Assembly (NCBI RefSeq): GCF_014192645.1
Contig: NZ_JACHYE010000003.1
Coordinates: forward strand, 186,001-250,000
Reading direction: 5' to 3'
From: Herbaspirillum sp. Sphag64
GTDB taxonomy: Bacteria; Pseudomonadota; Gammaproteobacteria; Burkholderiales; Burkholderiaceae_D
DNA length: 64,000 nucleotides
Under the pieces are notes generated by a model. That model searched no databases and was not told where the DNA came from. It saw only the letters and a program-made list of their open reading frames with translations. Below are positions 1-64,000 of this stretch, piece by piece. Each line of letters starts with the position of its first letter. Within the stretch, counting starts at the first letter, position 1. The position numbers and the translations under genes are program-made.

Positions 1-917
1 GCGGCCGCATTCAGGTAGGTGACCAGACCCCATTTGTCGCTGGTGATGACAGCGTCACCGATGGACGCCAGCGTTACCTCAGCCAGATCTTTTTCTGCCT
101 GCAGCTCTGCTTTGAGCTGGGCTTCCCGGCGTGCCCGCATCTCAAGCGTGAGTAGCATGTAATTGAAGGCGTGACCGAGACGGCTGAGTTCGTCATGACC
201 GGTGACGGTGGCGCGTCGTTCCAGATCGCCAGCGGTCACGGCATCGGCTACCCGGGCAAATTCCTGGAGCCGTCGCGTGAGGCGATTGGCCAGCAGCCAG
301 GCCAGCAGTATGCCGATAGAGATGGCGGCAGTGGTGTAGAGCAAACCGGTCTCTACAATCAAGGCCAGCCGCGAGGCAGTATCGCTGCGGGAGACTAACA
401 AGCGGACCCAGCCAAGCCGTTTCTCATTGAGCATCACCGTGGCTACGACATCGGCTTCGGCGGCGTCATTGGCGAGAATGTGCAGATGCCCATGGGCGCT
501 GGCGAAACGATCAAAGTCGCTAATGTATTTGCCTCGTAACTCCGGCCTGCCGTGCGCCAGAATCTTGCCGTCAGTACCAATGACCATGACTTGCGTGACA
601 CCGGGGTAGCCGCCAATGGCCTGTGTCAGTTCCTGTAAGCTGCCCAGATCTGAGGAAAGTAAAGGGGTCACTGCAATGAGACCGAGATTGTTGGCCAGGC
701 TGGTGGCTTGGGTGAGTTGGCTTTCGATCAGAAAATTCTCTTGCCGCACCGAGAGGTCGTAGACGAACAGCGTCATCATGATGGCATGCACCACTGCCAC
801 ACTCCAGATCAATTGGCCTCTGACACTACCACTGAAAAGTTCGCGCCATAGCCTGGCTGGCAACTGATTGCCCGGGCCTCTGAACAGACGCAGTGGTATG
901 CGGTAGAGGCGTCTCAT
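1..917 (-). CDS. Membrane sensor protein with HAMP and PAS domains (partial, C-terminus off window)
   Basis: The reading frame starts at an ATG that overlaps the stop of the preceding PhnD-like gene (ATGA) and stays open to the left edge, giving about 305 residues. A first membrane segment lies near residues 25-45 (LIWSVAVVHAIMMTLFVY). About 120 periplasmic residues follow, then a second segment (TAAISIGILLAWLL), a HAMP linker (DAVTAGDLERRATVTGHDEL), a short helix and the start of a PAS domain (LASIGDAVITSDKWGLVTYL). The output domain is missing; a GGDEF/EAL or histidine kinase output would be usual. Translational coupling to the binding lipoprotein suggests that the two form one periplasmic ligand-sensing system. 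The sensor architecture is clear, the output is not. Confidence 0.8.
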   Translation of the reverse strand, partial: MRRLYRIPLRLFRGPGNQLPARLWRELFSGSVRGQLIWSVAVVHAIMMTLFVYDLSVRQENFLIESQLTQATSLANNLGLIAVTPLLSSDLGSLQELTQAIGGYPGVTQVMVIGTDGKILAHGRPELRGKYISDFDRFASAHGHLHILANDAAEADVVATVMLNEKRLGWVRLLVSRSDTASRLALIVETGLLYTTAAISIGILLAWLLANRLTRRLQEFARVADAVTAGDLERRATVTGHDELSRLGHAFNYMLLTLEMRARREAQLKAELQAEKDLAEVTLASIGDAVITSDKWGLVTYLNAA

Positions 918-1861
918 CGTGATTTTTTGACCTGCGTGTTGTAGTCCTGCAGGAAGCGACGCACCACATCGAAATCCTTGTCCTGTGAACGGATGAAGGC
1001 GCGCGTATTGATGTCGTGCAGGATTTGCCTGCCTGGGTCAGAGTCCTGCAAACTGGTCAACAGTTGTGCCACGCGCTCACCGACTGCTTGTGGGATGTCA
1101 TTGCGCACAATAATGGGATTCTGTATCAGACTGTTGGTTTTCCACAGTACTTGCATCTGAGCAGCCTCCTTAGGATTGGATTGCTCAAAAGCTTCCCACG
1201 CCGCTGGCCAGGTGGCGCTGATGCTGCTCTGGGAAAGGTAGGTGTTCATGATGGAGGAGTTGTGGGTACCGACGTAGAGGTTGGTGATGTCGGTCTGGAC
1301 ATTGATACCGTGCTGCTGCAGATAGAGCTGTGTCAGCATGGTCGCGGCCAGTGCGGTCGGGGCGGGATAGGCGACGACCTTGCCTTTGAGATCAGCGGGG
1401 AGGCGAATCGGGCTGTCCTTGCGGACGATGAAAATACCGCGAAATACATCGTCGTCAGCCATCCGGGCGATGACGTGGTAATGCCAATCGCGCGCCAGCA
1501 GGGCATGGTAAGGATTGGGCAGGGCAAAATCGGCTGCACCGGCGATGAGCTTGTTTTCGAAGTCATCGTAATCGTTGGCGGTTTGCAGATCAAAGATGAC
1601 TCCAGGCAAGTGGGCATCGAGGTAAAGCAGGAGTGGCTCGAATTTTTGCGCCAGCAGCTGGGGGTTGTACAAAGGGTGGATAAGGAAGATGTAGTGCTTG
1701 CCGTCAGCAACGGCCACCGGCGTATCCGCATAGCTCACCCTTGGCGCAGCGGGCGCCTTGTGGCAGCTTGCCAGCAGAATCGAGCCAGTAAGGATCAGTG
1801 TCCAGTGCAGCAAGCGCCATGCACGGTGCACACTGAGCCTTGATAGGTAGGCGGGACGCAT
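914..1861 (-). CDS. PhnD-like periplasmic substrate-binding lipoprotein
   Basis: This 315-residue protein belongs to the phosphate/phosphite/phosphonate-type (PhnD, SBP type 2) binding proteins. The start chosen is the ATG with AGGAG six bases upstream; an in-frame ATG lies 24 bases further out without such a site. The N-terminus carries a lipoprotein signal (ILTGSILLASC), so it is probably anchored in the inner or outer membrane facing the periplasm. The body has the typical two-lobe pattern (FLIHPLYNPQLLAQKFEPLL, ADFALPNPYHALL, GKVVAYPAPTALAATM). No transporter genes are nearby. Instead it overlaps a HAMP-PAS sensor gene, so it more likely presents a ligand to that sensor than feeds an ABC importer. 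The ligand is unknown. Confidence 0.8.
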   Translation of the reverse strand: MRPAYLSRLSVHRAWRLLHWTLILTGSILLASCHKAPAAPRVSYADTPVAVADGKHYIFLIHPLYNPQLLAQKFEPLLLYLDAHLPGVIFDLQTANDYDDFENKLIAGAADFALPNPYHALLARDWHYHVIARMADDDVFRGIFIVRKDSPIRLPADLKGKVVAYPAPTALAATMLTQLYLQQHGINVQTDITNLYVGTHNSSIMNTYLSQSSISATWPAAWEAFEQSNPKEAAQMQVLWKTNSLIQNPIIVRNDIPQAVGERVAQLLTSLQDSDPGRQILHDINTRAFIRSQDKDFDVVRRFLQDYNTQVKKSR

Positions 1862-2193
1862 CTTTATCTCCTGAAATCCAGTCATCCGGTAATGCGAATC
1901 TGATCAGCGAGGGTAGTTTGCGGGTGAGCACGAGTAAGAATTGCCTGATGCATCTATCAATTGCGCGGCATCTTTTCTGGTGCAGTTTGCGGCGCGTCAT
2001 CATGACGGGTTCTGTTGCCTAGTGTTCCTCAGAACGTAGGCAAGTACAAGACAAGATACTGTTTTTTTAATATAAGAAGGTCAAAGTGTCGGCCTGTTGC
2101 ACACTACATCAGTACGTTGTTGCTCGCCACATACTATTTGGTATGTTTTGGTTGTCAGATCGGTAAGTATAGCTAGAGAAGGTCATTGCGCCC
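1862..2193. other. Intergenic region upstream of the PhnD-like gene
   Basis: No convincing gene is visible. The stretch should hold the promoter of the minus-strand PhnD-like gene. A/T-rich blocks (a run of T near 2062) and a small inverted repeat CATAC-N6-GTATG near 2130-2145 are the only structures I see. I cannot assign a specific promoter. Confidence 0.4.
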
Positions 2194-2232
2194 AAAAATT
2201 ACGCCGCCAGTGCCTGACGGCAGAAGGCGGCG
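2194..2232 (-). terminator. Rho-independent terminator of the amino-sugar operon
   Basis: CGCCGCC (2202-2208) pairs with GGCGGCG (2226-2232), and an inner GCC/GGC pair sits inside the loop. Read on the minus strand the hairpin is followed by TAATTTTT. It lies about 60 bases past the stop of the last gene of the minus-strand operon. Confidence 0.8.
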
Positions 2233-2290
2233 AAATTCTACAGGGGAAGTCTTTGGCATATTGCGGTGTGCAATACACTGGCGGAAGGCA

Positions 2291-3313
2291 TCAGCTGGTT
2301 TTGGTGACCTTGCTCAGATGACGTGGTTGATCGGGGTTGAGTCCACGGGCTGCCGACAATTGTGCGGCCATCACATAGAAAGCCTGAATCGCCACAATCG
2401 GATCGAGGTCGGGTGTGACGGCGACCGGCAGCGTCAGATCACGCTCAGCCACATCGTCGGGTGCTGCCAGCAAGACCTTGGCACCGCGTCCGCGCATTTC
2501 CGCTGCCAGTTGCAGCATGCCGACCTGGGCCGGGCCACGGGTGGCGAACATGAGCAATGGATAGCCTTCGTTGATGAGTGCCATTGGACCGTGCTTGATT
2601 TCGGCGCCGCTGAAGGCTTCGGCCTGCAAGGCGGAAGTCTCCTTGAATTTGAGCGCGGATTCGAGCGCCAGCGGGAAGCCAATACCACGGCCGACCACCA
2701 TGATGTTGCTGGCCGGTGCCAGGATATCGATGGCTTTCGACCAGTCGCTCTGGGCAGCGTTGTAGAGCGAGTCGGGCAAGCTCTCTAGAGCGTGCAGAAA
2801 CTGCTTGTCGTCTTGCCAGTAACCGGCGAACAACGCCCCGGCGACCAGACTGGCGATAAAGCTCTTGGTAGCGGCGACACTGGTTTCAGCACCAGCGTGC
2901 AGGCCAAGGCTCCATTCGGCGGCGTTGGCCAGCGGCGAGCTGGTGTCGTTGACCAGTGCGACGGTGGTGGCACCGCCTTCGCGGAAGTAGCGGATCGGTT
3001 CGACCACATCGGGACTTTGACCGGACTGCGAGATCGCAATGGCCAGGGCATCACGGGCAATCAGTGGTGCCTTGTTGAGTGTGACCAGCGACATCGGCAG
3101 CGAGGCGACGATGTGGCCCAGTCGTGCCATGGTGAGGTAGGCGCAGTAATTGGCGGCATGGTCGGAACTGCCACGTGCCACGGTAACGATGCGCGCCGGT
3201 GGCGCACTGCGCAACCAGCGTCCCAGTTCGCTGTAGCGGGCCTGGTCGCGGGTGAGCTGGTCAGCCACGTGGACGGCGGCTGAGCGCGCTTCCTTAAGCA
3301 TCTGTGAGGTCAA
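2291..3313 (-). CDS. nagB-II: SIS-domain glucosamine-6-phosphate deaminase (NagB-II type)
   Basis: This 340-residue double-SIS protein resembles the isomerase half of GlmS without the glutaminase domain. It keeps the sugar-phosphate loops (VARGSSDHAANY, AISQSGQSPD, GAETSVAATKSF) and the GlmS-like C-terminus (LNPDQPRHLSKV). In GlcNAc gene sets such proteins convert glucosamine-6-phosphate to fructose-6-phosphate and ammonia in place of classical NagB. It is the last gene of the operon and overlaps nagA by 20 bases. The start appears to be TTG, because AAGGAG lies six bases upstream of it and too far from the next ATG at 3301. A GlmS-like isomerase role is the alternative, but the operon favours catabolism. 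Confidence 0.85.
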   Translation of the reverse strand: MTSQMLKEARSAAVHVADQLTRDQARYSELGRWLRSAPPARIVTVARGSSDHAANYCAYLTMARLGHIVASLPMSLVTLNKAPLIARDALAIAISQSGQSPDVVEPIRYFREGGATTVALVNDTSSPLANAAEWSLGLHAGAETSVAATKSFIASLVAGALFAGYWQDDKQFLHALESLPDSLYNAAQSDWSKAIDILAPASNIMVVGRGIGFPLALESALKFKETSALQAEAFSGAEIKHGPMALINEGYPLLMFATRGPAQVGMLQLAAEMRGRGAKVLLAAPDDVAERDLTLPVAVTPDLDPIVAIQAFYVMAAQLSAARGLNPDQPRHLSKVTKTS

Positions 3314-4424
3314 TCTTTTCTCCTTCTACATAAACTTCTTTGAGGGTGAACTGGCGGTCAAACACCAGAATGTCGGCGAAGCAGCCAGCCTTGAGGCGGC
3401 CACGTTCGGGGATGCCAAGGTAATCGGCCGGATAGGTGGAGGTGCGCAACGAGGCTTCGCTGACGTCGAGCCCCATCGTGATCAGATTACGCAGCGCCTG
3501 ATCCATGGTCAGTGTGCTGCCAGCGAGTGTGCCATCGGCCAGACGCACGCCACCGGCGCACTTATGTACGACTTGGCGGCCGAGGGTGTAATCGCCATCG
3601 GGCATGCCGGCTGCAGCCGTGGAGTCGGTCACGCAGTAAAGCCTTGGAATGGCCCGCAGCGCGGCGCGGATCGCACCCGGATGAACGTGCAGCATATCGG
3701 GAATCAACTCGGCATATTCAGCATGCGCCAATGCCGCACCGGCCATGCCGGGTTCACGATGATGGAAGCTGCTCATGGCATTGAACAGGTGGGTAAAGCC
3801 AGCAGCACCGTTCTTGAGGGCCGCGACACCATCTTCATAGGTGCCGAGAGTATGACCAATCTGTACCAGCAGGCCGCCGGTGGTGAGTGCGCGTACCAGC
3901 TCCAGATGATGGTCAACTTCGGGTGCAATGGTGATCAGCTTGAGTGGTGCAAAGCTGGCCAGCCAGTCCACCTGTTCCAGTGTGGCTTCGATGGCAAAGT
4001 CAGGTTGTGCACCCAGTTTGCCGGGGTTGATGTACGGACCTTCGAGGTGGGTGCCGAGGATGCGGGCGGTGCCGGGCTGACGCGCACGGCAGGCGCTGCC
4101 GATGGCCTTGAGCGCGGTTTCCAGTTCGTCGAGCGGGGCGGTCATGGTGGTTGCCAGCAGACTGGTGGTGCCGTGACGGGCATGCAGGCGGGCGATCGTA
4201 TGAACCGCATCGCCGGCTTCCATGATGTCGCGACCACCGCCGCCGTGAACGTGCAGGTCAATAAAGCCAGGCAGGATGTAGTCGCCTTCACCGCTGGCGG
4301 AAGAAGGTTCCTGCTCCAGCAGATGGCCTTCGATATCGCTGATCAGGTCGCCGAAGTGAATCGCACCCTTGACCCATCCGAGCGGCGTGAGCACGTTGCC
4401 GCGAACTTGCTTGAGAGATGACAT
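3294..4424 (-). CDS. nagA: N-acetylglucosamine-6-phosphate deacetylase
   Basis: This 376-residue amidohydrolase-superfamily enzyme removes acetate from N-acetylglucosamine-6-phosphate in the cytoplasm. Recognisable pieces are the metal-binding start of the barrel (FIDLHVHGGGG), HLEGPYINPGKLGA with the conserved Glu, the GHT and THLFNAM loops, and the catalytic Asp region (CVTDSTAAAGMPDGDY). The length is normal for the family. The ATG has GGAG eight bases upstream, formed by the last codons of nagK, so expression is coupled to the kinase. The product goes to the overlapping SIS deaminase. All key residues appear present. Confidence 0.95.
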   Translation of the reverse strand: MSSLKQVRGNVLTPLGWVKGAIHFGDLISDIEGHLLEQEPSSASGEGDYILPGFIDLHVHGGGGRDIMEAGDAVHTIARLHARHGTTSLLATTMTAPLDELETALKAIGSACRARQPGTARILGTHLEGPYINPGKLGAQPDFAIEATLEQVDWLASFAPLKLITIAPEVDHHLELVRALTTGGLLVQIGHTLGTYEDGVAALKNGAAGFTHLFNAMSSFHHREPGMAGAALAHAEYAELIPDMLHVHPGAIRAALRAIPRLYCVTDSTAAAGMPDGDYTLGRQVVHKCAGGVRLADGTLAGSTLTMDQALRNLITMGLDVSEASLRTSTYPADYLGIPERGRLKAGCFADILVFDRQFTLKEVYVEGEKIDLTDA

Positions 4425-4429
4425 GATAC

Positions 4430-5356
4430 TTACTCCGATGAGAACGCCGGTGTCTGCACCGACAGCAGTTGCAGCGCGCCGTGGGCCGAATCAGCCTGTG
4501 CCGGTACGATGCGCTGCTGCAGGGCAGGCGGGAAATAATCCTTCAGTGTAGCGCCGAGACCGCCACACAGGGCCAGTGGTAATTGCTGTTGCGGATCGAG
4601 TGCGCTGATATGCAATGCCACGGCAGCGGCGGCATCTCGCAGAATTCGCTGTGCCGCTGTGTCGTGATGAGCCTCGTTGACGACGATGCGCGCCAGTCTG
4701 GCGTAGGCAGCCTGATCTGCTTGCGATAGCCAGTCGAGTACCTGCGCGCCGTCACTGAAGTTAGTGTCTCTATTGGCTACATCGCGGCAGAATCGGATGA
4801 TGGCGGCACTCATGGGGCCGCCATCGGCACGACCATCAAGACTGTGCTGAACATGATTGATGGCTTGCAGGCCGATCCAGGCACCGCTGCCTTCGTCGCC
4901 TGAGGGAAACCCCCAGCCACCAACGATACGTTGCTGACCATCAGCAGACAGTGCGACACCGATGGTGCCAGTGCCGACAGCCACAATCGCACCGGATTGA
5001 CCCTGATGGGCACCGAGCAGAGTGGTGATGGCATCGTTGGCTAGTCGCAGGGTATGAAAGGCGGGCGCCAGGGTGCGAAAGTCGGCGGCCCATTGCGTGA
5101 CGTTAAAGCCTGCCACACCCATGCCAACCGCTAGCTGGGACAGCGGCGGTACCGCCATGTCGATACTGGTAAAGGCTTGTTCAATACCCTGCATGACAGC
5201 GGCCCAGGCCTGCACAGCACCATTTCTGAGTGCGGAGCCCGGTCCGGTGGCGTGGGCCAGTTCACGGTTTTCGGCATCGAAGACGCGTACCAGCGTCTTG
5301 GTGCCGCCACCATCGATACCGATGCGGTACAGGGTTGTGTCTGAGGAAGTGTGCAT
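4430..5356 (-). CDS. nagK: BadF/BadG-type N-acetylglucosamine kinase
   Basis: This 308-residue ASKHA-fold kinase of the BadF/BadG/BcrA/BcrD family carries the phosphate-1 loop GIDGGGTKT at residues 12-20 and further ATPase loops (IVAVGTGTIGVAL, GDEGSGAWIGLQ, LCGGLG). It probably phosphorylates GlcNAc or a closely related amino sugar that enters unphosphorylated through the ABC transporter, supplying the substrate of NagA directly downstream. The spacing to nagA is only 5 bases. GlcN would be an alternative substrate, but the presence of a deacetylase favours GlcNAc. Confidence 0.88.
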   Translation of the reverse strand: MHTSSDTTLYRIGIDGGGTKTLVRVFDAENRELAHATGPGSALRNGAVQAWAAVMQGIEQAFTSIDMAVPPLSQLAVGMGVAGFNVTQWAADFRTLAPAFHTLRLANDAITTLLGAHQGQSGAIVAVGTGTIGVALSADGQQRIVGGWGFPSGDEGSGAWIGLQAINHVQHSLDGRADGGPMSAAIIRFCRDVANRDTNFSDGAQVLDWLSQADQAAYARLARIVVNEAHHDTAAQRILRDAAAAVALHISALDPQQQLPLALCGGLGATLKDYFPPALQQRIVPAQADSAHGALQLLSVQTPAFSSE

Positions 5357-5379
5357 GATGGTTGGCTACTTCCTGGCGC

Positions 5380-6504
5380 TTAATGATGACGCGACGAGAC
5401 CACGTTACCTGGCTTGAGGCGGCGCAGCGCACGGCCATCGGCATCAAACACGTGGAACGCATGGCTGTCCGCCGACAAGGCCAGGTGCTCGCCGATGGCG
5501 ATGGTGCGGTTGCCGTCGCCACGTACAACGACATCTTGTCCACCGGTGAGGCTGAGGTAGATGAAGTTGGCTTCGCCCAGATGCTCGACCAGATTGACCC
5601 GCCCGGTCAGTTGCTCGGAGCCGCTAGTGTTTTCGTGGATGTGCTCGGCACGCAGACCAAGGGTGACGCGCTCACCGACACGCACGGCACCGGGAGCAAC
5701 ATCAACCCGCAGCGACTGGCCGCCACCGATGGTCACTTGCAGGCCGTCGTCCAGCACCTCGGTGACGGTAGCGGGCAGCAGGTTCATCTTGGGTGATCCG
5801 ATAAATCCGGCTACGAACAGGTTCTGCGGATGCTGATACAGCTCCAGTGGTGTACCGGCCTGCTGGATCTGACCATCATGCATGACCACGATCTTGTCGC
5901 CCAAAGTCATTGCTTCGACCTGATCGTGGGTCACGTAGACGATGGTGGCGGCCAGTTGCTTGTGCAGCTTGGCAATTTCCAGACGCGTTTGCACCCGCAA
6001 GGCGGCATCCAGATTCGACAGTGGTTCGTCAAACAGGAACAGGCGTGGTTTGCGCACGATGGCGCGGCCAATTGCGACCCGCTGGCGCTGACCGCCGGAG
6101 AGTTCGCGCGGCAGACGGTTGAGCAAGTGGTCGATCTTGAGGATGCCAGCGGCGTGGCGGATGCGCTCATCGATGTCGTGCTTGTTACTACCGGCGATCT
6201 TGAGACCGAAGGCCATGTTCTTGTAGACGTTCATGTGCGGATACAGCGCATAGCTCTGGAACACCATGGCGATGCCGCGTTTGGCCGGCGGCAGGTGATG
6301 GACCACCTCACCACCGATGGCCAGTTGCCCGCCGCTGATCTCTTCGAGCCCGCAGAGCATGCGCAGCAGGGTCGATTTGCCGCAGCCGGAAGGGCCGACC
6401 AGTACGCAGAATTCGCCGTCGCGGATGTCCAGATTGAGGCCGCTGAGGATGTCCTGCTTGCCGTCGTAGGTTTTTTTCAGGTCTTGAATACTGACGTTTG
6501 CCAT
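5380..6504 (-). CDS. Sugar ABC transporter ATP-binding protein (UgpC/MsmK/MalK family)
   Basis: This 374-residue ATPase energises the importer encoded upstream. It has Walker A GPSGCGKST near residue 38, the signature LSGGQRQRVAIGRA, Walker B LFLFDEPLSNLDA and the switch His in YVTHDQVEAM. A C-terminal TOBE/OB regulatory domain of about 130 residues (LRAEHI) is typical of the carbohydrate-uptake CUT1 class. MalK/UgpC-type ATPases can serve several importers. The gene sits between the permeases and nagK in one minus-strand operon. Confidence 0.92.
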   Translation of the reverse strand: MANVSIQDLKKTYDGKQDILSGLNLDIRDGEFCVLVGPSGCGKSTLLRMLCGLEEISGGQLAIGGEVVHHLPPAKRGIAMVFQSYALYPHMNVYKNMAFGLKIAGSNKHDIDERIRHAAGILKIDHLLNRLPRELSGGQRQRVAIGRAIVRKPRLFLFDEPLSNLDAALRVQTRLEIAKLHKQLAATIVYVTHDQVEAMTLGDKIVVMHDGQIQQAGTPLELYQHPQNLFVAGFIGSPKMNLLPATVTEVLDDGLQVTIGGGQSLRVDVAPGAVRVGERVTLGLRAEHIHENTSGSEQLTGRVNLVEHLGEANFIYLSLTGGQDVVVRGDGNRTIAIGEHLALSADSHAFHVFDADGRALRRLKPGNVVSSRHH

Positions 6505-6566
6505 GATGTGTCTCTTCGTCTTGTCGTATGTTGGGTTGGGTGCGATCTCAGGGTCTTACTTGACCG

Positions 6567-7448
6567 CTACTTGACGGCACCAGCAGTGAGGCCGCGAATG
6601 AGCTGGCGGGAGAACAGCGTATACAGGATCAGGATCGGAATCACTGCCAGCGACAGCGCTGCCAGTACCGAATTCCAGTCGGTCGCGTATTGCCCGATGA
6701 ATTGCTGTACGCCGAGCGTCACGGTGCGAGTCTGCTCGCCGGGTGCCAGAATTAATGGGAACCACAGGTCATTCCAGGCCGGGATCATGGTGAATACCGC
6801 AACTGTAGCAATCGCTGGGCGGATCAGCGGCAGGATGATCTGGAAAAAAATCTTGAATTCACCGACGCCATCACAGCGCGCCGCATCCTTGAGCTCGGCC
6901 GGGATCTGGCGAATGAACTCGGACAGGATCATTACCGCCAGTGGCAGACCCTGAGCGGTATAGACCAGAATCAGCGCAGTGCGGGTGTTAATCAGATCCA
7001 GTGCAACCACCAGTTGCAGGATGGAGACGGTACCCAGACGGATCGGGATCATGATGCCGATGGCCATGAACAGCGTCATCAGGCGGTTGCCCCGGAACTT
7101 GTACTCCGACAATGCCCAGCCAGCCATCGCACCAAACAGTACGATCAGCACCAGCGAACCCAGTGTGACGATCAGGCTATTGCCGAAATAGAGCAGGAAG
7201 TGGGTGTTCGAGACCACCTTGTGAAAGCCGATGAGCGAAAAGCTGTCCGGCGTCGGCAAGGCCATCGGATTGTCGAAGATAGCCTGACGCGATTTGACTG
7301 AGTTGATCAGGATCAGGGCAATCGGGAACAGCGCAATGACGGCATATAGACATAGCACCAGATGGACCCAGATGTGACCGGCCGGGCCGAAGCTGCGTTG
7401 TACCAGGGTCGGGCGCAACGGCACCGACGTGAGGGTAGAAGATGACAT
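6567..7448 (-). CDS. Sugar ABC transporter permease (MalG/UgpE type)
   Basis: This 293-residue inner membrane protein has six predicted helices and the EAA loop near the C-terminus (KDAARCDGVGEFKIFFQIIL), which contacts the ATPase. The start chosen is the ATG with AAGGAG six bases upstream; an earlier in-frame start would overlap the preceding permease gene. It is the second of two CUT1-family permeases in the operon. The next gene downstream is the ATPase. Confidence 0.9.
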   Translation of the reverse strand: MSSSTLTSVPLRPTLVQRSFGPAGHIWVHLVLCLYAVIALFPIALILINSVKSRQAIFDNPMALPTPDSFSLIGFHKVVSNTHFLLYFGNSLIVTLGSLVLIVLFGAMAGWALSEYKFRGNRLMTLFMAIGIMIPIRLGTVSILQLVVALDLINTRTALILVYTAQGLPLAVMILSEFIRQIPAELKDAARCDGVGEFKIFFQIILPLIRPAIATVAVFTMIPAWNDLWFPLILAPGEQTRTVTLGVQQFIGQYATDWNSVLAALSLAVIPILILYTLFSRQLIRGLTAGAVK

Positions 7449-7458
7449 GGAGGGCTCC

Positions 7459-8373
7459 TTACAGCGCATAGCGTGTCAGCTTGCGCTGCACCAGGTAAAA
7501 ATAGCTACCGACACCCGCCAGAATCACCAGGAACATCAGGGTGGCGACAGCCGCACCCATGGTCGGGCTGCCAATCTGGGCCTGATAGCCGAAGAAAGTG
7601 CGGTAGAAGAAGGTACCCAGCAAATCGCTGGAATAGTTAGGACCGGCTAACGCGCCCTTGACTGAATAGATCAGATCAAAGGCATTGAAGTTGGCCACGA
7701 AGGTCAGAATGGTGACCAGTCCGAGGGTCGGCCAGATCAGTGGCAGCTTGATCTGCCAGAAGATGCGCCAGGCACTGGCACCTTCGGCATGGGCGGCTTC
7801 CAGGACTTCTTCAGGCACTGCCAGCAAGGCGGCGTAGATCAGCATCATCGGGATGCCGACGTATTGCCAGACCGAGATCAGTGACAGCGTCAGCAGCGCG
7901 GTCGACTCCTGACCGAGCCAGGGACCGAAATAATCGGCCAGTCCAACCAGACCCATGAGTTTCTCGCCGACACCCCACAGCGGCGAAATAATCAATTGCC
8001 AGATAAAGCCGATGATCACCACCGATAACAGGGTCGGCAAGAAAATCAGGGTGCGGTAGGTGCGGGCACCACGCAAGCCTTTAAGGCTGAACAGGGTCGC
8101 CAGCATCAGGCCGATCGGGTTCTGCAGCGCCATGTGGATACAGAAGAACTTCAGATTGTTCCACATCGCATTCCAGAATGCCTGCGACCAGTCAGAGTCG
8201 AACAGGATGGTGCGATAGTTGTCGAGGCCGACAAAGCTGGTCACGCCAGCGTCGTTGCTGGTGTAAAAGCCCTGGCGCAAGGTGTCCAGCAAGGGCAACG
8301 CGCTGAACAGGGAATAGATGAGCACGGCAGGCGCGAGGAAGAGCGCTATCTGCCAGTAACGAGCTGTTTTCAC
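7459..8373 (-). CDS. Sugar ABC transporter permease (MalF/UgpA type)
   Basis: This 304-residue inner membrane permease pairs with the MalG-type protein that follows 10 bases downstream. It shows an N-terminal helix (YWQIALFLAPAVLIYSLFSA), several further helices and an EAA loop (EAAHAEGASAWRIFWQIKLP). The start is probably GTG at 8373, because AGGAG lies five bases upstream; a longer frame to 8400 lacks such a site. The substrate is inferred from the operon to be GlcNAc or a chitin-derived amino sugar. Confidence 0.88.
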   Translation of the reverse strand: MKTARYWQIALFLAPAVLIYSLFSALPLLDTLRQGFYTSNDAGVTSFVGLDNYRTILFDSDWSQAFWNAMWNNLKFFCIHMALQNPIGLMLATLFSLKGLRGARTYRTLIFLPTLLSVVIIGFIWQLIISPLWGVGEKLMGLVGLADYFGPWLGQESTALLTLSLISVWQYVGIPMMLIYAALLAVPEEVLEAAHAEGASAWRIFWQIKLPLIWPTLGLVTILTFVANFNAFDLIYSVKGALAGPNYSSDLLGTFFYRTFFGYQAQIGSPTMGAAVATLMFLVILAGVGSYFYLVQRKLTRYAL

Positions 8374-8485
8374 TGCAACTCCTAATACGAGACTTGCCAA
8401 AGCCGGACGGCGCAGCGCATGGCTGTCCGTCCGGGAAATTGAGCGGCACCGGAGTCGCCGCCCAAGTTGTTGCTATGCGCTTGGC

Positions 8486-9778
8486 TTATTGTTGTTGTGG
8501 CTTGTACCACTTGGCGAAGCCGGTCTGAATCTTGTTGGCAGCTTCTTGTGGTGTCATCTTGCCGTTGAGCACCTGGACGTTGACGTTCCACATTTCGTTT
8601 TCCATGCTTGGCGTGCCACGGTTCAGGATCTGCGCATTGACACGGATGGTCGATGAGCACGATTTACGCCAGTCGATCATTTGCTTGGCAATCGGGTCCT
8701 TGACCGAGATCAGGTGGTTCGACAACGAGAAGAAGCCGGTGACCTTGTTGGTGTAGATATCGGCAAACTCCTGTGAACCCAGCCATGCCAGGAACTTGTA
8801 GGCATCTTCCTTGTTCTTGGATTTCTTGTTGACGCCCATGCCGATGTCATTGTGGTCAGAGATATAGCAGGCGTCGCCAGCCTTTGGTACTGGCGGTGCG
8901 AATACGCCCATTTCCAGCTTGTTGGTGCCATTGGCGTTGAAGTAGGCGATATCCCACGAACCTGCTGCATAGACTGCGCCTTGGCCCAATGCAAACATGT
9001 TTTGACTGTCGCCATAGGTTTGCGCGGAGGCACCCTTGGACAGGTATTTGCCCAGCTTGGCTTCGTATTCCCAGGCATTCACGAATTGTGGATCGGTGAA
9101 CTTGGCCTTGCCGGCAATGAGTGCCTTGCGGCCGGTTTCACCCTTCCAGTAGTTGGGGCCGACACCGGTAAAGAGCACTTGATGGGCTTCCCACTGATCG
9201 GCAGTACCCAGCACCAGCGGGGTGTACTTGCCATTGGCCTTGACCGTTTCCAGCAGCTTCAGGAATTCGGCTTCGGTCTTCGGCGGTTGCAGGTTCAGTT
9301 CCTTGAAGATCTTCTGGTTGTACAGGAAACCGTGGATCACAGAAGCCATCGGCATGCAGAAGGTGTCCTTGCCATCGTCAGTCTGCCAAGCCACCTTGGC
9401 CGAGGCCGGGAAGGATTCCATGCCAGGCTTGCCATCGAGTTTTTCCAGATGGCCCTTGTTGTAGAGTGACAGCGAGACGTCGAACGGACGGCAGGCGACC
9501 AGATCACCGGCAGTACCGCCGGCCAGACGGGCGGTCAGGCTGGAGTCATATTCGGTCGGTGCGGTGGGGGTGAACTTGACGGTAATGCCTGGATTTTTCT
9601 TTTCAAAAGCCGGGATCAGCACGTTTTCCCACAGTGCCAGATCGTCCACACGCCAGCTTTCGATGGTCAGTGTGCCAGCCTGAGCGACGCTGCTGCCGCC
9701 CAGCGCCATGGCCATGGTGCAGAACAGGGAACTGAGGACGAGGGCGTGCTTGCTGCGACTTTTCTTCACGGTTTGCAT
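8486..9778 (-). CDS. Periplasmic sugar-binding protein of the amino-sugar ABC transporter
   Basis: This 430-residue extracellular solute-binding protein (family 1, CUT1 systems) is the first gene of the seven-gene operon. A Sec signal peptide with cleavage near SVAQA is evident, followed by the usual start of the mature domain (GTLTIESWRVDD). The chosen ATG has AGGAG seven bases upstream; the adjacent upstream TTG is less likely. It binds the sugar in the periplasm and hands it to the two permeases. The downstream nagK-nagA-nagB-II genes point to GlcNAc, chitobiose or related amino sugars as ligand; the sequence alone does not settle this. Confidence 0.9.
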   Translation of the reverse strand: MQTVKKSRSKHALVLSSLFCTMAMALGGSSVAQAGTLTIESWRVDDLALWENVLIPAFEKKNPGITVKFTPTAPTEYDSSLTARLAGGTAGDLVACRPFDVSLSLYNKGHLEKLDGKPGMESFPASAKVAWQTDDGKDTFCMPMASVIHGFLYNQKIFKELNLQPPKTEAEFLKLLETVKANGKYTPLVLGTADQWEAHQVLFTGVGPNYWKGETGRKALIAGKAKFTDPQFVNAWEYEAKLGKYLSKGASAQTYGDSQNMFALGQGAVYAAGSWDIAYFNANGTNKLEMGVFAPPVPKAGDACYISDHNDIGMGVNKKSKNKEDAYKFLAWLGSQEFADIYTNKVTGFFSLSNHLISVKDPIAKQMIDWRKSCSSTIRVNAQILNRGTPSMENEMWNVNVQVLNGKMTPQEAANKIQTGFAKWYKPQQQ

Positions 9779-10115
9779 CAAAGGTCTCCTAGCTGTTTAT
9801 CGTTGTTGAGAGCCGCTCTGAGCTTGCGAAACGTCCGTCAATACAGAGGCAGCGGCGCCACAGTAGCACCGCAGAAAATGTGATGCGAGGATCGCCATGT
9901 TGTCAGTTTGGTATTTTCCAAGTTATTGATTTTTAATGAAAATATTTATTTTTTGCTGCGATGGCGATTACAAAACATTACACAGCGGATGGGCTGTTCT
10001 GGCTGATGGCACAGTGGTAAAGGCTATGCGGGGAGACTGGCTGTATGTAAAGCGAGGAGAGATTGTTTAGACAAGGAAAGAAAACATCACACTTCTTTAC
10101 AAAACATGAGCTCTG
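9779..10115. promoter_or_regulatory. Intergenic region with the amino-sugar operon promoter
   Basis: This A/T-rich stretch between the binding-protein gene and the chorismate-mutase-like gene must hold the minus-strand operon promoter. A short dyad TTGG-N6-CCAA at 9909-9922 resembles a regulator half-site pair, but it is too short to name a regulator. No gene is visible. Confidence 0.4.
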
Positions 10116-10802
10116 TTAATTGTCGCGGTTCGATACTGCTGTCGGTATGAATCCGGGATTGAGCAGTACCCGCAACATTTCATGGCGTACTACGTTTCTG
10201 ACGGCAGGGACTGTCAGCTCCAGCTCGCGCAGCTGGAGATACTGACGGGCACTGCTTCGTGCCAGCAGGGGCCGTGCCTCTCTTAGTGCGGTCAGCAGCT
10301 CGAACGTGCGCTGCCTGAATGTCTGCGAGAGGACGTCGAAGTCGGGAGGATCGTTGAAATGACTGGGAATGCGCTTCCAGTCTTTCTCCAGGGTTAGCTG
10401 GAGCATACTGCCGGCGTGGAACTGGCTCTGGAAAAAGCGCCGCACGAATTGTCGCTCCGCCGGATCTGCCGCTGACATGGCCTGCTCAATTTCTGCCAAC
10501 TTCTGCTCTTTCTGTTCGCGTGTCTCTCCCGATATCTTGTTATTCCATCTGGCCTTTGCCATTCGGGGCGCTAGTTCTAAAAGACGGTTGATTCGCTTCA
10601 GGAGCACATCCAGTAATTTACACTCGCTCAACGTGATGTCTGTTGGCTCGGATCCCTTGGCGATTGCACCAGGCAGGCCGGAGCTGCTGCTGACGCAAAG
10701 CAGCTTGCGGGCCAAGATGCGCCTGGATAAATCTACTCTCAGCGTAACGGATGGATCTGGCTGGGGTTCGGAGGCGATCGCGCCACGATTGCTGATGAGC
10801 AT
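10116..10802 (-). CDS. AroQ-gamma-like chorismate mutase domain protein
   Basis: By eye the region from about residue 65 to the end of this 228-residue protein follows the all-helical layout of the secreted (gamma-class) chorismate mutases such as the Mycobacterium enzyme. A helix resembles RLxxADPVAxxKW (here RLLELAPRMAKARW). A loop with Arg (SGETREQ) follows, then a second helix VRRFFQSQFHAGSMLQ, a DWKxxP segment (KDWKRIPSHFNDPPDF) and two long C-terminal helices. Such enzymes convert chorismate to prephenate. Some expected active-site positions look changed (Arg for Lys in KW; Gly for Thr). The ATG has GGAG five bases upstream. No Sec signal is complete, although gamma-class enzymes normally carry one. 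It lies alone between the amino-sugar operon and a two-component system. Confidence 0.6.
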   Translation of the reverse strand: MLISNRGAIASEPQPDPSVTLRVDLSRRILARKLLCVSSSSGLPGAIAKGSEPTDITLSECKLLDVLLKRINRLLELAPRMAKARWNNKISGETREQKEQKLAEIEQAMSAADPAERQFVRRFFQSQFHAGSMLQLTLEKDWKRIPSHFNDPPDFDVLSQTFRQRTFELLTALREARPLLARSSARQYLQLRELELTVPAVRNVVRHEMLRVLLNPGFIPTAVSNRDN

Positions 10803-10969
10803 GACAACTCCAGTAAGGAAGGTAGGGGATAGATGTTCTCGTATTTAACCGATATTTTCGCAACTAAATTTCGATCCGTGCTTGGTAAATTGCTTAAACC
10901 AGCGGCCTCAGCTATAGTCTCCTGCGCTTTTCGATGCGCACCATAATGATAAAAATGAGACCAGAGGTC

Positions 10970-12355
10970 ATGGGAGATATGCGGCACCGTCTGCTACGCG
11001 TGGTGACTACCTTGCTGCTACCGACATCGTTTGTGATGGCGGCGGGCGGGCACGAGTGTTGCCTTGCGGCGGCGCTAAACCCGCCTGCTGCAAGCACCAT
11101 CATAGGCACGATTCCCTCACCTGTAGTAACAACACCGACAACTCAGAATTTCCCGGCACCATCTTCCTTACAGGTGGTGCACTGGTGGACTTCGGACGGT
11201 GAGCGCCGGGCTGTCTCGGTACTGATCAATAAGCTCGCCGAGCAGAATATTCAATGGCGCGACGCAGCCATTCCTGGCGGCGCCGGGATCGGTGCCGGCA
11301 AGGTACTCAAAAGCATGGTCCTGGCGGGTAATGCACCTGAGGTCACGCAGTTGAACGGTGTGATCTTTGGCGAATGGTCTGACCTTGGTCTGCTGCTGGA
11401 GCTGGATCGGGTAGCGACACAGGGCAGCTGGCAAAAGCTGCTGTTCCCGACGGTCTGGTCGCTGGTCAATAATCACGGCCATGTCGTCGCCGCGCCGTTA
11501 GGGATTCACCGCATTAATAATCTGTATTACAACACGGCCATTTTCAAACGCCTGGGAATGACGCCGCCGACCAGTTGGGACGAGTTTGATCAGGTCGCAA
11601 CGCGTCTGCAGCAGGCTGGTATCACGCCGCTGGCGCAGAGCAGTGAAACGTGGCAGGTAGCCACTCTGTTTGAGACGCTGGCCCTGTCCGAGAGTGGTCC
11701 AGCCTATTACCGGCAGCTGTTTGTGGACGTCAGTCCCAAAGCCTTCGCCGACCCGCGCCTGCTGCATATCCTCAAGCGTTTGCGCAAGTTGCGCCAGTTC
11801 ATGCCGCAGCCGGTTACGGAGCGGCCATGGACCGAGGTGGCCCATAGCCTGGCTGATGGCCGTGCAGCGATGTTCATCATGGGTGACTGGGTCAAGGGCG
11901 AATTCAATGCATGGGGCCTGAACGTGGATCAACAGTTTGGTTGCGCCGCCGTACCCGGGACCGCTGATTATCATTTGTACAGTATCGATACGCTGGCCAT
12001 GTTTGCTGGCGACTATTCGCACCAGCCAGCGCAGGAAGTGCTGGCGCAGCTGATGATGTCGCCAGCTGTACAGGCCGATTACAACCGCTTCAAAGGCACC
12101 ATTTCGGTCTGGCGCACGCCGGACCTGAACCGTATGGATCGTTGTTCTACCAATAGCTGGCGCACCTTCAGCAAGGGCGCGGCGTCACAGGCGCCGAGTC
12201 TGGTGCACCGGATGGCGACCGATGAGACCACCAAGGATGCCATCAGCGCCGAGGTGCGCCGCTTTTTCACGGATGAACGCGTCAGCGAACTGGAAGCACA
12301 GCAACGCCTGATATCGATTGCACGCGCCTTGCCGCATACGGCCAGGGGTGATTGA
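10970..12355 (+). CDS. Periplasmic sugar-binding protein linked to a two-component system
   Basis: This protein of about 461 residues belongs to the family 1 extracellular solute-binding proteins. It has an N-terminal signal peptide (RLLRVVTTLLLPTSFVMAAG), then LQVVHWWTSDGERRAVSVLI, GNAPEVTQL, PLGIHRINNLYYN and AAMFIMGDW, all typical of sugar binders. Several ATG codons compete for the start (10934-10979); I chose 10970 with AGAGG just upstream. No permease follows. A response regulator and a kinase are next, so it probably detects sugar for the sensor kinase or works with the amino-sugar transporter nearby. The layout recalls pseudomonad GltR/GtrS sugar sensing next to a binding protein. Confidence 0.82.
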   Translation: MGDMRHRLLRVVTTLLLPTSFVMAAGGHECCLAAALNPPAASTIIGTIPSPVVTTPTTQNFPAPSSLQVVHWWTSDGERRAVSVLINKLAEQNIQWRDAAIPGGAGIGAGKVLKSMVLAGNAPEVTQLNGVIFGEWSDLGLLLELDRVATQGSWQKLLFPTVWSLVNNHGHVVAAPLGIHRINNLYYNTAIFKRLGMTPPTSWDEFDQVATRLQQAGITPLAQSSETWQVATLFETLALSESGPAYYRQLFVDVSPKAFADPRLLHILKRLRKLRQFMPQPVTERPWTEVAHSLADGRAAMFIMGDWVKGEFNAWGLNVDQQFGCAAVPGTADYHLYSIDTLAMFAGDYSHQPAQEVLAQLMMSPAVQADYNRFKGTISVWRTPDLNRMDRCSTNSWRTFSKGAASQAPSLVHRMATDETTKDAISAEVRRFFTDERVSELEAQQRLISIARALPHTARGD

Positions 12356-12392
12356 ATATCCATTGAGCACCAACTGAGAACGAAAGCCTGTC

Positions 12393-13106
12393 ATGACCCG
12401 CAAGATCCTGATCGTTGATGATGACCAGAAGACCCGTACGCTACTCAAGGCGTATCTGGAGAAAAACCAGTACGAGGTGCGTCTGGCACACAACGGTGAA
12501 ACATTTCTGGCCGAGTTTCAGCGCTATGCCGATGAACTGTCCCTGGTGATTCTGGACGTGATGTTGCCTGACACCGATGGCTTTGCTTTGTGCAAAACGG
12601 TGCGTCACAAATCGAATGTACCGATCATCATGCTGACCGCCAGTTCGGATGAGACTGATCGGGTGGTCGGGCTGGAACTGGGTGCCGATGATTACATTGC
12701 CAAGCCTTATAGCCCGCGTGAGTTGCTGGCGCGAATCAAGGCAATTCATCGCCGCATGGGCGTGGAGACGAACAGTTTGCCGCGCTTTTATCGCTTTGTC
12801 GGCTTCACGCTCGATACCGTCGAGCGTACCTTGCTCGATAGTGCTGGGCAGTTGGTGCCGCTGACGGGCATGGATTATCAATTGCTCAAGTATTTTGTCG
12901 AACATCCCGGCGATGTGCTGGACCGCAATGTGCTCTCGGAAGAAACCCGCGGCCGCGATGCTGGTCCGCTGGACCGCTCGCTGGACGTGCAGATCAGCAA
13001 GTTGCGGCTACGCTTGAACGACGATGGCAAGCAGCCGCACCTGATCAAGACGGTGCGTGGCGCAGGCTATGTGTTTTCGGCTGATGTGACGGTGGCGGCA
13101 GCGTGA
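12393..13106 (+). CDS. OmpR-family response regulator
   Basis: This 237-residue regulator has a receiver domain with the acidic pair DDD near residue 9, the phospho-accepting Asp55 (VILDVMLPD) and the conserved Lys in IAKPYSPREL. A winged-helix DNA-binding domain follows, with RGRDAGPLDRSLDVQISKLR and the C-terminal hairpin IKTVRGAGYVF. It starts 37 bases after the binding-protein gene and ends 6 bases before the kinase gene, so the three probably form one operon. It likely controls sugar uptake or metabolic genes, plausibly the neighbouring amino-sugar operon. Confidence 0.93.
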   Translation: MTRKILIVDDDQKTRTLLKAYLEKNQYEVRLAHNGETFLAEFQRYADELSLVILDVMLPDTDGFALCKTVRHKSNVPIIMLTASSDETDRVVGLELGADDYIAKPYSPRELLARIKAIHRRMGVETNSLPRFYRFVGFTLDTVERTLLDSAGQLVPLTGMDYQLLKYFVEHPGDVLDRNVLSEETRGRDAGPLDRSLDVQISKLRLRLNDDGKQPHLIKTVRGAGYVFSADVTVAAA

Positions 13107-13112
13107 GGCGCT

Positions 13113-14654
13113 ATGCCAGTCGATGATTTCGTGGTCAAGCCAGAGCTTGCTCCCAAGGCACCGCTAAGTACTGGCGCACGGCTCAAGGTGAAGCTGGTAG
13201 CGCTACTCAACGCGGTACTACCGAATTCCTTGCTGGGGCGCTTGTCGGTAGTGATGATTCTGGGGGTGCTGGTGACGCAACTGGCGGGTGGGCTGATCTG
13301 GGCTGCCCAGCTACGCTCCAAGTCTGAGAGTGAAACCCGGATTGCTGCCCGTCATCTGGCCCATAGCGCGGCCGCTGCGATCCGTTATTTCATGAGCTTG
13401 CCTGCCAATTATCGGCCCATCATGATCCAGCAACTGCGGGAAATGGGCGGCACCCGGTTTTTTATCGCGTCCAATGATGATCTGGTGCCCATCACCGCCA
13501 TCGGCGGCAATCATCTGGCCGATCTGGCCGTCAACGAAGCCAGTGACACCCTCAAGGAAGATTTGCCGTTTCTACCCGACTTTCGTCTGGACTTTGCCTG
13601 GCCCGACAAGTTACAGGTTGCCAGCGATGGCCTGAAAATTGGTGACCTGCCAGAGAGCTGGGTACAGCACATTTTACTGGTCAAGCCGAATCCGGCGCCG
13701 GTGCTGGTGATTCAAACCCGCTTGGAGACTGGCAAGTGGCTGTATCTGGCAGCGTTGATGCCGAACCCGTATTTTCTGGATAGTGGCAATCCGCTCTGGC
13801 TGGACCGCGCTGTGCTGCAGGGCTTGTCACTGGCAGCGATTCTGTTGCTGACGATTTTGGTGGTGCGCTGGACGACGCGCCCGCTGGAAGCCTTGTCGGA
13901 TGCTGCTGAAGCATTTGGCAAGGGCGAAACCGTTCCCGAGTTGCCGGAAACCGGCAGCCGCGAGTTCGTCAAGACGGCGCGCGCCTTCTCCGGTATGCGC
14001 GAACGTATCAAGCGCTATCTGGAAGACCGCGAGCGTTTGTTTGTCTCGATCTCGCATGACTTGCGTACGCCAATCACGCGGCTCAAGCTGCGTACCGAGT
14101 TGCTTGATGATGATCACATGCGCACGGAGTTCCATGATGATCTGGATGAGCTGGACATGATGGTCAAGGGGGCGCTGCAGTCGGTCAAGGATAGCGACAT
14201 CCACGAAAACCGAACCGAGGTGAGGCTCGATGCGTTGATTGGCCGCATGATTCGTGATGCTGCCATGGCGGGCCATGAAATTGCCTTCACGCCGTCCGGC
14301 ATCAATGTGATGGCGAAACCACTGGCACTTAAACGGGCCTTGGGCAATCTGTTCGACAATGCGCTGTTTTACGGCAAGAAGGTGGAGATTACGATTCGCC
14401 AGCAACCGTCAGCGGGCAGCGATCTGGTTGAAATCGAACTCCGCGATCATGGTCCCGGCGTCCCTGAAGAAGCGCTCAGCAGTTTGTTCCAGCCCTATGT
14501 ACGGCTCGAACATGGACGTAGTAGTAATAGCACCGGGATGGGCCTGGGACTGGGTATTTCCCGCAATATCGTACAGGCTCACGGCGGTGAGCTGCTGTTG
14601 CGCAATCACCCCGAGGGGGGATTGATTGCGACTGTCATTCTTCCTGCGCGCTGA
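13113..14654 (+). CDS. Membrane sensor histidine kinase
   Basis: This 513-residue kinase is the partner of the OmpR-type regulator. It has a first membrane segment near residues 35-68, a periplasmic region of about 170 residues, a second segment (VLQGLSLAAILLLTILVV) and a HAMP domain (TTRPLEALSDAAEAFGKGE). A dimerisation box follows with His315 (VSISHDLRTPITRLK), then an HATPase domain with N box (NLFDNALFYG), G1 (DHGPGVP) and G2 (GMGLGLGIS). All catalytic parts are present. The signal is presumably a sugar or the binding protein encoded upstream. Confidence 0.92.
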   Translation: MPVDDFVVKPELAPKAPLSTGARLKVKLVALLNAVLPNSLLGRLSVVMILGVLVTQLAGGLIWAAQLRSKSESETRIAARHLAHSAAAAIRYFMSLPANYRPIMIQQLREMGGTRFFIASNDDLVPITAIGGNHLADLAVNEASDTLKEDLPFLPDFRLDFAWPDKLQVASDGLKIGDLPESWVQHILLVKPNPAPVLVIQTRLETGKWLYLAALMPNPYFLDSGNPLWLDRAVLQGLSLAAILLLTILVVRWTTRPLEALSDAAEAFGKGETVPELPETGSREFVKTARAFSGMRERIKRYLEDRERLFVSISHDLRTPITRLKLRTELLDDDHMRTEFHDDLDELDMMVKGALQSVKDSDIHENRTEVRLDALIGRMIRDAAMAGHEIAFTPSGINVMAKPLALKRALGNLFDNALFYGKKVEITIRQQPSAGSDLVEIELRDHGPGVPEEALSSLFQPYVRLEHGRSSNSTGMGLGLGISRNIVQAHGGELLLRNHPEGGLIATVILPAR

Positions 14655-14920
14655 ATTGCGCTATCGCTATCGCGCGAGGTCTTAAATCCTACTATCCAAT
14701 ATGGCCGGATGCCAGCGCCACCTGTCAGACTCGGGAGCTGACGGTCTTTCCGGCCCTGAGCGAATGCGCATTTGCGTCTCTGTTTGTCACGGATTGAGAT
14801 TTTTGCAACAGTCGGGAATCGTAGTGGTGTCATCTCGATACTTGGTAATACGATGCCCCTGAATCCAGACGTCGCTGTGACGGCGGCAATCTGGTCCACT
14901 GCCGACAAAAGGGGAATGCC

Positions 14921-15805
14921 ATGAACAAGCGTATCCGCATAGGAGGGGAGCTAGCACGTGCCGTGTTGATAGGCTTAGCCAGCGCGAGTCGGGAAGTGCT
15001 GATGTTACTCATACTGACACTGGCATTGCTAATGTTTGGTGCCGCACAGGCTGATGCGCTGCATCCACATGAAGATGACTCCGTTGATGATCTGGTGCGT
15101 GCTGCGCAAAACCCCGTCTCGACGATGATCAGCCTGCCGTTCCAGAATAATATGCAGCGGCTTGAGAATGGGGCGACGCTGAACTCACTGCTGATTCAAC
15201 CTGTGATTCCCTTTCGGATCAACGAAGACTGGAATCTGATCACGCGCACCATCTTGCCGGTTGTCGCACTCTCGGCCCCACCAAATGGTGTGCAGCGCTG
15301 GGCATTAGGGGATATCCAGCAATCGTATTTCTTTTCCCCCAATGAGTTCTCCAATGCCGGGCAGGTCTGGGGTGCCGGGCCGATCGTATCGTATCCAACC
15401 GCGTCCAGCAAAGCTTATGGCTCTGGGAAATTAGGGCTGGGGCCCTCGTTTGTTGGGGTGCAGTTTAGTGGCCCCTGGGTGTTTGGCGGCTTGCTCAACA
15501 ATATCTGGTCGGTAGCGGGAGACAGTGATCGCAACACGGTCAGCCAGATGTCTTTTCAGCCATTCATCAACTATAACTACAGTGACGGCTGGTTCGTGCA
15601 GAGCGCGCCGTTGATCACGGCCGACTGGAAGGCTACCGGTGGCAACAAATGGACAGTTCCGGTGGGCGGTGGCGGAGGCCGGACATTCAGGCTCGGCAAT
15701 CAGCCGGTGACGAGTATCCTGACCGCCTTTTATAACGTGGAGCGGCCAGACGGCGGCCCGAAGTGGAACGTTCGCTTCCAGATGACCTTCATGTTCCCGC
15801 GTTGA
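14921..15805 (+). CDS. Outer membrane transporter-like beta-barrel protein (phenol-degradation MetA-like family)
   Basis: This 294-residue protein has a signal peptide (LLILTLALLMFGAAQADA) and a body rich in alternating aromatic beta strands. It ends in FQMTFMFPR, which resembles a barrel C-terminus. The sequence pattern (NPVSTMISLPFQNN, WNLITRTILPVV, VWGAGPIVSYPTAS, FQPFINYNYSDGWF) fits a widespread proteobacterial family, often annotated as transporter or, misleadingly, 'neuromedin U'. The role is not established; passive uptake across the outer membrane is commonly assumed. It lies 266 bases after the sugar-sensing kinase and may or may not be controlled by it. Confidence 0.8.
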   Translation: MNKRIRIGGELARAVLIGLASASREVLMLLILTLALLMFGAAQADALHPHEDDSVDDLVRAAQNPVSTMISLPFQNNMQRLENGATLNSLLIQPVIPFRINEDWNLITRTILPVVALSAPPNGVQRWALGDIQQSYFFSPNEFSNAGQVWGAGPIVSYPTASSKAYGSGKLGLGPSFVGVQFSGPWVFGGLLNNIWSVAGDSDRNTVSQMSFQPFINYNYSDGWFVQSAPLITADWKATGGNKWTVPVGGGGGRTFRLGNQPVTSILTAFYNVERPDGGPKWNVRFQMTFMFPR

Positions 15806-15807
15806 TC

Positions 15808-17016
15808 TCAGCCAGTCGGCTGCAACAGCTTGCGTAAAGTCGCAATGGTGTAGTCGACTTCAGCCGCTGTCGTATAACGGCCGAGGGAGATCCGGATGGC
15901 GCTGCGTGCCAACGCCTCGGAACGACCTAAGGCAGCCAGAACATAGGATGGTGCCGCATTGGCTGAGTTACAGGCCGAGCCGGCCGAGACCGCAATGTCG
16001 AGCAACTGGTTGGCAACCGTCATGCCAGGCCCCAGATCGATATCGAAGCTCACATTCAGGTTATGCGCAATACGTTGCTCAGCGTGGCCATTCAAGATCA
16101 CGCCGGGCAGATCGCGCAAGCCATCCCACAAGCGTGTGCGCAGCGCGGTAATGCGTACCGTTTCTTCTTCCATCAGGCTCGATGCCAGCGCAAAGGCTTC
16201 GCCCATGCCAACAATCTGATGCGTAGCCAGCGTACCGGAACGCATCCCGTTTTCGTGACCACCACCATCAATCTGGGCTTCCAGTGCGAGTGCCGGATTG
16301 TGGCGTACAAACAGCGCTCCGATGCCCTTAGGACCATAGATCTTGTGGGCGCTGAAGGACATCAGGTCGACCTTGAGTGAACGCAGGTCAATCGGCAGCT
16401 TGCCAGCCGCCTGTACCGCATCGACATGGAACACGATGCCGCGGGCGGCGCAGAGTTCGCCGAGTTCGGCAATCGGTTGAATCACGCCAATTTCATTGTT
16501 GACCATCATGACCGACGCCAGGATGGTGTCCTCGCGCAGTGCAGCTTCGAATTGCGCGGTGCTGATCAGGCCATCCGCTTGCGGTTGCAGTACGGTCACG
16601 TCAAAGCCGCTACGTGCCAGCGTTTGCATGGTATCGAGTACTGCCTTGTGTTCGGTAGCGACGGTGATCAGATGCTTGCCACGTCCCTGTGCGCGCAGTG
16701 CTGTCGCGGCGCCCTTGAGCGCCAGATTATTGGACTCGGTGGCCCCTGAGGTCCAGACAATTTCACTGGTCTGCGCACCAATCAGCTTGGCGACCTGTTT
16801 GCGTGCCTTTTCAACCGCGGCCTTGGCTTCCCAGCCGAAGGTATGGGAGCTGCTGGCCGGATTGCCAAACTTTTCCGTCAGAAAGATGCACATTTTGGTG
16901 GCGACAATCGGGTCTACCGGTGTAGTGGCCGAGTAATCCAGATAGATAGGCAATTGCACGTCAGTGGCTGGCGCGACGGAGTCAGTGAGGGAGCTGGTAC
17001 AGGCAGGGGCGTTCAT
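15808..17016 (-). CDS. Cysteine desulfurase (IscS/NifS family)
   Basis: This PLP enzyme of about 402 residues removes sulfur from cysteine, leaving a persulfide on its active Cys and releasing alanine. Visible motifs are [43 protein letters not shown], the PLP lysine in [17 protein letters not shown] and the catalytic Cys in [12 protein letters not shown]. That loop is IscS-like. I chose the ATG at 17016; a longer frame beginning with TTG at 17070 has no ribosome site. No IscU, IscA or ferredoxin gene is adjacent, so this is probably a second, specialised copy. It is divergent from a LysR gene that leads the FMO/ABC cluster. Confidence 0.88.
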
Positions 17017-17170
17017 GGCGGCGGCATTCAAAAGAGGGCTAACGACAGCGAAACTATAAGCATAGTCCAAAACGGTTAGTTGAAAAACGAATATAAAGTC
17101 ATTTCAATGCATGATTTTCCAACTTTTGGACATGCAGAGTCGCGATAGTTCGACAATTCAATCGCTATTT

Positions 17171-17234
17171 TTTCGCATTAACTTATGCGAAATGATTATA
17201 CTAAATTCGAATATAGATCGACCTATAATTCGAA
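17171..17234. promoter_or_regulatory. Two dyad operator candidates between the cysteine desulfurase and lysR genes
   Basis: A perfect inverted repeat TTTCGCAT-N6-ATGCGAAA occupies 17171-17192. A second near-perfect dyad, TTCGAATATAG-N6-CTATAATTCGAA, occupies 17206-17234. Both lie in the A/T-rich divergent promoter region just before the LysR start. LysR proteins bind such dyads at divergent promoters, so control of both directions by the adjacent LysR is likely. The assignment is inference. Confidence 0.6.
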
Positions 17235-17255
17235 AATCGTATAAAACAGTGTCGC

Positions 17256-18182
17256 ATGGATATCAATCAACTCGAAGCCTTCTCGGCCGTCATGACCATT
17301 GGCAGCGTTACCGGAGCCGGGCGCAGCCTTGGCCGTTCGCAACCGGCCGTCAGCAAGGCGATTCAGGAGCTCGAGAGTGAGCTGGGTTATCCGCTGTTTG
17401 ACCGCAACGGCCCACGAGTGACGCCGACTGACAAGGCCTTTCTGCTGTATGAAGAGGTGGAGCGCTCGCTGGTGGGCTTGCGCACCATTCGCAGCCGGGC
17501 TGAAGAGATCGGACGTGGTGAGCCGCAACCTTTGCATCTGGTGGCGACCCCGGCGCTGGCCTCAACCATAGCGCCAGCAGCCTTGCGGCTGGTACAGGAC
17601 CAGTTGCCGGCACATGTTCAACTTCGCAGCGCCTCGGCCGAGCAGGTGGTGTATGCCGTATTGCACCGTACGGTGAATCTGGGGCTGACCAGCTTGCCGG
17701 TCGCGCATCGCGGCCTGGAGCTGCACTGGGTCGGGCAGGCCCCTTGCGTGGCGGTACTGCGCGCCGATCACCCACTGGCGGCATTGGCGACGCTCTCGCT
17801 TGAGGATTTACGCAGCCAGCCGCTGATTACCATGTCCAATCGTTATCGGCTGCGGCAACGGATCGATATGGCGCTGGCGCAAGACAAGCCACTGGCTGTG
17901 TCGATTGAAACCAACACCTCACTGAACGCCATGATGGCCGCGCACGCGGGTTTAGGCATCGCGCTGGTAGAGCCTATGACGGCGCTGGGTATGCCAATCG
18001 AAGGCGTTGCAATCCGCGCGCTGGCGGTCAATATTCCCTTTTATTTTGGCGTTGTGACGCCTTTTGGCAAGCCGGTCGATCATCTGACCGCCGCCTTGAT
18101 TGACGCCGTGGAAGCGGCGTCAAAGACGATTTTGCCGGGCTTCGTCAAGCGTGCTGCCGGCGCGCATGACGAGTTGCTGTAA
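17256..18182 (+). CDS. LysR-family transcriptional regulator
   Basis: This 308-residue regulator has an N-terminal winged helix-turn-helix (LEAFSAVMTIGSVTGAGRSL, SQPAVSKAIQELE) and a periplasmic-binding-protein-like effector domain from about residue 90. It is divergent from a cysteine desulfurase and stands 30 bases ahead of the FMO gene, with two dyads upstream. It probably controls the FMO/ABC/thioesterase cluster and perhaps the desulfurase. Its effector would be a substrate or intermediate of that cluster. Confidence 0.92.
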   Translation: MDINQLEAFSAVMTIGSVTGAGRSLGRSQPAVSKAIQELESELGYPLFDRNGPRVTPTDKAFLLYEEVERSLVGLRTIRSRAEEIGRGEPQPLHLVATPALASTIAPAALRLVQDQLPAHVQLRSASAEQVVYAVLHRTVNLGLTSLPVAHRGLELHWVGQAPCVAVLRADHPLAALATLSLEDLRSQPLITMSNRYRLRQRIDMALAQDKPLAVSIETNTSLNAMMAAHAGLGIALVEPMTALGMPIEGVAIRALAVNIPFYFGVVTPFGKPVDHLTAALIDAVEAASKTILPGFVKRAAGAHDELL

Positions 18183-18212
18183 CGATCAAATCAGTAAGAC
18201 AAGAGGCCGATC

Positions 18213-19718
18213 ATGGTGAACCAGACAGACAAGCAGGATCAGACTAACGCGCCAATCGGATTGGCAGCTCTGGAGGCAAGGCTGCAGCAGGAGCTTGATT
18301 GGCTGGAGCTACCGGCCAAGGCATGGATGCCAAGCCTGACCCGTGACGCCCAGCCGTTGCTGGAGGTGGCTATTATTGGCGGCGGTCAGGCCGGGATGGC
18401 AGCGGCTGCCTCCTTGCTGCATCTGGGAATCCCTGCTGTGATTTTCGATCAGTCGCCCGCTGGCTTTGAAGGACCGTGGGCGACTACGGCGCGCATGGAA
18501 ACGCTGCGCTCTCCCAAGAAGCTGACCGGCCCGGCCTTGGGCTTTGGTGCCTTGACCTTTCGCGCCTGGTTCGAGGCGCAGTTTGGTCTGGAGGCGTGGG
18601 AGGCGCTGGACAAGATTCCGCGTTTGCAATGGATGGATTATTTGCGTTGGTATCGGCAGGTATTGAAGCTGGATATCCGCAACGAACACCGGGTCAAGGG
18701 CATCCTGCCGCAGCCCGATGGTGTGGTGCAGCTGCAGTTACAGACACCTGCCGGTGAGCAGGTCGTGCTGGCACGCCGGGTAGTGTTGGCGACCGGCCGT
18801 GATGGCCTCGGTGGTGCGCAATTGCCGGAGATCGCCAAAGAGGTGCCGCGCACACTGTGGGCACACTCGTCGGATGCAATGGATTACCAGCAACTGGCTG
18901 GCAAACGGATTGGCGTGATCGGTGCCGGTTCGTCGTCGATGGATAGCGCGGCGACGGCGCTTGAGTGTGGCGCTGCCAGCGTCGACCTGCTGATCCGGCG
19001 CACTGAGCTGCCGCGCATCAACAAGGGTAAGGGCGCCGGCAACCCCGGCCTGACGCATGGACATCTGCAGTTGCCGGATGCCTGGAAATGGCGCATCCGT
19101 CATTACGTCAACATTCAGCAGACGCCGCCTCCGACGGCCAGTGTGAGCCGGGTGTCGCGCTTTGCCAATACCCGTTTTATTTTTGGCGCGCCGATTGAGC
19201 GCATCGTCAGCACGGGTGACGGGGTGCAGGTACACACCCCTCGCGGCGTATTTGCCTATGATTTTCTGATTTTCTCCACCGGCTTTCGGGTGGACTGGAG
19301 CCAGCGTCCTGAATTTGACGCCATTGCGCCGCATATCCGACCCTGGGCAGCACGCTACACGCCACAGGCCGGTGAGGAAGATGCTGAGCTCTCCGCCTTG
19401 CCGGATCTCGGGCCGGTATTTGAGTTTCAGCAAGCGCAGCCGGGCGCTTTGCCGGGGCTGGAACGGGTTCATTGTTTCTGTTACCCGGCGGTACTCAGTC
19501 ATGGCACGCTGTCGGGCGACATCCCCGCCATCAGCGATGGTGCACAGCGTCTGGCGCAAGGGATTGCCGCCTTGTTCTACCAGGAAGATATTGAATTCCA
19601 CTACCGCAATATCGAGGCCTATGCTGAGCCGGAACTACGCGGTGATGAGTGGCAAGCCTGGAAGCCGGGGCAGGAAGACGTCCGCCCTGCACCCATCCTG
19701 CAGGAAGCAACACCGTGA
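18213..19718 (+). CDS. FAD/NAD(P)-dependent flavoprotein monooxygenase (FMO-like)
   Basis: This 501-residue flavoprotein has an FAD-binding fold with AIIGGGQAGMAAAASLL around residues 53-70 and a second dinucleotide fold with VIGAGSSSMDSAA near residue 234. Two dinucleotide folds in this order suit flavin monooxygenases that hydroxylate or oxygenate N, S or C atoms. The ATG has AAGAGG upstream. The stop overlaps the GTG of the next permease gene, so it is part of the operon. I cannot name the substrate. Oxidation of the compound imported by the adjacent transporter is the natural inference. Confidence 0.82.
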   Translation: MVNQTDKQDQTNAPIGLAALEARLQQELDWLELPAKAWMPSLTRDAQPLLEVAIIGGGQAGMAAAASLLHLGIPAVIFDQSPAGFEGPWATTARMETLRSPKKLTGPALGFGALTFRAWFEAQFGLEAWEALDKIPRLQWMDYLRWYRQVLKLDIRNEHRVKGILPQPDGVVQLQLQTPAGEQVVLARRVVLATGRDGLGGAQLPEIAKEVPRTLWAHSSDAMDYQQLAGKRIGVIGAGSSSMDSAATALECGAASVDLLIRRTELPRINKGKGAGNPGLTHGHLQLPDAWKWRIRHYVNIQQTPPPTASVSRVSRFANTRFIFGAPIERIVSTGDGVQVHTPRGVFAYDFLIFSTGFRVDWSQRPEFDAIAPHIRPWAARYTPQAGEEDAELSALPDLGPVFEFQQAQPGALPGLERVHCFCYPAVLSHGTLSGDIPAISDGAQRLAQGIAALFYQEDIEFHYRNIEAYAEPELRGDEWQAWKPGQEDVRPAPILQEATP

Positions 19719-20689
19719 TCGGGCCATTGGTACGCAGCCTGTTGCAGGCGCTGGCGGTGTTGTTGCTGATGACGGTGATCGTGTTCTTTGGCTTGCACAT
19801 GATCGGCAATCCGGTCGATACCCTGATCGGGCAGGATGTAGATCAGGTGGATCGGGTGCGCATTATCCATCAGCTGGGGCTGGATCAAACTATCGGACGT
19901 CAGTATCTGGCCTTCCTCAATGGCGCTCTGCACGGCAATCTGGGGAACAGCTTTGTGTATAACGAACCGGCGATCGGTCTCATGCTGCAACGCTTGCCTG
20001 CTACGCTGGAGCTGGCCGTGCTGGCCTTGCTATTGGCATTGTTATGCGGGATTCCTTTGGGCTTGCTGGCCGGGCTCTATCCGCAGCATCCATTGTCTCG
20101 ACTGGTCATGACGGGCAGCATTCTGGGCTTTTCATTACCGACCTTCTGGATTGGCCTGATGCTGATCATGGCCTTCAGCGTCACGCTGGGCTGGTTGCCG
20201 TCGGGGGGGCGTGGTGCCACCGCCAGCTGGCTGGGCGTGCAATGGTCGTGGCTCACGATCGACGGCTGGCGGCATCTGATTTTGCCTGCGCTGAATTTAT
20301 CGTTGTTCAAGATTTCACTGGTGATCCGACTGACCCGCGCCAACGTGCGTGAGGTGATGCCGATGGATTACGTGCGCTTTGCGCGGGCCAAGGGCCTGGC
20401 ACCGCTGCGGGTGATTCTGATGTATGTGTTGCGCAATACCTTGATTCCACTGGTGACGGTGCTCGGCATGGAGTTTGGCTCGACTATTGCTTTCGCGGTG
20501 GTGACCGAAAGTATCTTTGCCTGGCCCGGCGCTGGCAAGCTGATTCTGGATAGCATCAATGCACTCGACCGGCCGGTAATTGTGGCTTACATGATGGTGA
20601 TCGTATGTCTGTTCGTGAGCATCAACCTGATCGTTGATCTGCTCTACAAGCTGATGGATCCACGCGTACGGCAGGAGCTCAAGGCATGA
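19715..20689 (+). CDS. Peptide-type ABC transporter permease (DppB/OppB family)
   Basis: This 324-residue inner membrane permease shows the N-terminal TM1 (ALAVLLLMTVIVFFGLHMIG), a long extracytoplasmic loop and the DppB signature around DYVRFARAKGLAPLRVIL, which contains the EAA-like contact to the ATPases. The GTG start overlaps the FMO stop (GTGA) and has AGGA nine bases upstream; the frame upstream of it lies inside the FMO gene. It pairs with the DppC-type protein whose ATG overlaps its stop. Confidence 0.92.
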   Translation: MIGPLVRSLLQALAVLLLMTVIVFFGLHMIGNPVDTLIGQDVDQVDRVRIIHQLGLDQTIGRQYLAFLNGALHGNLGNSFVYNEPAIGLMLQRLPATLELAVLALLLALLCGIPLGLLAGLYPQHPLSRLVMTGSILGFSLPTFWIGLMLIMAFSVTLGWLPSGGRGATASWLGVQWSWLTIDGWRHLILPALNLSLFKISLVIRLTRANVREVMPMDYVRFARAKGLAPLRVILMYVLRNTLIPLVTVLGMEFGSTIAFAVVTESIFAWPGAGKLILDSINALDRPVIVAYMMVIVCLFVSINLIVDLLYKLMDPRVRQELKA

Positions 20690-21663
20690 GCGCTCAGGAT
20701 AAACACCTGCGGGACGTTGCAGGCACAATGACGCAGGACGAGGTACGGGCGCGTGTGGCCGCCTTGTCGGCCTTTGCCGCGCCACGTCGGGAGTCGCCGT
20801 GGCGACGCGTCTTGCGTAGCTTTGTCGCTTCGCGTGCGGCGATGTTCGGTTTGCTGGTGGCGACCTTACTGATGCTGGCGGCGCTAGCGGCGCCCTGGAT
20901 AACGCCACAAAATCCCTATGACCTGATGCAGCTCGATGTGCTCGATGCGCGCTTGTCGCCCGGTAGTCTGAACGGACTGGGCACTTTCCATTACTGGTTA
21001 GGGACCGATGGTCAGGGGCGCGATCTGGTCTCCGGCATTCTGTATGGCTTGCGCATCAGTATTGGTATTGGCGTCGGTTCGGCGGTGCTGGCCGGCGTGA
21101 TCGGAACACTCATTGGCTTGTTGGCAGCGTATGCCGGTGGCAAGGTCGATACGCTCTTGATGCGTCTGGCTGATCTGGTGCTGTCGTTCCCCTCGATTCT
21201 GGTGTCGATGCTGATTCTGGCCTATCTGGGCAAGGGTATTGGTAACGTGATGCTGACGCTGGTGGTACTGGAATGGGCCTACTACGCTCGCACCGCGCGT
21301 GCGCAGGCGCTGGTGGAACGGCAAAAGGAATACGTCGAGGCAGCGCGCGGGCTGGGCGTATCGGGTTGGCACATCATGGTGCGCCATATCTTGCCGAATT
21401 GCCTGCCGCCGTTGCTGGTAATCGGTACCTTGCAGATCGCCCGTGCGGTGACGCTGGAGGCGACGCTGAGCTTTCTGGGTCTGGGTGTGCCGATTACCGA
21501 GCCATCGCTGGGACTGTTGATTGCCAATGGTTACCAGACCATGTTGTCCGGCGAATACTGGATCAGCTTTTATCCCGGTATGGCGCTGCTGGTCGTGATT
21601 GTGGCGATCAACCTGGTGGGCGACCGTTTGCGTGATGTGATGAATCCCCGATGGCAGAAATGA
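20686..21663 (+). CDS. Peptide-type ABC transporter permease (DppC/OppC family)
   Basis: This 325-residue permease has a cytoplasmic N-terminal tail of about 40 residues, a first helix (AAMFGLLVATLLMLAALAAP), the family motif WLGTDGQGRDLVSGILYGLR near residue 104, and EYVEAARGLGVSGWHIMVRH as the ATPase contact loop. The start overlaps the previous stop (ATGA) and the end overlaps the next gene by 13 bases. It forms the channel together with the DppB-type protein. Confidence 0.93.
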   Translation: MSAQDKHLRDVAGTMTQDEVRARVAALSAFAAPRRESPWRRVLRSFVASRAAMFGLLVATLLMLAALAAPWITPQNPYDLMQLDVLDARLSPGSLNGLGTFHYWLGTDGQGRDLVSGILYGLRISIGIGVGSAVLAGVIGTLIGLLAAYAGGKVDTLLMRLADLVLSFPSILVSMLILAYLGKGIGNVMLTLVVLEWAYYARTARAQALVERQKEYVEAARGLGVSGWHIMVRHILPNCLPPLLVIGTLQIARAVTLEATLSFLGLGVPITEPSLGLLIANGYQTMLSGEYWISFYPGMALLVVIVAINLVGDRLRDVMNPRWQK

Positions 21664-22673
21664 GACTCCCTGTGACAGCACCAACGCTGGAAGTGCGCCA
21701 TTTGCGTACCCAATTTTTTACGCCGGACGGTATCTTGCCAGCGGTCGACGATGTGTCGCTGCGTCTGGAACGCGGGCAGATTCTGGGCCTGGTTGGCGAA
21801 TCTGGCTCGGGCAAGAGTGTGACCGGATTTTCGATTCTTGGATTGCTCGATGCGCCGGGGCGGGTGGTCGGCGGTGAAGTGCTGTTTCAGGGCCGCAATC
21901 TGTTGACACTGCGCAAACGCGATTTGCGTCAATTGCAGGGCAACCGGATTGCGATGATTTTTCAGGATCCGATGATGACCTTGAACCCGGTGTTGCGGGT
22001 CGAGGCGCAGATGGTCGATGCTGTGCTGGCGCATCGCCAGTGCAGCCGTGAGGAAGCCAGAACGCTGGCGCGTGATACCTTGGGCATGATGGGTATCGCC
22101 AGCCCGGAGCAACGCCTGCAAGCGTACCCGCATCAGTTGTCGGGCGGCATGCGTCAGCGCGTGGCAATCGCTATTGCGATGCTGCATAAGCCTGATCTGA
22201 TTATTGCTGATGAACCGACGACGGCACTCGATGTAACGATACAGGCGCAGATTCTGGCGCAGGTACAAACGCTGGCGCGTCAGCATGGAACGGCGCTGAT
22301 CTGGATCAGCCATGATCTGTCCGTCGTGGCCGGGCTGGCGGACCAGATTGCGGTGATGTATTGCGGACGCATCGTCGAGCAGGGCAGTGTGGATGCGGTG
22401 CTGGATCGCCCCTTGCATCCTTACACGCGGGGCTTGATTGGTAGTTTGCCGAGTAACAATGTGCGCGGCCAGCGGCTGCGCCAGATCCGCGGCTTGACGC
22501 CGAATCTGTTGCACTTGCCGCCGACTTGCGCATTTGCTGCCCGCTGCGAGCGGGTCGGTGAAGCGTGCCTGCAACAGCCGGGCATCAGCGAGCCAGAGCC
22601 GGGGCATTTGCTACGTTGTTTTTATCCCGCAGTTGCAGGTCTGGCAGGTGTAGCAGAAGGAGCGAAGGCATGA
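21651..22673 (+). CDS. Peptide-type ABC transporter ATPase (DppD/OppD family)
   Basis: This 340-residue ATPase carries Walker A GESGSGKSV, signature LSGGMRQRVAIAIAM, Walker B LIIADEPTTALDV and the switch His in ISHDLSVV. The C-terminal oligopeptide-transporter extension is present, with a Cys-containing segment (CAFAARCERVGEACLQQPG) that in some relatives binds an iron-sulfur cluster. Starts at 21651 and 21660 are both possible. The stop overlaps the next ATG. Confidence 0.92.
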   Translation: MAEMRLPVTAPTLEVRHLRTQFFTPDGILPAVDDVSLRLERGQILGLVGESGSGKSVTGFSILGLLDAPGRVVGGEVLFQGRNLLTLRKRDLRQLQGNRIAMIFQDPMMTLNPVLRVEAQMVDAVLAHRQCSREEARTLARDTLGMMGIASPEQRLQAYPHQLSGGMRQRVAIAIAMLHKPDLIIADEPTTALDVTIQAQILAQVQTLARQHGTALIWISHDLSVVAGLADQIAVMYCGRIVEQGSVDAVLDRPLHPYTRGLIGSLPSNNVRGQRLRQIRGLTPNLLHLPPTCAFAARCERVGEACLQQPGISEPEPGHLLRCFYPAVAGLAGVAEGAKA

Positions 22674-23689
22674 CCGCTGAGCAGCGCAAAAACGTCTTAC
22701 CATTGGTGGAAGCTTGTTCGGTCAATAAACGCTTTGGTGAGCGCCAATCCGGCTGGCTCGCACGGCAACTGCAGGCGCGTGGCTGGCTCCAGCCCGGCGC
22801 CGTCACGCAGGCGCTGGAAGCGGTTGATCTGCGGGTGATGCCGGGTGAGGTGGTCGGGTTGGTGGGCGAATCCGGTTGCGGCAAGTCCACGCTGGGCCGG
22901 ATCGTAACCGGCCTGTTGTCGCCATCGGCTGGGGAGGTGCTGGTCAACGGCATCGATCGCACGGCGCTCAATGCCGCCCAACAGCACGCGGCGCGGCGGC
23001 AGATCCAGATGATTTTCCAGAATCCGTATGCCAGCTTGAATCCGCGTTTGCGCGTTGATCAGATCGTCGGCGAGGCGGCGCTGATTCATGGGATGACCGA
23101 TCGCGCCGGACTTGATGATTACGTCTGCGTGCAATTGCAGCGCTCTGGCCTTGATCCGGCCTTGCGCGACCGCTATCCCCATCAATTCAGTGGCGGCCAG
23201 CGTCAACGTATCGGGATTGCCCGGGCACTGGCGGTGCAACCACAGATGCTGGTCTGTGACGAGGCAGTGGCAGCACTGGATGTGTCGATTCAGGCGCAGA
23301 TCCTGAACCTGTTTGCTGATCTGCGGGAGGAACTGGGATTGACTTACCTGTTCATCAGCCATGACCTTGGCGTCGTCGAGCATGTGTCAGATCGGGTTGT
23401 CATCATGTATCTGGGTCGGATTGTGGAGAGCGCGCCAGTGCAGCAGTTGTTTTCTCAGCCCAGCCATCCTTATACCCAGGCGCTATTGGCCGAGGTGCCA
23501 CGGATGCAGGCGCGTAACAAGCAGTTTGCAGCGATTGAAGGGGAAATGCCGAGTCCGCTCAATCCGCCGTCTGGGTGCCATTTTCATCCGCGCTGTCCAC
23601 ACGCAATGGCGCGCTGCCGCAGCGAGGTACCGGCGCTGCGCGAAATCGCACCGGGGCAGCTCAGCGCCTGTCATTTGCACAATCACTGA
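22670..23689 (+). CDS. Peptide-type ABC transporter ATPase (DppF/OppF family)
   Basis: This 339-residue second ATPase has Walker A GESGCGKSTLGR, signature FSGGQRQRIGIARA, Walker B MLVCDEAVAALDVS and switch His ISHDLGVVE. Walker B is followed by Ala where DEP is usual (DEAVAALD), a common DppF variant. The C-terminal Cys cluster (CHFHPRCPHAMARC) fits the family. The ATG at 22670 has AAGGAG upstream and overlaps the DppD stop. It completes the importer with the binding protein encoded 59 bases downstream. Confidence 0.92.
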   Translation: MTAEQRKNVLPLVEACSVNKRFGERQSGWLARQLQARGWLQPGAVTQALEAVDLRVMPGEVVGLVGESGCGKSTLGRIVTGLLSPSAGEVLVNGIDRTALNAAQQHAARRQIQMIFQNPYASLNPRLRVDQIVGEAALIHGMTDRAGLDDYVCVQLQRSGLDPALRDRYPHQFSGGQRQRIGIARALAVQPQMLVCDEAVAALDVSIQAQILNLFADLREELGLTYLFISHDLGVVEHVSDRVVIMYLGRIVESAPVQQLFSQPSHPYTQALLAEVPRMQARNKQFAAIEGEMPSPLNPPSGCHFHPRCPHAMARCRSEVPALREIAPGQLSACHLHNH

Positions 23690-23748
23690 ATCACTGAATC
23701 AACCTTATTTCACGCTATTTAAACCTATCGGGAACCAGAAAGAGAACC

Positions 23749-25326
23749 ATGCACAAAACCCTGCTCTCCAGTCTGCTCGCCATCGCCTTGATCGGCAGCG
23801 TCCAAGCCACCAGCGCGCAAGGTCAATCGCTCAATATCGCTTTTGCCGACCCGCTGTCGTCGCTCGACCCGCATCTCAACAACTACGCTGGCGACCGCTC
23901 GGTAGATCTGCATTTCTGGGACTTGCTGGTTGAGAATAACTACAACAAGCTGCAACCCGGTCTGGCGCTGAGCTGGAAAAATCTCGACAGCAAGACCTGG
24001 GAATTCAAGTTGCGGCCGAACGTCAAATGGCACGACGGCACACCGTTTACCGCCGAAGACGTGATCTTCTCGTACCAGCGTGCACGTAATGTGCCGGGCA
24101 GTCTGGCGACTTTTGCGGGTTATCTGCGCACCGTGGAGTCGGTCACCGCCAAGGATCCTTTGACGTTGGTCATCAAGACCACTATCCCGAATCCCGATCT
24201 GCCACTGAACCTGGCCTCGGTGCATATCGTCAGCAAGCATGTCGGCGAGAAGGCCAGCACCGATAACTACAACAGTGGTGCAGCGGTGGTCGGCACCGGT
24301 CCTTACAAGTGGGTCTCTTACACGCCGGGCGAGCGGGTCGTCATGCAACGTAACGATGCTTACTGGGGCACCAAGCCCCTGTGGGACAAGATCAATTACC
24401 GTTACATCAGCAATGCACCCGCACGTACTGCCGCCTTGCTGTCGGGCGATGTGGATGTGATCGACAAGGTCTCCGTTTCCGATCTGGCGCGCCTCAAACA
24501 GTCTGCTAACGTCAAGGTGTTTGCTTACAACGGCTTGCGTGTGCTGTTACTGCAACCGAGTTTCCGCGAGGGGCCGACGCCTTACATCACCGACAACAAC
24601 GGCAAGCCGCTGGAAAAGAACCCCCTGCTTGATGGTCGTGTGCGTCGCGCCTTGTCGCTGGCAATCAACCGCAAGGCCTTGATCGACCGTATCCTGCAGG
24701 GGGCGGCCACCGAGGCAAATCAGTGGATGCCGAGCGGTACCTTTGGTTATAACCCGGAGCTCAAGGATATCCCCAATGATGTCAATCAGGCCAAGCAGCT
24801 GCTGGCGCAGGCCGGCTTCCCGCAGGGTTTCAAGCTGACCATTGATGTGCCCAATGACCGTTATCCGCAAGCACCGGAAACCATGCAGGCGGTCGCCCAG
24901 TTCTGGACCCGTATTGGCGTCAAGACGCAGGTCGAGGTGTTGCCATGGGCTAGCTACTCGGCGCGCGCCAACAAGAATGAATTTGCCATGAGTGTGATTG
25001 CCTGGGGCAATGGCACCGGCGAGGCCAGCTATGCGATGGTCAATGTATTGGCAACCGTCGATACCAAGAAGGGGCTGGGCGCATCAAACTGGAATCACTA
25101 CAGCAATCCGGCAATTGACAAGGCGCTGACCGACTCGACCGAGGAATTCGATCCAGCCAAGCGTGAGGCAATTTTGCGCGGTGCCGCTAAAGTGGTTGCG
25201 GACGATGTTGGCGTGATTCCGCTGTTCCACTATCAAAACATCTGGGCCGCCCGTAAGGGGCTGAAGGTGACGCCAGCCAGCAGCGATCGCACTACCGCGA
25301 TGATGGTCACGCCGGACCAGAAATAA
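23749..25326 (+). CDS. Peptide-type (family 5) ABC transporter substrate-binding protein
   Basis: This 525-residue periplasmic protein has a Sec signal peptide (SLLAIALIGSVQATSAQ) and the SBP family 5 core: LSSLDPHLNN, WEFKLRPNVKWHDGTPFTAE near residues 84-103, GTGPYKW, and late RVRRALSLAINRKALI. Such proteins bind oligopeptides, nickel chelates, opines or other amphiphilic organics. The set of neighbours (CMD/AhpD proteins) matches, as I remember it, a conserved neighbourhood with a dedicated binding-protein subfamily (KPN_01854-like) of unknown ligand. This family link is from memory and unverified. Confidence 0.9.
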   Translation: MHKTLLSSLLAIALIGSVQATSAQGQSLNIAFADPLSSLDPHLNNYAGDRSVDLHFWDLLVENNYNKLQPGLALSWKNLDSKTWEFKLRPNVKWHDGTPFTAEDVIFSYQRARNVPGSLATFAGYLRTVESVTAKDPLTLVIKTTIPNPDLPLNLASVHIVSKHVGEKASTDNYNSGAAVVGTGPYKWVSYTPGERVVMQRNDAYWGTKPLWDKINYRYISNAPARTAALLSGDVDVIDKVSVSDLARLKQSANVKVFAYNGLRVLLLQPSFREGPTPYITDNNGKPLEKNPLLDGRVRRALSLAINRKALIDRILQGAATEANQWMPSGTFGYNPELKDIPNDVNQAKQLLAQAGFPQGFKLTIDVPNDRYPQAPETMQAVAQFWTRIGVKTQVEVLPWASYSARANKNEFAMSVIAWGNGTGEASYAMVNVLATVDTKKGLGASNWNHYSNPAIDKALTDSTEEFDPAKREAILRGAAKVVADDVGVIPLFHYQNIWAARKGLKVTPASSDRTTAMMVTPDQK

Positions 25327-25344
25327 ACCAGACTTAGCCGCGCA

Positions 25345-26685
25345 ATGAGCAAACTCACTCTCTCTGTCAGTCCGGCCAATGATCTGGTAGATGTGCCTCG
25401 GCGCATCCTCGTCAGCGGTGCAGCAGCTGGAGAACTGGTGCTGGTCACCAGCCAGACCATGCGCGCTGACGTCGTCTGGCGCAGCCATGCCTATTTCATC
25501 GCCGATGTGACCGGTCATATTGATCTGAGCCGGGTACCACCGGTGTCCGGAGACTATAGCGGCGTGGCACCAATGGGCCTGTTGTGGTCGCAACGTCCAG
25601 TGTTGCCAGCGGATGTGCCCCAACGCGGCCAGCAGCCGGTGTTCCATGCCACGCCTGAGCAGCCGCTGATGACGACCTTGCAGGCGCAGGCGCTGGCAGA
25701 TGACGAGGCGGGCAGGGTCAGTGCCACGCTGGTGCAGCGCTTGACGAATCCCGATGTTACGCGTCATGAGGTGCGCGAAGACGGTTTGGTAGGGACCTTG
25801 TTCCTGCCACCGGGTCCGGGCCCGCATCCGGCAGTAATGGTGCTCAACGGCTCCGGCGGTGGTATCAACGCGCCACGTGCCGCCTTGCTGGCGGCCCGTG
25901 GTTATGCGGCGTTTGCGCTCGGATATTTCAAGGTGCCGGGCTTGCCGGATTACATCTCCAATACGCCGTTGGAACTGTTCGCCCGTGGCATCGACTGGTT
26001 ACGCCGCACCGTCCGGCCATTGGGTGATTTTGTGGCGTTGAGCGGGCAATCGCGCGGCGGCGAACTGGTGCTGCTACTGGCGGCAACGTATCCTGAAAAA
26101 GTCTCTGCCGTGCTGGCCTATGTGCCCAGCGCACTGGTGCATAGTGGGCAGAGCGCGTCTGATCCGGCAGTCGGCAGAGACGGTCCTGCCTGGCTACTCA
26201 ACGGTCAGCCGATACGTCATCAATGGCAGGACAATCGCTATGCCAGCTGGCAGCCGTATGACGAAGGTTTGCCGCCACAACGACATGCACTGGCGATGCT
26301 GACGGCCTTACGTGATATGGACGCGGTGGCACGGGCGCGGATTCCGGTGGAGCGCATCCAGGCCCCGGTGCTGCTGTTATCGGCCGGTGACGACGGCGCT
26401 TGGCCGTCCAGTATCTATTGCCGCATGATCAGTGACGCGCTGCGCAGGGCCAATCATCCCTATCCGGTGCAATGGCACGACTATCAGCATGCAGGCCATA
26501 GTGTGCTGTTCCCTTGTGTACCAACTACCCAGAGCACCTATGTGCATCCGGTGTCAGGGCGCTTGAGCACACTTGGCGGTGAGCCTCACGCCAATTCCGA
26601 TGCCAATCGTCACTCCTGGCAACAGGCCCAGGAATTTTTACGCGAGGCCGTTAAGGCCCATCTGTCCAGAAAGGAAGCACCATGA
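25345..26685 (+). CDS. Acyl-CoA thioesterase/BAAT-like alpha/beta hydrolase
   Basis: This 446-residue protein has the two-domain layout of acyl-CoA thioesterases and bile acid-CoA:amino acid N-acyltransferases. An N-terminal beta domain (residues 1-130, LSVSPANDLVDVPRRILVSG) precedes an alpha/beta hydrolase domain (PAVMVLNGSGGG). The nucleophile elbow is GQSRGG with Ser236 where true BAAT enzymes have Cys. The acid is probably in LLLSAGDDGAWPS and the base is the His of QHAGHSVLFP. Hydrolysis of a thioester, ester or amide of the imported compound is likely. It starts 19 bases after the binding-protein gene and overlaps the next gene by 4 bases. Confidence 0.85.
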   Translation: MSKLTLSVSPANDLVDVPRRILVSGAAAGELVLVTSQTMRADVVWRSHAYFIADVTGHIDLSRVPPVSGDYSGVAPMGLLWSQRPVLPADVPQRGQQPVFHATPEQPLMTTLQAQALADDEAGRVSATLVQRLTNPDVTRHEVREDGLVGTLFLPPGPGPHPAVMVLNGSGGGINAPRAALLAARGYAAFALGYFKVPGLPDYISNTPLELFARGIDWLRRTVRPLGDFVALSGQSRGGELVLLLAATYPEKVSAVLAYVPSALVHSGQSASDPAVGRDGPAWLLNGQPIRHQWQDNRYASWQPYDEGLPPQRHALAMLTALRDMDAVARARIPVERIQAPVLLLSAGDDGAWPSSIYCRMISDALRRANHPYPVQWHDYQHAGHSVLFPCVPTTQSTYVHPVSGRLSTLGGEPHANSDANRHSWQQAQEFLREAVKAHLSRKEAP

Positions 26686-27224
26686 ACGGAGCGCAATCCG
26701 CGCCACAAGCACCCACCCAGCCGACACCAGCCGTTGATCTGGTTGATCAGCTGTCTGGCTTGGCTGGCGGCAACAGCCTGCACCAGTTACGTCACCTGCG
26801 CGAGAAGGTCGCCGTGGCAACACAGGGTAGCTATGACAGCCTGTTTGACCCGGCACTGCCTGATATCGGACTCGATGAGCGCCTGCTGGTAGCACTCTAT
26901 GCCTGTCGTCTGGCCGGTGCGCACAGCGTGGCCGCGCACTATCGTCAGCGCTTGCAGGCACTGGCGGTGGAGGCGTCACAACTGAGCGTGGTAGAGCATG
27001 GCACACCGGAGCAATTGCCTGCCGGACGTCTGCGCGCCATGCTGCTGTTTACCCGTGCGCTCACCGAGCGTCCGGTGGAGGGTGACAAGGCTGCCTTGCA
27101 CAGCCTGCCAGCGGCGGGAATCAGCACGCCAGCGGTGGTGGCGTTGTCGCAATTGATTGCGTTTATTTCGTACCAGATTCGTGTGGTTGCCGGTCTGCGG
27201 GCAATGCAACTGGCCGGTCACTGA
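26682..27224 (+). CDS. CMD-domain protein without redox cysteines
   Basis: This 180-residue all-helical protein resembles the carboxymuconolactone decarboxylase/AhpD superfamily (LDERLLVALYACRLAGAHSV, RLRAMLLFTRALTERPV, STPAVVALSQLIAFISYQIR). It has a single Cys and no CxxC pair, so it cannot work as a thiol peroxidase of the AhpD type. I recall a family of such CMD proteins (Avi_7170-like) next to a peroxidase-like partner and peptide-type transporters, and the arrangement here agrees. Partner subunit or lyase are both possible. The function is unknown. Confidence 0.7.
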   Translation: MNGAQSAPQAPTQPTPAVDLVDQLSGLAGGNSLHQLRHLREKVAVATQGSYDSLFDPALPDIGLDERLLVALYACRLAGAHSVAAHYRQRLQALAVEASQLSVVEHGTPEQLPAGRLRAMLLFTRALTERPVEGDKAALHSLPAAGISTPAVVALSQLIAFISYQIRVVAGLRAMQLAGH

Positions 27225-27239
27225 AAGCGAGTCCACATC

Positions 27240-27827
27240 ATGAGCGAAATTCTCACTGCAAACGGTTTTACCAATGCCACGCTGGAATGGGATGCGTGGC
27301 TCGATACGATCAATCTGGAACAGGCCAGTGCCGACCAGATCAAGGTACTCGAAGAGAGTCATCCCAAGGCAAAAACCTCTGACTACTATCTGTTTCTGGC
27401 GCATCAGCCAGAAATTCTGCGTCAGCGTTCGGCGGCCTTCAATGCCATCATGTATGCGCCGGGTGGCATGAGCCGTGCGGAGCGGGAGCTAGGTTCGCTG
27501 GTGGTATCGCGGATCAATGGCTGCGTGTACTGCGCGTCTGTGCATGCGCAGCGCTTCGAGCAACTGGCGAAACGCAACGATGTGGTACAGCAAGTTTTCG
27601 ATGAGCCGCACGGCGCTGGTACCGATGCGCGCGAACAGGCGATTGTGCAGTTTTCCATTGCGTTGACTGAATCGCCAGAATCAGTCGATGCCGCCAGTAT
27701 TGAGGCACTGAAGGCGGTCGGTCTGTCGGGGCAGGAAATCCTGGATTTGATCCATTCAGTGGCCATCTTTGCCTGGGCTAACCGGCTGATGCTCAACCTC
27801 GGCGAGCCTGTGTTCCCTGCAGCGTAA
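27240..27827 (+). CDS. AhpD-like alkylhydroperoxidase-domain protein with CxxC
   Basis: This 195-residue protein of the carboxymuconolactone decarboxylase/AhpD superfamily carries the redox motif NGCVYCASVHAQR, with Cys95, Cys98 and His102. Such proteins reduce peroxides or act as thiol-disulfide enzymes. It starts 15 bases after the CMD protein without cysteines, and the two may form a heteromer. It resembles the peroxidase-related Avi_7169-type family I remember from similar clusters. A protective or catalytic redox role after monooxygenation of the imported compound would fit. The substrate is unknown. Confidence 0.8.
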   Translation: MSEILTANGFTNATLEWDAWLDTINLEQASADQIKVLEESHPKAKTSDYYLFLAHQPEILRQRSAAFNAIMYAPGGMSRAERELGSLVVSRINGCVYCASVHAQRFEQLAKRNDVVQQVFDEPHGAGTDAREQAIVQFSIALTESPESVDAASIEALKAVGLSGQEILDLIHSVAIFAWANRLMLNLGEPVFPAA

Positions 27828-27866
27828 ACCCGGACAAGCTCAGAAAACTTCAATCAGGAGACCGAT

Positions 27867-28244
27867 ATGCATTTTCCCGCGCACTTGCGCTATACCACCA
27901 CACATGAGTGGATTCGGCAGGAAGACGATGGCACGCTTACCGTCGGCATTACGGACTTCGGGCAGGATCAGCTCGGGCCGTTGGTGTACGTACAGCTACC
28001 GACACTGGGCAGTGTGCTCAAGAGCGGCGCTGAGGCTGGTGTGGTTGAATCCAACAAAACTGCTGCTGACGTTCATGCGCCGGTGGCAGGTACCGTTATT
28101 GCGATCAATGAGGTACTAGGAGAGGCGCCGGAAGCAGTCAATGAGAATGCTTACGAACAATGGATATTCAGACTGCGGCCAACGGATGATTTTGATCCCA
28201 AGCAATTGCTAGACGCAAAAGGATACGCTGCTTTGATTGGTTGA
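27867..28244 (+). CDS. GcvH-like lipoyl carrier protein
   Basis: This 125-residue lipoyl-domain protein matches glycine cleavage H protein along its length (RYTTTHEWIRQEDDGTLTVG, ITDFGQDQLGPLVYVQLP). Lys64 in GVVESNKTAADVHAPV is the expected lipoylation site. Canonical H proteins read VESVKAASDxxxPxSG; here N replaces V and T replaces A beside the lysine. No glycine cleavage P, T or L gene is adjacent. It stands 40 bases after the AhpD-like gene with AGGAG upstream, so it is probably the last gene of this operon. H-like proteins without P/T partners can carry sulfur intermediates (LbpA in sHdr systems) or serve lipoate relay; which applies here is open. Confidence 0.85.
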   Translation: MHFPAHLRYTTTHEWIRQEDDGTLTVGITDFGQDQLGPLVYVQLPTLGSVLKSGAEAGVVESNKTAADVHAPVAGTVIAINEVLGEAPEAVNENAYEQWIFRLRPTDDFDPKQLLDAKGYAALIG

Positions 28245-28373
28245 GCTAGGTGTCATTGTTAAATAGTGAGAAAGACGCACCTAAATATAGAAATTATTCT
28301 AATTACATCTACCATTTTTCCGAAAGTTAAACTTGGCGTCTGTACAATCGCAGCGTGATGCTATTAATCTGTG

Positions 28374-28427
28374 CGCGTTCCTGGGACACAGGGACGCGGT
28401 TCTGCGGAACCGCTAGTGTATTTGTGT
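28374..28427 (+). ncRNA. Structured RNA element: two competing hairpins
   Basis: A 9-bp hairpin CGCGTTCCT/AGGGACGCG (28374-28398, one G-T pair) overlaps by three bases a perfect 7-bp hairpin GCGGTTC-TGCG-GAACCGC (28396-28413). Thirty bases later comes an intrinsic terminator. A -10-like TACAAT is at 28343. The whole could be a small RNA of about 100 bases or a 5' leader that controls the gene at 28476. I cannot match it to a known family. Confidence 0.45.
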
Positions 28428-28455
28428 AAAAGCCGCTTCCGGGCGGCTTTTTTTT
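28428..28455 (+). terminator. Intrinsic terminator downstream of the hairpin RNA
   Basis: AAAAGCCGC (28428-28436) pairs perfectly with GCGGCTTTT (28443-28451) around a TTCCGG loop, followed by more T. It ends 20 bases before the start codon of the next gene, so it either ends the upstream RNA or attenuates that gene. Confidence 0.8.
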
Positions 28456-28475
28456 CGTTCCCTAGAGAGGTTTCC

Positions 28476-28814
28476 ATGACTATTTCCACTTTCCCTGAAC
28501 GTCGCGTTTTGCCTGAAGCTGTGCATCAGGATTTTCGTTGGATCGAAGGTGACGCCCAAGCTGCAGCGCATGCTCAGTTGCTAGAGCGTACGCTGGATAT
28601 TTCGGCCGGTATCAATACCTGTCTTGAACTGGTCTATTCGAGCAACATGGAGCGCCTCGGTAACCACGATGTGACACCTGCCGAGCGGATCTTGCCGGTG
28701 CTTGGTGTCGGCGATACTGACCGCCTGATGCGCCTGAGTATTGCGGCCTCGGCACTGTTGCGAGAAGAGGTCAGGCGTGCAGTTGAATGCCTCAATGATA
28801 CGGATCTGGAGTAG
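28476..28814 (+). CDS. Small hypothetical protein
   Basis: This 112-residue protein is of no family I recognise. The ATG has AGAGAGG five bases upstream; a longer frame back to 28371 would run through the terminator hairpin and is unlikely. The sequence is mostly helical with no membrane segment or signal peptide; it contains QAAAHAQLLERTLDISAGIN and ends in an acidic tail. Its position right behind an RNA hairpin set and terminator suggests conditional expression. Confidence 0.6.
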   Translation: MTISTFPERRVLPEAVHQDFRWIEGDAQAAAHAQLLERTLDISAGINTCLELVYSSNMERLGNHDVTPAERILPVLGVGDTDRLMRLSIAASALLREEVRRAVECLNDTDLE

Positions 28815-29021
28815 GGCGTAACTCCCAGGCCATTACCTGGCCAGTTGCCGCTGATGATGACTGGAGTCAATAGCGTTGACTAAGTCGCTGTTGATCCGAA
28901 GTCATCGGCGGTGGTCTTGAATAAGTTCGGGCAGGTATGTCTATGCAATGTACGTTTTATGAAAGTTGGGGGGTGGTATTTCGAATAATTATTGATTTTT
29001 AATCGTCATTACTCAATACCT

Positions 29022-29093
29022 ATGCAGACTTCCTTTGGTCCACCACCCCCCTATCTGATGCACACTTCTTTTGATCCTCCTCCACCTTATTCT
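29022..29093 (+). repeat. Two degenerate 36-bp tandem units encoding MxTSFxPPPPY
   Basis: Unit 1 is 29022-29057 and unit 2 is 29058-29093. The proline codons differ between units (CCA CCA CCC CCC against CCT CCT CCA CCT) while the encoded PPPPY and TSF are the same. The duplication is therefore old enough to have accumulated silent changes, yet the peptide is kept. Confidence 0.8.
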
Positions 29094-29567
29094 GCATCGT
29101 GTCGCATTGATTCCCGTCAGTCTCCCGAGGCGGTAGAGAATTTTTTTGCCCCCCGGGGACCATTGGAGGCGATGTTCGTTGAGAATGTCGTTACGGTAAT
29201 TTCTACAGCCCAGAAATTGCAACCTCTGAAGCGTGCGCGCGCAGCACGACCATCAGAGGATAAAGCGTTGCAGGCGCAGTCCTTAAAAATGGCGCTTGAT
29301 CGACAATTCGTGAACCTGTTTGGCGCATCGCTGAGAGAGGCCGCCCGCAATTCAGAGTCGTTCCGAGATTCACTGAACAGAGATGAAATGAAGGTTCCTA
29401 GCGCGCCAATGAAAGAATACCTAGTGTACAAGGATCTACTGGGGGATTTGATTGAGCCAGGTACTTGCAAGTTGTCGATAGTGAAATTTCAAAAATGGCG
29501 CAATCCCGATAAAACGGAGCAAGCGCAGTTTTCAATGCCTGTCAGCCACCAGGAGACGGAGCTTTGA
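29022..29567 (+). CDS. Unknown protein with tandem PPPPY motifs (effector candidate)
   Basis: This 181-residue soluble protein has no Sec signal peptide. Residues 1-11 and 13-23 are two copies of MxTSFxPPPPY. PPxY is the classical ligand of eukaryotic WW domains, for instance in Nedd4-type ubiquitin ligases. The rest is charged and helical (AQSLKMALDRQFVNLFGASL, DSLNRDEMKVPSAPMKEYLV) with no family I recognise. The ATG at 29022 lacks a clear ribosome site; a TTG at 28992 is an alternative but would add ten residues before the repeats. Composition is richer in A/T than the metabolic neighbours, as expected for an acquired gene. Secretion into a host cell is inference. Confidence 0.6.
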   Translation: MQTSFGPPPPYLMHTSFDPPPPYSASCRIDSRQSPEAVENFFAPRGPLEAMFVENVVTVISTAQKLQPLKRARAARPSEDKALQAQSLKMALDRQFVNLFGASLREAARNSESFRDSLNRDEMKVPSAPMKEYLVYKDLLGDLIEPGTCKLSIVKFQKWRNPDKTEQAQFSMPVSHQETEL

Positions 29568-29618
29568 GCAAGAGAGGTGATTAATACATACGATCAAGAA
29601 TGAATCGTAAAAATTGAA

Positions 29619-29651
29619 AGACAGACAATGGCTTTTCTGGATTGTCTGTCT
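29619..29651. terminator. Inverted repeat, probable terminator
   Basis: AGACAGACAAT (29619-29629) and ATTGTCTGTCT (29641-29651) form a perfect 11-bp stem with an 11-base loop. It lies 52 bases past the PPPPY gene. The T-rich side is on the minus strand, so it may act in both directions or on antisense transcription. Confidence 0.55.
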
Positions 29652-29753
29652 ATACTGGCCTGATCCGCTGAATCAGCCTATGTCTGTATTTCGTGGTGCG
29701 ATGCACAAAGTACCGGTGATATTCTTGTTAGCAAACCTTGACTGGAGGTGATG

Positions 29754-30035
29754 ATGAACAGAACACTTGCGCTACTGGATTGCCTGGCCCAACTCAAGGA
29801 GGCCCAGAGTTGTGCTGATGCCTTGCTGTCAGACATTGTTGCCGGTGCCGTGCGCGCCAATAAAGGTCGCGGTGCCGCCTTTGATCGTGCTACCTTGCGC
29901 GCTTTTCGTAACGCTTTGCAAACTGCCAGTACCCACTCCGATGAGGTGGAGTCGATTCTGGCGGAGTTTGAAAGCCTGCAGACTGTCATGCCGCTGGGGC
30001 AACGACAATTGCCACAAATTACTGGCCACCTGTAA
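29754..30035 (+). CDS. Small hypothetical helical protein
   Basis: This 93-residue protein is of no family I recognise. It is helical throughout (LDCLAQLKEAQSCADALLSD, ATLRAFRNALQTASTHSDEV), with no membrane segment. A very strong ribosome site (GGAGG) lies five bases before the ATG at 29754, which makes a real and well-expressed gene likely. Neighbours give no functional clue. Confidence 0.6.
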   Translation: MNRTLALLDCLAQLKEAQSCADALLSDIVAGAVRANKGRGAAFDRATLRAFRNALQTASTHSDEVESILAEFESLQTVMPLGQRQLPQITGHL

Positions 30036-30126
30036 AGATCTTTGCACCATCTGAGCTATTTGACCTGACTAACTTCTGTGAACGTTCAGCCTGTATCAAG
30101 ATGCAAGGGCATGAACATATTCCTGC

Positions 30127-30154
30127 AACGGGGCGATCAATTGATCGCCCCGTT
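30127..30154 (-). terminator. 28-bp perfect palindrome, terminator of the lysR gene
   Basis: AACGGGGCGATCAA is followed directly by TTGATCGCCCCGTT. The palindrome starts 2 bases past the lysR stop. As RNA it forms a GC-rich hairpin with an AT-rich tip. The following minus-strand bases have few T, so it may rely on Rho. Confidence 0.5.
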
Positions 30155-30156
30155 TG

Positions 30157-31035
30157 CTATCGTCCCCGGAGCTGCACCAGCAGCGCTTTGACCGCAGGTG
30201 ACTTTTCGTGTCGGCGCGAGACCAGTGCAATCGTGCTTGGTAGTGGCTTCCCGGCAAGACGGCGGTATTGCACACCGGGCATATCAATTCGTTCCATCAC
30301 CGATGCAGGCACCACCGCCACACCATGCCCCAGCGAGACTAGCGTGATGACTGCAACCAGCCCGCCCGGGCTAGCATGCACACGGGGTACAAAGCGACCG
30401 CGACGACCGACTTCCATGGTTCCTGCAGCCTGTTCCGGCAGGATGAAGTTGCATGCAGCCAATGCTGCTGCCGGTACGCCGTCGCCTTCCTCATGATCAT
30501 TGCACAATGGTGAATCGGCAGGCAGCGCGAGGATGAATTCGTCGTTGAGCATGGTGTGCAGAACAACATCTTCTGGCGTGATAACCGGAGCACGTACAAA
30601 CGCCAGATCCAGCACACCGTTGCTGACCTGCAGCGGTAATTGGTCCATCACACCCTCGGTTAGCGCGAGTGCTACGTACGGGTGACTTTGCCGGAAGCGG
30701 GCAACTTCGGTCTGCAACAAACCGGTGTAGGCGGCTGAGGCCACATAACCAATCGCAATGCGGCCGATTTCACCGCGTCCGGCGCGGCGTGCGATTTCCT
30801 CGGCGCGTGCTGCCTGCAGCAAGGTCTGGCGTGCCTCTTCCAGGAACACTTCGCCGATGGTCGACAGGCTGACCGAACGTTTGGTTCGGATAAACAAACG
30901 CACTCCTAATGTGCGCTCCAGTTCCTGGATCTGCTTGGTCAACGCTGGTGGAGAAATCTCCAGTTCGGCGGCGGCGCGGGCGAAGTGAAGGGTCTCGGCA
31001 AGCTCCACAAAATAGCGTAGATGACGTAGTTCCAT
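30157..31035 (-). CDS. LysR-family transcriptional regulator
   Basis: This 292-residue regulator has an N-terminal helix-turn-helix (MELRHLRYFVELAETLHFAR, SPPALTKQIQELE) of the subgroup that includes BenM/CatM/AlsR-like proteins, and an effector-binding domain (IGRIAIGYVASAAYTGLLQ). It is divergent from the DHA2 transporter gene across 139 bases and probably controls it. Exporters of this type are commonly induced by the toxic compound they export. Confidence 0.9.
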   Translation of the reverse strand: MELRHLRYFVELAETLHFARAAAELEISPPALTKQIQELERTLGVRLFIRTKRSVSLSTIGEVFLEEARQTLLQAARAEEIARRAGRGEIGRIAIGYVASAAYTGLLQTEVARFRQSHPYVALALTEGVMDQLPLQVSNGVLDLAFVRAPVITPEDVVLHTMLNDEFILALPADSPLCNDHEEGDGVPAAALAACNFILPEQAAGTMEVGRRGRFVPRVHASPGGLVAVITLVSLGHGVAVVPASVMERIDMPGVQYRRLAGKPLPSTIALVSRRHEKSPAVKALLVQLRGR

Positions 31036-31174
31036 TATTAACTCTAAGGAAATTAAATTGAATATTGACGATAACAGGAATAATACTGCGTCACTTTACA
31101 ATCGGCGCATCTTGATTTTGTGTGGTTTGCCATGTCTGCCAAATACCTGTTGTTGTCGCTAACCGGGAGCTGCC

Positions 31175-32719
31175 ATGCAGGTCGCTGAGCGTCGACTTTT
31201 ACTGATCTGTTCGGGGGTGTGCGCCCTGATCGTTCTCGATACCAATATTGTTGCGGTGTCCTTGCCGGCGGTCGCGCGTGCCTTGCATGCCGACTTTGCC
31301 GATCTGGAGTGGATTGTCAGCGCCTATATGCTGGCTTTTGCCTCTTTGCTGTTGCCAGCTGGCAGTCTGGCTGACCGTTTTGGTCGGCGCCGGATGATGT
31401 TGGTCGGTCTTGGCTTGTTCAGTCTGGCGTCGCTGGCCTGTGGATTGTCAGTGTCGATTCTGATGCTGCAACTGGCGCGTGCGGTCAAAGGGGTTGGCGC
31501 GGCGATGTTGCTGACCTCAGCGCTGGCAGTGATTGGTCATGTGTTTCATACCGAAGCGGCACGTACCAAAGCCTGGGCGGTATGGGGGGCTTGCATGGGC
31601 GTGTCAATGACAGTGGCACCGCTACTAGGGGGATTGATTACCCAGTGGCTGGGCTGGCGATGGATTTTTTTGCTCAATCTGCCAGTCTGTCTGAGCTTGG
31701 CCTTGCTGGCGCTGCGCCATGTTGGCGAATCCGCTGATACTGATGCAGATGCTGCACGACTGGATCCGCTGGGCGCTATCCTGTTCAGCGGCGGGCTGGG
31801 TTGCCTGATCTGGGCCTTGATTCATGCCAGCGCCGACGGCTGGCAGGATACGGCGACTGTGTGGCGACTGGTCACCGGCGTGCTCATGCTGCTGCTGTTT
31901 GTGCCGGTGGAGCTGCGCCAGCAGCGGCCCATGATTGACTTGCGGCTGTTTCTTCAGGCGTCATTTACCGGTGCGGTGTTGGCGATGTTTGGCTATGCTG
32001 CGGCGGCGCAAGTCATGATGACCTTTTTGCCCCTGTACCTGCAGAATGCATTTGCCAGTTCGGCCGTGGGGGCCGGGCTGGCGATGTTGCCGTTTGCGCT
32101 CATGATGATGCTCTTCCCCAGGGTGGCGGCATTACTGTCACAACGCTGGCCTCTACATGTGGTGATGGCGATCGGCATGGCGCTGGTGGCGATGGGTAAT
32201 CTGGTGGTAGCGCTGGCGGCAAACCTCAGCCTTTACTGGCTGGTCTTGGGCGGCATGATGATCACCGGTAGTGGTGCCGGTATGCTCAACGGGAATACCC
32301 AGAAAGCGATCATGCTCTGCGTACCGCGTGCGCGCACTGGCATGGCTTCCGGCATTAGTACCACGACGCGCTTTACTGCCATTGTGCTGGCAGTGGCCTG
32401 TCTGGGTTGCATTCTGAGTATGCGCACCAGTAGCTATATGCAGCAGGGATTCGCGGCGGCACAGTTGCCACTGCCTGCGGATGCCGGCAATGTGGTCAGT
32501 CGCGTGGTGGCTGGCGACAGCGCGGCGGCGTTGATGGCATTGGGTAATCATTTGCCGGCACTGCAGATCGTCCAGACTGGTTTTACTCATGCCTTCAGTG
32601 TGCTGATGTTGGTGGCAGCCGGACTGGCGGCTAGTTGTGGTGTGTTGTTGTTCTGGCTGATGGGGTGCATCCGAAGGCAATCTCAGTCGGTACGTGAGGT
32701 TACTGCGGAACGCATTTAA
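31175..32719 (+). CDS. DHA2-family MFS drug:proton antiporter (14 helices)
   Basis: This 514-residue inner membrane transporter belongs to the EmrB/QacA (DHA2) group. It has the motif LDTNIVAVSLPAVARAL in helix 1, the MFS motif GSLADRFGRRRMMLVG in the loop between helices 2 and 3, and about 14 helices in total. It probably exports toxic organics. The LysR gene upstream is divergent. No membrane-fusion partner (EmrA-like) is adjacent. A decayed copy of the middle and 3' end of this gene lies at 34687-35080. Confidence 0.9.
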   Translation: MQVAERRLLLICSGVCALIVLDTNIVAVSLPAVARALHADFADLEWIVSAYMLAFASLLLPAGSLADRFGRRRMMLVGLGLFSLASLACGLSVSILMLQLARAVKGVGAAMLLTSALAVIGHVFHTEAARTKAWAVWGACMGVSMTVAPLLGGLITQWLGWRWIFLLNLPVCLSLALLALRHVGESADTDADAARLDPLGAILFSGGLGCLIWALIHASADGWQDTATVWRLVTGVLMLLLFVPVELRQQRPMIDLRLFLQASFTGAVLAMFGYAAAAQVMMTFLPLYLQNAFASSAVGAGLAMLPFALMMMLFPRVAALLSQRWPLHVVMAIGMALVAMGNLVVALAANLSLYWLVLGGMMITGSGAGMLNGNTQKAIMLCVPRARTGMASGISTTTRFTAIVLAVACLGCILSMRTSSYMQQGFAAAQLPLPADAGNVVSRVVAGDSAAALMALGNHLPALQIVQTGFTHAFSVLMLVAAGLAASCGVLLFWLMGCIRRQSQSVREVTAERI

Positions 32720-32896
32720 CCGATTTTTGAAAAAAACGATCATGTCTTGGAAAAATAAAATCGTATCTCGAACTATTGGAATGTTGTGAAACCGAAGAAA
32801 GCGGCTCTTTGGAGGTCAGTCATTCGCACCAGCAACCCGGTGGCAGGCAAGCAAATTGGTGTGCAATTTTTCTCGAAACTTTTTTAAGCTCATCCG

Positions 32897-34348
32897 ATGA
32901 CGATAAATACAGTCAGTACCCGTTCTTATACTTTTCCCACTCAATTGCAGGCTATTGCACATTCACAGAACACGTCATCCTCATCATCCTCGACCATCCA
33001 GATAACATCAGTACATTCATGTGCCGCGGTACCGCATAAATCTCTGGAGGCAGAAGATGCAAATACGATCACCGTTAACCCACACAATTTTAATAATGTG
33101 TCGAAAGGTGAATTCAAAGATGGGTCGGAAGAATTGCTGTCCAAAAGACGAGTGCTCTTTGATTCCAACTTAAGCGCGCAGAGAAATTGCGTGAAGGAAA
33201 GGTATGTCGCAAAACTGATCGCTGACTGGCAATTGGCTAAAATATATCTCCTCACGCTTGGCACCGGTATTGCAAAAGTCCTTCAACTATCTTGCAGCCA
33301 GGATGAGTTGAAACAAAAGCAGGAGGAGATGTTCAAATTCTATTCCAAGCGGTCTGCCGGTGCGGTCAAAGTGACAGACAATCTGTTCTTGAAAGAAACT
33401 GGTTTGCTGAGGTCCGTTCCTGCTGACGTCACGCTGAGAGAGTTGGGAGCTTCGCTGGTACAAGCCGTGGCCATAGGCGATAACAAGCAGTTTCGGATGA
33501 TGCTTGAGAGGATCGAGAATAACCCGGAGCTAGTGGATGCGGTAAGAGGCTATGTCGATATTGACTTCTATCGGTTACTCCGCACAGAATGCGGGCTCGA
33601 TGACGAAAAACTGGTGAAGACAGAGGTCTACCGCAACGACCTGCTCGAGAAGCAAGGATACAATGTCAAGAAGCAAAAAGGCGATGTCGTGGAGTGGATC
33701 TCGACCGTCAGAGAAAAGCCAGAGGAACAATATCAGTCAAAAACCTACCGGACTGATACCCTTTCTATGAGTCCGCGCGAGCTTCGATACTACGACCCAC
33801 AACCGCAGACCATCGAAATTGCCAATGGACATTCGATATTCCGCATAAAGCAAGGCACGTCATTTGCAAAGTCGGTACAAGAGGCATCAGAACCGACGTG
33901 TGCAGCCCACTCCGGAAGCATGTTTCACATTACTCTGGCGGCAAAGCTGATGGCGCCGTATTTGCGATCCCAACTGGGCTGGGACGATCGCAAGCCAATA
34001 GGTGGGGGAGGTTGGAAAAACGAAGCGAGCAGACTGCTGATGCTTACCATGATGGGCTATATCCACGGTGTGAACGACGCAGATCACCATCACTCCATGA
34101 AGGAAGTGATCCTGGGGGCACAGGAGGCAGAGAAGTTGATTGAGGCGTGCTACATAACATCAAAAGACAAGGACGCGGTACAGAAGGCCTTATTTGGCTA
34201 CAAAGACTGCAACCTTGACGAGTTGATCAAAGAAGTGATTCAGGAAGCTGAGTACAGAGCAGACTTAACTTATTCGCCAGCAGTGGTAGCTCCTCGGGGC
34301 GCGACGCGACTAGGAGCCGATACTCCCGGCGGGACGCCATCATCGTAG
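32897..34348 (+). CDS. Unknown 483-residue protein, effector candidate
   Basis: I recognise no family. The first 60 residues are rich in Ser/Thr with few charges (SQNTSSSSSSTIQITSVHS) and there is no Sec signal, as in many type III secreted proteins. The middle is charged and helical. A C-terminal region holds a cluster of potentially catalytic residues: Cys335 in TCAAHSGSMFHITL, a GGGGW loop, and GYIHGVNDADHHHSMKEV with His390. It ends in a flexible tail (RLGADTPGGTPSS). It lies alone, with a terminator just behind it, between the DHA2 gene and a scar containing a broken DHA2 copy, and its A/T content is higher than that of its neighbours. Horizontal acquisition is likely. Confidence 0.6.
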   Translation: MTINTVSTRSYTFPTQLQAIAHSQNTSSSSSSTIQITSVHSCAAVPHKSLEAEDANTITVNPHNFNNVSKGEFKDGSEELLSKRRVLFDSNLSAQRNCVKERYVAKLIADWQLAKIYLLTLGTGIAKVLQLSCSQDELKQKQEEMFKFYSKRSAGAVKVTDNLFLKETGLLRSVPADVTLRELGASLVQAVAIGDNKQFRMMLERIENNPELVDAVRGYVDIDFYRLLRTECGLDDEKLVKTEVYRNDLLEKQGYNVKKQKGDVVEWISTVREKPEEQYQSKTYRTDTLSMSPRELRYYDPQPQTIEIANGHSIFRIKQGTSFAKSVQEASEPTCAAHSGSMFHITLAAKLMAPYLRSQLGWDDRKPIGGGGWKNEASRLLMLTMMGYIHGVNDADHHHSMKEVILGAQEAEKLIEACYITSKDKDAVQKALFGYKDCNLDELIKEVIQEAEYRADLTYSPAVVAPRGATRLGADTPGGTPSS

Positions 34349-34365
34349 CTGCTACCAGCGTAAAA

Positions 34366-34398
34366 ACGGCCTGCTTGCAAATGCAATACAGGCCGTCT
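34366..34398 (+). terminator. Intrinsic terminator after the 483-residue gene
   Basis: ACGGCCTG (34366-34373) pairs with CAGGCCGT (34389-34396), followed by CTTTGTTGTTT. It lies 17 bases after the stop codon. Confidence 0.75.
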
Positions 34399-34428
34399 TT
34401 GTTGTTTGAAGCGATAGGCGGGTCAGGT

Positions 34429-34686
34429 CATCGGTTGTCCAATGCCCGGTTGACACTCAGGGCCGCCAGTGAAGATACGGTGCCCGATAACAGGTAGATG
34501 CTCACGTAGGCTAGATCAAAGTGCGCCGATAATCCCAGTGCAACCAGTGGCGCAAATCCCGCACCGACCCCAGTCGAGGAATTCAGCATTGCTCAGATTA
34601 GCAATCAGGTAGGCAAACAGCAGACCCGCAATGGCAAAGCCGACAGGTGCACCTAACTGACCAAGCATGGCGTACCAGCCACGCTT
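34429..34686 (-). pseudogene. Remnant of an MHS-family MFS transporter gene
   Basis: The sequence closely matches two separate pieces of the intact transporter gene at 41232-42596: its 3' end (about 41232-41373) and an internal piece (about 41942-42059). The roughly 570 bases between them are missing. The original stop codon is kept (TGA at 34431-34429). The 5' half is absent and the fragment ends abruptly at a junction with the DHA2 remnant. No function is possible. Confidence 0.85.
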
Positions 34687-35080
34687 TTCATGTTAGCGCC
34701 GACGGCTGGCAGGATACGGCAACCGTGTGGCGACTCGCCGCCGGCTTGCTCATGCTGCTGTTATTTGGGCCGGTGGAGCTGCGCCAGCAACGGCCCATGA
34801 TCGATTTGAGGCTGTTTCGACAGGCACCATTTACCGGAGCGGTGCCGGCAACGAGGTCAGTCGCGTGGTGGCTGGCGACAGCGCGGCGGCGTTGGTGGCG
34901 CTGGGTAATCATTTACTGGCACTGCAGATCGTCCAGACTGGTTTTGCCCAGGCTTTCAGTTTGCTGATGTTGGTAGCAGCCGGGCTGGCGGCCAGTTGTG
35001 GTGTGTTGTTGTTCTGGCTGATGGGGCGTGCCGGAAAGCAATCTCCAATGTCAATTGACGCTGCGGTGGAACACGCCTGA
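34687..35080 (+). pseudogene. Remnant of the DHA2 MFS transporter gene
   Basis: The sequence matches two pieces of the intact gene at 31175-32719: about 31822-31978 (SADGWQDTATVWRL) and about 32483 to the stop (SRVVAGDSAAAL, GLAASCGVLLFWLMG). About 500 bases in between are missing and the reading frame changes at the join. The 5' 650 bases are absent. It is a decayed direct repeat of its neighbour. Confidence 0.85.
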
Positions 35081-35189
35081 AAGATCTGGCCGGTGGGCGA
35101 TCTTTATCATAAGGACATACGAATTCCTTCGTTTGTCGCTGTTTTTTCCTTGCCTATACTTTGTCCACATTTGGCAAGAAAGGAACAGC

Positions 35190-36290
35190 ATGACCGTGGA
35201 TCGCAGAACCATACTCAAGCAGTTGGCAGCAGCAGGTGTCGGGGTTGGTGTTGACATGCTTGGCAGGTCAGCGCTGGCAGCGACGCCGTCTGGCAACCAG
35301 CCTGGTGTGATCCGCATCGGCGTGGCGCAACCCGGGATCGGTAATCCACCGGTATTTTCCGGCAGCTCGGCTGCGGTGGCCAATGCCCGAGGCTGGGTCG
35401 AGGATGAGTTCCGGCCCGATGGCATCAAGATCGAATGGGTCTTTTTCAAGGGCGCAGGGCCTGCGGTCAATGAGGCGCTGACCAACAAGCAGCTCGATTT
35501 TGCCTTTCAGGGTGACTTGCCTGCAATCGTGGCCAAGGCGGCGGGGCTCAAAACCAAGCTGGTTCTGGCAACCGGTGTGCGCTCCAATATCTATCTGGCG
35601 GTACCACCTGATTCACCGATACAGTCAGTCAAGGATTTGCGTGGCAAGCGTGTCGCCATTTTCAAGGGTACCAATGCGCAGTTGCCGATCAATCGCGTGC
35701 TCGAGGCCAATGGTCTGCAAGAGCGTGATTTACGCTCGATCAATCTGGATCAGGCCACCACGCTGGCAGCACTGAGCACCAAGGATATCGACGCTGCCTT
35801 TGGCAATATCAATCTACTGCGTCTGCGCGACAAGAACGCCGCGCGGATCGTCTACAGCAGCAAGGGCGGTTCACCGATTTTTACCACCCAGTCGCATGTG
35901 CTGGTGACGGAAGAATTCGCCCAGCAATATCCTGAAATCACTGGACGGGTCGTGAAGACCTTCGTCAAGACCGCGAAGTGGGCTTCGGATGAAGTCAACC
36001 GCGATGAGGTGCTGCATCTCTGGGCCAAGGCCGGCACTCCTTATGAGCACTGGAAAGAAGATTATGCCGGTGAACCGTTGCGGGTGCGTATCAATCCCAA
36101 TTTTGACCCTTTCCTCGTGGCACGTTACAAGGATTCTGTCGAGCAGGCTTATCGCCTCAAGCTCAGTCGCGGTAAGGTCGATGTCGATCAATGGATCGAT
36201 CAGCGTTATCTGAAGGCGGCGCTCAAGGCGCTCAAGCTGGAGACTTACTGGCCGGTGTATCAAGCCAACGGCAATATTCTGGGGGCCTGA
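35190..36290 (+). CDS. Sulfonate/taurine/nitrate-type ABC substrate-binding protein
   Basis: This 366-residue periplasmic protein is SsuA-like. The start is the ATG at 35190 with AAGGA five bases upstream; a longer frame runs back into the DHA2 remnant. The N-terminus DRRTILKQLAAAGVGVGV has twin arginines before a hydrophobic stretch, so export may go by Tat. Family motifs include FFKGAGPAVNEALTNKQLDF, IVAKAAGLKTKLVL and LRGKRVAIFKGTNAQLPI. It supplies the two permeases downstream. Ligands of this family are aliphatic sulfonates, taurine or sulfate esters. Confidence 0.88.
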   Translation: MTVDRRTILKQLAAAGVGVGVDMLGRSALAATPSGNQPGVIRIGVAQPGIGNPPVFSGSSAAVANARGWVEDEFRPDGIKIEWVFFKGAGPAVNEALTNKQLDFAFQGDLPAIVAKAAGLKTKLVLATGVRSNIYLAVPPDSPIQSVKDLRGKRVAIFKGTNAQLPINRVLEANGLQERDLRSINLDQATTLAALSTKDIDAAFGNINLLRLRDKNAARIVYSSKGGSPIFTTQSHVLVTEEFAQQYPEITGRVVKTFVKTAKWASDEVNRDEVLHLWAKAGTPYEHWKEDYAGEPLRVRINPNFDPFLVARYKDSVEQAYRLKLSRGKVDVDQWIDQRYLKAALKALKLETYWPVYQANGNILGA

Positions 36291-36293
36291 TTC

Positions 36294-37139
36294 ATGGCTG
36301 TTCAGCAGGCCGTCGTGGCATTGTCATCGGCACCCATTGTGAAGTCAAAGGACGCTCCGCGCCACTGGCTCAGACAGGCCGTGCAGCGCCGCGCGCGCTG
36401 GCTGGCGTTGCCATTTCCCTTGTTGCTGCTGCTGTTGTGGACATTGTCGGCACGCTTCGAATGGGTCGCGCCGCAAGTGTTGCCCTCGCCAGAATCGGTT
36501 TTTCTGACTTTTACCGATCTGGTTGCCTCTGGTGACATGTTCGATAACCTCAGGATCAGTCTGCTGCGGGTGCTGCTAGGCTTCGGCGTTGGCCTGGGCG
36601 GTGGTTTACTACTCGGTGTGGCGATGGGCTTGTCGCCGGTGTTCAAGGATTATGTCTATCCGCTGTTCAAGGCTTTCAGCCAGGTCCCGGTGTTGGGCTG
36701 GTTGCCGTTGCTGATGCTGCTGGTGGGTATTGACGAAGCACTCAAGATCATCCTGATCGCCAAGGCGGCAATGGTACCGATTGCACTCAATACCTACAAA
36801 GGCATCGAGAACGTGCCAGCACGCTACGTGGAGGTGGCACGTGTACTGAAATTTACACGCTGGCAGTTGCTGTGGCGGGTGATCTTTCCAGCCGCATTAC
36901 CACCGATCTGGAATGGCGTGCGTTATGGCTTTACCCATGCATGGCTAGCGCTAGTGGTGGTCGAGTTGCTAGCGTCTTCGGAAGGGCTGGGTTACATGAT
37001 CGTCTATGGTCGTCAGCTGTTCCAGCTCGATGTGGTGATGGCAGCCGTGGTGGTGGTTGGTGCGGTGGGTTATGCACTGGACCGCGTGCTGGCCTGGATT
37101 GAAGTGGTCCTGCTGGGCTGGCGCCGCAGCGGTTTTTGA
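36294..37139 (+). CDS. SsuC-like ABC transporter permease, first copy
   Basis: This 281-residue inner membrane permease of the taurine/sulfonate/nitrate family has about six helices and the ATPase contact loop YVEVARVLKFTRWQLLWRVI, followed by FPAALPPIWNGVRYGF. It begins 3 bases after the binding-protein stop. A second related permease follows, so the transporter may use a heterodimer rather than the usual SsuC homodimer. Confidence 0.88.
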   Translation: MAVQQAVVALSSAPIVKSKDAPRHWLRQAVQRRARWLALPFPLLLLLLWTLSARFEWVAPQVLPSPESVFLTFTDLVASGDMFDNLRISLLRVLLGFGVGLGGGLLLGVAMGLSPVFKDYVYPLFKAFSQVPVLGWLPLLMLLVGIDEALKIILIAKAAMVPIALNTYKGIENVPARYVEVARVLKFTRWQLLWRVIFPAALPPIWNGVRYGFTHAWLALVVVELLASSEGLGYMIVYGRQLFQLDVVMAAVVVVGAVGYALDRVLAWIEVVLLGWRRSGF

Positions 37140-37149
37140 GGAGCGGTGC

Positions 37150-37950
37150 ATGTCTACCCGAGATTTTCAACCGGACCGCCATCCTGTGCCACACTGGCTG
37201 CGCGGCTGGATCTTGCCAGCCTTGCTGGTGCTGCTGTGGTGGCTGGCGGTGACGTTCCAGTGGTCGACCTCGCCCTTGCTGGTGCCGGTCGGCAAGGTCT
37301 GGCAAACCGCGACCGAGCAGGTCCGCAGCGGTGAATTGTGGATTGCGCTGCAAGCCAGTTTGCAACGGGACCTGATTGGCCTTGTCATCGGTGTGGTTGC
37401 GGGGCTGGCGTTCGGTCTGGCAATGGGCTTGTCACGCTTGTTTGAGCTGACGATCGGCCCGACCTTTCATACGCTCAAACAGATATCGCTATTTGCCTGG
37501 ATTCCCTTGTTGTCGGTCTGGTTTGGACTCGGTGATTCAGCCAAGGTGGCGTTTTTATCGCTCGCGGCTTTCTTTCCGATGGTGCTCAATACCTTCGAGG
37601 GAATTCGCAGTGTACCACCGGACCTGATCGAGGCGGCTCAGGTGTTCAAGTTCAATCGTCGTCAATGGCTGTTCAAGCTGGTGTTGCCAGCGGCATCACC
37701 GTCGATTCTGGCGGGAATTCATCTGGCGCTGATCTATGCTTGGCTGGCGACACTGGGCGCGGAGTATTTGCTGGTCTCGGGTAAGGGAATCGGCAACACG
37801 ATGATTGATGGTCGCGAGCTGTTTCTGATGGATCTGGTGATCTTTGGCGTGATTGTGGTGGGTCTGGTCGGCTTTTCGCTGAACTGGTTGGCGGCGCGCG
37901 TGGAGCGCAGGTTATTGGCGTGGCGCGGACGTTCCGTGGCGCAATTCTGA
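37150..37950 (+). CDS. SsuC-like ABC transporter permease, second copy
   Basis: This 266-residue permease is related to the preceding gene, with the contact loop DLIEAAQVFKFNRRQWLFKL followed by VLPAASPSILAGIHLAL. The ATG at 37150 has GGAG six bases upstream; an earlier start would overlap the first permease. Two consecutive, diverged permeases are unusual in ssu-type operons. Confidence 0.88.
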   Translation: MSTRDFQPDRHPVPHWLRGWILPALLVLLWWLAVTFQWSTSPLLVPVGKVWQTATEQVRSGELWIALQASLQRDLIGLVIGVVAGLAFGLAMGLSRLFELTIGPTFHTLKQISLFAWIPLLSVWFGLGDSAKVAFLSLAAFFPMVLNTFEGIRSVPPDLIEAAQVFKFNRRQWLFKLVLPAASPSILAGIHLALIYAWLATLGAEYLLVSGKGIGNTMIDGRELFLMDLVIFGVIVVGLVGFSLNWLAARVERRLLAWRGRSVAQF

Positions 37951-37959
37951 GGAGAGCAC

Positions 37960-38793
37960 ATGGCGCAGGCCGGCACGCTGGAACTCCAGCATCTGAGTAA
38001 ATCGTACGCCGTCAAGGATGGTGATCTGGCGGTATTGCAGGATGTGACCCTGACCATCACGCCGGGTGAATTCGTGAGTATTGTCGGCGCCAGCGGCTGC
38101 GGCAAGTCGACCTTGCTGCGCCTCATCGTGGGCCTGGAGGAAGACTATCAGGGGCAGGTGTTGCTCGACGGTGAGCGCATTGTTGGCACCAGCCTGCAAC
38201 GCGGTATCGTATTCCAGGAGCACCGTCTGTTTCCGTGGTTGACGGTGGCGGGCAATATCGCGCTGGGCTTGCTCAATGCCGATCTGACACCAGGCCAGAA
38301 ACGGCAAGCCGTGCGTGAGCACATTGCGCTGGTAGGACTGGAGGGATTTGAGAAGTCGTATCCACATCAACTCTCGGGCGGGATGGCACAGCGCGTGGCA
38401 ATTGCCCGGGCGTTGGTGAGCAAGCCCGAAATCCTGCTGCTCGATGAACCGTTTGGTGCGCTCGATGCCTTGACCCGCGCCTACCTGCAACAAGAGCTGC
38501 ATCGTATCTGGCAGGCCGAGGGGATCACCATGATCCTGGTCACGCATGATGTGGAAGAAGCAATTTATCTAGGTGACAAAGTGGTCGTGATGGAACCGCG
38601 TCCGGGGCGTATTCGCCGTATTGTCCCGGTCGACCTGAGCCATCCGCGTGAACGTACTGCTGGCAATTTCACCGATATCAAACAGCAGGTATTGCAGGAG
38701 TTTTCGGCGGACAGCGCCAGTCTGGCGGAGCCACCATTACGTCCGGAAGTGATGCAGGCAAGGCCTGTTCAGCAGTGGCAGTTTGCTATTTAG
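37960..38793 (+). CDS. SsuB/TauB-like ABC transporter ATPase
   Basis: This 277-residue ATPase has Walker A GASGCGKSTLLRLIVG, the Q loop VFQEHRLFPWLTV, signature LSGGMAQRVAIARAL, Walker B LLLDEPFGALDALTR and switch His VTHDVEEA. The Q-loop sequence and the C-terminus (DKVVVMEPRPGRIRRIVPVD) are typical of sulfonate/taurine/nitrate importers. It begins 9 bases after the second permease. Confidence 0.92.
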   Translation: MAQAGTLELQHLSKSYAVKDGDLAVLQDVTLTITPGEFVSIVGASGCGKSTLLRLIVGLEEDYQGQVLLDGERIVGTSLQRGIVFQEHRLFPWLTVAGNIALGLLNADLTPGQKRQAVREHIALVGLEGFEKSYPHQLSGGMAQRVAIARALVSKPEILLLDEPFGALDALTRAYLQQELHRIWQAEGITMILVTHDVEEAIYLGDKVVVMEPRPGRIRRIVPVDLSHPRERTAGNFTDIKQQVLQEFSADSASLAEPPLRPEVMQARPVQQWQFAI

Positions 38794-38874
38794 ATAGTTG
38801 AAACATCATGATCTTACCGCGGTGCAGGTTGTCATTGCACTCTTACGTTGAACCCTTTACATAGGAAATTCACC

Positions 38875-39792
38875 ATGTCAGAAGCCGTGCTTGATTTGCA
38901 TCCTGTTGCCGGTCGTATCGGCGCCGAAGTTCGCAATGTGCGCCTGTCAGGCTCATTGGCGCAGACCAGTATCGACGCTATCCGAGCGGCCCTGTTGCAA
39001 TACAAGGTGCTATTTTTCCGTGGTCAGCAGCATCTCGATGATGCCGATCAGGAAGCCTTTGCCCGGCGTTGGGGCACGTTGGTTGCCCATCCCACTGTGC
39101 CAGTGCGGAACGGTACCAGTGCATTACTTGAGCTGGACTCGGAGACAGGAGGTCGGGCCAATTCCTGGCACACCGATGTGACTTTCGATCTGGCCTATCC
39201 GCAGGTGTCGATCCTGCGCGGCGTCGTTATTCCGGCCGCTGGTGGTGACACCGTCTGGGCCAACACGGCGCAGGCGTATCTGGATCTGCCACCGGCCTTG
39301 CGTCAGCTGGCCGATAATCTCTGGGCGTTGCATACCAATGCCTACGACTATGCCTCGCGTTTTCAAGTGAATGCGGCTGGCTTGAAGCGTTACGAAGAGG
39401 TTTTTACCTCGACCATCTACGAAACCGAGCATCCGGTCGTGCGGGTTCATCCTGAGACGGGCGAGCGGACTCTGGTGCTGGGGCATTTCGTGAAAAAATT
39501 GCTTGGTTATCCGACCACGGACTCGGAGCAGTTGCTCAAGATCTTTGACAGTTACATCACGCGTCTGGAAAACACCGTGCGTTGGCGCTGGAGTGTCGGT
39601 GATGTAGCCATCTGGGATAACCGTGCGACACAACATTACGCCATCAATGATTATGGCGATCAGCACCGTGTTGTGCGCCGGGCGACGATTGCGGGAGATG
39701 TGCCGGTCAGTATTGATGGTCGACGCAGCGTGGCGCGTAGCGTCGGCGAGGCAGCTACGGCAAAGGCGGTGGACAAGGCGGTGTCAGTATGA
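38875..39792 (+). CDS. TauD-family alpha-ketoglutarate-dependent dioxygenase
   Basis: This 305-residue Fe(II)/2-oxoglutarate dioxygenase carries the metal triad His99, Asp101 (NSWHTDVTF) and probably His254 (ATQHYAIND), with the 2-oxoglutarate Arg nearby (HRVVRRATI). TauD relatives oxidise taurine, other sulfonates or alkyl sulfates and release sulfite or sulfate. The ATG at 38875 has AGGA eight bases upstream. The stop overlaps the monooxygenase start. Together with the importer it indicates sulfur scavenging from organosulfur compounds. Confidence 0.9.
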   Translation: MSEAVLDLHPVAGRIGAEVRNVRLSGSLAQTSIDAIRAALLQYKVLFFRGQQHLDDADQEAFARRWGTLVAHPTVPVRNGTSALLELDSETGGRANSWHTDVTFDLAYPQVSILRGVVIPAAGGDTVWANTAQAYLDLPPALRQLADNLWALHTNAYDYASRFQVNAAGLKRYEEVFTSTIYETEHPVVRVHPETGERTLVLGHFVKKLLGYPTTDSEQLLKIFDSYITRLENTVRWRWSVGDVAIWDNRATQHYAINDYGDQHRVVRRATIAGDVPVSIDGRRSVARSVGEAATAKAVDKAVSV

Positions 39793-41159
39793 GTGCGCCA
39801 CGCAGGCAGATCAATCTGGGGGCGTTCATTCAGGCCACCGGCCATCACGTAGCAGGCTGGCGTCATCGGGGCGCGCAGCCAGATGCCGGCCAGAACATTG
39901 CACACTACCGTCAGATCGCCCAGACTGCCGAACGCGGTAAATTTGATGCATTGTTTCTGGCCGATGGGGTGGCTATTCGCTCGCATGATGCGGCGACCTT
40001 GCCACTGACTGCACGGGCAGCGACCTTTGAGCCGCTTACGCTGTTATCGGCCTTGTCGCAGGTGACGGAGCATATTGGCCTGGTGGCAACGGCGTCGACC
40101 ACGTATAACGAGCCCTATCATGTGGCGCGCAAGTTCGCGTCGCTGGATCATCTCAGCAATGGCCGTGCGGGCTGGAATGTGGTGACATCGTGGTCAGAGT
40201 CGGAGGCGCACAATTTCAACCTCGATAAGCATCCCGAGCATGCGGCGCGCTATGAGCGGGCAGAGGAGTTCGTGGATGTGGTGCGTGGCCTGTGGGATAG
40301 CTGGGAAGATGATGCCTTCCTGTACGATCAGGCCGAAGGGGTGCATTTCGATTACAACAAGCTGCATGCGCTGCAGCACAAGGGGAAGCATTTCGCGGTG
40401 CGTGGGCCATTGAATGTCGCGCGCCCGGTGCAAGGGCATCCTGTGATTGTGCAGGCGGGTTCGTCGGTTCCCGGGCAAGAGCTGGCGGCACGCACGGCAG
40501 AAGTGATATTTACGGCGCAGCAGTCGCTGGCCGATGCGCAGCAGTTTTACGGTGGATTGAAAGCGCGGCTGGAGCAGTATGGCCGTGACCCTGATTCACT
40601 CAAGATCATGCCGGGCGTGTTTGCGGTGATCGGGCGAAGCGAAGCCGAGGCACAGGACAAGTTTGAGGAGCTACAGTCGCTGATTCATCCCAAGGTGGGT
40701 TTATCGTTGTTGCAGCAACATCTGGGCGGGATTGACCTGTCCGGCTATCCGCTTGATGGGCCATTGCCTGACAATCTGCAGGAGCCCAATGGGACCAAGA
40801 GTCGCTTCCAATTGGTCACGGCGCTGGCATGGCGCGAGCAGTTGAGCATTCGGCAGCTTTATCTACGCGTGGCGACAGCGCGTGGTCACTGGTCGATTCA
40901 CGGTACGCCAGAGAGCATTGTGGATCGGCTCGAAGAGTGGTTCCTCAAGGGCGGCGCAGATGGTTTCAATATCATGCCCCCGACTTTGCCCGGTGGTCTC
41001 GATGATTTTGTTGCGCTGGTGTTGCCGGAATTGCGTCGCCGCGGCCTGTTCCGCACAGAATATACCGGCAAGACCTTGCGCGATCATCTTGGGTTGGCGC
41101 GTCCAGCCCATCGGAAATATGTGCAGGCGCAGAGCAGGGCAGTGGAGTGGGTAGCTTGA
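39789..41159 (+). CDS. NtaA/SnaA/DszA-family FMN-dependent monooxygenase
   Basis: This 456-residue luciferase-superfamily monooxygenase starts with RRQINLGAFIQATGHHVAGW and contains FDALFLADG, TWNVVTSWS-type GWNVVTSWSESEAHNFNL, PVIVQAGSSVPGQELAAR and FNIMPPTLPGGLDDFV, all typical of the NtaA/DszA group. These enzymes use FMNH2 from a separate reductase to oxidise sulfones, sulfonates or amino-polycarboxylates. No flavin reductase gene is in this operon, so reduced flavin must come from elsewhere. It overlaps the dioxygenase stop by four bases. Confidence 0.9.
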   Translation: MSAPRRQINLGAFIQATGHHVAGWRHRGAQPDAGQNIAHYRQIAQTAERGKFDALFLADGVAIRSHDAATLPLTARAATFEPLTLLSALSQVTEHIGLVATASTTYNEPYHVARKFASLDHLSNGRAGWNVVTSWSESEAHNFNLDKHPEHAARYERAEEFVDVVRGLWDSWEDDAFLYDQAEGVHFDYNKLHALQHKGKHFAVRGPLNVARPVQGHPVIVQAGSSVPGQELAARTAEVIFTAQQSLADAQQFYGGLKARLEQYGRDPDSLKIMPGVFAVIGRSEAEAQDKFEELQSLIHPKVGLSLLQQHLGGIDLSGYPLDGPLPDNLQEPNGTKSRFQLVTALAWREQLSIRQLYLRVATARGHWSIHGTPESIVDRLEEWFLKGGADGFNIMPPTLPGGLDDFVALVLPELRRRGLFRTEYTGKTLRDHLGLARPAHRKYVQAQSRAVEWVA

Positions 41160-41180
41160 ATGTTGTTGTAGCACAATAAG

Positions 41181-41214
41181 AAAGGCCTGACGGCGTGTTG
41201 CCAGTCAGGCCTTT
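41181..41214. terminator. Bidirectional terminator between the sulfonate operon and the MHS transporter gene
   Basis: AAAGGCCTGAC (41181-41191) and GTCAGGCCTTT (41204-41214) form a perfect 11-bp stem with A runs on one side and T on the other. It lies between two convergent genes and can serve both. Confidence 0.88.
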
Positions 41215-41231
41215 TGTTATGGCGATGCTAT

Positions 41232-42596
41232 TTAGCGATTATCCAATGCCCGGTTCACGCTCAGCGCCGCCAGTGATGACACTGCACCCGAGAGCAGGTA
41301 AATACTGACGTAGGCCAGACCAAAGTGTGCTGACAAGCCAAGCGCCACCAGCGGAGCAAACCCGGCACCGACCAGCCATGCCAGATCCGAAGTCAACGCC
41401 GCACCAGTATAGCGATACTTGGTCGGGAAGTTGGCGGTCACGGCACCTGCAGCTTGGCCGTAGGAGAGGCCCAGCAGGGCAAAACCGACCAGAATGAACA
41501 CATCTTCGCCAGTGTTGCCACTACTCATCAGGGTGGGAACGAAACCGCTGAAGACCGCAATCAATACCGCCAGCGCACCCAGCGTGGTGCGGCGACCAAA
41601 GCGGTCAGCGATTGGTCCGGAGAGGACGATGCCAATCATCATCAGCGCTGCTCCAAACACCTGCACCATCAGGAAGTCGCTGATGGAGCGCGGCGAGTAC
41701 AGTGAGATCCATGACAGCGGGAATACCGACACCAGGTGGAACAGGGCGTAACTGGCCAGTGCTGCAAGTGCACCAATGATCAGATTACGACTTTGGGTGC
41801 TGGTGATTTCGACCACGCTGGTTGGTTCCAACTCACGTTCAGCCAGTAGGGCAGCGTATTCCTCAGAAGCGACCAGACGCAGGCGGGCAAACAGTGCCAC
41901 TACGTTGATGGCGAAGGCTACGTAGAACGGATAGCGCCAGCCCCAGTCAAGGAATTCGGTACTGCTCAGATTGGCGATCAGGTAGGCAAACAGCAGACCC
42001 GCAATGGCAAAGCCAACTGGCGCACCTAACTGGCCGAGCATGGCGTACCAGCCACGCTTGTTCTTGGGCACATTCATCGCCAGCAGTGACGGCAGGCCAT
42101 CCCAGGATCCGCCGAGTGCCAACCCCTGACCGATACGTAACAGGCTCAGCAGCAAGATTGCGGTGAACCCAAGATGGTCATAAGTCGGCAGGAACGCGAT
42201 GCCCGCCGTGCAGAATCCGAGCAGGAATAGCGCCAGTGTGAGTTTGACCTCACGCCCGAGCTTTCTCTGGATCGTCATGAAGAGCACGGTACCGAACGGC
42301 CGCGCGACAAAAGCAAACGCAAAAATAACAAACGCATAGAGGGTTCCTTCCAGATGTTGCTTGAAAGGAAAGAAAACTGTCGGAAAAACCAACACTGATG
42401 CTATGGCGTAGACAAAGAAATCAAAGTATTCTGAAGCACGCCCGATAATCACACCAATCGCAATGTCCCCTGGTGCGATCGCCGGGTGGTTTGATGTGGC
42501 GTTTTGATTGGCATGATGAGAACCACCTGATTGGGTATCTGACGGGAAGTTGCCGGGAAGGTCAGGATGATGAATATGAGTGCTAGCCATGATCAT
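41232..42596 (-). CDS. MHS-family MFS transporter
   Basis: This 454-residue, 12-helix transporter is of the metabolite:H+ symporter type. It has AIGVIIGRASEYFDFFVYAI in the first helix, ARPFGTVLFMTIQRKLGREV, LGGSWDGLPSLLAMNVPKNK (a family motif) and GPIADRFGRRTTLG. Relatives move organic acids, betaines and similar solutes. An in-frame ATG at 42590 is an alternative start. It is convergent with the sulfonate operon and shares its terminator. Parts of a decayed second copy lie at 34429-34686. Confidence 0.88.
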   Translation of the reverse strand: MIMASTHIHHPDLPGNFPSDTQSGGSHHANQNATSNHPAIAPGDIAIGVIIGRASEYFDFFVYAIASVLVFPTVFFPFKQHLEGTLYAFVIFAFAFVARPFGTVLFMTIQRKLGREVKLTLALFLLGFCTAGIAFLPTYDHLGFTAILLLSLLRIGQGLALGGSWDGLPSLLAMNVPKNKRGWYAMLGQLGAPVGFAIAGLLFAYLIANLSSTEFLDWGWRYPFYVAFAINVVALFARLRLVASEEYAALLAERELEPTSVVEITSTQSRNLIIGALAALASYALFHLVSVFPLSWISLYSPRSISDFLMVQVFGAALMMIGIVLSGPIADRFGRRTTLGALAVLIAVFSGFVPTLMSSGNTGEDVFILVGFALLGLSYGQAAGAVTANFPTKYRYTGAALTSDLAWLVGAGFAPLVALGLSAHFGLAYVSIYLLSGAVSSLAALSVNRALDNR

Positions 42597-42705
42597 TGTC
42601 TCTCTTTCTTGGTTCGGTCTACGATGCCGCTTAAGTTCCGACTAGGCCCTGCAGGCTAAGCGATTCGACGTTCCAACGACTTTTTTGACCTGCTCCTCCG
42701 GGGTA

Positions 42706-42718
42706 GGACAAATTGTCC
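42706..42718. promoter_or_regulatory. Palindrome upstream of the cyo operon
   Basis: GGACAA-A-TTGTCC is a perfect 6-bp dyad located 66 bases before the cyoA start, in the region divergent to the MHS gene. It could be an operator for a regulator of the oxidase operon. No known consensus is matched. Confidence 0.4.
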
Positions 42719-42784
42719 AATCGCCACCGCCTGCCGGTGAATGTACATTATCACGATTCGATAGCTCCGACTGGACTTTTCCTG

Positions 42785-43786
42785 ATGTTTTCACACCTTC
42801 TTCGCCGCGGCCTCATCTTCCTGCCGGTCATTCTGCTGGCAGGCTGTAATATGGTGGTCATGAATCCTTCTGGTGACGTTGCTCACCAAGAAGCTCGTTT
42901 AGTTGTTATTTCGACATTGTTGATGCTGTTGATCATCGTGCCGGTGATTGCGCTGGTGGTGCTGTTTGCCTGGCGCTATCGCAAGAGTAATACCGCTGCT
43001 CGCTACGAGCCTGACTGGGATCACTCGACCCAGCTGGAACTGGTCATCTGGGGCGCGCCTCTGCTGATCATTATCGCACTCGGTCTGCTGACCTGGATCA
43101 GTACCCACACTCTGGATCCATACCGTCCGTTAGCGCGTATCGATGCGCAGAATCCGCTGCCAGAAAACCACAAGCCGCTTGAAGTACAAGTGGTTGCGCT
43201 GGACTGGAAGTGGCTCTTCATTTACCCGGAACAAGGTATTGCTACGGTCAATGAGCTGGCCGCACCGGTCAATGTACCGATCCGTTTTAAGATCACTGCT
43301 TCTTCGGTCATGAATGCGTTCTACATCCCGGCACTAGCTGGTCAGATCTACGCCATGCCTAGCATGCAGACACAACTCAATGCGGTGATCAACAAGCCGG
43401 GCGAGTTTGAAGGCTTCTCGTCGAACTACAGCGGTGCCGGTTTCTCCGATATGCGCTTCAAGTTCCATGCCCTCAGCAACGACGACTTTGATGCCTGGGT
43501 CAAGAAGGTCAAGGCCGGTAGCGATGTGCTCAAGCGTCCTGACTACCTGGCGCTGGAAAAGCCAAGCATCAAGGATCCGGTACGTTATTTCGGCACTGTT
43601 GATGGCACCCTGTACCACGCGATCCTGAATCGCTGCGTCGAAGAGGGTAAGGTCTGTGTTGATGCACAGATGGCAACCGACAAGAACGTCAAGGAAGGTG
43701 CTGCCAAGAAAGAAGCGGCTGTGCCGGCCGCAACAGCGTCAACCGTAGCCGCTGCAGCACCTGCTTCGGCAGTGACCCAGCAGTAA
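42785..43786 (+). CDS. cyoA: Cytochrome bo-type ubiquinol oxidase subunit II
   Basis: This 333-residue subunit has a lipoprotein signal (LIFLPVILLAGC), two membrane helices and a periplasmic cupredoxin-like domain. The region where cytochrome c oxidases have the CuA cysteines instead reads FSSNYSGAGFSDMRFKFHAL, as in quinol oxidases. The start chosen is the ATG just before the signal peptide; a longer frame from 42713 is less likely. The Ala-rich C-terminal tail (AAVPAATASTVAAAAPA) is a lineage extension. It leads a cyoABCD operon for quinol oxidation with oxygen. Confidence 0.92.
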   Translation: MFSHLLRRGLIFLPVILLAGCNMVVMNPSGDVAHQEARLVVISTLLMLLIIVPVIALVVLFAWRYRKSNTAARYEPDWDHSTQLELVIWGAPLLIIIALGLLTWISTHTLDPYRPLARIDAQNPLPENHKPLEVQVVALDWKWLFIYPEQGIATVNELAAPVNVPIRFKITASSVMNAFYIPALAGQIYAMPSMQTQLNAVINKPGEFEGFSSNYSGAGFSDMRFKFHALSNDDFDAWVKKVKAGSDVLKRPDYLALEKPSIKDPVRYFGTVDGTLYHAILNRCVEEGKVCVDAQMATDKNVKEGAAKKEAAVPAATASTVAAAAPASAVTQQ

Positions 43787-43820
43787 CATGAATCATCAAT
43801 CGAAAGAACAATTTGTCTTG

Positions 43821-43875
43821 CCAGTACACTGTACTGGTGGGGCGGTTGCAGGCGCAACCGGGCTATCAGGCCCGG
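43821..43875 (+). promoter_or_regulatory. Three consecutive hairpins between cyoA and cyoB
   Basis: CCAGTAC-ACT-GTACTGG (43821-43837), GGTTGC-AGGC-GCAACC (43844-43859) and CCGGGC-N6-GCCCGG (43858-43875) follow each other. After the last one comes CGGCCTTCTTTTTTA, which resembles an imperfect terminator, 20 bases before the cyoB ATG. The second and third hairpins overlap by two bases, so they compete. Partial termination or mRNA stabilisation between cyoA and cyoB is plausible. Confidence 0.5.
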
Positions 43876-43903
43876 CGGCCTTCTTTTTTAGCGGAAAGTA
43901 ACG

Positions 43904-45907
43904 ATGCTAGACCATATTGACCTGACCAGGCTGATCTTCGGCCGGCTTAGCTGGGATGCGATTCCCTTCCATGAACCCATTTTGCTGGCGACGTTTGTCG
44001 GCGTGGCCTTTGGCGCGATCGTCGTGCTCAGCGCATTGACGTATTTCCGTCTGTGGGGTCCGCTGTGGCGTAACTGGTTTACCAGTATCGATCACAAGAA
44101 AATCGGCATCATGTACATCGTGCTCGGCATTGTGATGCTGCTGCGCGGTTTCGCTGACGCGCTGATGATGCGTGCCCAGCAGGCGCTGTCCTTCGGCGAT
44201 AACATGGGTTTCCTGCCACCACATCACTACGATCAGGTGTTCACCGCCCACGGCGTGATCATGATCTTCTTCGTGGCAATGCCGTTGGTGACGGGCCTGA
44301 TGAACTTCGTGGTGCCACTGCAGATCGGTGCACGCGACGTGGCGTTCCCGTTTCTGAATAATTTTAGCTTCTGGATGACCACTTTCGGTGCGGGTCTGGT
44401 GATGGCGTCGTTGTTCGTCGGTGAGTTTGCACGTACCGGCTGGCTGGCTTACCCACCACTGTCGGGTATTCTCGGTAGTCCGGATGTCGGGGTGGATTAT
44501 TACATCTGGGGGCTACAGGTGGCCGGGGTCGGGACCTTGCTGTCCGGGGTCAACCTGATCGTCACCATCATCAAGATGCGTGCGCCAGGCATGAACATGA
44601 TGAAGATGCCAGTCTTTACCTGGACTGCACTGTGCACCAACGTGCTGATCGTGGCTGCATTCCCGATCCTGACCGCTGTGTTGGCCATGTTGTCGATGGA
44701 CCGTCTGGTCGGTACCAATTTCTTCACCAATGATCTCGGTGGCAATCCGATGATGTACGTGAACCTGATCTGGATCTGGGGTCACCCGGAGGTGTACATC
44801 CTGATTCTGCCAGCGTTCGGTATCTACTCCGAAATCGTGTCGACCTTCTGTGGCAAGCGTCTGTTTGGCTACACCTCGATGGTGTATGCAACCGTCGTGA
44901 TCACGATCCTGTCGTACCTGGTCTGGCTGCATCACTTCTTCACCATGGGCTCAGGAGCGAGTGTGAATTCGTTCTTCGGTATCACCACGATGATCATTTC
45001 AATCCCGACCGGTGCCAAGATCTTCAACTGGCTGTTCACCATGTACCGTGGCCGCATCCGCTTCGAAGTGCCAATGTTGTGGACCATCGGCTTCATGATC
45101 ACCTTCGTCATCGGTGGCATGACTGGCGTGCTGCTGGCAGTTCCGCCTGCTGACTTCGTGTTGCACAACAGTCTGTTCCTGATCGCTCACTTCCATAACG
45201 TGATTATCGGTGGTGTGGTATTCGGTATGTTTGCCGGTATTAACTTCTGGTTCCCGAAGGCCTTCGGTTACAAGCTCGATGCATTCTGGGGTCGTTGCTC
45301 TTTCTGGTTCTGGACGATTGGTTTCTACTTCGCCTTCATGCCGCTGTACGTCTTGGGCCTGATGGGTGTGACCCGTCGCCTGAGCCACTTTGAAGATCCA
45401 TCACTGCGTATCTGGTTCATCATCGCGGCGTTTGGCGCGGCGCTGATTGCACTGGGCATTGGTTCCTTCATCATTCAGCTGGTCGTGAGCTACCTGCGTC
45501 GTGAAGAGCTGCGTGATGTTACTGGTGACCCATGGGGTGGTCGTACACTGGAATGGTCGACATCGTCGCCACCACCAGACTACAACTTCGCCTTCACGCC
45601 ACGCGTGCATGACAACGACGCCTGGGCTGACATGAAAGCCAACGCCTATGAGCGTCCAAAGGATGGTTTCCTGTCGATCCATATGCCAAAGAACACGGCA
45701 GCTGGTTTCATCATCGCCGCCTTGAGCGCTGCCATCGGTTTTGGTGTGATCTGGCACATGTGGCTGCTGGTTGGTGCTGCGTTTGTTGCACTGATCGCTG
45801 CGATCATCACCCATACCTTCAATTACAACCGTGATTACTACATTCCGGCCGACGAAGTTGTCCGGGTTGAAGCCAATCGCACTCGCTTGCTGGATAGCCA
45901 TGTCTGA
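43904..45907 (+). CDS. cyoB: Cytochrome bo-type ubiquinol oxidase subunit I
   Basis: This 667-residue catalytic heme-copper subunit has about 15 helices. The active-site pieces are the heme ligand region [16 protein letters not shown], the CuB/Tyr motif [19 protein letters not shown], the His pair in [11 protein letters not shown] and the heme-binding HFHNVIIGG. It reduces oxygen to water and pumps protons. Length and motifs are normal for CyoB. It overlaps cyoC by 8 bases. Confidence 0.96.
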
Positions 45908-46532
45908 GATTACAACTTCCTCCGCCGCTCTGGGCGCAGCGCCTAGCTCGCGTTACTACGTCAAGGAACATCATCCTGAAAACGGCACCTTGCTGGGTTT
46001 CTGGATGTACCTGATGAGTGACTGTCTGATCTTCGCCTGTCTGTTCGCTGCTTACGCAGTTTTGGGCCGAAATTATGCGGGCGGTCCAACTGGTGCCGAG
46101 CTGTTTGATCTGCCACTGGTGGCGATCAATACCTCGCTGCTGCTATTTTCTTCGATCACCTATGGCTTTGCCATGTTGCAGATGCAGAAGAAGCAGGTCA
46201 CCAATGTGCTCATCTGGCTGGCTATCACTGGCCTGTTTGGTGCGGGCTTCATCTACCTGGAACTGTATGAGTTTATCCATCTGATCCATGAAGGTGCCGG
46301 TCCGCAACGTAGTGGTTTCCTGACTGCATTCTTCTCCCTGGTGGCGACCCACGGTCTGCACGTGACCTTCGGTATCGTCTGGCTGGTGACACTGATGTTC
46401 CAGGTCAAGAAGCATGGCCTGACACATGAGAACAATCGCCGCCTGATGTGCCTGTCGATGTTCTGGCACTTCCTGGACGTGATCTGGATCGGTGTGTTCA
46501 CCTTTGTTTATCTGATGGGAGTCTTGCCATGA
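45900..46532 (+). CDS. cyoC: Cytochrome bo-type ubiquinol oxidase subunit III
   Basis: This 210-residue, five-helix subunit III begins at an ATG inside the last codons of cyoB; the longer open frame upstream lies within cyoB. Typical segments are [20 protein letters not shown], a helix hairpin around [20 protein letters not shown] and [15 protein letters not shown] [17 protein letters not shown] at the end. It stabilises subunit I. Confidence 0.94.
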
Positions 46533-46981
46533 GCGCGCACCAAGAACATCCGTCGCACGCGGAGAAATACGGCCATCAGGACGGTTTCGATGTGCACCAT
46601 GATGACCATACGGCTGATCATGGCAGTTTCAAGAGCTACATGACCGGATTTGTGCTGGCAGTGATTTTGACGGCCATTCCATTCTGGCTGGTCATGAACA
46701 ATGTGATCGAAAAATCCAGTGCCGCAGGTATTGTTCTGCTGGGAATCGCTGCGATTCAAGTGATCGTGCACATGGTCTATTTCCTGCACATGAACGGCAA
46801 GTCAGAAGGCGGTTGGACCCTGCTGGCAATGTTGTTCACCATTATGGTCGTGGTGATCATGCTGGCGGGCTCCTTGTGGGTCATGTATCACATGAATCAC
46901 AACATGATGCCTGGCATGAGTCAGGATCTGATGCAAGAAGCGGTGCCTGGCATGCAAGGCTCGATGCCAGGCATGAAGTGA
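46529..46981 (+). CDS. cyoD: Cytochrome bo-type ubiquinol oxidase subunit IV
   Basis: This 150-residue subunit has three helices ([60 protein letters not shown]). It starts at ATGA overlapping the cyoC stop. Both ends are unusual: a His-rich N-terminus ([17 protein letters not shown]) and a Met/Pro-Gly-rich C-terminal tail ([21 protein letters not shown]), longer than E. coli CyoD. Such His/Met clusters could bind copper; this is inference. Confidence 0.92.
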
Positions 46982-47016
46982 TGCTTGTATCACTTTGATG
47001 GTGTTACGGACGCTTT

Positions 47017-47862
47017 GTGAACGCTAGTTCCTCTCCAGGGCGGGATGCTGTTGAAATGACGGTATCTCGTCCTCGGTCTTCTCATGCCCGCCGTGGTTTT
47101 ATGGTGTGCATGATCGTGTTATCCATTGTCTTCATCGCCCTCGGTACCTGGCAGGTCAAGCGCCTGTTCTGGAAGCTCGACCTGATTGCCCGTGTCGATC
47201 AGCGTGTGCATGCTGCGCCGCAGATTGCGCCCGGTCCGGCCGAATGGTCGGCCATCAGCGCCGCCAGTCATGAATATCTGCATGTTGCGGTAACTGGCGT
47301 CTACCAGCCGGACAAAACCGTGCAGGTGCAGGCTGCGACCGAACTTGGGGCTGGCTTCTGGCTGCTGACACCATTGCAGGCACCTGATGGCGCCGTCTAT
47401 CTGATTAACCGTGGTTTTGTCACTGCCGAAGGTGCCAAGCTGGCGTCAACTGCCAAGCTGCCAACAACGCCAGTGCAGGTGGTTGGCCTGCTGCGCATGA
47501 GCGAGCCGGGTGGTGGTTTCCTGCGGCACAATGATCCGGCGGCAGACCGCTGGTTCTCGCGGGATGTACAGGCGATTTCCACGCGACACGCTCTTGACAG
47601 GGTTGCACCGTATTTCATTGATGCCGAACTGCTGCCGGGCGATGCCGCCCGTGAGTCAGTTATGCTATCCTCCGGCCAGCCGGTCGCAGGACTGACGGTG
47701 ATTGCCTTTCATAACAGCCATTTGGTTTATGCTTTTACCTGGTACGCACTGGCCCTGATGTCGGCCGGCGCCTGCTTCTGGGTCGTTCGTGACGAGCGGC
47801 GTCAGCATCGGCAGCAAGCGTTCTTAACAGACCAGGAAACTCACCATGGCAAGCAAGGTTGA
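47017..47862 (+). CDS. SURF1-family oxidase assembly protein
   Basis: This protein of about 281 residues has two membrane helices (FMVCMIVLSIVFIALGTWQV and HLVYAFTWYALALMSAGACF) flanking a periplasmic domain. Family marks are GTWQVKRLFWKLDLI, VYLINRGFV and the second helix. SURF1 helps to insert heme into heme-copper oxidases. The start may be GTG at 47017 or ATG at 47056; no ribosome site decides. It overlaps the RegB-like gene by 17 bases, linking oxidase assembly to redox control. Confidence 0.88.
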   Translation: MNASSSPGRDAVEMTVSRPRSSHARRGFMVCMIVLSIVFIALGTWQVKRLFWKLDLIARVDQRVHAAPQIAPGPAEWSAISAASHEYLHVAVTGVYQPDKTVQVQAATELGAGFWLLTPLQAPDGAVYLINRGFVTAEGAKLASTAKLPTTPVQVVGLLRMSEPGGGFLRHNDPAADRWFSRDVQAISTRHALDRVAPYFIDAELLPGDAARESVMLSSGQPVAGLTVIAFHNSHLVYAFTWYALALMSAGACFWVVRDERRQHRQQAFLTDQETHHGKQG

Positions 47863-49336
47863 TCACAGCGACTCATCACCTTATTCTTCCTCCTTTTCTT
47901 CTTCATTGCCGTTACCTCTGCCGCTGAGCGCAGGTAGCACCGAAGGCCAGACTGGCCACAAGAACATGCTGCAGCTGATCCGGCTGCGCTGGTTCGCGGT
48001 ATTCGGCCAGATCATAACCATGCTGGTGGTAGTGCTTGGTTTCGGAATTACACTGCCAATTCCGAATATGCTCGAAGTGCTGGCATGTTTGATGGCGTTC
48101 AATATTGCCAGCCATCTGCGTTGGCATGAGCGCTCTTCGGTAAGCAACCGAGAGCTATTCATGGCCCTGCTGGTTGATGTGGCATCGCTGACGGCCTTGC
48201 TCTATCTGACCGGCGGTGCCAGCAACCCGTTTGCATTCCTGTATCTGCTGCAAGTGATGATCAGCGCCGTGTTACTCGAAGCCTGGTCGACCTGGACCAT
48301 CGTGGGTATCACCAGCGTCGCGATTGCCTGCCTGTCACAGTTCAATATGCCGCTGTTGTTGCCGCAAGACCGGCAGTACGGGGTTTTCAGTCTCTACATT
48401 GAAGGCATGCTGATCTGCTTTCTGCTGATCGCGGCATTGTTGGCGATCTTTATCACCCGTATCGGCAGCAATCGCCGTGCGGGTGAGGCCCAGCTAGCAG
48501 CGCTGCGCCAGCGCGCTGCGGAGGAAGATCACATTGTCCGTATGGGATTACTGGCCTCAGGTGCTGCCCACGAACTGGGTACGCCGCTGGCGACGCTGGC
48601 GGTAATTTTGGGTGATTGGCGGCGCATGCCCGAGTTCAGCAACAACCCGGTATTACTGGAAGAGCTCAGTGAAATGCAAGTGCAACTGCAACGCTGCAAA
48701 ACGATTGTCAGTGGCGTATTGCTATCAGCTGGGGAGGCAAGGGGAGAGTCGTCGGTCAAAACCACCCTGAACACCTTTCTGGGCGATATTGCCGAGGAGT
48801 TTCGCTGTACTCGCCCGGTCATCAGCTTCATCTACGAGAATCATATCCAGGAAGATGTGACGGTTGCCTTCGACTCGGCCCTCAAGCAAATGATCTGCAA
48901 TGTATTAGACAATGCGCTGGAAGCGTCGCCGCGCTGGCTCAGTATGGTGGCATCGCGCGCGGAAGGTGCACTGGTGCTGGAGATCAGCGATCATGGATCG
49001 GGTTTCCCGCCGGCTATGCTGGATAATCTGGGGCGGCCCTATCAATCCAGCAAAGGCAAGACCGGTGGTGGGTTAGGGTTGTTCTTTGTGGTCAATGTCG
49101 CGCGCAAGCTGGGCGGCACGGTGACTGCTACCAATCGCAATCAGACTGATGCCGGTAGCCAGGCGGTTGGGGCGCTGGTGCGTCTGAGTTTGCCGTTATC
49201 AGCAATCAGTCTGGAAGGTGCTGATAATGTATCCGGTTCTTTATCTACAGCTACAGCTTCAATTGAGTCAGCGGAATTGAATGACGTTTCCAAATCAAAT
49301 GACGTATCCCGAGAGGACCAGCCCCATGCCCACTGA
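47846..49336 (+). CDS. RegB/PrrB-type redox-sensing histidine kinase
   Basis: This 496-residue kinase has about six membrane helices. One loop contains the quinone-site motif GGASNPFAF known from RegB. The histidine box is SGAAHELGTPLATLAV with His242. Cys284 (QLQRCKTIVSGVL) sits 42 residues after His242; in RegB the redox-active Cys265 is 40 residues after His225, so the equivalent residue is likely kept. The HATPase has NVLDNALEAS, DHGSGFP and GGGLGLFF. It probably senses the quinone pool served by the oxidase encoded upstream. It overlaps the regulator gene by 11 bases. Confidence 0.9.
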   Translation: MASKVDHSDSSPYSSSFSSSLPLPLPLSAGSTEGQTGHKNMLQLIRLRWFAVFGQIITMLVVVLGFGITLPIPNMLEVLACLMAFNIASHLRWHERSSVSNRELFMALLVDVASLTALLYLTGGASNPFAFLYLLQVMISAVLLEAWSTWTIVGITSVAIACLSQFNMPLLLPQDRQYGVFSLYIEGMLICFLLIAALLAIFITRIGSNRRAGEAQLAALRQRAAEEDHIVRMGLLASGAAHELGTPLATLAVILGDWRRMPEFSNNPVLLEELSEMQVQLQRCKTIVSGVLLSAGEARGESSVKTTLNTFLGDIAEEFRCTRPVISFIYENHIQEDVTVAFDSALKQMICNVLDNALEASPRWLSMVASRAEGALVLEISDHGSGFPPAMLDNLGRPYQSSKGKTGGGLGLFFVVNVARKLGGTVTATNRNQTDAGSQAVGALVRLSLPLSAISLEGADNVSGSLSTATASIESAELNDVSKSNDVSREDQPHAH

Positions 49337-49862
49337 TCGTCTGTTGCTGATCATCGAAGACGATGCCGCCTTTGCGCGAACCCTCGGTCGGTCGTTTGAG
49401 CGGCGTGGCTATGCCGTCTTACTGGCCTCGAGTCAGGACGAGGCGGCAGCGTTACTCAAGGACCATCGTCCCGGTTATGCGGTCGTCGATCTCAAGCTCA
49501 ATGGCAATTCCTCTGGTCTGGCCTGCGTACAGATGCTGCATCAGCACGATGCCAGTATGTTGATTGTTGTGCTCACTGGTTTTGCCAGTATCGGTACCGC
49601 CGTAGAAGCGATCAAACTCGGTGCTTGTCAGTATCTCGCCAAGCCTTCCAATACCGACGATATCGAAGCTGCCTTCGCACACGTCGCCGGAACCAACGAG
49701 CTTGAGCTGGCAGGGCGCGCGACTTCAATCAAGACGCTCGAATGGGAGCGTATCCATGAAGTCCTGGTTGAAACCGACTTCAATATCTCCGAGACCGCCC
49801 GTCGGCTCGGGATGCATCGTCGAACGCTGGCGCGTAAACTGGAGAAGCAGCGAGTGCGGTAG
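49326..49862 (+). CDS. RegA/PrrA/ActR-type response regulator
   Basis: This 178-residue regulator has a receiver domain (IIEDDAAFARTL, phospho-acceptor Asp55 in AVVDLKLNGNSSG, Lys in LAKPS) and a short Fis-type helix-turn-helix (FNISETARRLGMHRRTLARK). This architecture and the HRRTL motif are characteristic of RegA. Regulators of this group control oxidases and other redox-dependent functions. It is translated from an ATG inside the end of the kinase gene. Confidence 0.92.
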   Translation: MPTDRLLLIIEDDAAFARTLGRSFERRGYAVLLASSQDEAAALLKDHRPGYAVVDLKLNGNSSGLACVQMLHQHDASMLIVVLTGFASIGTAVEAIKLGACQYLAKPSNTDDIEAAFAHVAGTNELELAGRATSIKTLEWERIHEVLVETDFNISETARRLGMHRRTLARKLEKQRVR

Positions 49863-50041
49863 GTGGCACCGTCTCGTTGCGAAGGACCTCGCAGTTTCAG
49901 ATCGGGGAGATGGCCGGATCGATAATCGTGAACCTATACTGAACCAGTCTGATCTCAGCAATATGCTCTGCGCCCCTGCAATTAAAGGATACCGAGTCGA
50001 TTGCAGGGATTTGCCCTGATGTCTTCAGTGATCGGTCCACT

Positions 50042-51253
50042 ATGCAAAATGTACCTGCAACATCGTCACCTCATCATTCCCAATCAACGTCCTCCCTTCA
50101 CGCGCGTGTTAGCGTAGGACCCGGTACCAGTAGGCATAGTGCTCTGGCAACAGCAACTGTAGCCGTCTCCAGTACGCCTACTGATTTTGGACAGTCTCAA
50201 GAACAGCCGTTTACTCCGGATCTAAAGACGGTACGTACTCTTCAATGTGCTTGGCGCGCTTGGAAATTGACACAGCGGACAATAGTGCGGACACAATCAG
50301 GTAAGGCATTCATCAAAACCATCTACCCGCCCCGGCAGGAAGAGTTGATTTCGCCCAATTCGAAGAATAAAAAAAGTCAGAGTTTGGGCATGATCAATTA
50401 CACCCCTGTTGACGGTCGCGCACCGACATTGAGCCATTACCTTCTCGACGGGCGTGTCCTCGGCGAAGGGGCCTACGCGACTGTTCATGAGGGACCACGT
50501 GGCTACGTCTTGCGCATCCTGATCGAGGGGGGCGATAGCAACACCGCTAAGATTGACTGCGCCTCCTATAAGGATCTTTCATCCTTTATTGCATTAACCT
50601 GGATTTCGGAAAAGCAACAAATTTGTCGCAATGCCGGAACTGATTTGTATCAGTATTTCACCAACGAACACGGTAGTCTTTCGCTCAGTGATTTTGAGGC
50701 GGCCTCAGTCGATTTAATGCGATTGCATCAACGCAATCTCTACCATATGGACATCAAGCCGGAGAACATGGCATGCAAGTTTGTCAATGGCAAGCCGCGG
50801 CTATCGTTTATCGATTGCGACTCAATTGCCAACGCCGCAGGTGTTGCCGATGCCGCGATCACTTATCCTCGTGAAAATCTAAAGCCGCGCAACGTGGAAA
50901 GGATTTGCCCGAGCGGCAAGGCTGACGACGAATATGCTTTTCTCCTGTTGTTGATGATGGTCACAGCTGGATCTTTCTGTCCGGTCTATTCACGGCTGGC
51001 TAAGCCACAAGCGGAAAAGGAAGAAGAACAAAACAAGATACGTATGATGGTATTGGACCGCAGTACGAAATTCGCTCATCAATTCGTCAAACCTGAACAT
51101 CGCGATGCGCTCATCAAATTTATCAATACTCCCACCGACGCAAATGCATTGAAACTACCGTTGCACGAAACAATTGACTGGCGTCTTGGACTGGAGGATC
51201 GTATCCATCGTCAGCTGTTTAGCAGCAAGCTAAAACGGAGAAACTCTGTCTAG
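50042..51253 (+). CDS. Protein-kinase-like protein with IQ-like motif (effector candidate)
   Basis: This 403-residue protein lacks a Sec signal and has a Ser/Thr-rich, low-charge first 60 residues. Residues 67-81 (LQCAWRAWKLTQRTI) resemble a calmodulin-binding IQ motif, with one basic position replaced. The kinase fold has a Gly-rich loop LGEGAYATVHEG (139-150), catalytic loop HMDIKPEN with Asp237, Lys239 and Asn242, and the metal site FIDCDS with Asp258 where DFG is usual. The Lys of strand 3 is apparently replaced by Arg (YVLRIL), so activity needs checking. Tracts of basic residues end the protein (KLKRRNSV). It stands alone between the RegA-like gene and a chemosensory module, and is richer in A/T than both. 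Confidence 0.72.
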   Translation: MQNVPATSSPHHSQSTSSLHARVSVGPGTSRHSALATATVAVSSTPTDFGQSQEQPFTPDLKTVRTLQCAWRAWKLTQRTIVRTQSGKAFIKTIYPPRQEELISPNSKNKKSQSLGMINYTPVDGRAPTLSHYLLDGRVLGEGAYATVHEGPRGYVLRILIEGGDSNTAKIDCASYKDLSSFIALTWISEKQQICRNAGTDLYQYFTNEHGSLSLSDFEAASVDLMRLHQRNLYHMDIKPENMACKFVNGKPRLSFIDCDSIANAAGVADAAITYPRENLKPRNVERICPSGKADDEYAFLLLLMMVTAGSFCPVYSRLAKPQAEKEEEQNKIRMMVLDRSTKFAHQFVKPEHRDALIKFINTPTDANALKLPLHETIDWRLGLEDRIHRQLFSSKLKRRNSV

Positions 51254-51395
51254 AGTTTGCCCGACGAAAACATTGTCATGGAGCAGTAACACTGCGGTGC
51301 AAAAATGCGGCTTCGCTCATTAGAACAGTGCGGCTCCTACCCATCGAAGAAGCTCAGGCAGGGAACCGTCAGTCGTCACCTACCAGAGAATAATC

Positions 51396-53828
51396 ATGAC
51401 TATTCGTCAGCGTATTACCCTGCTCGTCATACTCACGTTTATCGCCATCAGTGCCATCGGTGGCTATGCCGTTTTGCAGTCGCGTAGCAGTGCGGGTGAG
51501 GTTCGCTCAGTAACGGAAGGGGTCGTACCGACCGTCTTGGCTTCATCCGATCTGGTTGCCCAGCTCAAAGATGTCCATCTGGCCGCCATGGTAATGGTGA
51601 CCGAGACGGACAACCAGATGGTCGCTCAGGAAAACGAAAAGCTCGATGCCAAAAAGGCGGACCTGGAAAAGGCCTTGCTGTTTCAGTCCACACAGGCGGT
51701 CAGTCAAGCCCAGAAAGGCTTGATCGAACAGGCCCGTGAGAGTCTGGATAACTATTTTGGTGCGATCGACAACACAGCCAAGTTCAAGCTTGCCGGCAAG
51801 GATGCACTGGCGCAGGCATCCTTCTTTGGCAACGCAGTCCAGTATCAGGTGGAACTGGAGGGGGTAGTCAATACCTTGCGTATCGAAAAAAACCGGACCA
51901 AGGACGATGCCATTGCCGCTCTCAACAAGACGCTGGCTGATACCAGCACGACAATTACGCTGGTCACCGTCGTAGCGGTTCTGGCTCTGACCCTGATCGG
52001 CTATCTGTTATATCGCCAGATCACCGGTCCGATCAGTCGCATGCAAACCATGATGACGGAGATCGCTGTCAGCCAGGATTTCACACGCCGTCTGCCAGTG
52101 GACCGGCTCGACGAAGTCGGTCATTCGATCGTTGCCTTCAATGGCATGGTCGAAAAAATTCAGGAAGCCTCAGCACAGGTCAAGCAGAAGACTGCCGATA
52201 TGCAGGCCATGCTGCAAAATATCCCGCAAGGTATTCTGACCATTGTGGATGGCAATACGGTGCACCCGGAATATTCGGCCTTCCTTGAAAGCGTGTTTGA
52301 AACCACCGATATTGCCGGTCGTTCCATCATGGATCTGGTCTTCACCGATACCAATCTGGGCGCCGATACCTTGTCCCAGATCGAAGCCTTGGGCGGTGCC
52401 TGCATCGGCGAGGATGTGATGAACTTCACCTTCAATGAACATCTGATGGTGGGCGAAGTTGAAAAGACCATGGCCGATGGCCGGGTCAAGATTCTGGATC
52501 TAAGCTGGTCGCCGATTGTTGATGACAATGATCTGGTAATACGTCTGATGCTGTGCGTACGCGACGTTACCGAACTGCGCCAGCTGGCAGCCGAAGCCAA
52601 CGAGCAAAAACATGAGCTGGAAATGATCGGCGAGATATTGGCCGTGAATCCCGCCAAGTTTCAGGAGTTCATCAGCACCTCGCGTCGATTCCTCGACGAT
52701 AACGAACAGATCGTCCAGCACAACCCCGAAGCGACGGCCTTTGCGATTGCCAAGCTGTTCCGCAATATGCACACCATCAAAGGCAATGCCCGTACCTATG
52801 GATTGCTCCATTTGAGCAATGTGGTACATGACGTCGAGCAGTTCTACGACGACCTGCGGCATCCCGATAGCGGTGCGATCTGGGACCAGACTGTGTTGAT
52901 GCAGGATCTGATTCGGGTACGCGTAGCCATTGACCGCTATGCCCGCATCAACGAAGTGACTTTGGGTCGTGCGTCAGCAGCCACATTGGACAATGCCGTC
53001 GACCGCCATGTCTTGACGATTGATCGCAAACATATTCAGGATAGTCTGCACCGGCTGGAAACAGTCAACACTGCCAATTTGCACGAACTGATTGCGGTAC
53101 GTGATGCGGTACGCCGTACCTTGCGCCTGCTCGGTACCGAACCAGTCGCCGACATGCTGGCTGGCGTGATTGATTCGCTACCGGCGCTGGCCATCGATCT
53201 CGGTAAGGCTGCCCCGGTCGTGGTGGTGGAAGATAACGGCTATGTCCTCCATAGCCATGCTGCGGGGCTGGTCAACAATGTCTTCATGCATCTGATGCGC
53301 AATGCCGTCGATCATGGCCTGGAAAGCCCAGAGGAGCGCGTTGCCCATGGCAAGCCGGAGGCGGGTACGATTCGTCTGCAACTGGGTGTGATGAACAACA
53401 TGCTACACATGGCACTGTCGGACGATGGTCGTGGACTGGCACTGGAACGTATACGCCAGACTGCCATCAGCAAACAACTGATTGCATCCGACCAATTGCT
53501 CAGCGATGCCGAATTGGCCCGCGTGGTGTTGCAACCCGGATTCTCTACCCGTACCGAAGTCACTGGCGTTTCTGGTCGTGGTGTCGGCATGGATGCGGTG
53601 CTGGATTTTGTTACCCGCGAACATGGTGAGATCGAATTTGTCTTCCTGGATCAGGCTGAAGGTGCCGAATTCCGCGCCTTCCAGATCAATGTGATGTTGC
53701 CGGAGCATTTTTCGGTTGAAGTTGATGGTATCAACGTTGACTACCCGATACCCACTGCGGAACAACGCCCGGTTACGTCAGGTATGCCTTTGGCTGGTGC
53801 GCACGATGATGATGCACAGGTCGCCTGA
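51396..53828 (+). CDS. Membrane CheA-like kinase with HAMP, PAS, Hpt and HATPase domains
   Basis: This 810-residue protein combines an MCP-like four-helix periplasmic sensor (residues 30-185, between helices LLVILTFIAISAIGGYAV and ITLVTVVAVLALTLIGYL), a HAMP domain, a PAS-like domain (residues 265-390) and an Hpt domain with His459 (MHTIKGNARTYGL). A CheA-type HATPase follows, with HLMRNAVDHGLE, DDGRGLAL and SGRGVGMDAV. The CheW-like domain that normally ends CheA is absent, and so are P2 and a CheA dimerisation domain of usual form. It heads a four-gene run with MCP-like, CheX-like and CheY-like proteins. It likely phosphorylates the CheY-like protein. Confidence 0.88.
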   Translation: MTIRQRITLLVILTFIAISAIGGYAVLQSRSSAGEVRSVTEGVVPTVLASSDLVAQLKDVHLAAMVMVTETDNQMVAQENEKLDAKKADLEKALLFQSTQAVSQAQKGLIEQARESLDNYFGAIDNTAKFKLAGKDALAQASFFGNAVQYQVELEGVVNTLRIEKNRTKDDAIAALNKTLADTSTTITLVTVVAVLALTLIGYLLYRQITGPISRMQTMMTEIAVSQDFTRRLPVDRLDEVGHSIVAFNGMVEKIQEASAQVKQKTADMQAMLQNIPQGILTIVDGNTVHPEYSAFLESVFETTDIAGRSIMDLVFTDTNLGADTLSQIEALGGACIGEDVMNFTFNEHLMVGEVEKTMADGRVKILDLSWSPIVDDNDLVIRLMLCVRDVTELRQLAAEANEQKHELEMIGEILAVNPAKFQEFISTSRRFLDDNEQIVQHNPEATAFAIAKLFRNMHTIKGNARTYGLLHLSNVVHDVEQFYDDLRHPDSGAIWDQTVLMQDLIRVRVAIDRYARINEVTLGRASAATLDNAVDRHVLTIDRKHIQDSLHRLETVNTANLHELIAVRDAVRRTLRLLGTEPVADMLAGVIDSLPALAIDLGKAAPVVVVEDNGYVLHSHAAGLVNNVFMHLMRNAVDHGLESPEERVAHGKPEAGTIRLQLGVMNNMLHMALSDDGRGLALERIRQTAISKQLIASDQLLSDAELARVVLQPGFSTRTEVTGVSGRGVGMDAVLDFVTREHGEIEFVFLDQAEGAEFRAFQINVMLPEHFSVEVDGINVDYPIPTAEQRPVTSGMPLAGAHDDDAQVA

Positions 53829-53870
53829 GCATACTGAGTGTCCTGAATCTACCAAGGTAATGAGAACGAA

Positions 53871-54611
53871 ATGAGCATGATCGTCAATCAGATGTTGCTG
53901 CTGGTCTTTGGCATGTTGTTGAGCGGTGTGCCGCTCGGGTGGCTATGGCGTCGCGAACGTGTGCGAGCACGCCTTGCTGGCAACGCGGAGCAAATCCGAC
54001 TACGCGAACTGCAACAACAGGTAGAGCAGACGCTGGCACAGCAGCAGTTGTTGTTTGATCAGCAGCAGCAAGAGCTGGACGAGCTGCGGCATGCACACGA
54101 ACAGATGTTGCTGAGTACGCAAGACCAGAATGCCAGCGTGCTTGCACAAATAAATACGCACAAAGCAGAGCATCTGGCGCGGGTATTGGAAAACTGTGAT
54201 GCTTCCCAGGAGACCATCGGCAATTTGTTAGGGCTGATGCGCACCTTTGAACGCTGGCACGATGACATGAACGTCCTGATTCAGCACAACCGTGAAATGC
54301 ATCGCAAGAATGACGAATTTGCGCTGATCGTCAATCAGGTCATCATCGTGGCACTCAATGCCTCCATCGAAGCTGCGCGCGCCGGTGCGCATGGCCGTGG
54401 TTTTGCCGTGGTGGCATCCGAGGTACGTGATCTGGCACAACGCGCCGAGAAGCTGTCCAAAAGCTATCGTAGCAATCTGTACCAGAACGACCTGATTACC
54501 ACCACCACCTTTCAGGACCTGCAGGCTGGCGGCAAAATGATCATCGGCGCCATTACCGGGCTTGATCAGATCAACCGCAAGACCAGGGAAACCCTGGTGC
54601 TAGCTGCCTGA
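53871..54611 (+). CDS. Short MCP-like signalling protein with one N-terminal helix
   Basis: This 246-residue protein has a single N-terminal membrane segment ([19 protein letters not shown]), a Gln-rich coiled coil (residues 40-100) and the MCP signalling tip around residues 163-193 ([20 protein letters not shown]). There is no periplasmic sensor domain and no HAMP, and the tip is followed by only about 55 residues. It may act as an adaptor or cytoplasmic-signal receptor for the CheA-like kinase encoded upstream. Confidence 0.82.
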
Positions 54612-54627
54612 AACCGGAGTAACGACG

Positions 54628-55185
54628 ATGTTGAGTCCTTCCGCCCAAGACGGCTTTGATCTGTTACTTATGCAGGCACTCAAAGGGAGTTTGATTTCCT
54701 CTGATGAGCAGGCTGAGGTCAGCATCGCCACTGCCGATGAATTCACCGGCATGCGTGACTGCCAGATGGTGGTACTGACCATTTCTTCTTATCTGTTTCG
54801 GGCGATGGTGATGTTTCACTTTGTATCGGATAAGCCGACCCGCGAGCATTTTGCGCGGCTCAGCCGACTGCCCGAACCGGAAATGAGCGAGCAGGCATTC
54901 ATGGATGCGATTGCCGAGAGTGGCAATCTGTGCTGCGGCATTCTTAATCGCGAGTTGGGTAATTTCTTTGCCCACATCGGCATGTCGACTCCGAACGTGA
55001 TTGATCAGCAATGCGCTGCCTATCTTTCCACGCTCAAGCATCAGCATGTGCAGCATTTCGCGGTGGAACTTGCGCAGTCTCAACGGCTCTACGTCACCCT
55101 CTGCGTGAGCGCTTATGACGAGATTGACTTTCAGGTTGATCCTGCGGCTACTGCGGCGGAGACTGGTGAGCTGGAACTGTTCTGA
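54628..55185 (+). CDS. CheX-like phosphatase domain protein
   Basis: This 185-residue protein contains AESGNLCCGILNRELG, which fits the ExxN signature of CheC/CheX/FliY phosphatases with Glu97 and Asn100. Only one such motif is present, as in CheX. The fold prediction by eye (mixed alpha/beta, late strands QRLYVTLCVSAYDEIDFQV) agrees. It would dephosphorylate the CheY-like protein encoded 46 bases downstream. The ATG has GGAG eight bases upstream. Confidence 0.72.
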   Translation: MLSPSAQDGFDLLLMQALKGSLISSDEQAEVSIATADEFTGMRDCQMVVLTISSYLFRAMVMFHFVSDKPTREHFARLSRLPEPEMSEQAFMDAIAESGNLCCGILNRELGNFFAHIGMSTPNVIDQQCAAYLSTLKHQHVQHFAVELAQSQRLYVTLCVSAYDEIDFQVDPAATAAETGELELF

Positions 55186-55231
55186 ATTTTCCCATCATCC
55201 TTTTTTACACTGACAACTACTACTTACTCCC

Positions 55232-55600
55232 ATGGCACAAATTCTCGTCGTTGATGATTCCAGCACTGTTCGCGCTGAAGTCGGTGATTTCCTCAAAAAG
55301 AACGGCCTCGATGTCACCCTTGCGGTCGACGGACGGGATGGCCTGGACAAGCTCAAGGGTGATCCGGCAATCAAGCTGGTGGTCTCGGACGTCAATATGC
55401 CCAATATGGATGGCCTGACCATGGCCGAGAAGATTCGCAGTGATCTCGGCAATGCTGCGGTGAACATCATCATGCTCACTACCGAAAATTCGCCCATCAT
55501 GAAAGAGCGGGGCAAAGCGGCTGGCATCAAGGGCTGGATCGTCAAACCCTTCAAGGGCGATGCCGTGCTGGCGACATTCAAGAAGCTGGTGGGCGTGTAA
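55232..55600 (+). CDS. CheY-like single-domain response regulator
   Basis: This 122-residue receiver has the acidic pair in LVVDDSSTVRAEV, a phospho-accepting Asp in LVVSDVNMPNMDG near residue 53, the conserved Thr in IIMLTTENS and the Lys in IVKPFKGD. There is no output domain. It ends the chemosensory-like module and probably receives phosphate from the CheA-like kinase. No clear ribosome site is seen before the ATG. Confidence 0.92.
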   Translation: MAQILVVDDSSTVRAEVGDFLKKNGLDVTLAVDGRDGLDKLKGDPAIKLVVSDVNMPNMDGLTMAEKIRSDLGNAAVNIIMLTTENSPIMKERGKAAGIKGWIVKPFKGDAVLATFKKLVGV

Positions 55601-55680
55601 GCAGGAGCGGCGGTAAGCGCACTGATCGCGACTCTCGCGGTATAGTTAGGTCTTTCTTATAAGATCGTGCGACAAGGAAC

Positions 55681-56001
55681 ATGGCAAATATTGCGCCAGT
55701 CAGTTTTACCGCTTTGCACCATTGCCTGACAGAAGACTTTGGACTGTTACCTGAGCCACCTCATGGTGGAAGCTGGAGAACGTATTTTTCAGGTGCCATA
55801 ATTTGGCACCCGGCGTCGTCAACGAGACTGCTGAAGGTAATTCTCGGGGCTGATAGCGTACCTCTGAGGATACTTCTGTGTGTATCCTCAGATAACAACA
55901 ACAGCGTTTTCCTGTCGGTGCCGTTCCTGTTCGCTGAGTTGCAGACTGCCATTGCCAACGAGCAGCAAAAATTGGCACAGCGTGCTGCAATTCAGCGCTG
56001 A
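55681..56001 (+). CDS. Small hypothetical protein
   Basis: This 106-residue protein is of no family I recognise. It contains HCLTEDFGLLPEPPHGGSWR and a beta-rich middle (LLKVILGADSVPLRILLCVS). It has no signal peptide or clear membrane segment. AAGGA precedes the ATG closely. It converges with the ABM-domain gene, with 4 bases between the stop codons. Confidence 0.5.
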   Translation: MANIAPVSFTALHHCLTEDFGLLPEPPHGGSWRTYFSGAIIWHPASSTRLLKVILGADSVPLRILLCVSSDNNNSVFLSVPFLFAELQTAIANEQQKLAQRAAIQR

Positions 56002-56005
56002 TGCG

Positions 56006-56347
56006 TCAATCGTTTACATCAAACGAATACGCCCGCTCCACGCGAGCGATACGCACTTCATACTGTGCATACCATTGTTGCCTGCCAGTCTCTTGCGCAA
56101 TTTGATGATCAGCGTGCGCCTTCCACGCAGCAATCGCTGCCAGACTCTCCCAATAAGAGACGGTGATGCCGAAGCCGTCACCGCCGCGCACACTTTCTGC
56201 GCCTAGAAAACCTGGCTGCGCAGAAGCAAGCTCAACCATCCGGTCTGACATCTGGTCGTAACCCTGATCACCCTCAGTACGCTGGGAAGGAAAGATCACG
56301 GAGTAATAGGGTGGGGCGGGCAGTTTCGCAAAGGGGCTCTGGCTCAT
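56006..56347 (-). CDS. Antibiotic-biosynthesis-monooxygenase (ABM) domain protein
   Basis: This 113-residue ferredoxin-like dimeric protein has YYSVIFPSQRTEGDQGYDQM, then LASAQPGFLGAES and ITVSYWESLAAIAAWKAHAD, the standard ABM pattern; the HADH-type motif reads HADHQIA. Members include heme- or quinol-acting enzymes and many unknowns. The ATG at 56347 has AGGA upstream; a longer frame starts at 56398. It is divergent from the DJ-1 gene across a region with a dyad operator, so both may respond to the same electrophile or redox signal. Confidence 0.82.
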   Translation of the reverse strand: MSQSPFAKLPAPPYYSVIFPSQRTEGDQGYDQMSDRMVELASAQPGFLGAESVRGGDGFGITVSYWESLAAIAAWKAHADHQIAQETGRQQWYAQYEVRIARVERAYSFDVND

Positions 56348-56478
56348 GTTGTATCCTGTGAAAAGGGGAGAGAAGTCACGCGCTGTGGCATGCTGCATAT
56401 TGTTTCATGAAGGTAGTTGACTGCCTCGAACTTTTTTGTAGGATGCTTATAAGTGGCGCGTTGATCGAACTTTTTCCT

Positions 56479-56509
56479 ATTAGACGACCGGTCTAATATG
56501 TGACATAAT
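56479..56509. promoter_or_regulatory. Dyad operator and -10 element before the DJ-1 gene
   Basis: ATTAGAC-N5-GTCTAAT (56479-56497) is a perfect dyad typical of TetR-family operators. CATAAT at 56504-56509 is a likely -10 box, so the dyad covers the -35/spacer region and would repress when bound. No TetR gene is in the window. Confidence 0.65.
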
Positions 56510-56560
56510 GACTTCACTTTGATGCGTTGCGAGACGTAAAACTTCACTCTGGAGAATTTG

Positions 56561-57238
56561 ATGAAAGTATTGTTTGTCCTGACTTCCCATGACCAACTGG
56601 GCAACACTGGCGAAAAGACCGGCTTCTGGCTGGAAGAGTTTGCCGCGCCGTATTACGCCTTCAAGGATGCTGGCGTTGAGATCACACTTGCCTCGCCAGC
56701 AGGTGGGCAGCCGCCACTGGACCCAAAGAGCGATATGCCTGACTTCCAGACCGATACCACTCGGCGCTTTGCACAAGATCCAGCGGCGCAGGCTGAGCTG
56801 GCCAAAACAACGCCATTGTCACAAATCAAGGGTGAAGAATTTGATTTGCTGTTCTATCCCGGCGGTCATGGCCCACTGTGGGATCTGGCCGAAGATGCGG
56901 TGTCGATTGCGCTGATCGAGCAGTTCGACCGCGCAGGCAAGCCATTTGGACTTGTCTGTCACGCACCAGGTGCCTTGCGCCACGTGCGTGCCGCCAATGG
57001 TGACCCGATCGTCAAGGGACGTCGGGTCACCGGCTTTAGCAACGCGGAAGAAGCTGCAGTTGGCCTGACTGAGGTGGTTCCATTCCTGATTGAAGATGAG
57101 TTTCAACGTCAGGGCGGTTTGTATGAAAAGGGACCGGACTGGCGTTCCTACGTCGTGGTCGATGGCCGTCTGGTTACAGGTCAAAACCCGGCCAGCTCGG
57201 ATGCCGTTGCCCATGCATTACTGAAGCTGGCTAGCTGA
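56561..57238 (+). CDS. DJ-1/PfpI (Hsp31-like) glyoxalase/chaperone family protein
   Basis: This 225-residue protein has the nucleophile elbow LVCHAPGALRHV with the catalytic Cys, the preceding YPGGHGPLWDLAED segment and an early KTGFWLEEFAAPYYAF with the conserved Glu. This set fits the class of Hsp31/YDR533C-like proteins that act on methylglyoxal or as chaperones. The ATG has GGAG six bases upstream. A dyad operator lies at the promoter. Its neighbour is an ABM protein, so a reactive-aldehyde or electrophile response is plausible. Confidence 0.9.
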   Translation: MKVLFVLTSHDQLGNTGEKTGFWLEEFAAPYYAFKDAGVEITLASPAGGQPPLDPKSDMPDFQTDTTRRFAQDPAAQAELAKTTPLSQIKGEEFDLLFYPGGHGPLWDLAEDAVSIALIEQFDRAGKPFGLVCHAPGALRHVRAANGDPIVKGRRVTGFSNAEEAAVGLTEVVPFLIEDEFQRQGGLYEKGPDWRSYVVVDGRLVTGQNPASSDAVAHALLKLAS

Positions 57239-57276
57239 TCGTCTGATCTTTGGGTGGCTTCGCCACAGCGCCATGT

Positions 57277-57305
57277 AAAAGGGCCGACACAATGTCGGCC
57301 CTTTT
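57277..57305. terminator. Terminator between the DJ-1 gene and the nickel permease gene
   Basis: AAAAGGGCCGACA (57277-57289) pairs perfectly with TGTCGGCCCTTTT (57293-57305), loop CAA. It lies between convergent genes and is symmetrical, so it can serve both. Confidence 0.9.
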
Positions 57306-57328
57306 TACGATTTCACTTGCAACGGATT

Positions 57329-58390
57329 TCAGGACTTGCGGATCACTTCCACCTCGTCCAGTCGTTGCCAGCGATAGTAGCCAAGTGACAGCAGCCAGCT
57401 CAGAATGAATACGCCAATAATGAGGTAGCCAATGCTGCCAAAATGCGCATTGATTGCTGCAACGGCGGACCAGACCGGACCGCTAGGGTTGTAATGCTCG
57501 GCCAGCAATCCGAGTACCTCCAGGCCGCCAACCGCGACGGCGACAATCACCGAGACGAAGGTAATCGTCATGTTGTAGTAGAGCTTGCGGATCGGCTTGA
57601 CGAATGCCCAGCCATAGGCTCCGAGCATCAAAATGCTGTCAGTGGTATCGATCAGCGACATACCGGCTGTGAATAGTAGCGGGAAGATCAGGATGGTCCA
57701 GATCGACAAACCATCCGAGGCTTGTGCAGCAGACATCCCCAACAAGCTGATCTCGGTAGCTGTATCAAAACCCAGACCAAACAGAAAACCTAGTGGATAC
57801 ATGTGCCAGCTGCGGGTGATCAGCCGGAACATGGGCTTGAAAATACGCGCCAGAAAGCCGCGATTGGCCAGCAGCAGGTCCATATCCTCTTCCACGTAAG
57901 GCTCACCCCGGCGCACCTTGCGGAAGGTTTTGTAGACTGCATGCAGGACTACAAAATTGATTGCCGCAATAATGAACAGGAAGAACGCAGAGACCAGCGT
58001 GCCGATCAAGCCGCCGATTTCCTTGAAGTCACTCATTTGCTGTTGCAGCGCCGCCGCACTGACAGCAATCACGACGCTGGCCAGGATCACCACCGTCGAG
58101 TGACCGAGCGAAAACATGAAGCCGACGGCAACCGGACGCTTGCCTTCTTGTATCAACTTGCGGGTGACATTGTCGATGGCGGCAATATGATCGGCATCGA
58201 CTGCATGGCGCAGCCCAAAGCTGTATGCCAGAAAGGCTGTGCCCAGCAACAATGGATGCTCGCGGAGCGCAATGATGGCCCATGTCCAAGCACCGAGATT
58301 GAAGGCAATCAGCAATAGATACATGCCGATGACCTTGCCTTTGACATCGGACGAGGCATCACTGAACAGCGCTTTCATGACCCGGCTCAT
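57329..58390 (-). CDS. NiCoT-family nickel/cobalt permease
   Basis: This protein of about 353 residues has eight helices. The family signature HAVDADHIAAIDN in helix 2 coordinates the metal. Further motifs are FSLGHSTVVI, LGFDTATEI and LLFTAGMSLIDTTDS. It imports Ni(II) or Co(II) with high affinity. The start chosen, ATG at 58390, has AGGA eight bases upstream; ATG 58396 or TTG 58435 are alternatives. It lies downstream of nikR with its own leader. No urease or hydrogenase genes are in the window. Confidence 0.92.
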   Translation of the reverse strand: MSRVMKALFSDASSDVKGKVIGMYLLLIAFNLGAWTWAIIALREHPLLLGTAFLAYSFGLRHAVDADHIAAIDNVTRKLIQEGKRPVAVGFMFSLGHSTVVILASVVIAVSAAALQQQMSDFKEIGGLIGTLVSAFFLFIIAAINFVVLHAVYKTFRKVRRGEPYVEEDMDLLLANRGFLARIFKPMFRLITRSWHMYPLGFLFGLGFDTATEISLLGMSAAQASDGLSIWTILIFPLLFTAGMSLIDTTDSILMLGAYGWAFVKPIRKLYYNMTITFVSVIVAVAVGGLEVLGLLAEHYNPSGPVWSAVAAINAHFGSIGYLIIGVFILSWLLSLGYYRWQRLDEVEVIRKS

Positions 58391-58466
58391 CGGCATGTTC
58401 CTGTAGCTGGGCAAACCAGAGAGGGTATGCGACAAAACAACATGAGGATTCCTTGGTTGATTTTCT

Positions 58467-58493
58467 GTGTGAAGAATTATGCAATATTCATAC
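58467..58493 (-). promoter_or_regulatory. Possible NikR-type box before the nickel permease gene
   Basis: GTGTGA-N15-TCATAC resembles the E. coli NikR operator GTATGA-N16-TCATAC with one mismatch and one base less in the spacer. It sits about 75 bases upstream of the permease start, between nikR and the permease gene. The adjacent nikR makes the reading plausible but not certain. Confidence 0.4.
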
Positions 58494-58512
58494 CAAAAAG
58501 GAAAAGTAAAAC

Positions 58513-58529
58513 CTGCATTGCAAATGCAG
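58513..58529. repeat. Small hairpin in the nikR-permease gap
   Basis: CTGCATT-GCA-AATGCAG is a perfect 7-bp inverted repeat 30 bases past the nikR stop. It may be a weak terminator or part of the operator region. Confidence 0.45.
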
Positions 58530-58558
58530 ATTATCTATTTTGCGGACCGATCAAATGA

Positions 58559-59020
58559 TCAGCGATGGGGGTGGGTGTGACTATGACGATGGCCGACGCG
58601 CACGTAGGCCTCGGTCTTGATCTCAACCGGGACCAGATGCACATTGCCATGGCGTACACCAGTCTGGGAAATAATGGCATTGGCGCAGGCTTGGACCTCC
58701 TCAATTTTGCCTTTGAGGATGACGGTTTCCAGACAATTGTCATGATCCAGATGGACGTGCTGGGAAGCGACTGCCACATCGTGATGGTCGTGCTGCAGCT
58801 GGGTCAGCCGGTTCGAGAGCATGCGCTCGTGATGATCGTAGACATAACTGACAGTAGCGACGCACCATTTCGCCTTGCCGGCGACGATTTCTGCTTCACC
58901 CAGCTCCTTGCGGACCAGATCGCGAAATGCCTCGGAGCGGTTCAGGTAACCCTTGCGCTCGACCAGCTGGTCAAACGCTTCGGCCAGGCTGTCATCAACT
59001 GAAATGGTTAAACGTCGCAT
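58559..59020 (-). CDS. nikR: Nickel-responsive regulator NikR
   Basis: This 153-residue regulator has an N-terminal ribbon-helix-helix domain (RRLTISVDDSLAEAFDQLVE, GYLNRSEAFRDLVRKEL) and a C-terminal ACT-like metal domain. The nickel ligands are visible as the HVHLDHDNC segment (His, His, Cys) plus an earlier His in YDHHERM. The His-rich tail (RHSHTHPHR) may also bind nickel. The ATG at 59020 is preferred over a longer frame because the fold begins there. It probably represses the adjacent NiCoT permease gene. Confidence 0.94.
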   Translation of the reverse strand: MRRLTISVDDSLAEAFDQLVERKGYLNRSEAFRDLVRKELGEAEIVAGKAKWCVATVSYVYDHHERMLSNRLTQLQHDHHDVAVASQHVHLDHDNCLETVILKGKIEEVQACANAIISQTGVRHGNVHLVPVEIKTEAYVRVGHRHSHTHPHR

Positions 59021-59032
59021 CGCGCACTCCGT

Positions 59033-59045
59033 ACTATTGAATAGT
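59033..59045. promoter_or_regulatory. Palindrome at the nikR start
   Basis: ACTATT-G-AATAGT lies 13 bases upstream of the nikR ATG, within its likely promoter or leader. It could be an autoregulatory site. No consensus confirms this. Confidence 0.4.
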
Positions 59046-59067
59046 GCGAGATCATACCAGTGAGCGC

Positions 59068-59766
59068 TCAGTTTGCCAGCAACGTCAAATCGAGATGTCC
59101 GGCAGCTAGTTGCGCACTGGCCTGCGCTGAAAGAAACGGGATGCAACCTAGAAGCGGTGCGGTGATGCGTGCTCGCAGGCTGTTGATATTGTGGCCCAGA
59201 TTCAGTATGTCAGGGTCGATGATGTTGGCGACCCACCCGGCTACTGACAATCCCCGTGCCTTGATTGCTTCCAGTGTGAGCAAAGCGTGGTTGATACAGC
59301 CAAGCCGGATGCCAACCACCAGAATGACCGGTAGAGCTAACAAGCTGGCTAGATCACCGGTATCGGCGTCTGTATTGAGCGGCACCAGAAACCCTCCTAC
59401 GCCTTCGACAATCACGCACTCAGCCTGCGTACTGACGTTCTGGAACGCATCAACAATCGTCTCTAAACTGATCGACTGGCCTTCCTTGATCGCCGCGATA
59501 TGCGGTGCGGTCGGCTCCTGAAACAGATAAGGATTGATGCTGTGTGCTGGCAGCGCGACATTGTTGACCGCCAGCAGCGCATCGACATCCTCGTTATGCC
59601 AGTCGCCGTCAGCATTGCCTTGCCACTGCGCGCCGGACGCTACCGGCTTCATGCCGACCACGCGCAGTCCCTCTGCCGCCAGTCCATGCACTAGCGCGGC
59701 GCTGACCAGGGTTTTGCCGACGCCGGTATCGGTACCTGCAACAAAATAGGCTTTCGCTGTTCGCAT
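59068..59766 (-). CDS. bioD: Dethiobiotin synthetase
   Basis: This 232-residue enzyme closes the ureido ring of dethiobiotin using CO2 and ATP. The P-loop is FVAGTDTGVGKTLVSAALV at the N-terminus, and further marks are GMKPVASGA, NPYLFQEPTAPHIAA and VEGVGGFLVPLN. It is the last gene of the biotin operon, 2 bases after bioA, and converges on nothing nearby; nikR follows on the same strand. Confidence 0.96.
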   Translation of the reverse strand: MRTAKAYFVAGTDTGVGKTLVSAALVHGLAAEGLRVVGMKPVASGAQWQGNADGDWHNEDVDALLAVNNVALPAHSINPYLFQEPTAPHIAAIKEGQSISLETIVDAFQNVSTQAECVIVEGVGGFLVPLNTDADTGDLASLLALPVILVVGIRLGCINHALLTLEAIKARGLSVAGWVANIIDPDILNLGHNINSLRARITAPLLGCIPFLSAQASAQLAAGHLDLTLLAN

Positions 59767-59768
59767 GA

Positions 59769-61106
59769 TTACTTACCTTGCATGACTTCATTGAACACGG
59801 TCAACGTGCGCGAGGCCAGCAAATCGACGTCTTCCTCGTTCAGGATATATGGTGGCATCAGATAAATCGTATTGCCAATCGGGCGCAGCAGCAGTTCGTG
59901 GCGACAGGCAGCGGCAAAGAAGCGGCGTGAGAAGCTGCGGGTGTCGTCATCGTTATCGATGACGGCATCACAGGCCCAAATCATGCCGGTCTGGCGGAAG
60001 TGGCGAATTCGCGTATCTTCTGCCAATGACTGCAGTGCTGTGGTGATACGGCTGGCTAATGTTTGATTCTGTTGCAGGACCTGATCTTCCTTGAAGATCT
60101 GCAGCGTTGCCAGGGCCGCCCGGCAGGCCAGCGGGTTGCCGGTGTAGGAGTGGGAATGCAGAAAACCACGTCGCACATCGGCATCATAAAAAGCTTCGTA
60201 AATGGCGGCGCGGGTCATGACCAGTGATAACGGCAGATAGCCACCGCTGATACCTTTGGACAAACACAGGAAGTCTGGCCAGATGGCAGCCTGTTCGCAG
60301 GCAAAGAAGCTGCCGGTGCGGCCGCAACCGACGGCGATCTCATCAGCAATCAGATGCACCTGAAACTGGTCACACAGACGACGCAAGCCGATCAGATAAT
60401 CAGGGTCATACATGCCCATGCCATTGGCACACTGCACCAGCGGCTCGACGATGATCGCAGCGATCTGCGCTGCACGTTCCTCCAGCAATTGCTCCAGCTC
60501 TTGTAGCGAGCGTCGGATAACATCGGCCGCTGTCTCTCCCGGCATGGCATTGCGTGCATCGGGTGAGGCAATCACGTGTGCCGGCCGCAGCAGTGCGCCA
60601 TAGGCTTCGCGAAACAGCGGTGTGTCTGTCACGCTCAAGGCACCCAGCGTTTCGCCGTGATAGCCGCCTTGCAGGCAAACGAATTCCTGCTTGGCGCCAC
60701 GGCCTGCATTGCGCCAGGCATGCACGCTCATTTTTAGTGCAATTTCCACTGCCGATGCGCCATCCGAGGCATAAAAGCAATGCCCCAGCACGTGGCCAGT
60801 CAACGCCGATAACTGCTCCGACAAAGCCACCACCGGCTCATGGGTGAAGCCGGCCAGCATCGCATGTTCAAGCTGGTCCAGTTGATCCTTGAGCGCGGCG
60901 TTGATGCGCGGATTGGCGTGTCCAAACAGATTGACCCACCATGAACTGATGGCATCCAGATAGCGATGTCCATCGGCGTCAATCAGCCAGGCACCCTGAC
61001 CACGTACCACCGGTATCAAGGGCGTTGATTCATGATGCTGCATCTGGGTGCAGGGATGCCAGACGCTGCGCAGGCTGCGTTGCATCAGGCTGTGAGCAGT
61101 GCTCAT
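59769..61106 (-). CDS. bioA: Adenosylmethionine-8-amino-7-oxononanoate aminotransferase
   Basis: This 445-residue class III PLP aminotransferase converts KAPA to DAPA. Marks are [65 protein letters not shown], the PLP lysine in [18 protein letters not shown] and [16 protein letters not shown]. The ATG overlaps the bioF stop. Complete. Confidence 0.97.
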
Positions 61107-62269
61107 GCTGGCTCCTTGAGATTGACGGCACAGCGGGTCAGTGCGTGTGCCAGTTGCTCAATTTGCGCCACGGTATGCAGTGACGATAGCGAGATGCGTA
61201 GTCGCGCAGTACCGGCCGGCACCGTCGGTGGACAGATTGCCGGGACCCAGATCCCTTGCTCGCGCAATTGAGCGGCAAGTGCCCGTGCTGCCTGGTTGTC
61301 GCCGATCATCAAGGGATGAATTGCCGTCTCTGAAGGCAGTAATTGCCAGGGCAATGCGGATAGCGCCTCTCGTAAATTGTGCCCCAGCAGTTGCAACTGC
61401 TGACGGCGCCAGTCGTCACCGGCAATCAGGCGCAGGCTGGCCGCGAGCGCTGTGGCTAGTAGTGCCGGGTTCGCGGTGGTAAACATGTAGGTGCGCGCCC
61501 GTTGCAGTAGCCATTCGATCAGGTTCGCATGACCAGCCACGAAGGCACCAGCAGCTCCGGCGGCCTTGCCCAGCGTACCGACGTAGATCAGGCGAGGTGA
61601 CTGCAAGGAAAAATGCTGCAGGCTGCCTCGTCCTTGCGGGCCCAGCACGCCAAAGCCGTGGGCATCATCGACCAGCAGCCAGGCATCATATTGCTCACAC
61701 AACGCAAGCAATTGGGGCAAGGGGGCGATATCGCCGTCCATACTGAACACGGCATCAGTGACGACCAGCTTGCGCGCGCTGGTGGATTTGACCAGCAAGC
61801 GTTCCAGGCTCGTCAGATCAGCGTGTGGATAGACCTTGAGGTCAGCCCGCGACAGGCGAGCGCCATCAATCAGGGACGCATGATTGAGACGATCTGAGAA
61901 CAGGCTGTCGCCGACGCCGACCAGGGCGCTGATGGCACCCATATTGGCCATGTAGCCATTGGAGAAATACAAGGCACGGTCCATGCCGACGAATGCTGCC
62001 AGCGCCTGTTCCAAGGCTTCGTGCGCAGTGCTATGGCCGCTGATTAGCGCCGAAGCGGCTGCACCGACGCCGTAGCGCGCCAGTCCTTCCTGGGCCGCAG
62101 CAATCAGGGCAGGGTGATTGGCCAGGCCGAGATAATCGTTGTTGCAGAAAGACAGATAGCATTTGCCATCGACTTCCATGATCGGCCCTTGCGGGCCATC
62201 TACCAGTCGTCGCTGGCGTCGCAGACATTGGGTGTCCAGCGCCGCCAGTGCTACTTCAAATTGATCCAT
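61103..62269 (-). CDS. bioF: 8-amino-7-oxononanoate synthase
   Basis: This 388-residue PLP enzyme condenses a pimeloyl thioester with alanine. Typical parts are [65 protein letters not shown] and the PLP lysine in [14 protein letters not shown]. It starts one base after the P450 stop and overlaps bioA. In this operon the pimeloyl precursor may be shaped by the P450. Confidence 0.96.
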
Positions 62270-62270
62270 A

Positions 62271-63575
62271 TCAGGTCTTCATCAAATTGATTGCTTCAGG
62301 AGAAAGGCTGGCTTGCAGCGGTAATTTCTGCAGGCCACGGTAGGCCGCATGGTCTTGCCATTCGGGCGGCTGCGCCGGCGTTGCGAGTTTGACATCTGGC
62401 ATCATCCGCATCACCGCACGCAATGTCAGTTCGGCTTCCAGAGCTGTCAATGCGGCGCCGATGCAGACATGCGGACCACTACCAAAGGCGAGATGGGGGC
62501 CTTCGTGTCGATGGATATCGAGTTGATCGGGCGCGCTGAAACGCTGCGGATCCCGGTTTGCCGCACCCAGATGGAGGATCACTAGATCGCCGCGCTGTAA
62601 TGACTGGCCATGCAGGATCAGATCCTCGGTCAGTCGCCGACCGGTATATTGCACCGGGCTATCGTAGCGCAGCAGTTCACGCAAGGCGCTCGGCAGCTGT
62701 TCTGGCTCGGTACATAAAGCCTGCCATTGAGCGGGATGCTGTAGCAGTGCCAGCAAACCATTGCCCAGCAGATGGCGGGTGGTTTCATAACCGGCGAAGA
62801 GCAGGGTGCAGCATTGGGCGACCAGTTCGAGCGAGGACAGGTGCCCCTGCTGCGCCGCTACCATCAGGTGGCCGATCAGGTCAGTTGGTGTTAGTGATGG
62901 ATGATGCTGACGGTCGGCGATCACTTGTTCTAGATACGACGCCATTTCCAGCAATGCTTCCTGCGCGGCCTCGGCTTGGTCCAGTGTCGGCGTAGGGCTG
63001 CCAATGAAGGCGGCAATTGCTGCAGCGGCGTCGATGAAGTGGTGGTCGTCTTGCTCTGCGCTGACGTCGATTCCCAGTAAATCAGCGATCACCAGTGCAG
63101 GCAGCGGACGTGCCACTTCGGCGATGAAATCGAACTCGATTTGAGTCTCGCTATCCGTTATTTGTTGTCCGTAGCGTTGCACAAGGCCTTGTAGCAACTG
63201 CGCAATGATGGCGGCAATCCGGGGACGTTGCTGTTGCAGTGCTCCGGCATGGAAGCCCGCCTGCATCGCGCGTCGCAGGCGCTGATGTGCGCGACCATCG
63301 AGGAACAACAGCGAGCGCGATAATAGCCGCTTGAACGGTTGCAACTGCTGCCTTTGCTCATTGCTTTGCGCAGACAAGCCTGCACTACTATTGATCCAGC
63401 GCGTTGCTCGGCGCACCGAGAAGCGCGGATCGCGCAATGCGGTGGCGACACTGTCATAGTCGCGCAGAATCCAGGCCCCGCCACAAAAATCCTTGCTCCA
63501 GTACAGATCGCCTGGCGAACCGTCAGCCCGCATGTGCAGAAACTGTGTCGACTGATTCCGTAGATGCCGCGTCAC
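62271..63575 (-). CDS. Cytochrome P450 within the biotin operon
   Basis: This 434-residue soluble P450 has the I-helix motif [16 protein letters not shown], the ExxR motif in [14 protein letters not shown] and the heme loop [17 protein letters not shown] with Cys371. It lies between bioB and bioF and starts inside the end of bioB (GTG at 63575, 53 bases of overlap; ATG 63533 is an alternative). In Bacillus subtilis the P450 BioI cleaves acyl-ACP to pimeloyl-ACP, so a role in precursor supply is plausible. Similarity to BioI itself cannot be judged here. No bioC or bioH gene is seen in the window. Confidence 0.9.
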
Positions 63576-64000
63576 TTGGCATGGCGCTTATCCCGAGTCG
63601 TGCGAACAGATCGTGATCATGATCAACGGCTGCATTGGCTGCGGTCAGCAGCTTGGCGCCGAGGAAGATCGAGTTGGCACCGGCGGCGAAGCACAAGGTC
63701 TGCAAAGCATCATCCATCTGTTCGCGTCCGGCAGACAGGCGCACCATGGTGCGCGGCATAGTGATCCGGGCGACGGCAATGGTGCGCACGAATTCCAGCG
63801 GGTCCAATGGCGGTGTGTGCTCCAGTGGTGTGCCCTTGATCGGTACCAGATGATTGATTGGGACCGACTCCGGATAGGGCGTCAGGTTGGCTAACTGGGC
63901 AATCAGTCCAGCCCGTTGGCTGCGGCTTTCACCCATCCCGATAATTCCGCCACAGCAGACATTGATACCGGCATCGCGCACTTTTTGCAGGGTGTCGAGG
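63523..64000 (-). CDS. bioB: Biotin synthase, C-terminal part (N-terminus off window)
   Basis: About 158 C-terminal residues of a radical-SAM biotin synthase remain, open to the right edge. The visible parts are [69 protein letters not shown] and [15 protein letters not shown]. The radical-SAM cluster cysteines lie outside the window. It inserts sulfur into dethiobiotin. It is upstream of the P450 gene in the operon order bioB, P450, bioF, bioA, bioD. Confidence 0.95.

Follow-up and report, generated by a model that had tools for sequence, protein, structure and literature searches.

GcvH-type lipoyl proteins that serve purposes other than glycine cleavage have been described before. In Staphylococcus and Streptococcus, according to Rack et al. 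(2015, PMC4518038), the SirTM operon encodes such a protein, GcvH-L, together with a flavin monooxygenase, a sirtuin, a macrodomain protein and LplA2; the same study reports that S. pyogenes is without a glycine cleavage system and has GcvH-L as its sole GcvH. LbpA of sulfur oxidisers is a GcvH-related lipoyl protein with another job, which in the excerpts of PMC6067878 features two conserved cysteines (some archaeal forms excepted) and an hdr-like cluster. AhpD can be reduced by lipoylated proteins, as in the AhpC/AhpD/lipoyl peroxidase chain of mycobacteria (Bryk et al. 2002, cited in PMC8945050), and the AhpD-like protein YciW of E. coli has an upstream CysB motif and a link to cysteine, as described in extracts of PMC10821248 and PMC11429811. 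Finally, the KPN_01854/Avi_7170 neighbourhood combines a peptide-type ABC importer, a flavin oxygenase (an FMN-dependent LLM enzyme), a CMD protein and AhpD in one run.

A comparable run lies in Herbaspirillum sp. Sphag64, within a window that comprises the whole 64,000-nucleotide stretch analysed. A sequence-only reading had described positions 17256-28244 as a ten-gene operon. Profile searches found all the genes it had named in place and in the families it had assigned, but the run comprises eleven genes, of which GcvH is the eleventh:

15808..17070, minus strand, divergent IscS-type cysteine desulfurase (NF010611, 550.4 vs cut-off 548; TIGR02006, 531.6 vs 643.2)
17182..17200, plus strand, conserved block CTTATRCRAAATNATTATA in the IscS-LysR gap, with TATAAT at the right end when read on the minus strand
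17256..18182, plus strand, LysR-type regulator (HTH_1 and LysR_substrate)
18213..19718, plus strand, FAD/NAD(P)-binding flavoprotein, class-B-monooxygenase-like (Pyr_redox_3, Lys_Orn_oxgnase)
19715..20689, plus strand, DppB-type permease with GTG start (profile searches)
20686..21663, plus strand, DppC-type permease (profile searches)
21651..22673, plus strand, DppD-type ATPase (profile searches)
22670..23689, plus strand, DppF-type ATPase; the ATG overlaps the DppD stop, and in the ORF list the frame is longer, starting at 22565
23749..25326, plus strand, family-5 solute-binding protein, SBP (SBP_bac_5, 317.4 bits)
25345..26685, plus strand, BAAT/acyl-CoA-thioesterase-like hydrolase (Pfam BAAT_C and Bile_Hydr_Trans)
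26682..27224, plus strand, CMD-domain protein, AhpD-like without CxxC (TIGR04029, 105.4 bits vs 100.75)
27240..27827, plus strand, AhpD-like protein with CxxC...H (TIGR01926, 215.2 vs 81.8)
27867..28244, plus strand, GcvH-type lipoyl carrier (TIGR00527, 122.5 vs 115.85)
28428..28451, plus strand, terminator-like hairpin after GcvH (10 pairs, then a T run)

The tight coupling by overlaps and very short gaps was borne out. The flavoprotein gene ends and DppB begins within a shared GTGA (GTG at 19715), the overlap with the preceding gene is four bases for each of DppC, DppF and CMD and 13 for DppD, and the remaining neighbours are separated by 15-59 bp, an operon-like layout that supports the predicted single transcription unit. 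A simple scan found no sigma-70-like promoter upstream of LysR, and the hairpin after GcvH is the first listed of 19 terminator-like sites, where shuffled sequences lead to an expectation of 10.3.

The pathway idea had been made to depend on homologues of these genes occurring together elsewhere, which they do. The ten-gene order from LysR to AhpD is complete in 65 of 80 related loci, and LysR, the flavoprotein, CMD and AhpD are retained in 11 further loci. As this order is kept in 65 loci from other genomes, a chance arrangement is excluded: the ABC importer, flavoprotein, hydrolase and CMD-AhpD pair are one conserved gene unit in Burkholderiales. Occurrence was counted from tblastn positions; the automatic gene calls held many spurious antisense frames. 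Relatives of CMD are present in Burkholderiales, rhizobial and enterobacterial records, and in a class-wide sample the CMD profile reached E <= 1e-8 in 2 of 369 genomes including this one, possibly an undercount with at most nine candidates scored per genome. GcvH does not belong to the widely conserved unit. It is an addition found in 21 of 80 loci, 20 of which are titled Herbaspirillum and the other Duganella. In 45 of the 65 loci with the full order, among them loci of Collimonas, Pandoraea and Achromobacter, AhpD is followed by no GcvH; one of these 45 (L034) ends inside AhpD.

The resemblance to the KPN_01854/Avi_7170 neighbourhood, which the sequence-only reading had pointed out, held only in part. 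The general gene content is alike and CMD narrowly passes TIGR04029, but the SBP scores 90.8 bits against TIGR04028 (cut-off 468.5) and represents another family, AhpD scores 185.8 against TIGR04030 (cut-off 233.15), passing the broader TIGR01926 instead, and no LLM FMN monooxygenase (TIGR04027) was found among the eleven genes. An FAD flavoprotein encoded upstream of the importer is present in place of the latter, and the BAAT hydrolase, LysR and GcvH are additions. With three of the four defining models unmatched, membership in this neighbourhood was rejected. In the loci examined from Klebsiella and Pantoea, CMD and AhpD are fused into one protein, so the two probably act together.

The proposed import and oxidation functions were supported at the family level. 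The SBP has 26% identity to E. coli GsiB, and its best PDB sequence match is 5u4o. The flavoprotein features two dinucleotide-binding motifs at G56 and G237, as expected for a class B flavin monooxygenase, and G56, H218 and G237 are invariant in all 78 loci carrying the gene. H218 lies in a WAHSS stretch that does not make up the full FMO fingerprint FxGxxxHxxxY. The hydrolase matches human ACOT4 (3k2i, E=1.2e-44) and features both Pfam domains of BAAT/ACOT type I thioesterases, along with S236, D350 and H385 at the ACOT triad positions. These three residues, presumably the catalytic triad by comparison with their ACOT counterparts, are invariant in 67/67 loci with the gene. AhpD has a CxxC-H motif (C95, C98 and H102) in 80/80 loci and falls far below the cut-off of the classical AhpD subfamily (TIGR00777, 19.7 vs 191.95). 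Its sequence matches the C-terminal half of YciW (25% identity, E=5e-11), a protein with two AhpD-like halves. Unlike the AhpD here, YciW is a single chain whose C-terminal half is without CxxC and below the TIGR01926 cut-off, and a blastp comparison of CMD with YciW gave no match.

The GcvH is the single PF01597 match in a genome that is 99.99% complete, and it passes the general H-protein model. In this genome no match to GcvP was found, and no GcvT passed the cut-off of 235.85, the best being a 22.8-bit partial match (GcvT was searched for in this genome alone). GcvH cannot cleave glycine without GcvP. Among 34 same-genus genomes, a sample that overlaps the 80 named loci and is not independent of them, GcvP was found in only one (G023), which suggests a nearly complete loss of the glycine cleavage system in the genus. 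Full-length GcvH is present in 30 of the 34, the same 30 that carry the operon CMD, and both are absent from the other four. In all 29 genomes with the operon but without GcvP, GcvH and CMD are 643-707 bp apart, whereas in G023 they are separated by 188,747 bp, with GcvH adjoining GcvP and the operon lacking a GcvH.

In the tree, the operon GcvHs group as a single clade (17 of 38 rows, support 100/99), and the lipoyl lysine K64 is conserved in 21/21 loci carrying GcvH. The residues flanking this lysine are altered: the Sphag64 protein has LGP and ESNK, unlike the usual canonical LGD and ESVK. Among the matches listed, 63 of 120 homologues have ESNK or ESSK and a residue other than Asp after LG, while the other 57 have ESVK and LGD. 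Of 13 comparison GcvHs, 12 have LGD and 12 have ESVK, the exceptions being LGG in the protein beside GcvP in G023 (L116) and ESTK in L121. The operon GcvH is under purifying selection, with a median dN/dS of 0.175 over 167 of 210 pairs, compared with 0.148 for CMD.

Since the remainder of the glycine cleavage enzyme is apparently missing, we suggest that the H protein passes electrons to a neighbouring thiol enzyme. It is most likely a lipoyl dithiol carrier that would reduce the adjacent AhpD at its CxxC. In this scheme, an amino compound, acylated or S-substituted, would enter through the importer and be oxygenated by the flavoprotein, the hydrolase would remove the acyl group, and the CMD-AhpD pair would use the AhpD CxxC to reduce an oxidised, sulfenic- or peroxide-like product. 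GcvH would be lipoylated on K64 by LipB, which is present in the genome, and LipA. Electrons could then pass from lipoamide dehydrogenase, which exceeded its cut-off twice, via GcvH to the AhpD disulfide, by analogy with lipoylated SucB and mycobacterial AhpD. Like the AhpD of that chain, the CxxC-H protein here may be reducible by a lipoyl protein, but it belongs to a peroxidase-related branch (TIGR01926), AhpC is absent from the operon, and GcvH replaces the E2. Given the 45 full-order loci without GcvH after AhpD, AhpD must use other donors there and the pathway can do without GcvH. Overall, we consider the evidence evenly poised as to whether the operon is a LysR-linked catabolic or scavenging unit in which GcvH is the redox partner of AhpD, with no part in glycine cleavage. 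The evolutionary proposal that a genus nearly devoid of the glycine cleavage system retained or gained an H protein and remodelled it as a dedicated AhpD/CMD electron donor within a flavoprotein import operon is tentative, with the balance slightly against it.

Among the alternatives, a sulfur-free pathway is unlikely though by no means negligible. Here the flavoprotein would N-oxygenate an imported peptide-like nitrogen or acyl-amino compound and the hydrolase would free the acyl group, which accords with the Lys_Orn_oxgnase match and with homologues named as SidA/IucD/PvdA family monooxygenases (others are named flavin-containing monooxygenase, CzcO or FAD-dependent urate hydroxylase), as well as with a conserved upstream block whose perfect form occurs nowhere else in the genome. 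Against this, tauA and genes resembling those for SfnB and alkanesulfonate monooxygenase neighbour the CMD-AhpD relatives of the Avi type locus, although these organosulfur matches are below the model cut-offs. The earlier sulfur idea has only this indirect backing from the Avi locus, and the proposed substrate class, organosulfur or acylated amino, is far more of a guess than the role of GcvH.

Distinctly unlikely is a defence against oxidative or disulfide stress rather than a nutritional role, in which a thiol or peptide would be imported and the flavoprotein, CMD, AhpD and GcvH would form a reduction chain. AhpD and lipoyl proteins are stress reductants in the portions of PMC8945050 available, loss of ahpD had the largest effect among the genes hit in an allicin resistance clone from a garlic pseudomonad (extracts of PMC7119367), and a Gram-positive GcvH-L/LLM/OYE operon is switched on by oxidative stress (sections of PMC4518038). 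However, a full Dpp-type importer and a thioesterase would be unusual in a stress operon, and profile searches found no AhpC, Ohr or thioredoxin among its genes. It is very unlikely that GcvH acts as a lipoate-assembly relay scaffold whose operon position is accidental. GcvH has such a role in Bacillus subtilis (according to excerpts of PMC6067878) and the rarity of GcvP in the genus is compatible with it, but no full-length GcvH was found in G015, G016 and G026, three genomes that are each at least 98% complete, a PF03099 search of the genome yielded only BirA and LipB (the model may miss LplA-type proteins), and the location within the operon in 29/29 genomes would be left unexplained. That GcvH is a remnant of a lost glycine cleavage system that drifted into the operon is scarcely credible: the absence of GcvP and of an above-cut-off GcvT fits, but purifying selection, the invariant lipoyl lysine, the altered residues common to operon GcvHs, and the joint absence of GcvH and operon from same-genus genomes all argue against it.

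If GcvH does act as an AhpD reductant, this would be a further role for such a protein outside glycine cleavage, in addition to those of the SirTM-linked GcvH-L and of LbpA in sulfur oxidation. The SirTM operon shares a co-encoded flavin monooxygenase, but its sirtuin, macrodomain and LplA2 are not among the eleven genes here, which include AhpD, CMD, an importer and a thioesterase-like hydrolase instead; and the 125 aa GcvH has no cysteine, unlike the LbpA proteins described above. Among the matches listed from the open-licence literature, neither such a use of GcvH nor this operon had been described. The operon would represent a compact, testable example of recruitment, with a lipoyl protein serving as dedicated thiol reductant, and could help to uncover what the uncharacterised CMD/AhpD pair (TIGR04029/TIGR04030) does. 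With GcvP so rare in the genus, the database name "glycine cleavage system protein GcvH" would mislead pathway prediction.

Pfam scans of 20 chosen neighbour proteins from other genera showed no common theme. The closest to sulfur was a neighbour in a Caballeronia locus (L066), an NMT1_2 binding protein of the sulfonate/nitrate type. The divergent cysteine desulfurase, previously read as a hint to the pathway, passes the IscS model NF010611 narrowly, fails TIGR02006 and is one among several strong Aminotran_5 proteins of the genome. It lies outside the widely conserved unit and was rejected as a core part, as it was found in 19 of the 80 loci, all Oxalobacteraceae (in other members of the family the gene may lie beyond the end of the stretch). 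A shared regulon was likewise rejected for the upstream block: apart from its own site, no position in the genome matches it perfectly, so the block revealed no shared sulfur regulon, and with up to three mismatches the pattern has 11 genome sites compared with 5 for a reversed control. A looser form of the block, TTATRYRAAATNATTATAC, occurs in each of the 28 stretches examined from Oxalobacteraceae and in none of the 55 other loci.

The genes between 17256 and 28244 form a single cluster, as the sequence-only reading had proposed, but eleven genes are encoded rather than the ten it had counted. The operon and its flanking features are as follows:

15808-17070, divergent from the operon: IscS-type cysteine desulfurase
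17256-28244, plus strand: eleven genes, encoding LysR, an FAD/NAD(P) flavoprotein, DppB, DppC, DppD, DppF, a family-5 binding protein, a BAAT/acyl-CoA-thioesterase-like hydrolase, CMD, an AhpD-like protein and GcvH
28428-28451, after GcvH: terminator-like hairpin and T run, first in the list of terminator-like sites

Genes within the operon overlap by 4-13 bases or are separated by gaps of 15-59 bp, and the DppB start is a GTG inside a GTGA overlap. A scan of 15500-28900 returned 19 terminator-like sites, versus 10.3 in shuffles. The AT-rich gap between the cysteine desulfurase and LysR contains a block, TTATRYRAAATNATTATAC, that was present in 28/28 Oxalobacteraceae stretches examined and in 0/55 other loci; a genome search found no second perfect site for the promoter box. 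A near-palindrome spotted by eye upstream of LysR, TTCGAATATAG...CTATAATTCGAA (window 17206-17234), may be a LysR site. Four predicted window proteins (28476-28814, 28992-29567, 29748-30035 and 32897-34348) matched neither NCBIfam nor Pfam at E <= 0.001, and the GC fraction around them is lower (0.50 at 28-30 kb and 0.51 at 32-34 kb) than in the operon (~0.59).

Of 315 confirmed loci, the best 80 were searched by tblastn with the window proteins to compare gene order. The ten-gene order from LysR to AhpD was found on one strand throughout in 65 of these 80, which were chosen by CMD similarity and so show the neighbours of this CMD rather than the frequency of the operon. A reduced LysR-flavoprotein-CMD-AhpD set was found in 11 loci and flavoprotein-CMD-AhpD without a recognised LysR in two, while two start within the operon, at the contig start. 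This makes the flavoprotein, CMD and AhpD the most tightly linked unit, and the importer and hydrolase constitute a second block. AhpD residues C95, C98 and H102 are retained in all 80 loci; the window CMD protein has no CxxC. The CMD profile (E <= 1e-8) matched 2 of 369 genomes sampled from the class, own genome counted. In one Collimonas locus (L019, 12326-16892), three frames follow the operon: those of an SBP_bac_3 amino-acid-type binding protein and of a class V aminotransferase, and between these two an ATPase-like one.

The sequence-only reading had pointed to the KPN_01854/Avi_7170 families, and profile searches bore out a likeness of neighbourhood but not membership, which the models rule out: the binding protein and AhpD fail, and the LLM monooxygenase is absent. 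The Avi_7170 type locus on pAtS4e has the order SBP (TIGR04028)-permease-permease-ATPase-LLM-CMD-AhpD, which is identical in Roseateles. Terrarubrum carries LLM-CMD-AhpD without the importer, and the Sinorhizobium record is unannotated. G027, a 63% complete genome of the window genus in which the window operon is missing, has an LLM-CMD-AhpD set (L131, 972-3276) passing TIGR04027, TIGR04029 and TIGR04030. On this comparison, the window operon looks like a parallel set, with an FAD flavoprotein in place of the FMN enzyme. The Klebsiella and Pantoea loci have just one permease in the gene table and a fused CMD-AhpD chain that passes both models, which suggests that CMD and AhpD function as a pair. 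Near the Avi locus, tauA occurs together with proteins for which SfnB and alkanesulfonate monooxygenase are the top-scoring models, at scores below the cut-offs; these neighbours are the main support for sulfur, and they belong to the sibling type, not to the window operon.

The operon GcvH is the sole PF01597 match in its own genome (99.99% complete), where no TIGR00461 match for GcvP was found and GcvT reached a partial match of 22.8 bits at most. Across 34 genus genomes (own included, and overlapping as a sample with named loci L010-L033), GcvP was found in one, G023, and full-length GcvH in 30. Full-length GcvH is missing from G015, G016, G026 and G027, the G015 signal being nothing more than a weak partial match inside a 1225-aa frame. 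The operon CMD was found in exactly the 30 GcvH-bearing genomes; the weak CMD matches of G027 are the LLM-type CMD. In 29 of these 30 genomes, 643-707 bp separate CMD from GcvH. The exception is G023, in which the distance is 188,747 bp, GcvH adjoins GcvP and no GcvH was found within the examined stretch of the operon. The CMD of G006 (L128, 1115-1485) was reported as two pieces, each frame with one stop, beside full AhpD and GcvH matches, reflecting either gene decay or an error in the sequence.

All 25 operon GcvH rows have ESNK at the lipoyl lysine, with LGP in 23 and LGT in two. Among 13 comparison rows, ESVK occurs in 12 (ESTK in L121) and LGD in 12 (LGG in L116, the G023 protein adjoining GcvP). 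Of 1722 GcvH homologues, the 120 listed fall into two groups with none mixed: 63 combine ESNK/ESSK with a residue other than Asp after LG, and 57 combine ESVK with LGD. In a 38-row tree, which does not distinguish retention of the gene from its acquisition, the 17 operon-type rows form one clade (support 100/99). Median dN/dS was 0.175 for GcvH (167/210 pairs with dS 0.1-1.5), 0.124 for AhpD (269/276), 0.148 for CMD (262/276) and 0.096 for the binding protein (276/276); judged from sequence, the operon GcvH is maintained as a protein. Some diverged CMD and GcvH metagenome clusters have equal longest-contig sizes (P0046/P0186, P0048/P0191 and P0052/P0190), which suggests, short of proof, that the CMD-GcvH link extends past the named genus.

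Because GcvH adjoins a CxxC AhpD, the same genome has LipB and two lipoamide dehydrogenases that score over cut-off, and GcvP was not found, the operon GcvH would most simply be a dedicated lipoyl electron carrier. In mycobacteria, lipoylated proteins reduce AhpD (Bryk et al. 2002, as relayed in a passage of PMC8945050). The families suggest that import, oxygenation and acyl release by the hydrolase would come upstream. The hydrolase is closest to human ACOT4/ACOT2, and the binding protein profile scores (NikA-type 167, Opp4A-type 163, DppA-type 158 and GsiB-type 139.5 bits) are so close that they single out no ligand class. Against a carrier role, GcvH was not seen in 59/80 loci (among them L034, which ends inside AhpD), including 45 of the 65 with full order, so GcvH is an add-on to the operon; the lack of a second perfect promoter-box site also weighs against this reading. 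No paper on this operon was found among the matches listed from the open-licence literature.

GcvH proteins outside glycine cleavage are described in excerpts on GcvH-L of Gram-positives, which adjoins a flavin monooxygenase (PMC4518038), and on LbpA, which has a role in sulfur oxidation (PMC6067878). Two other Burkholderiales genomes, G047 and G060, each have one full-length GcvH (L132, 5445-5813, and L133, 5918-6286) and no GcvP match was found in either; these are possibly further such cases, and the L132 GcvH adjoins an amidase.
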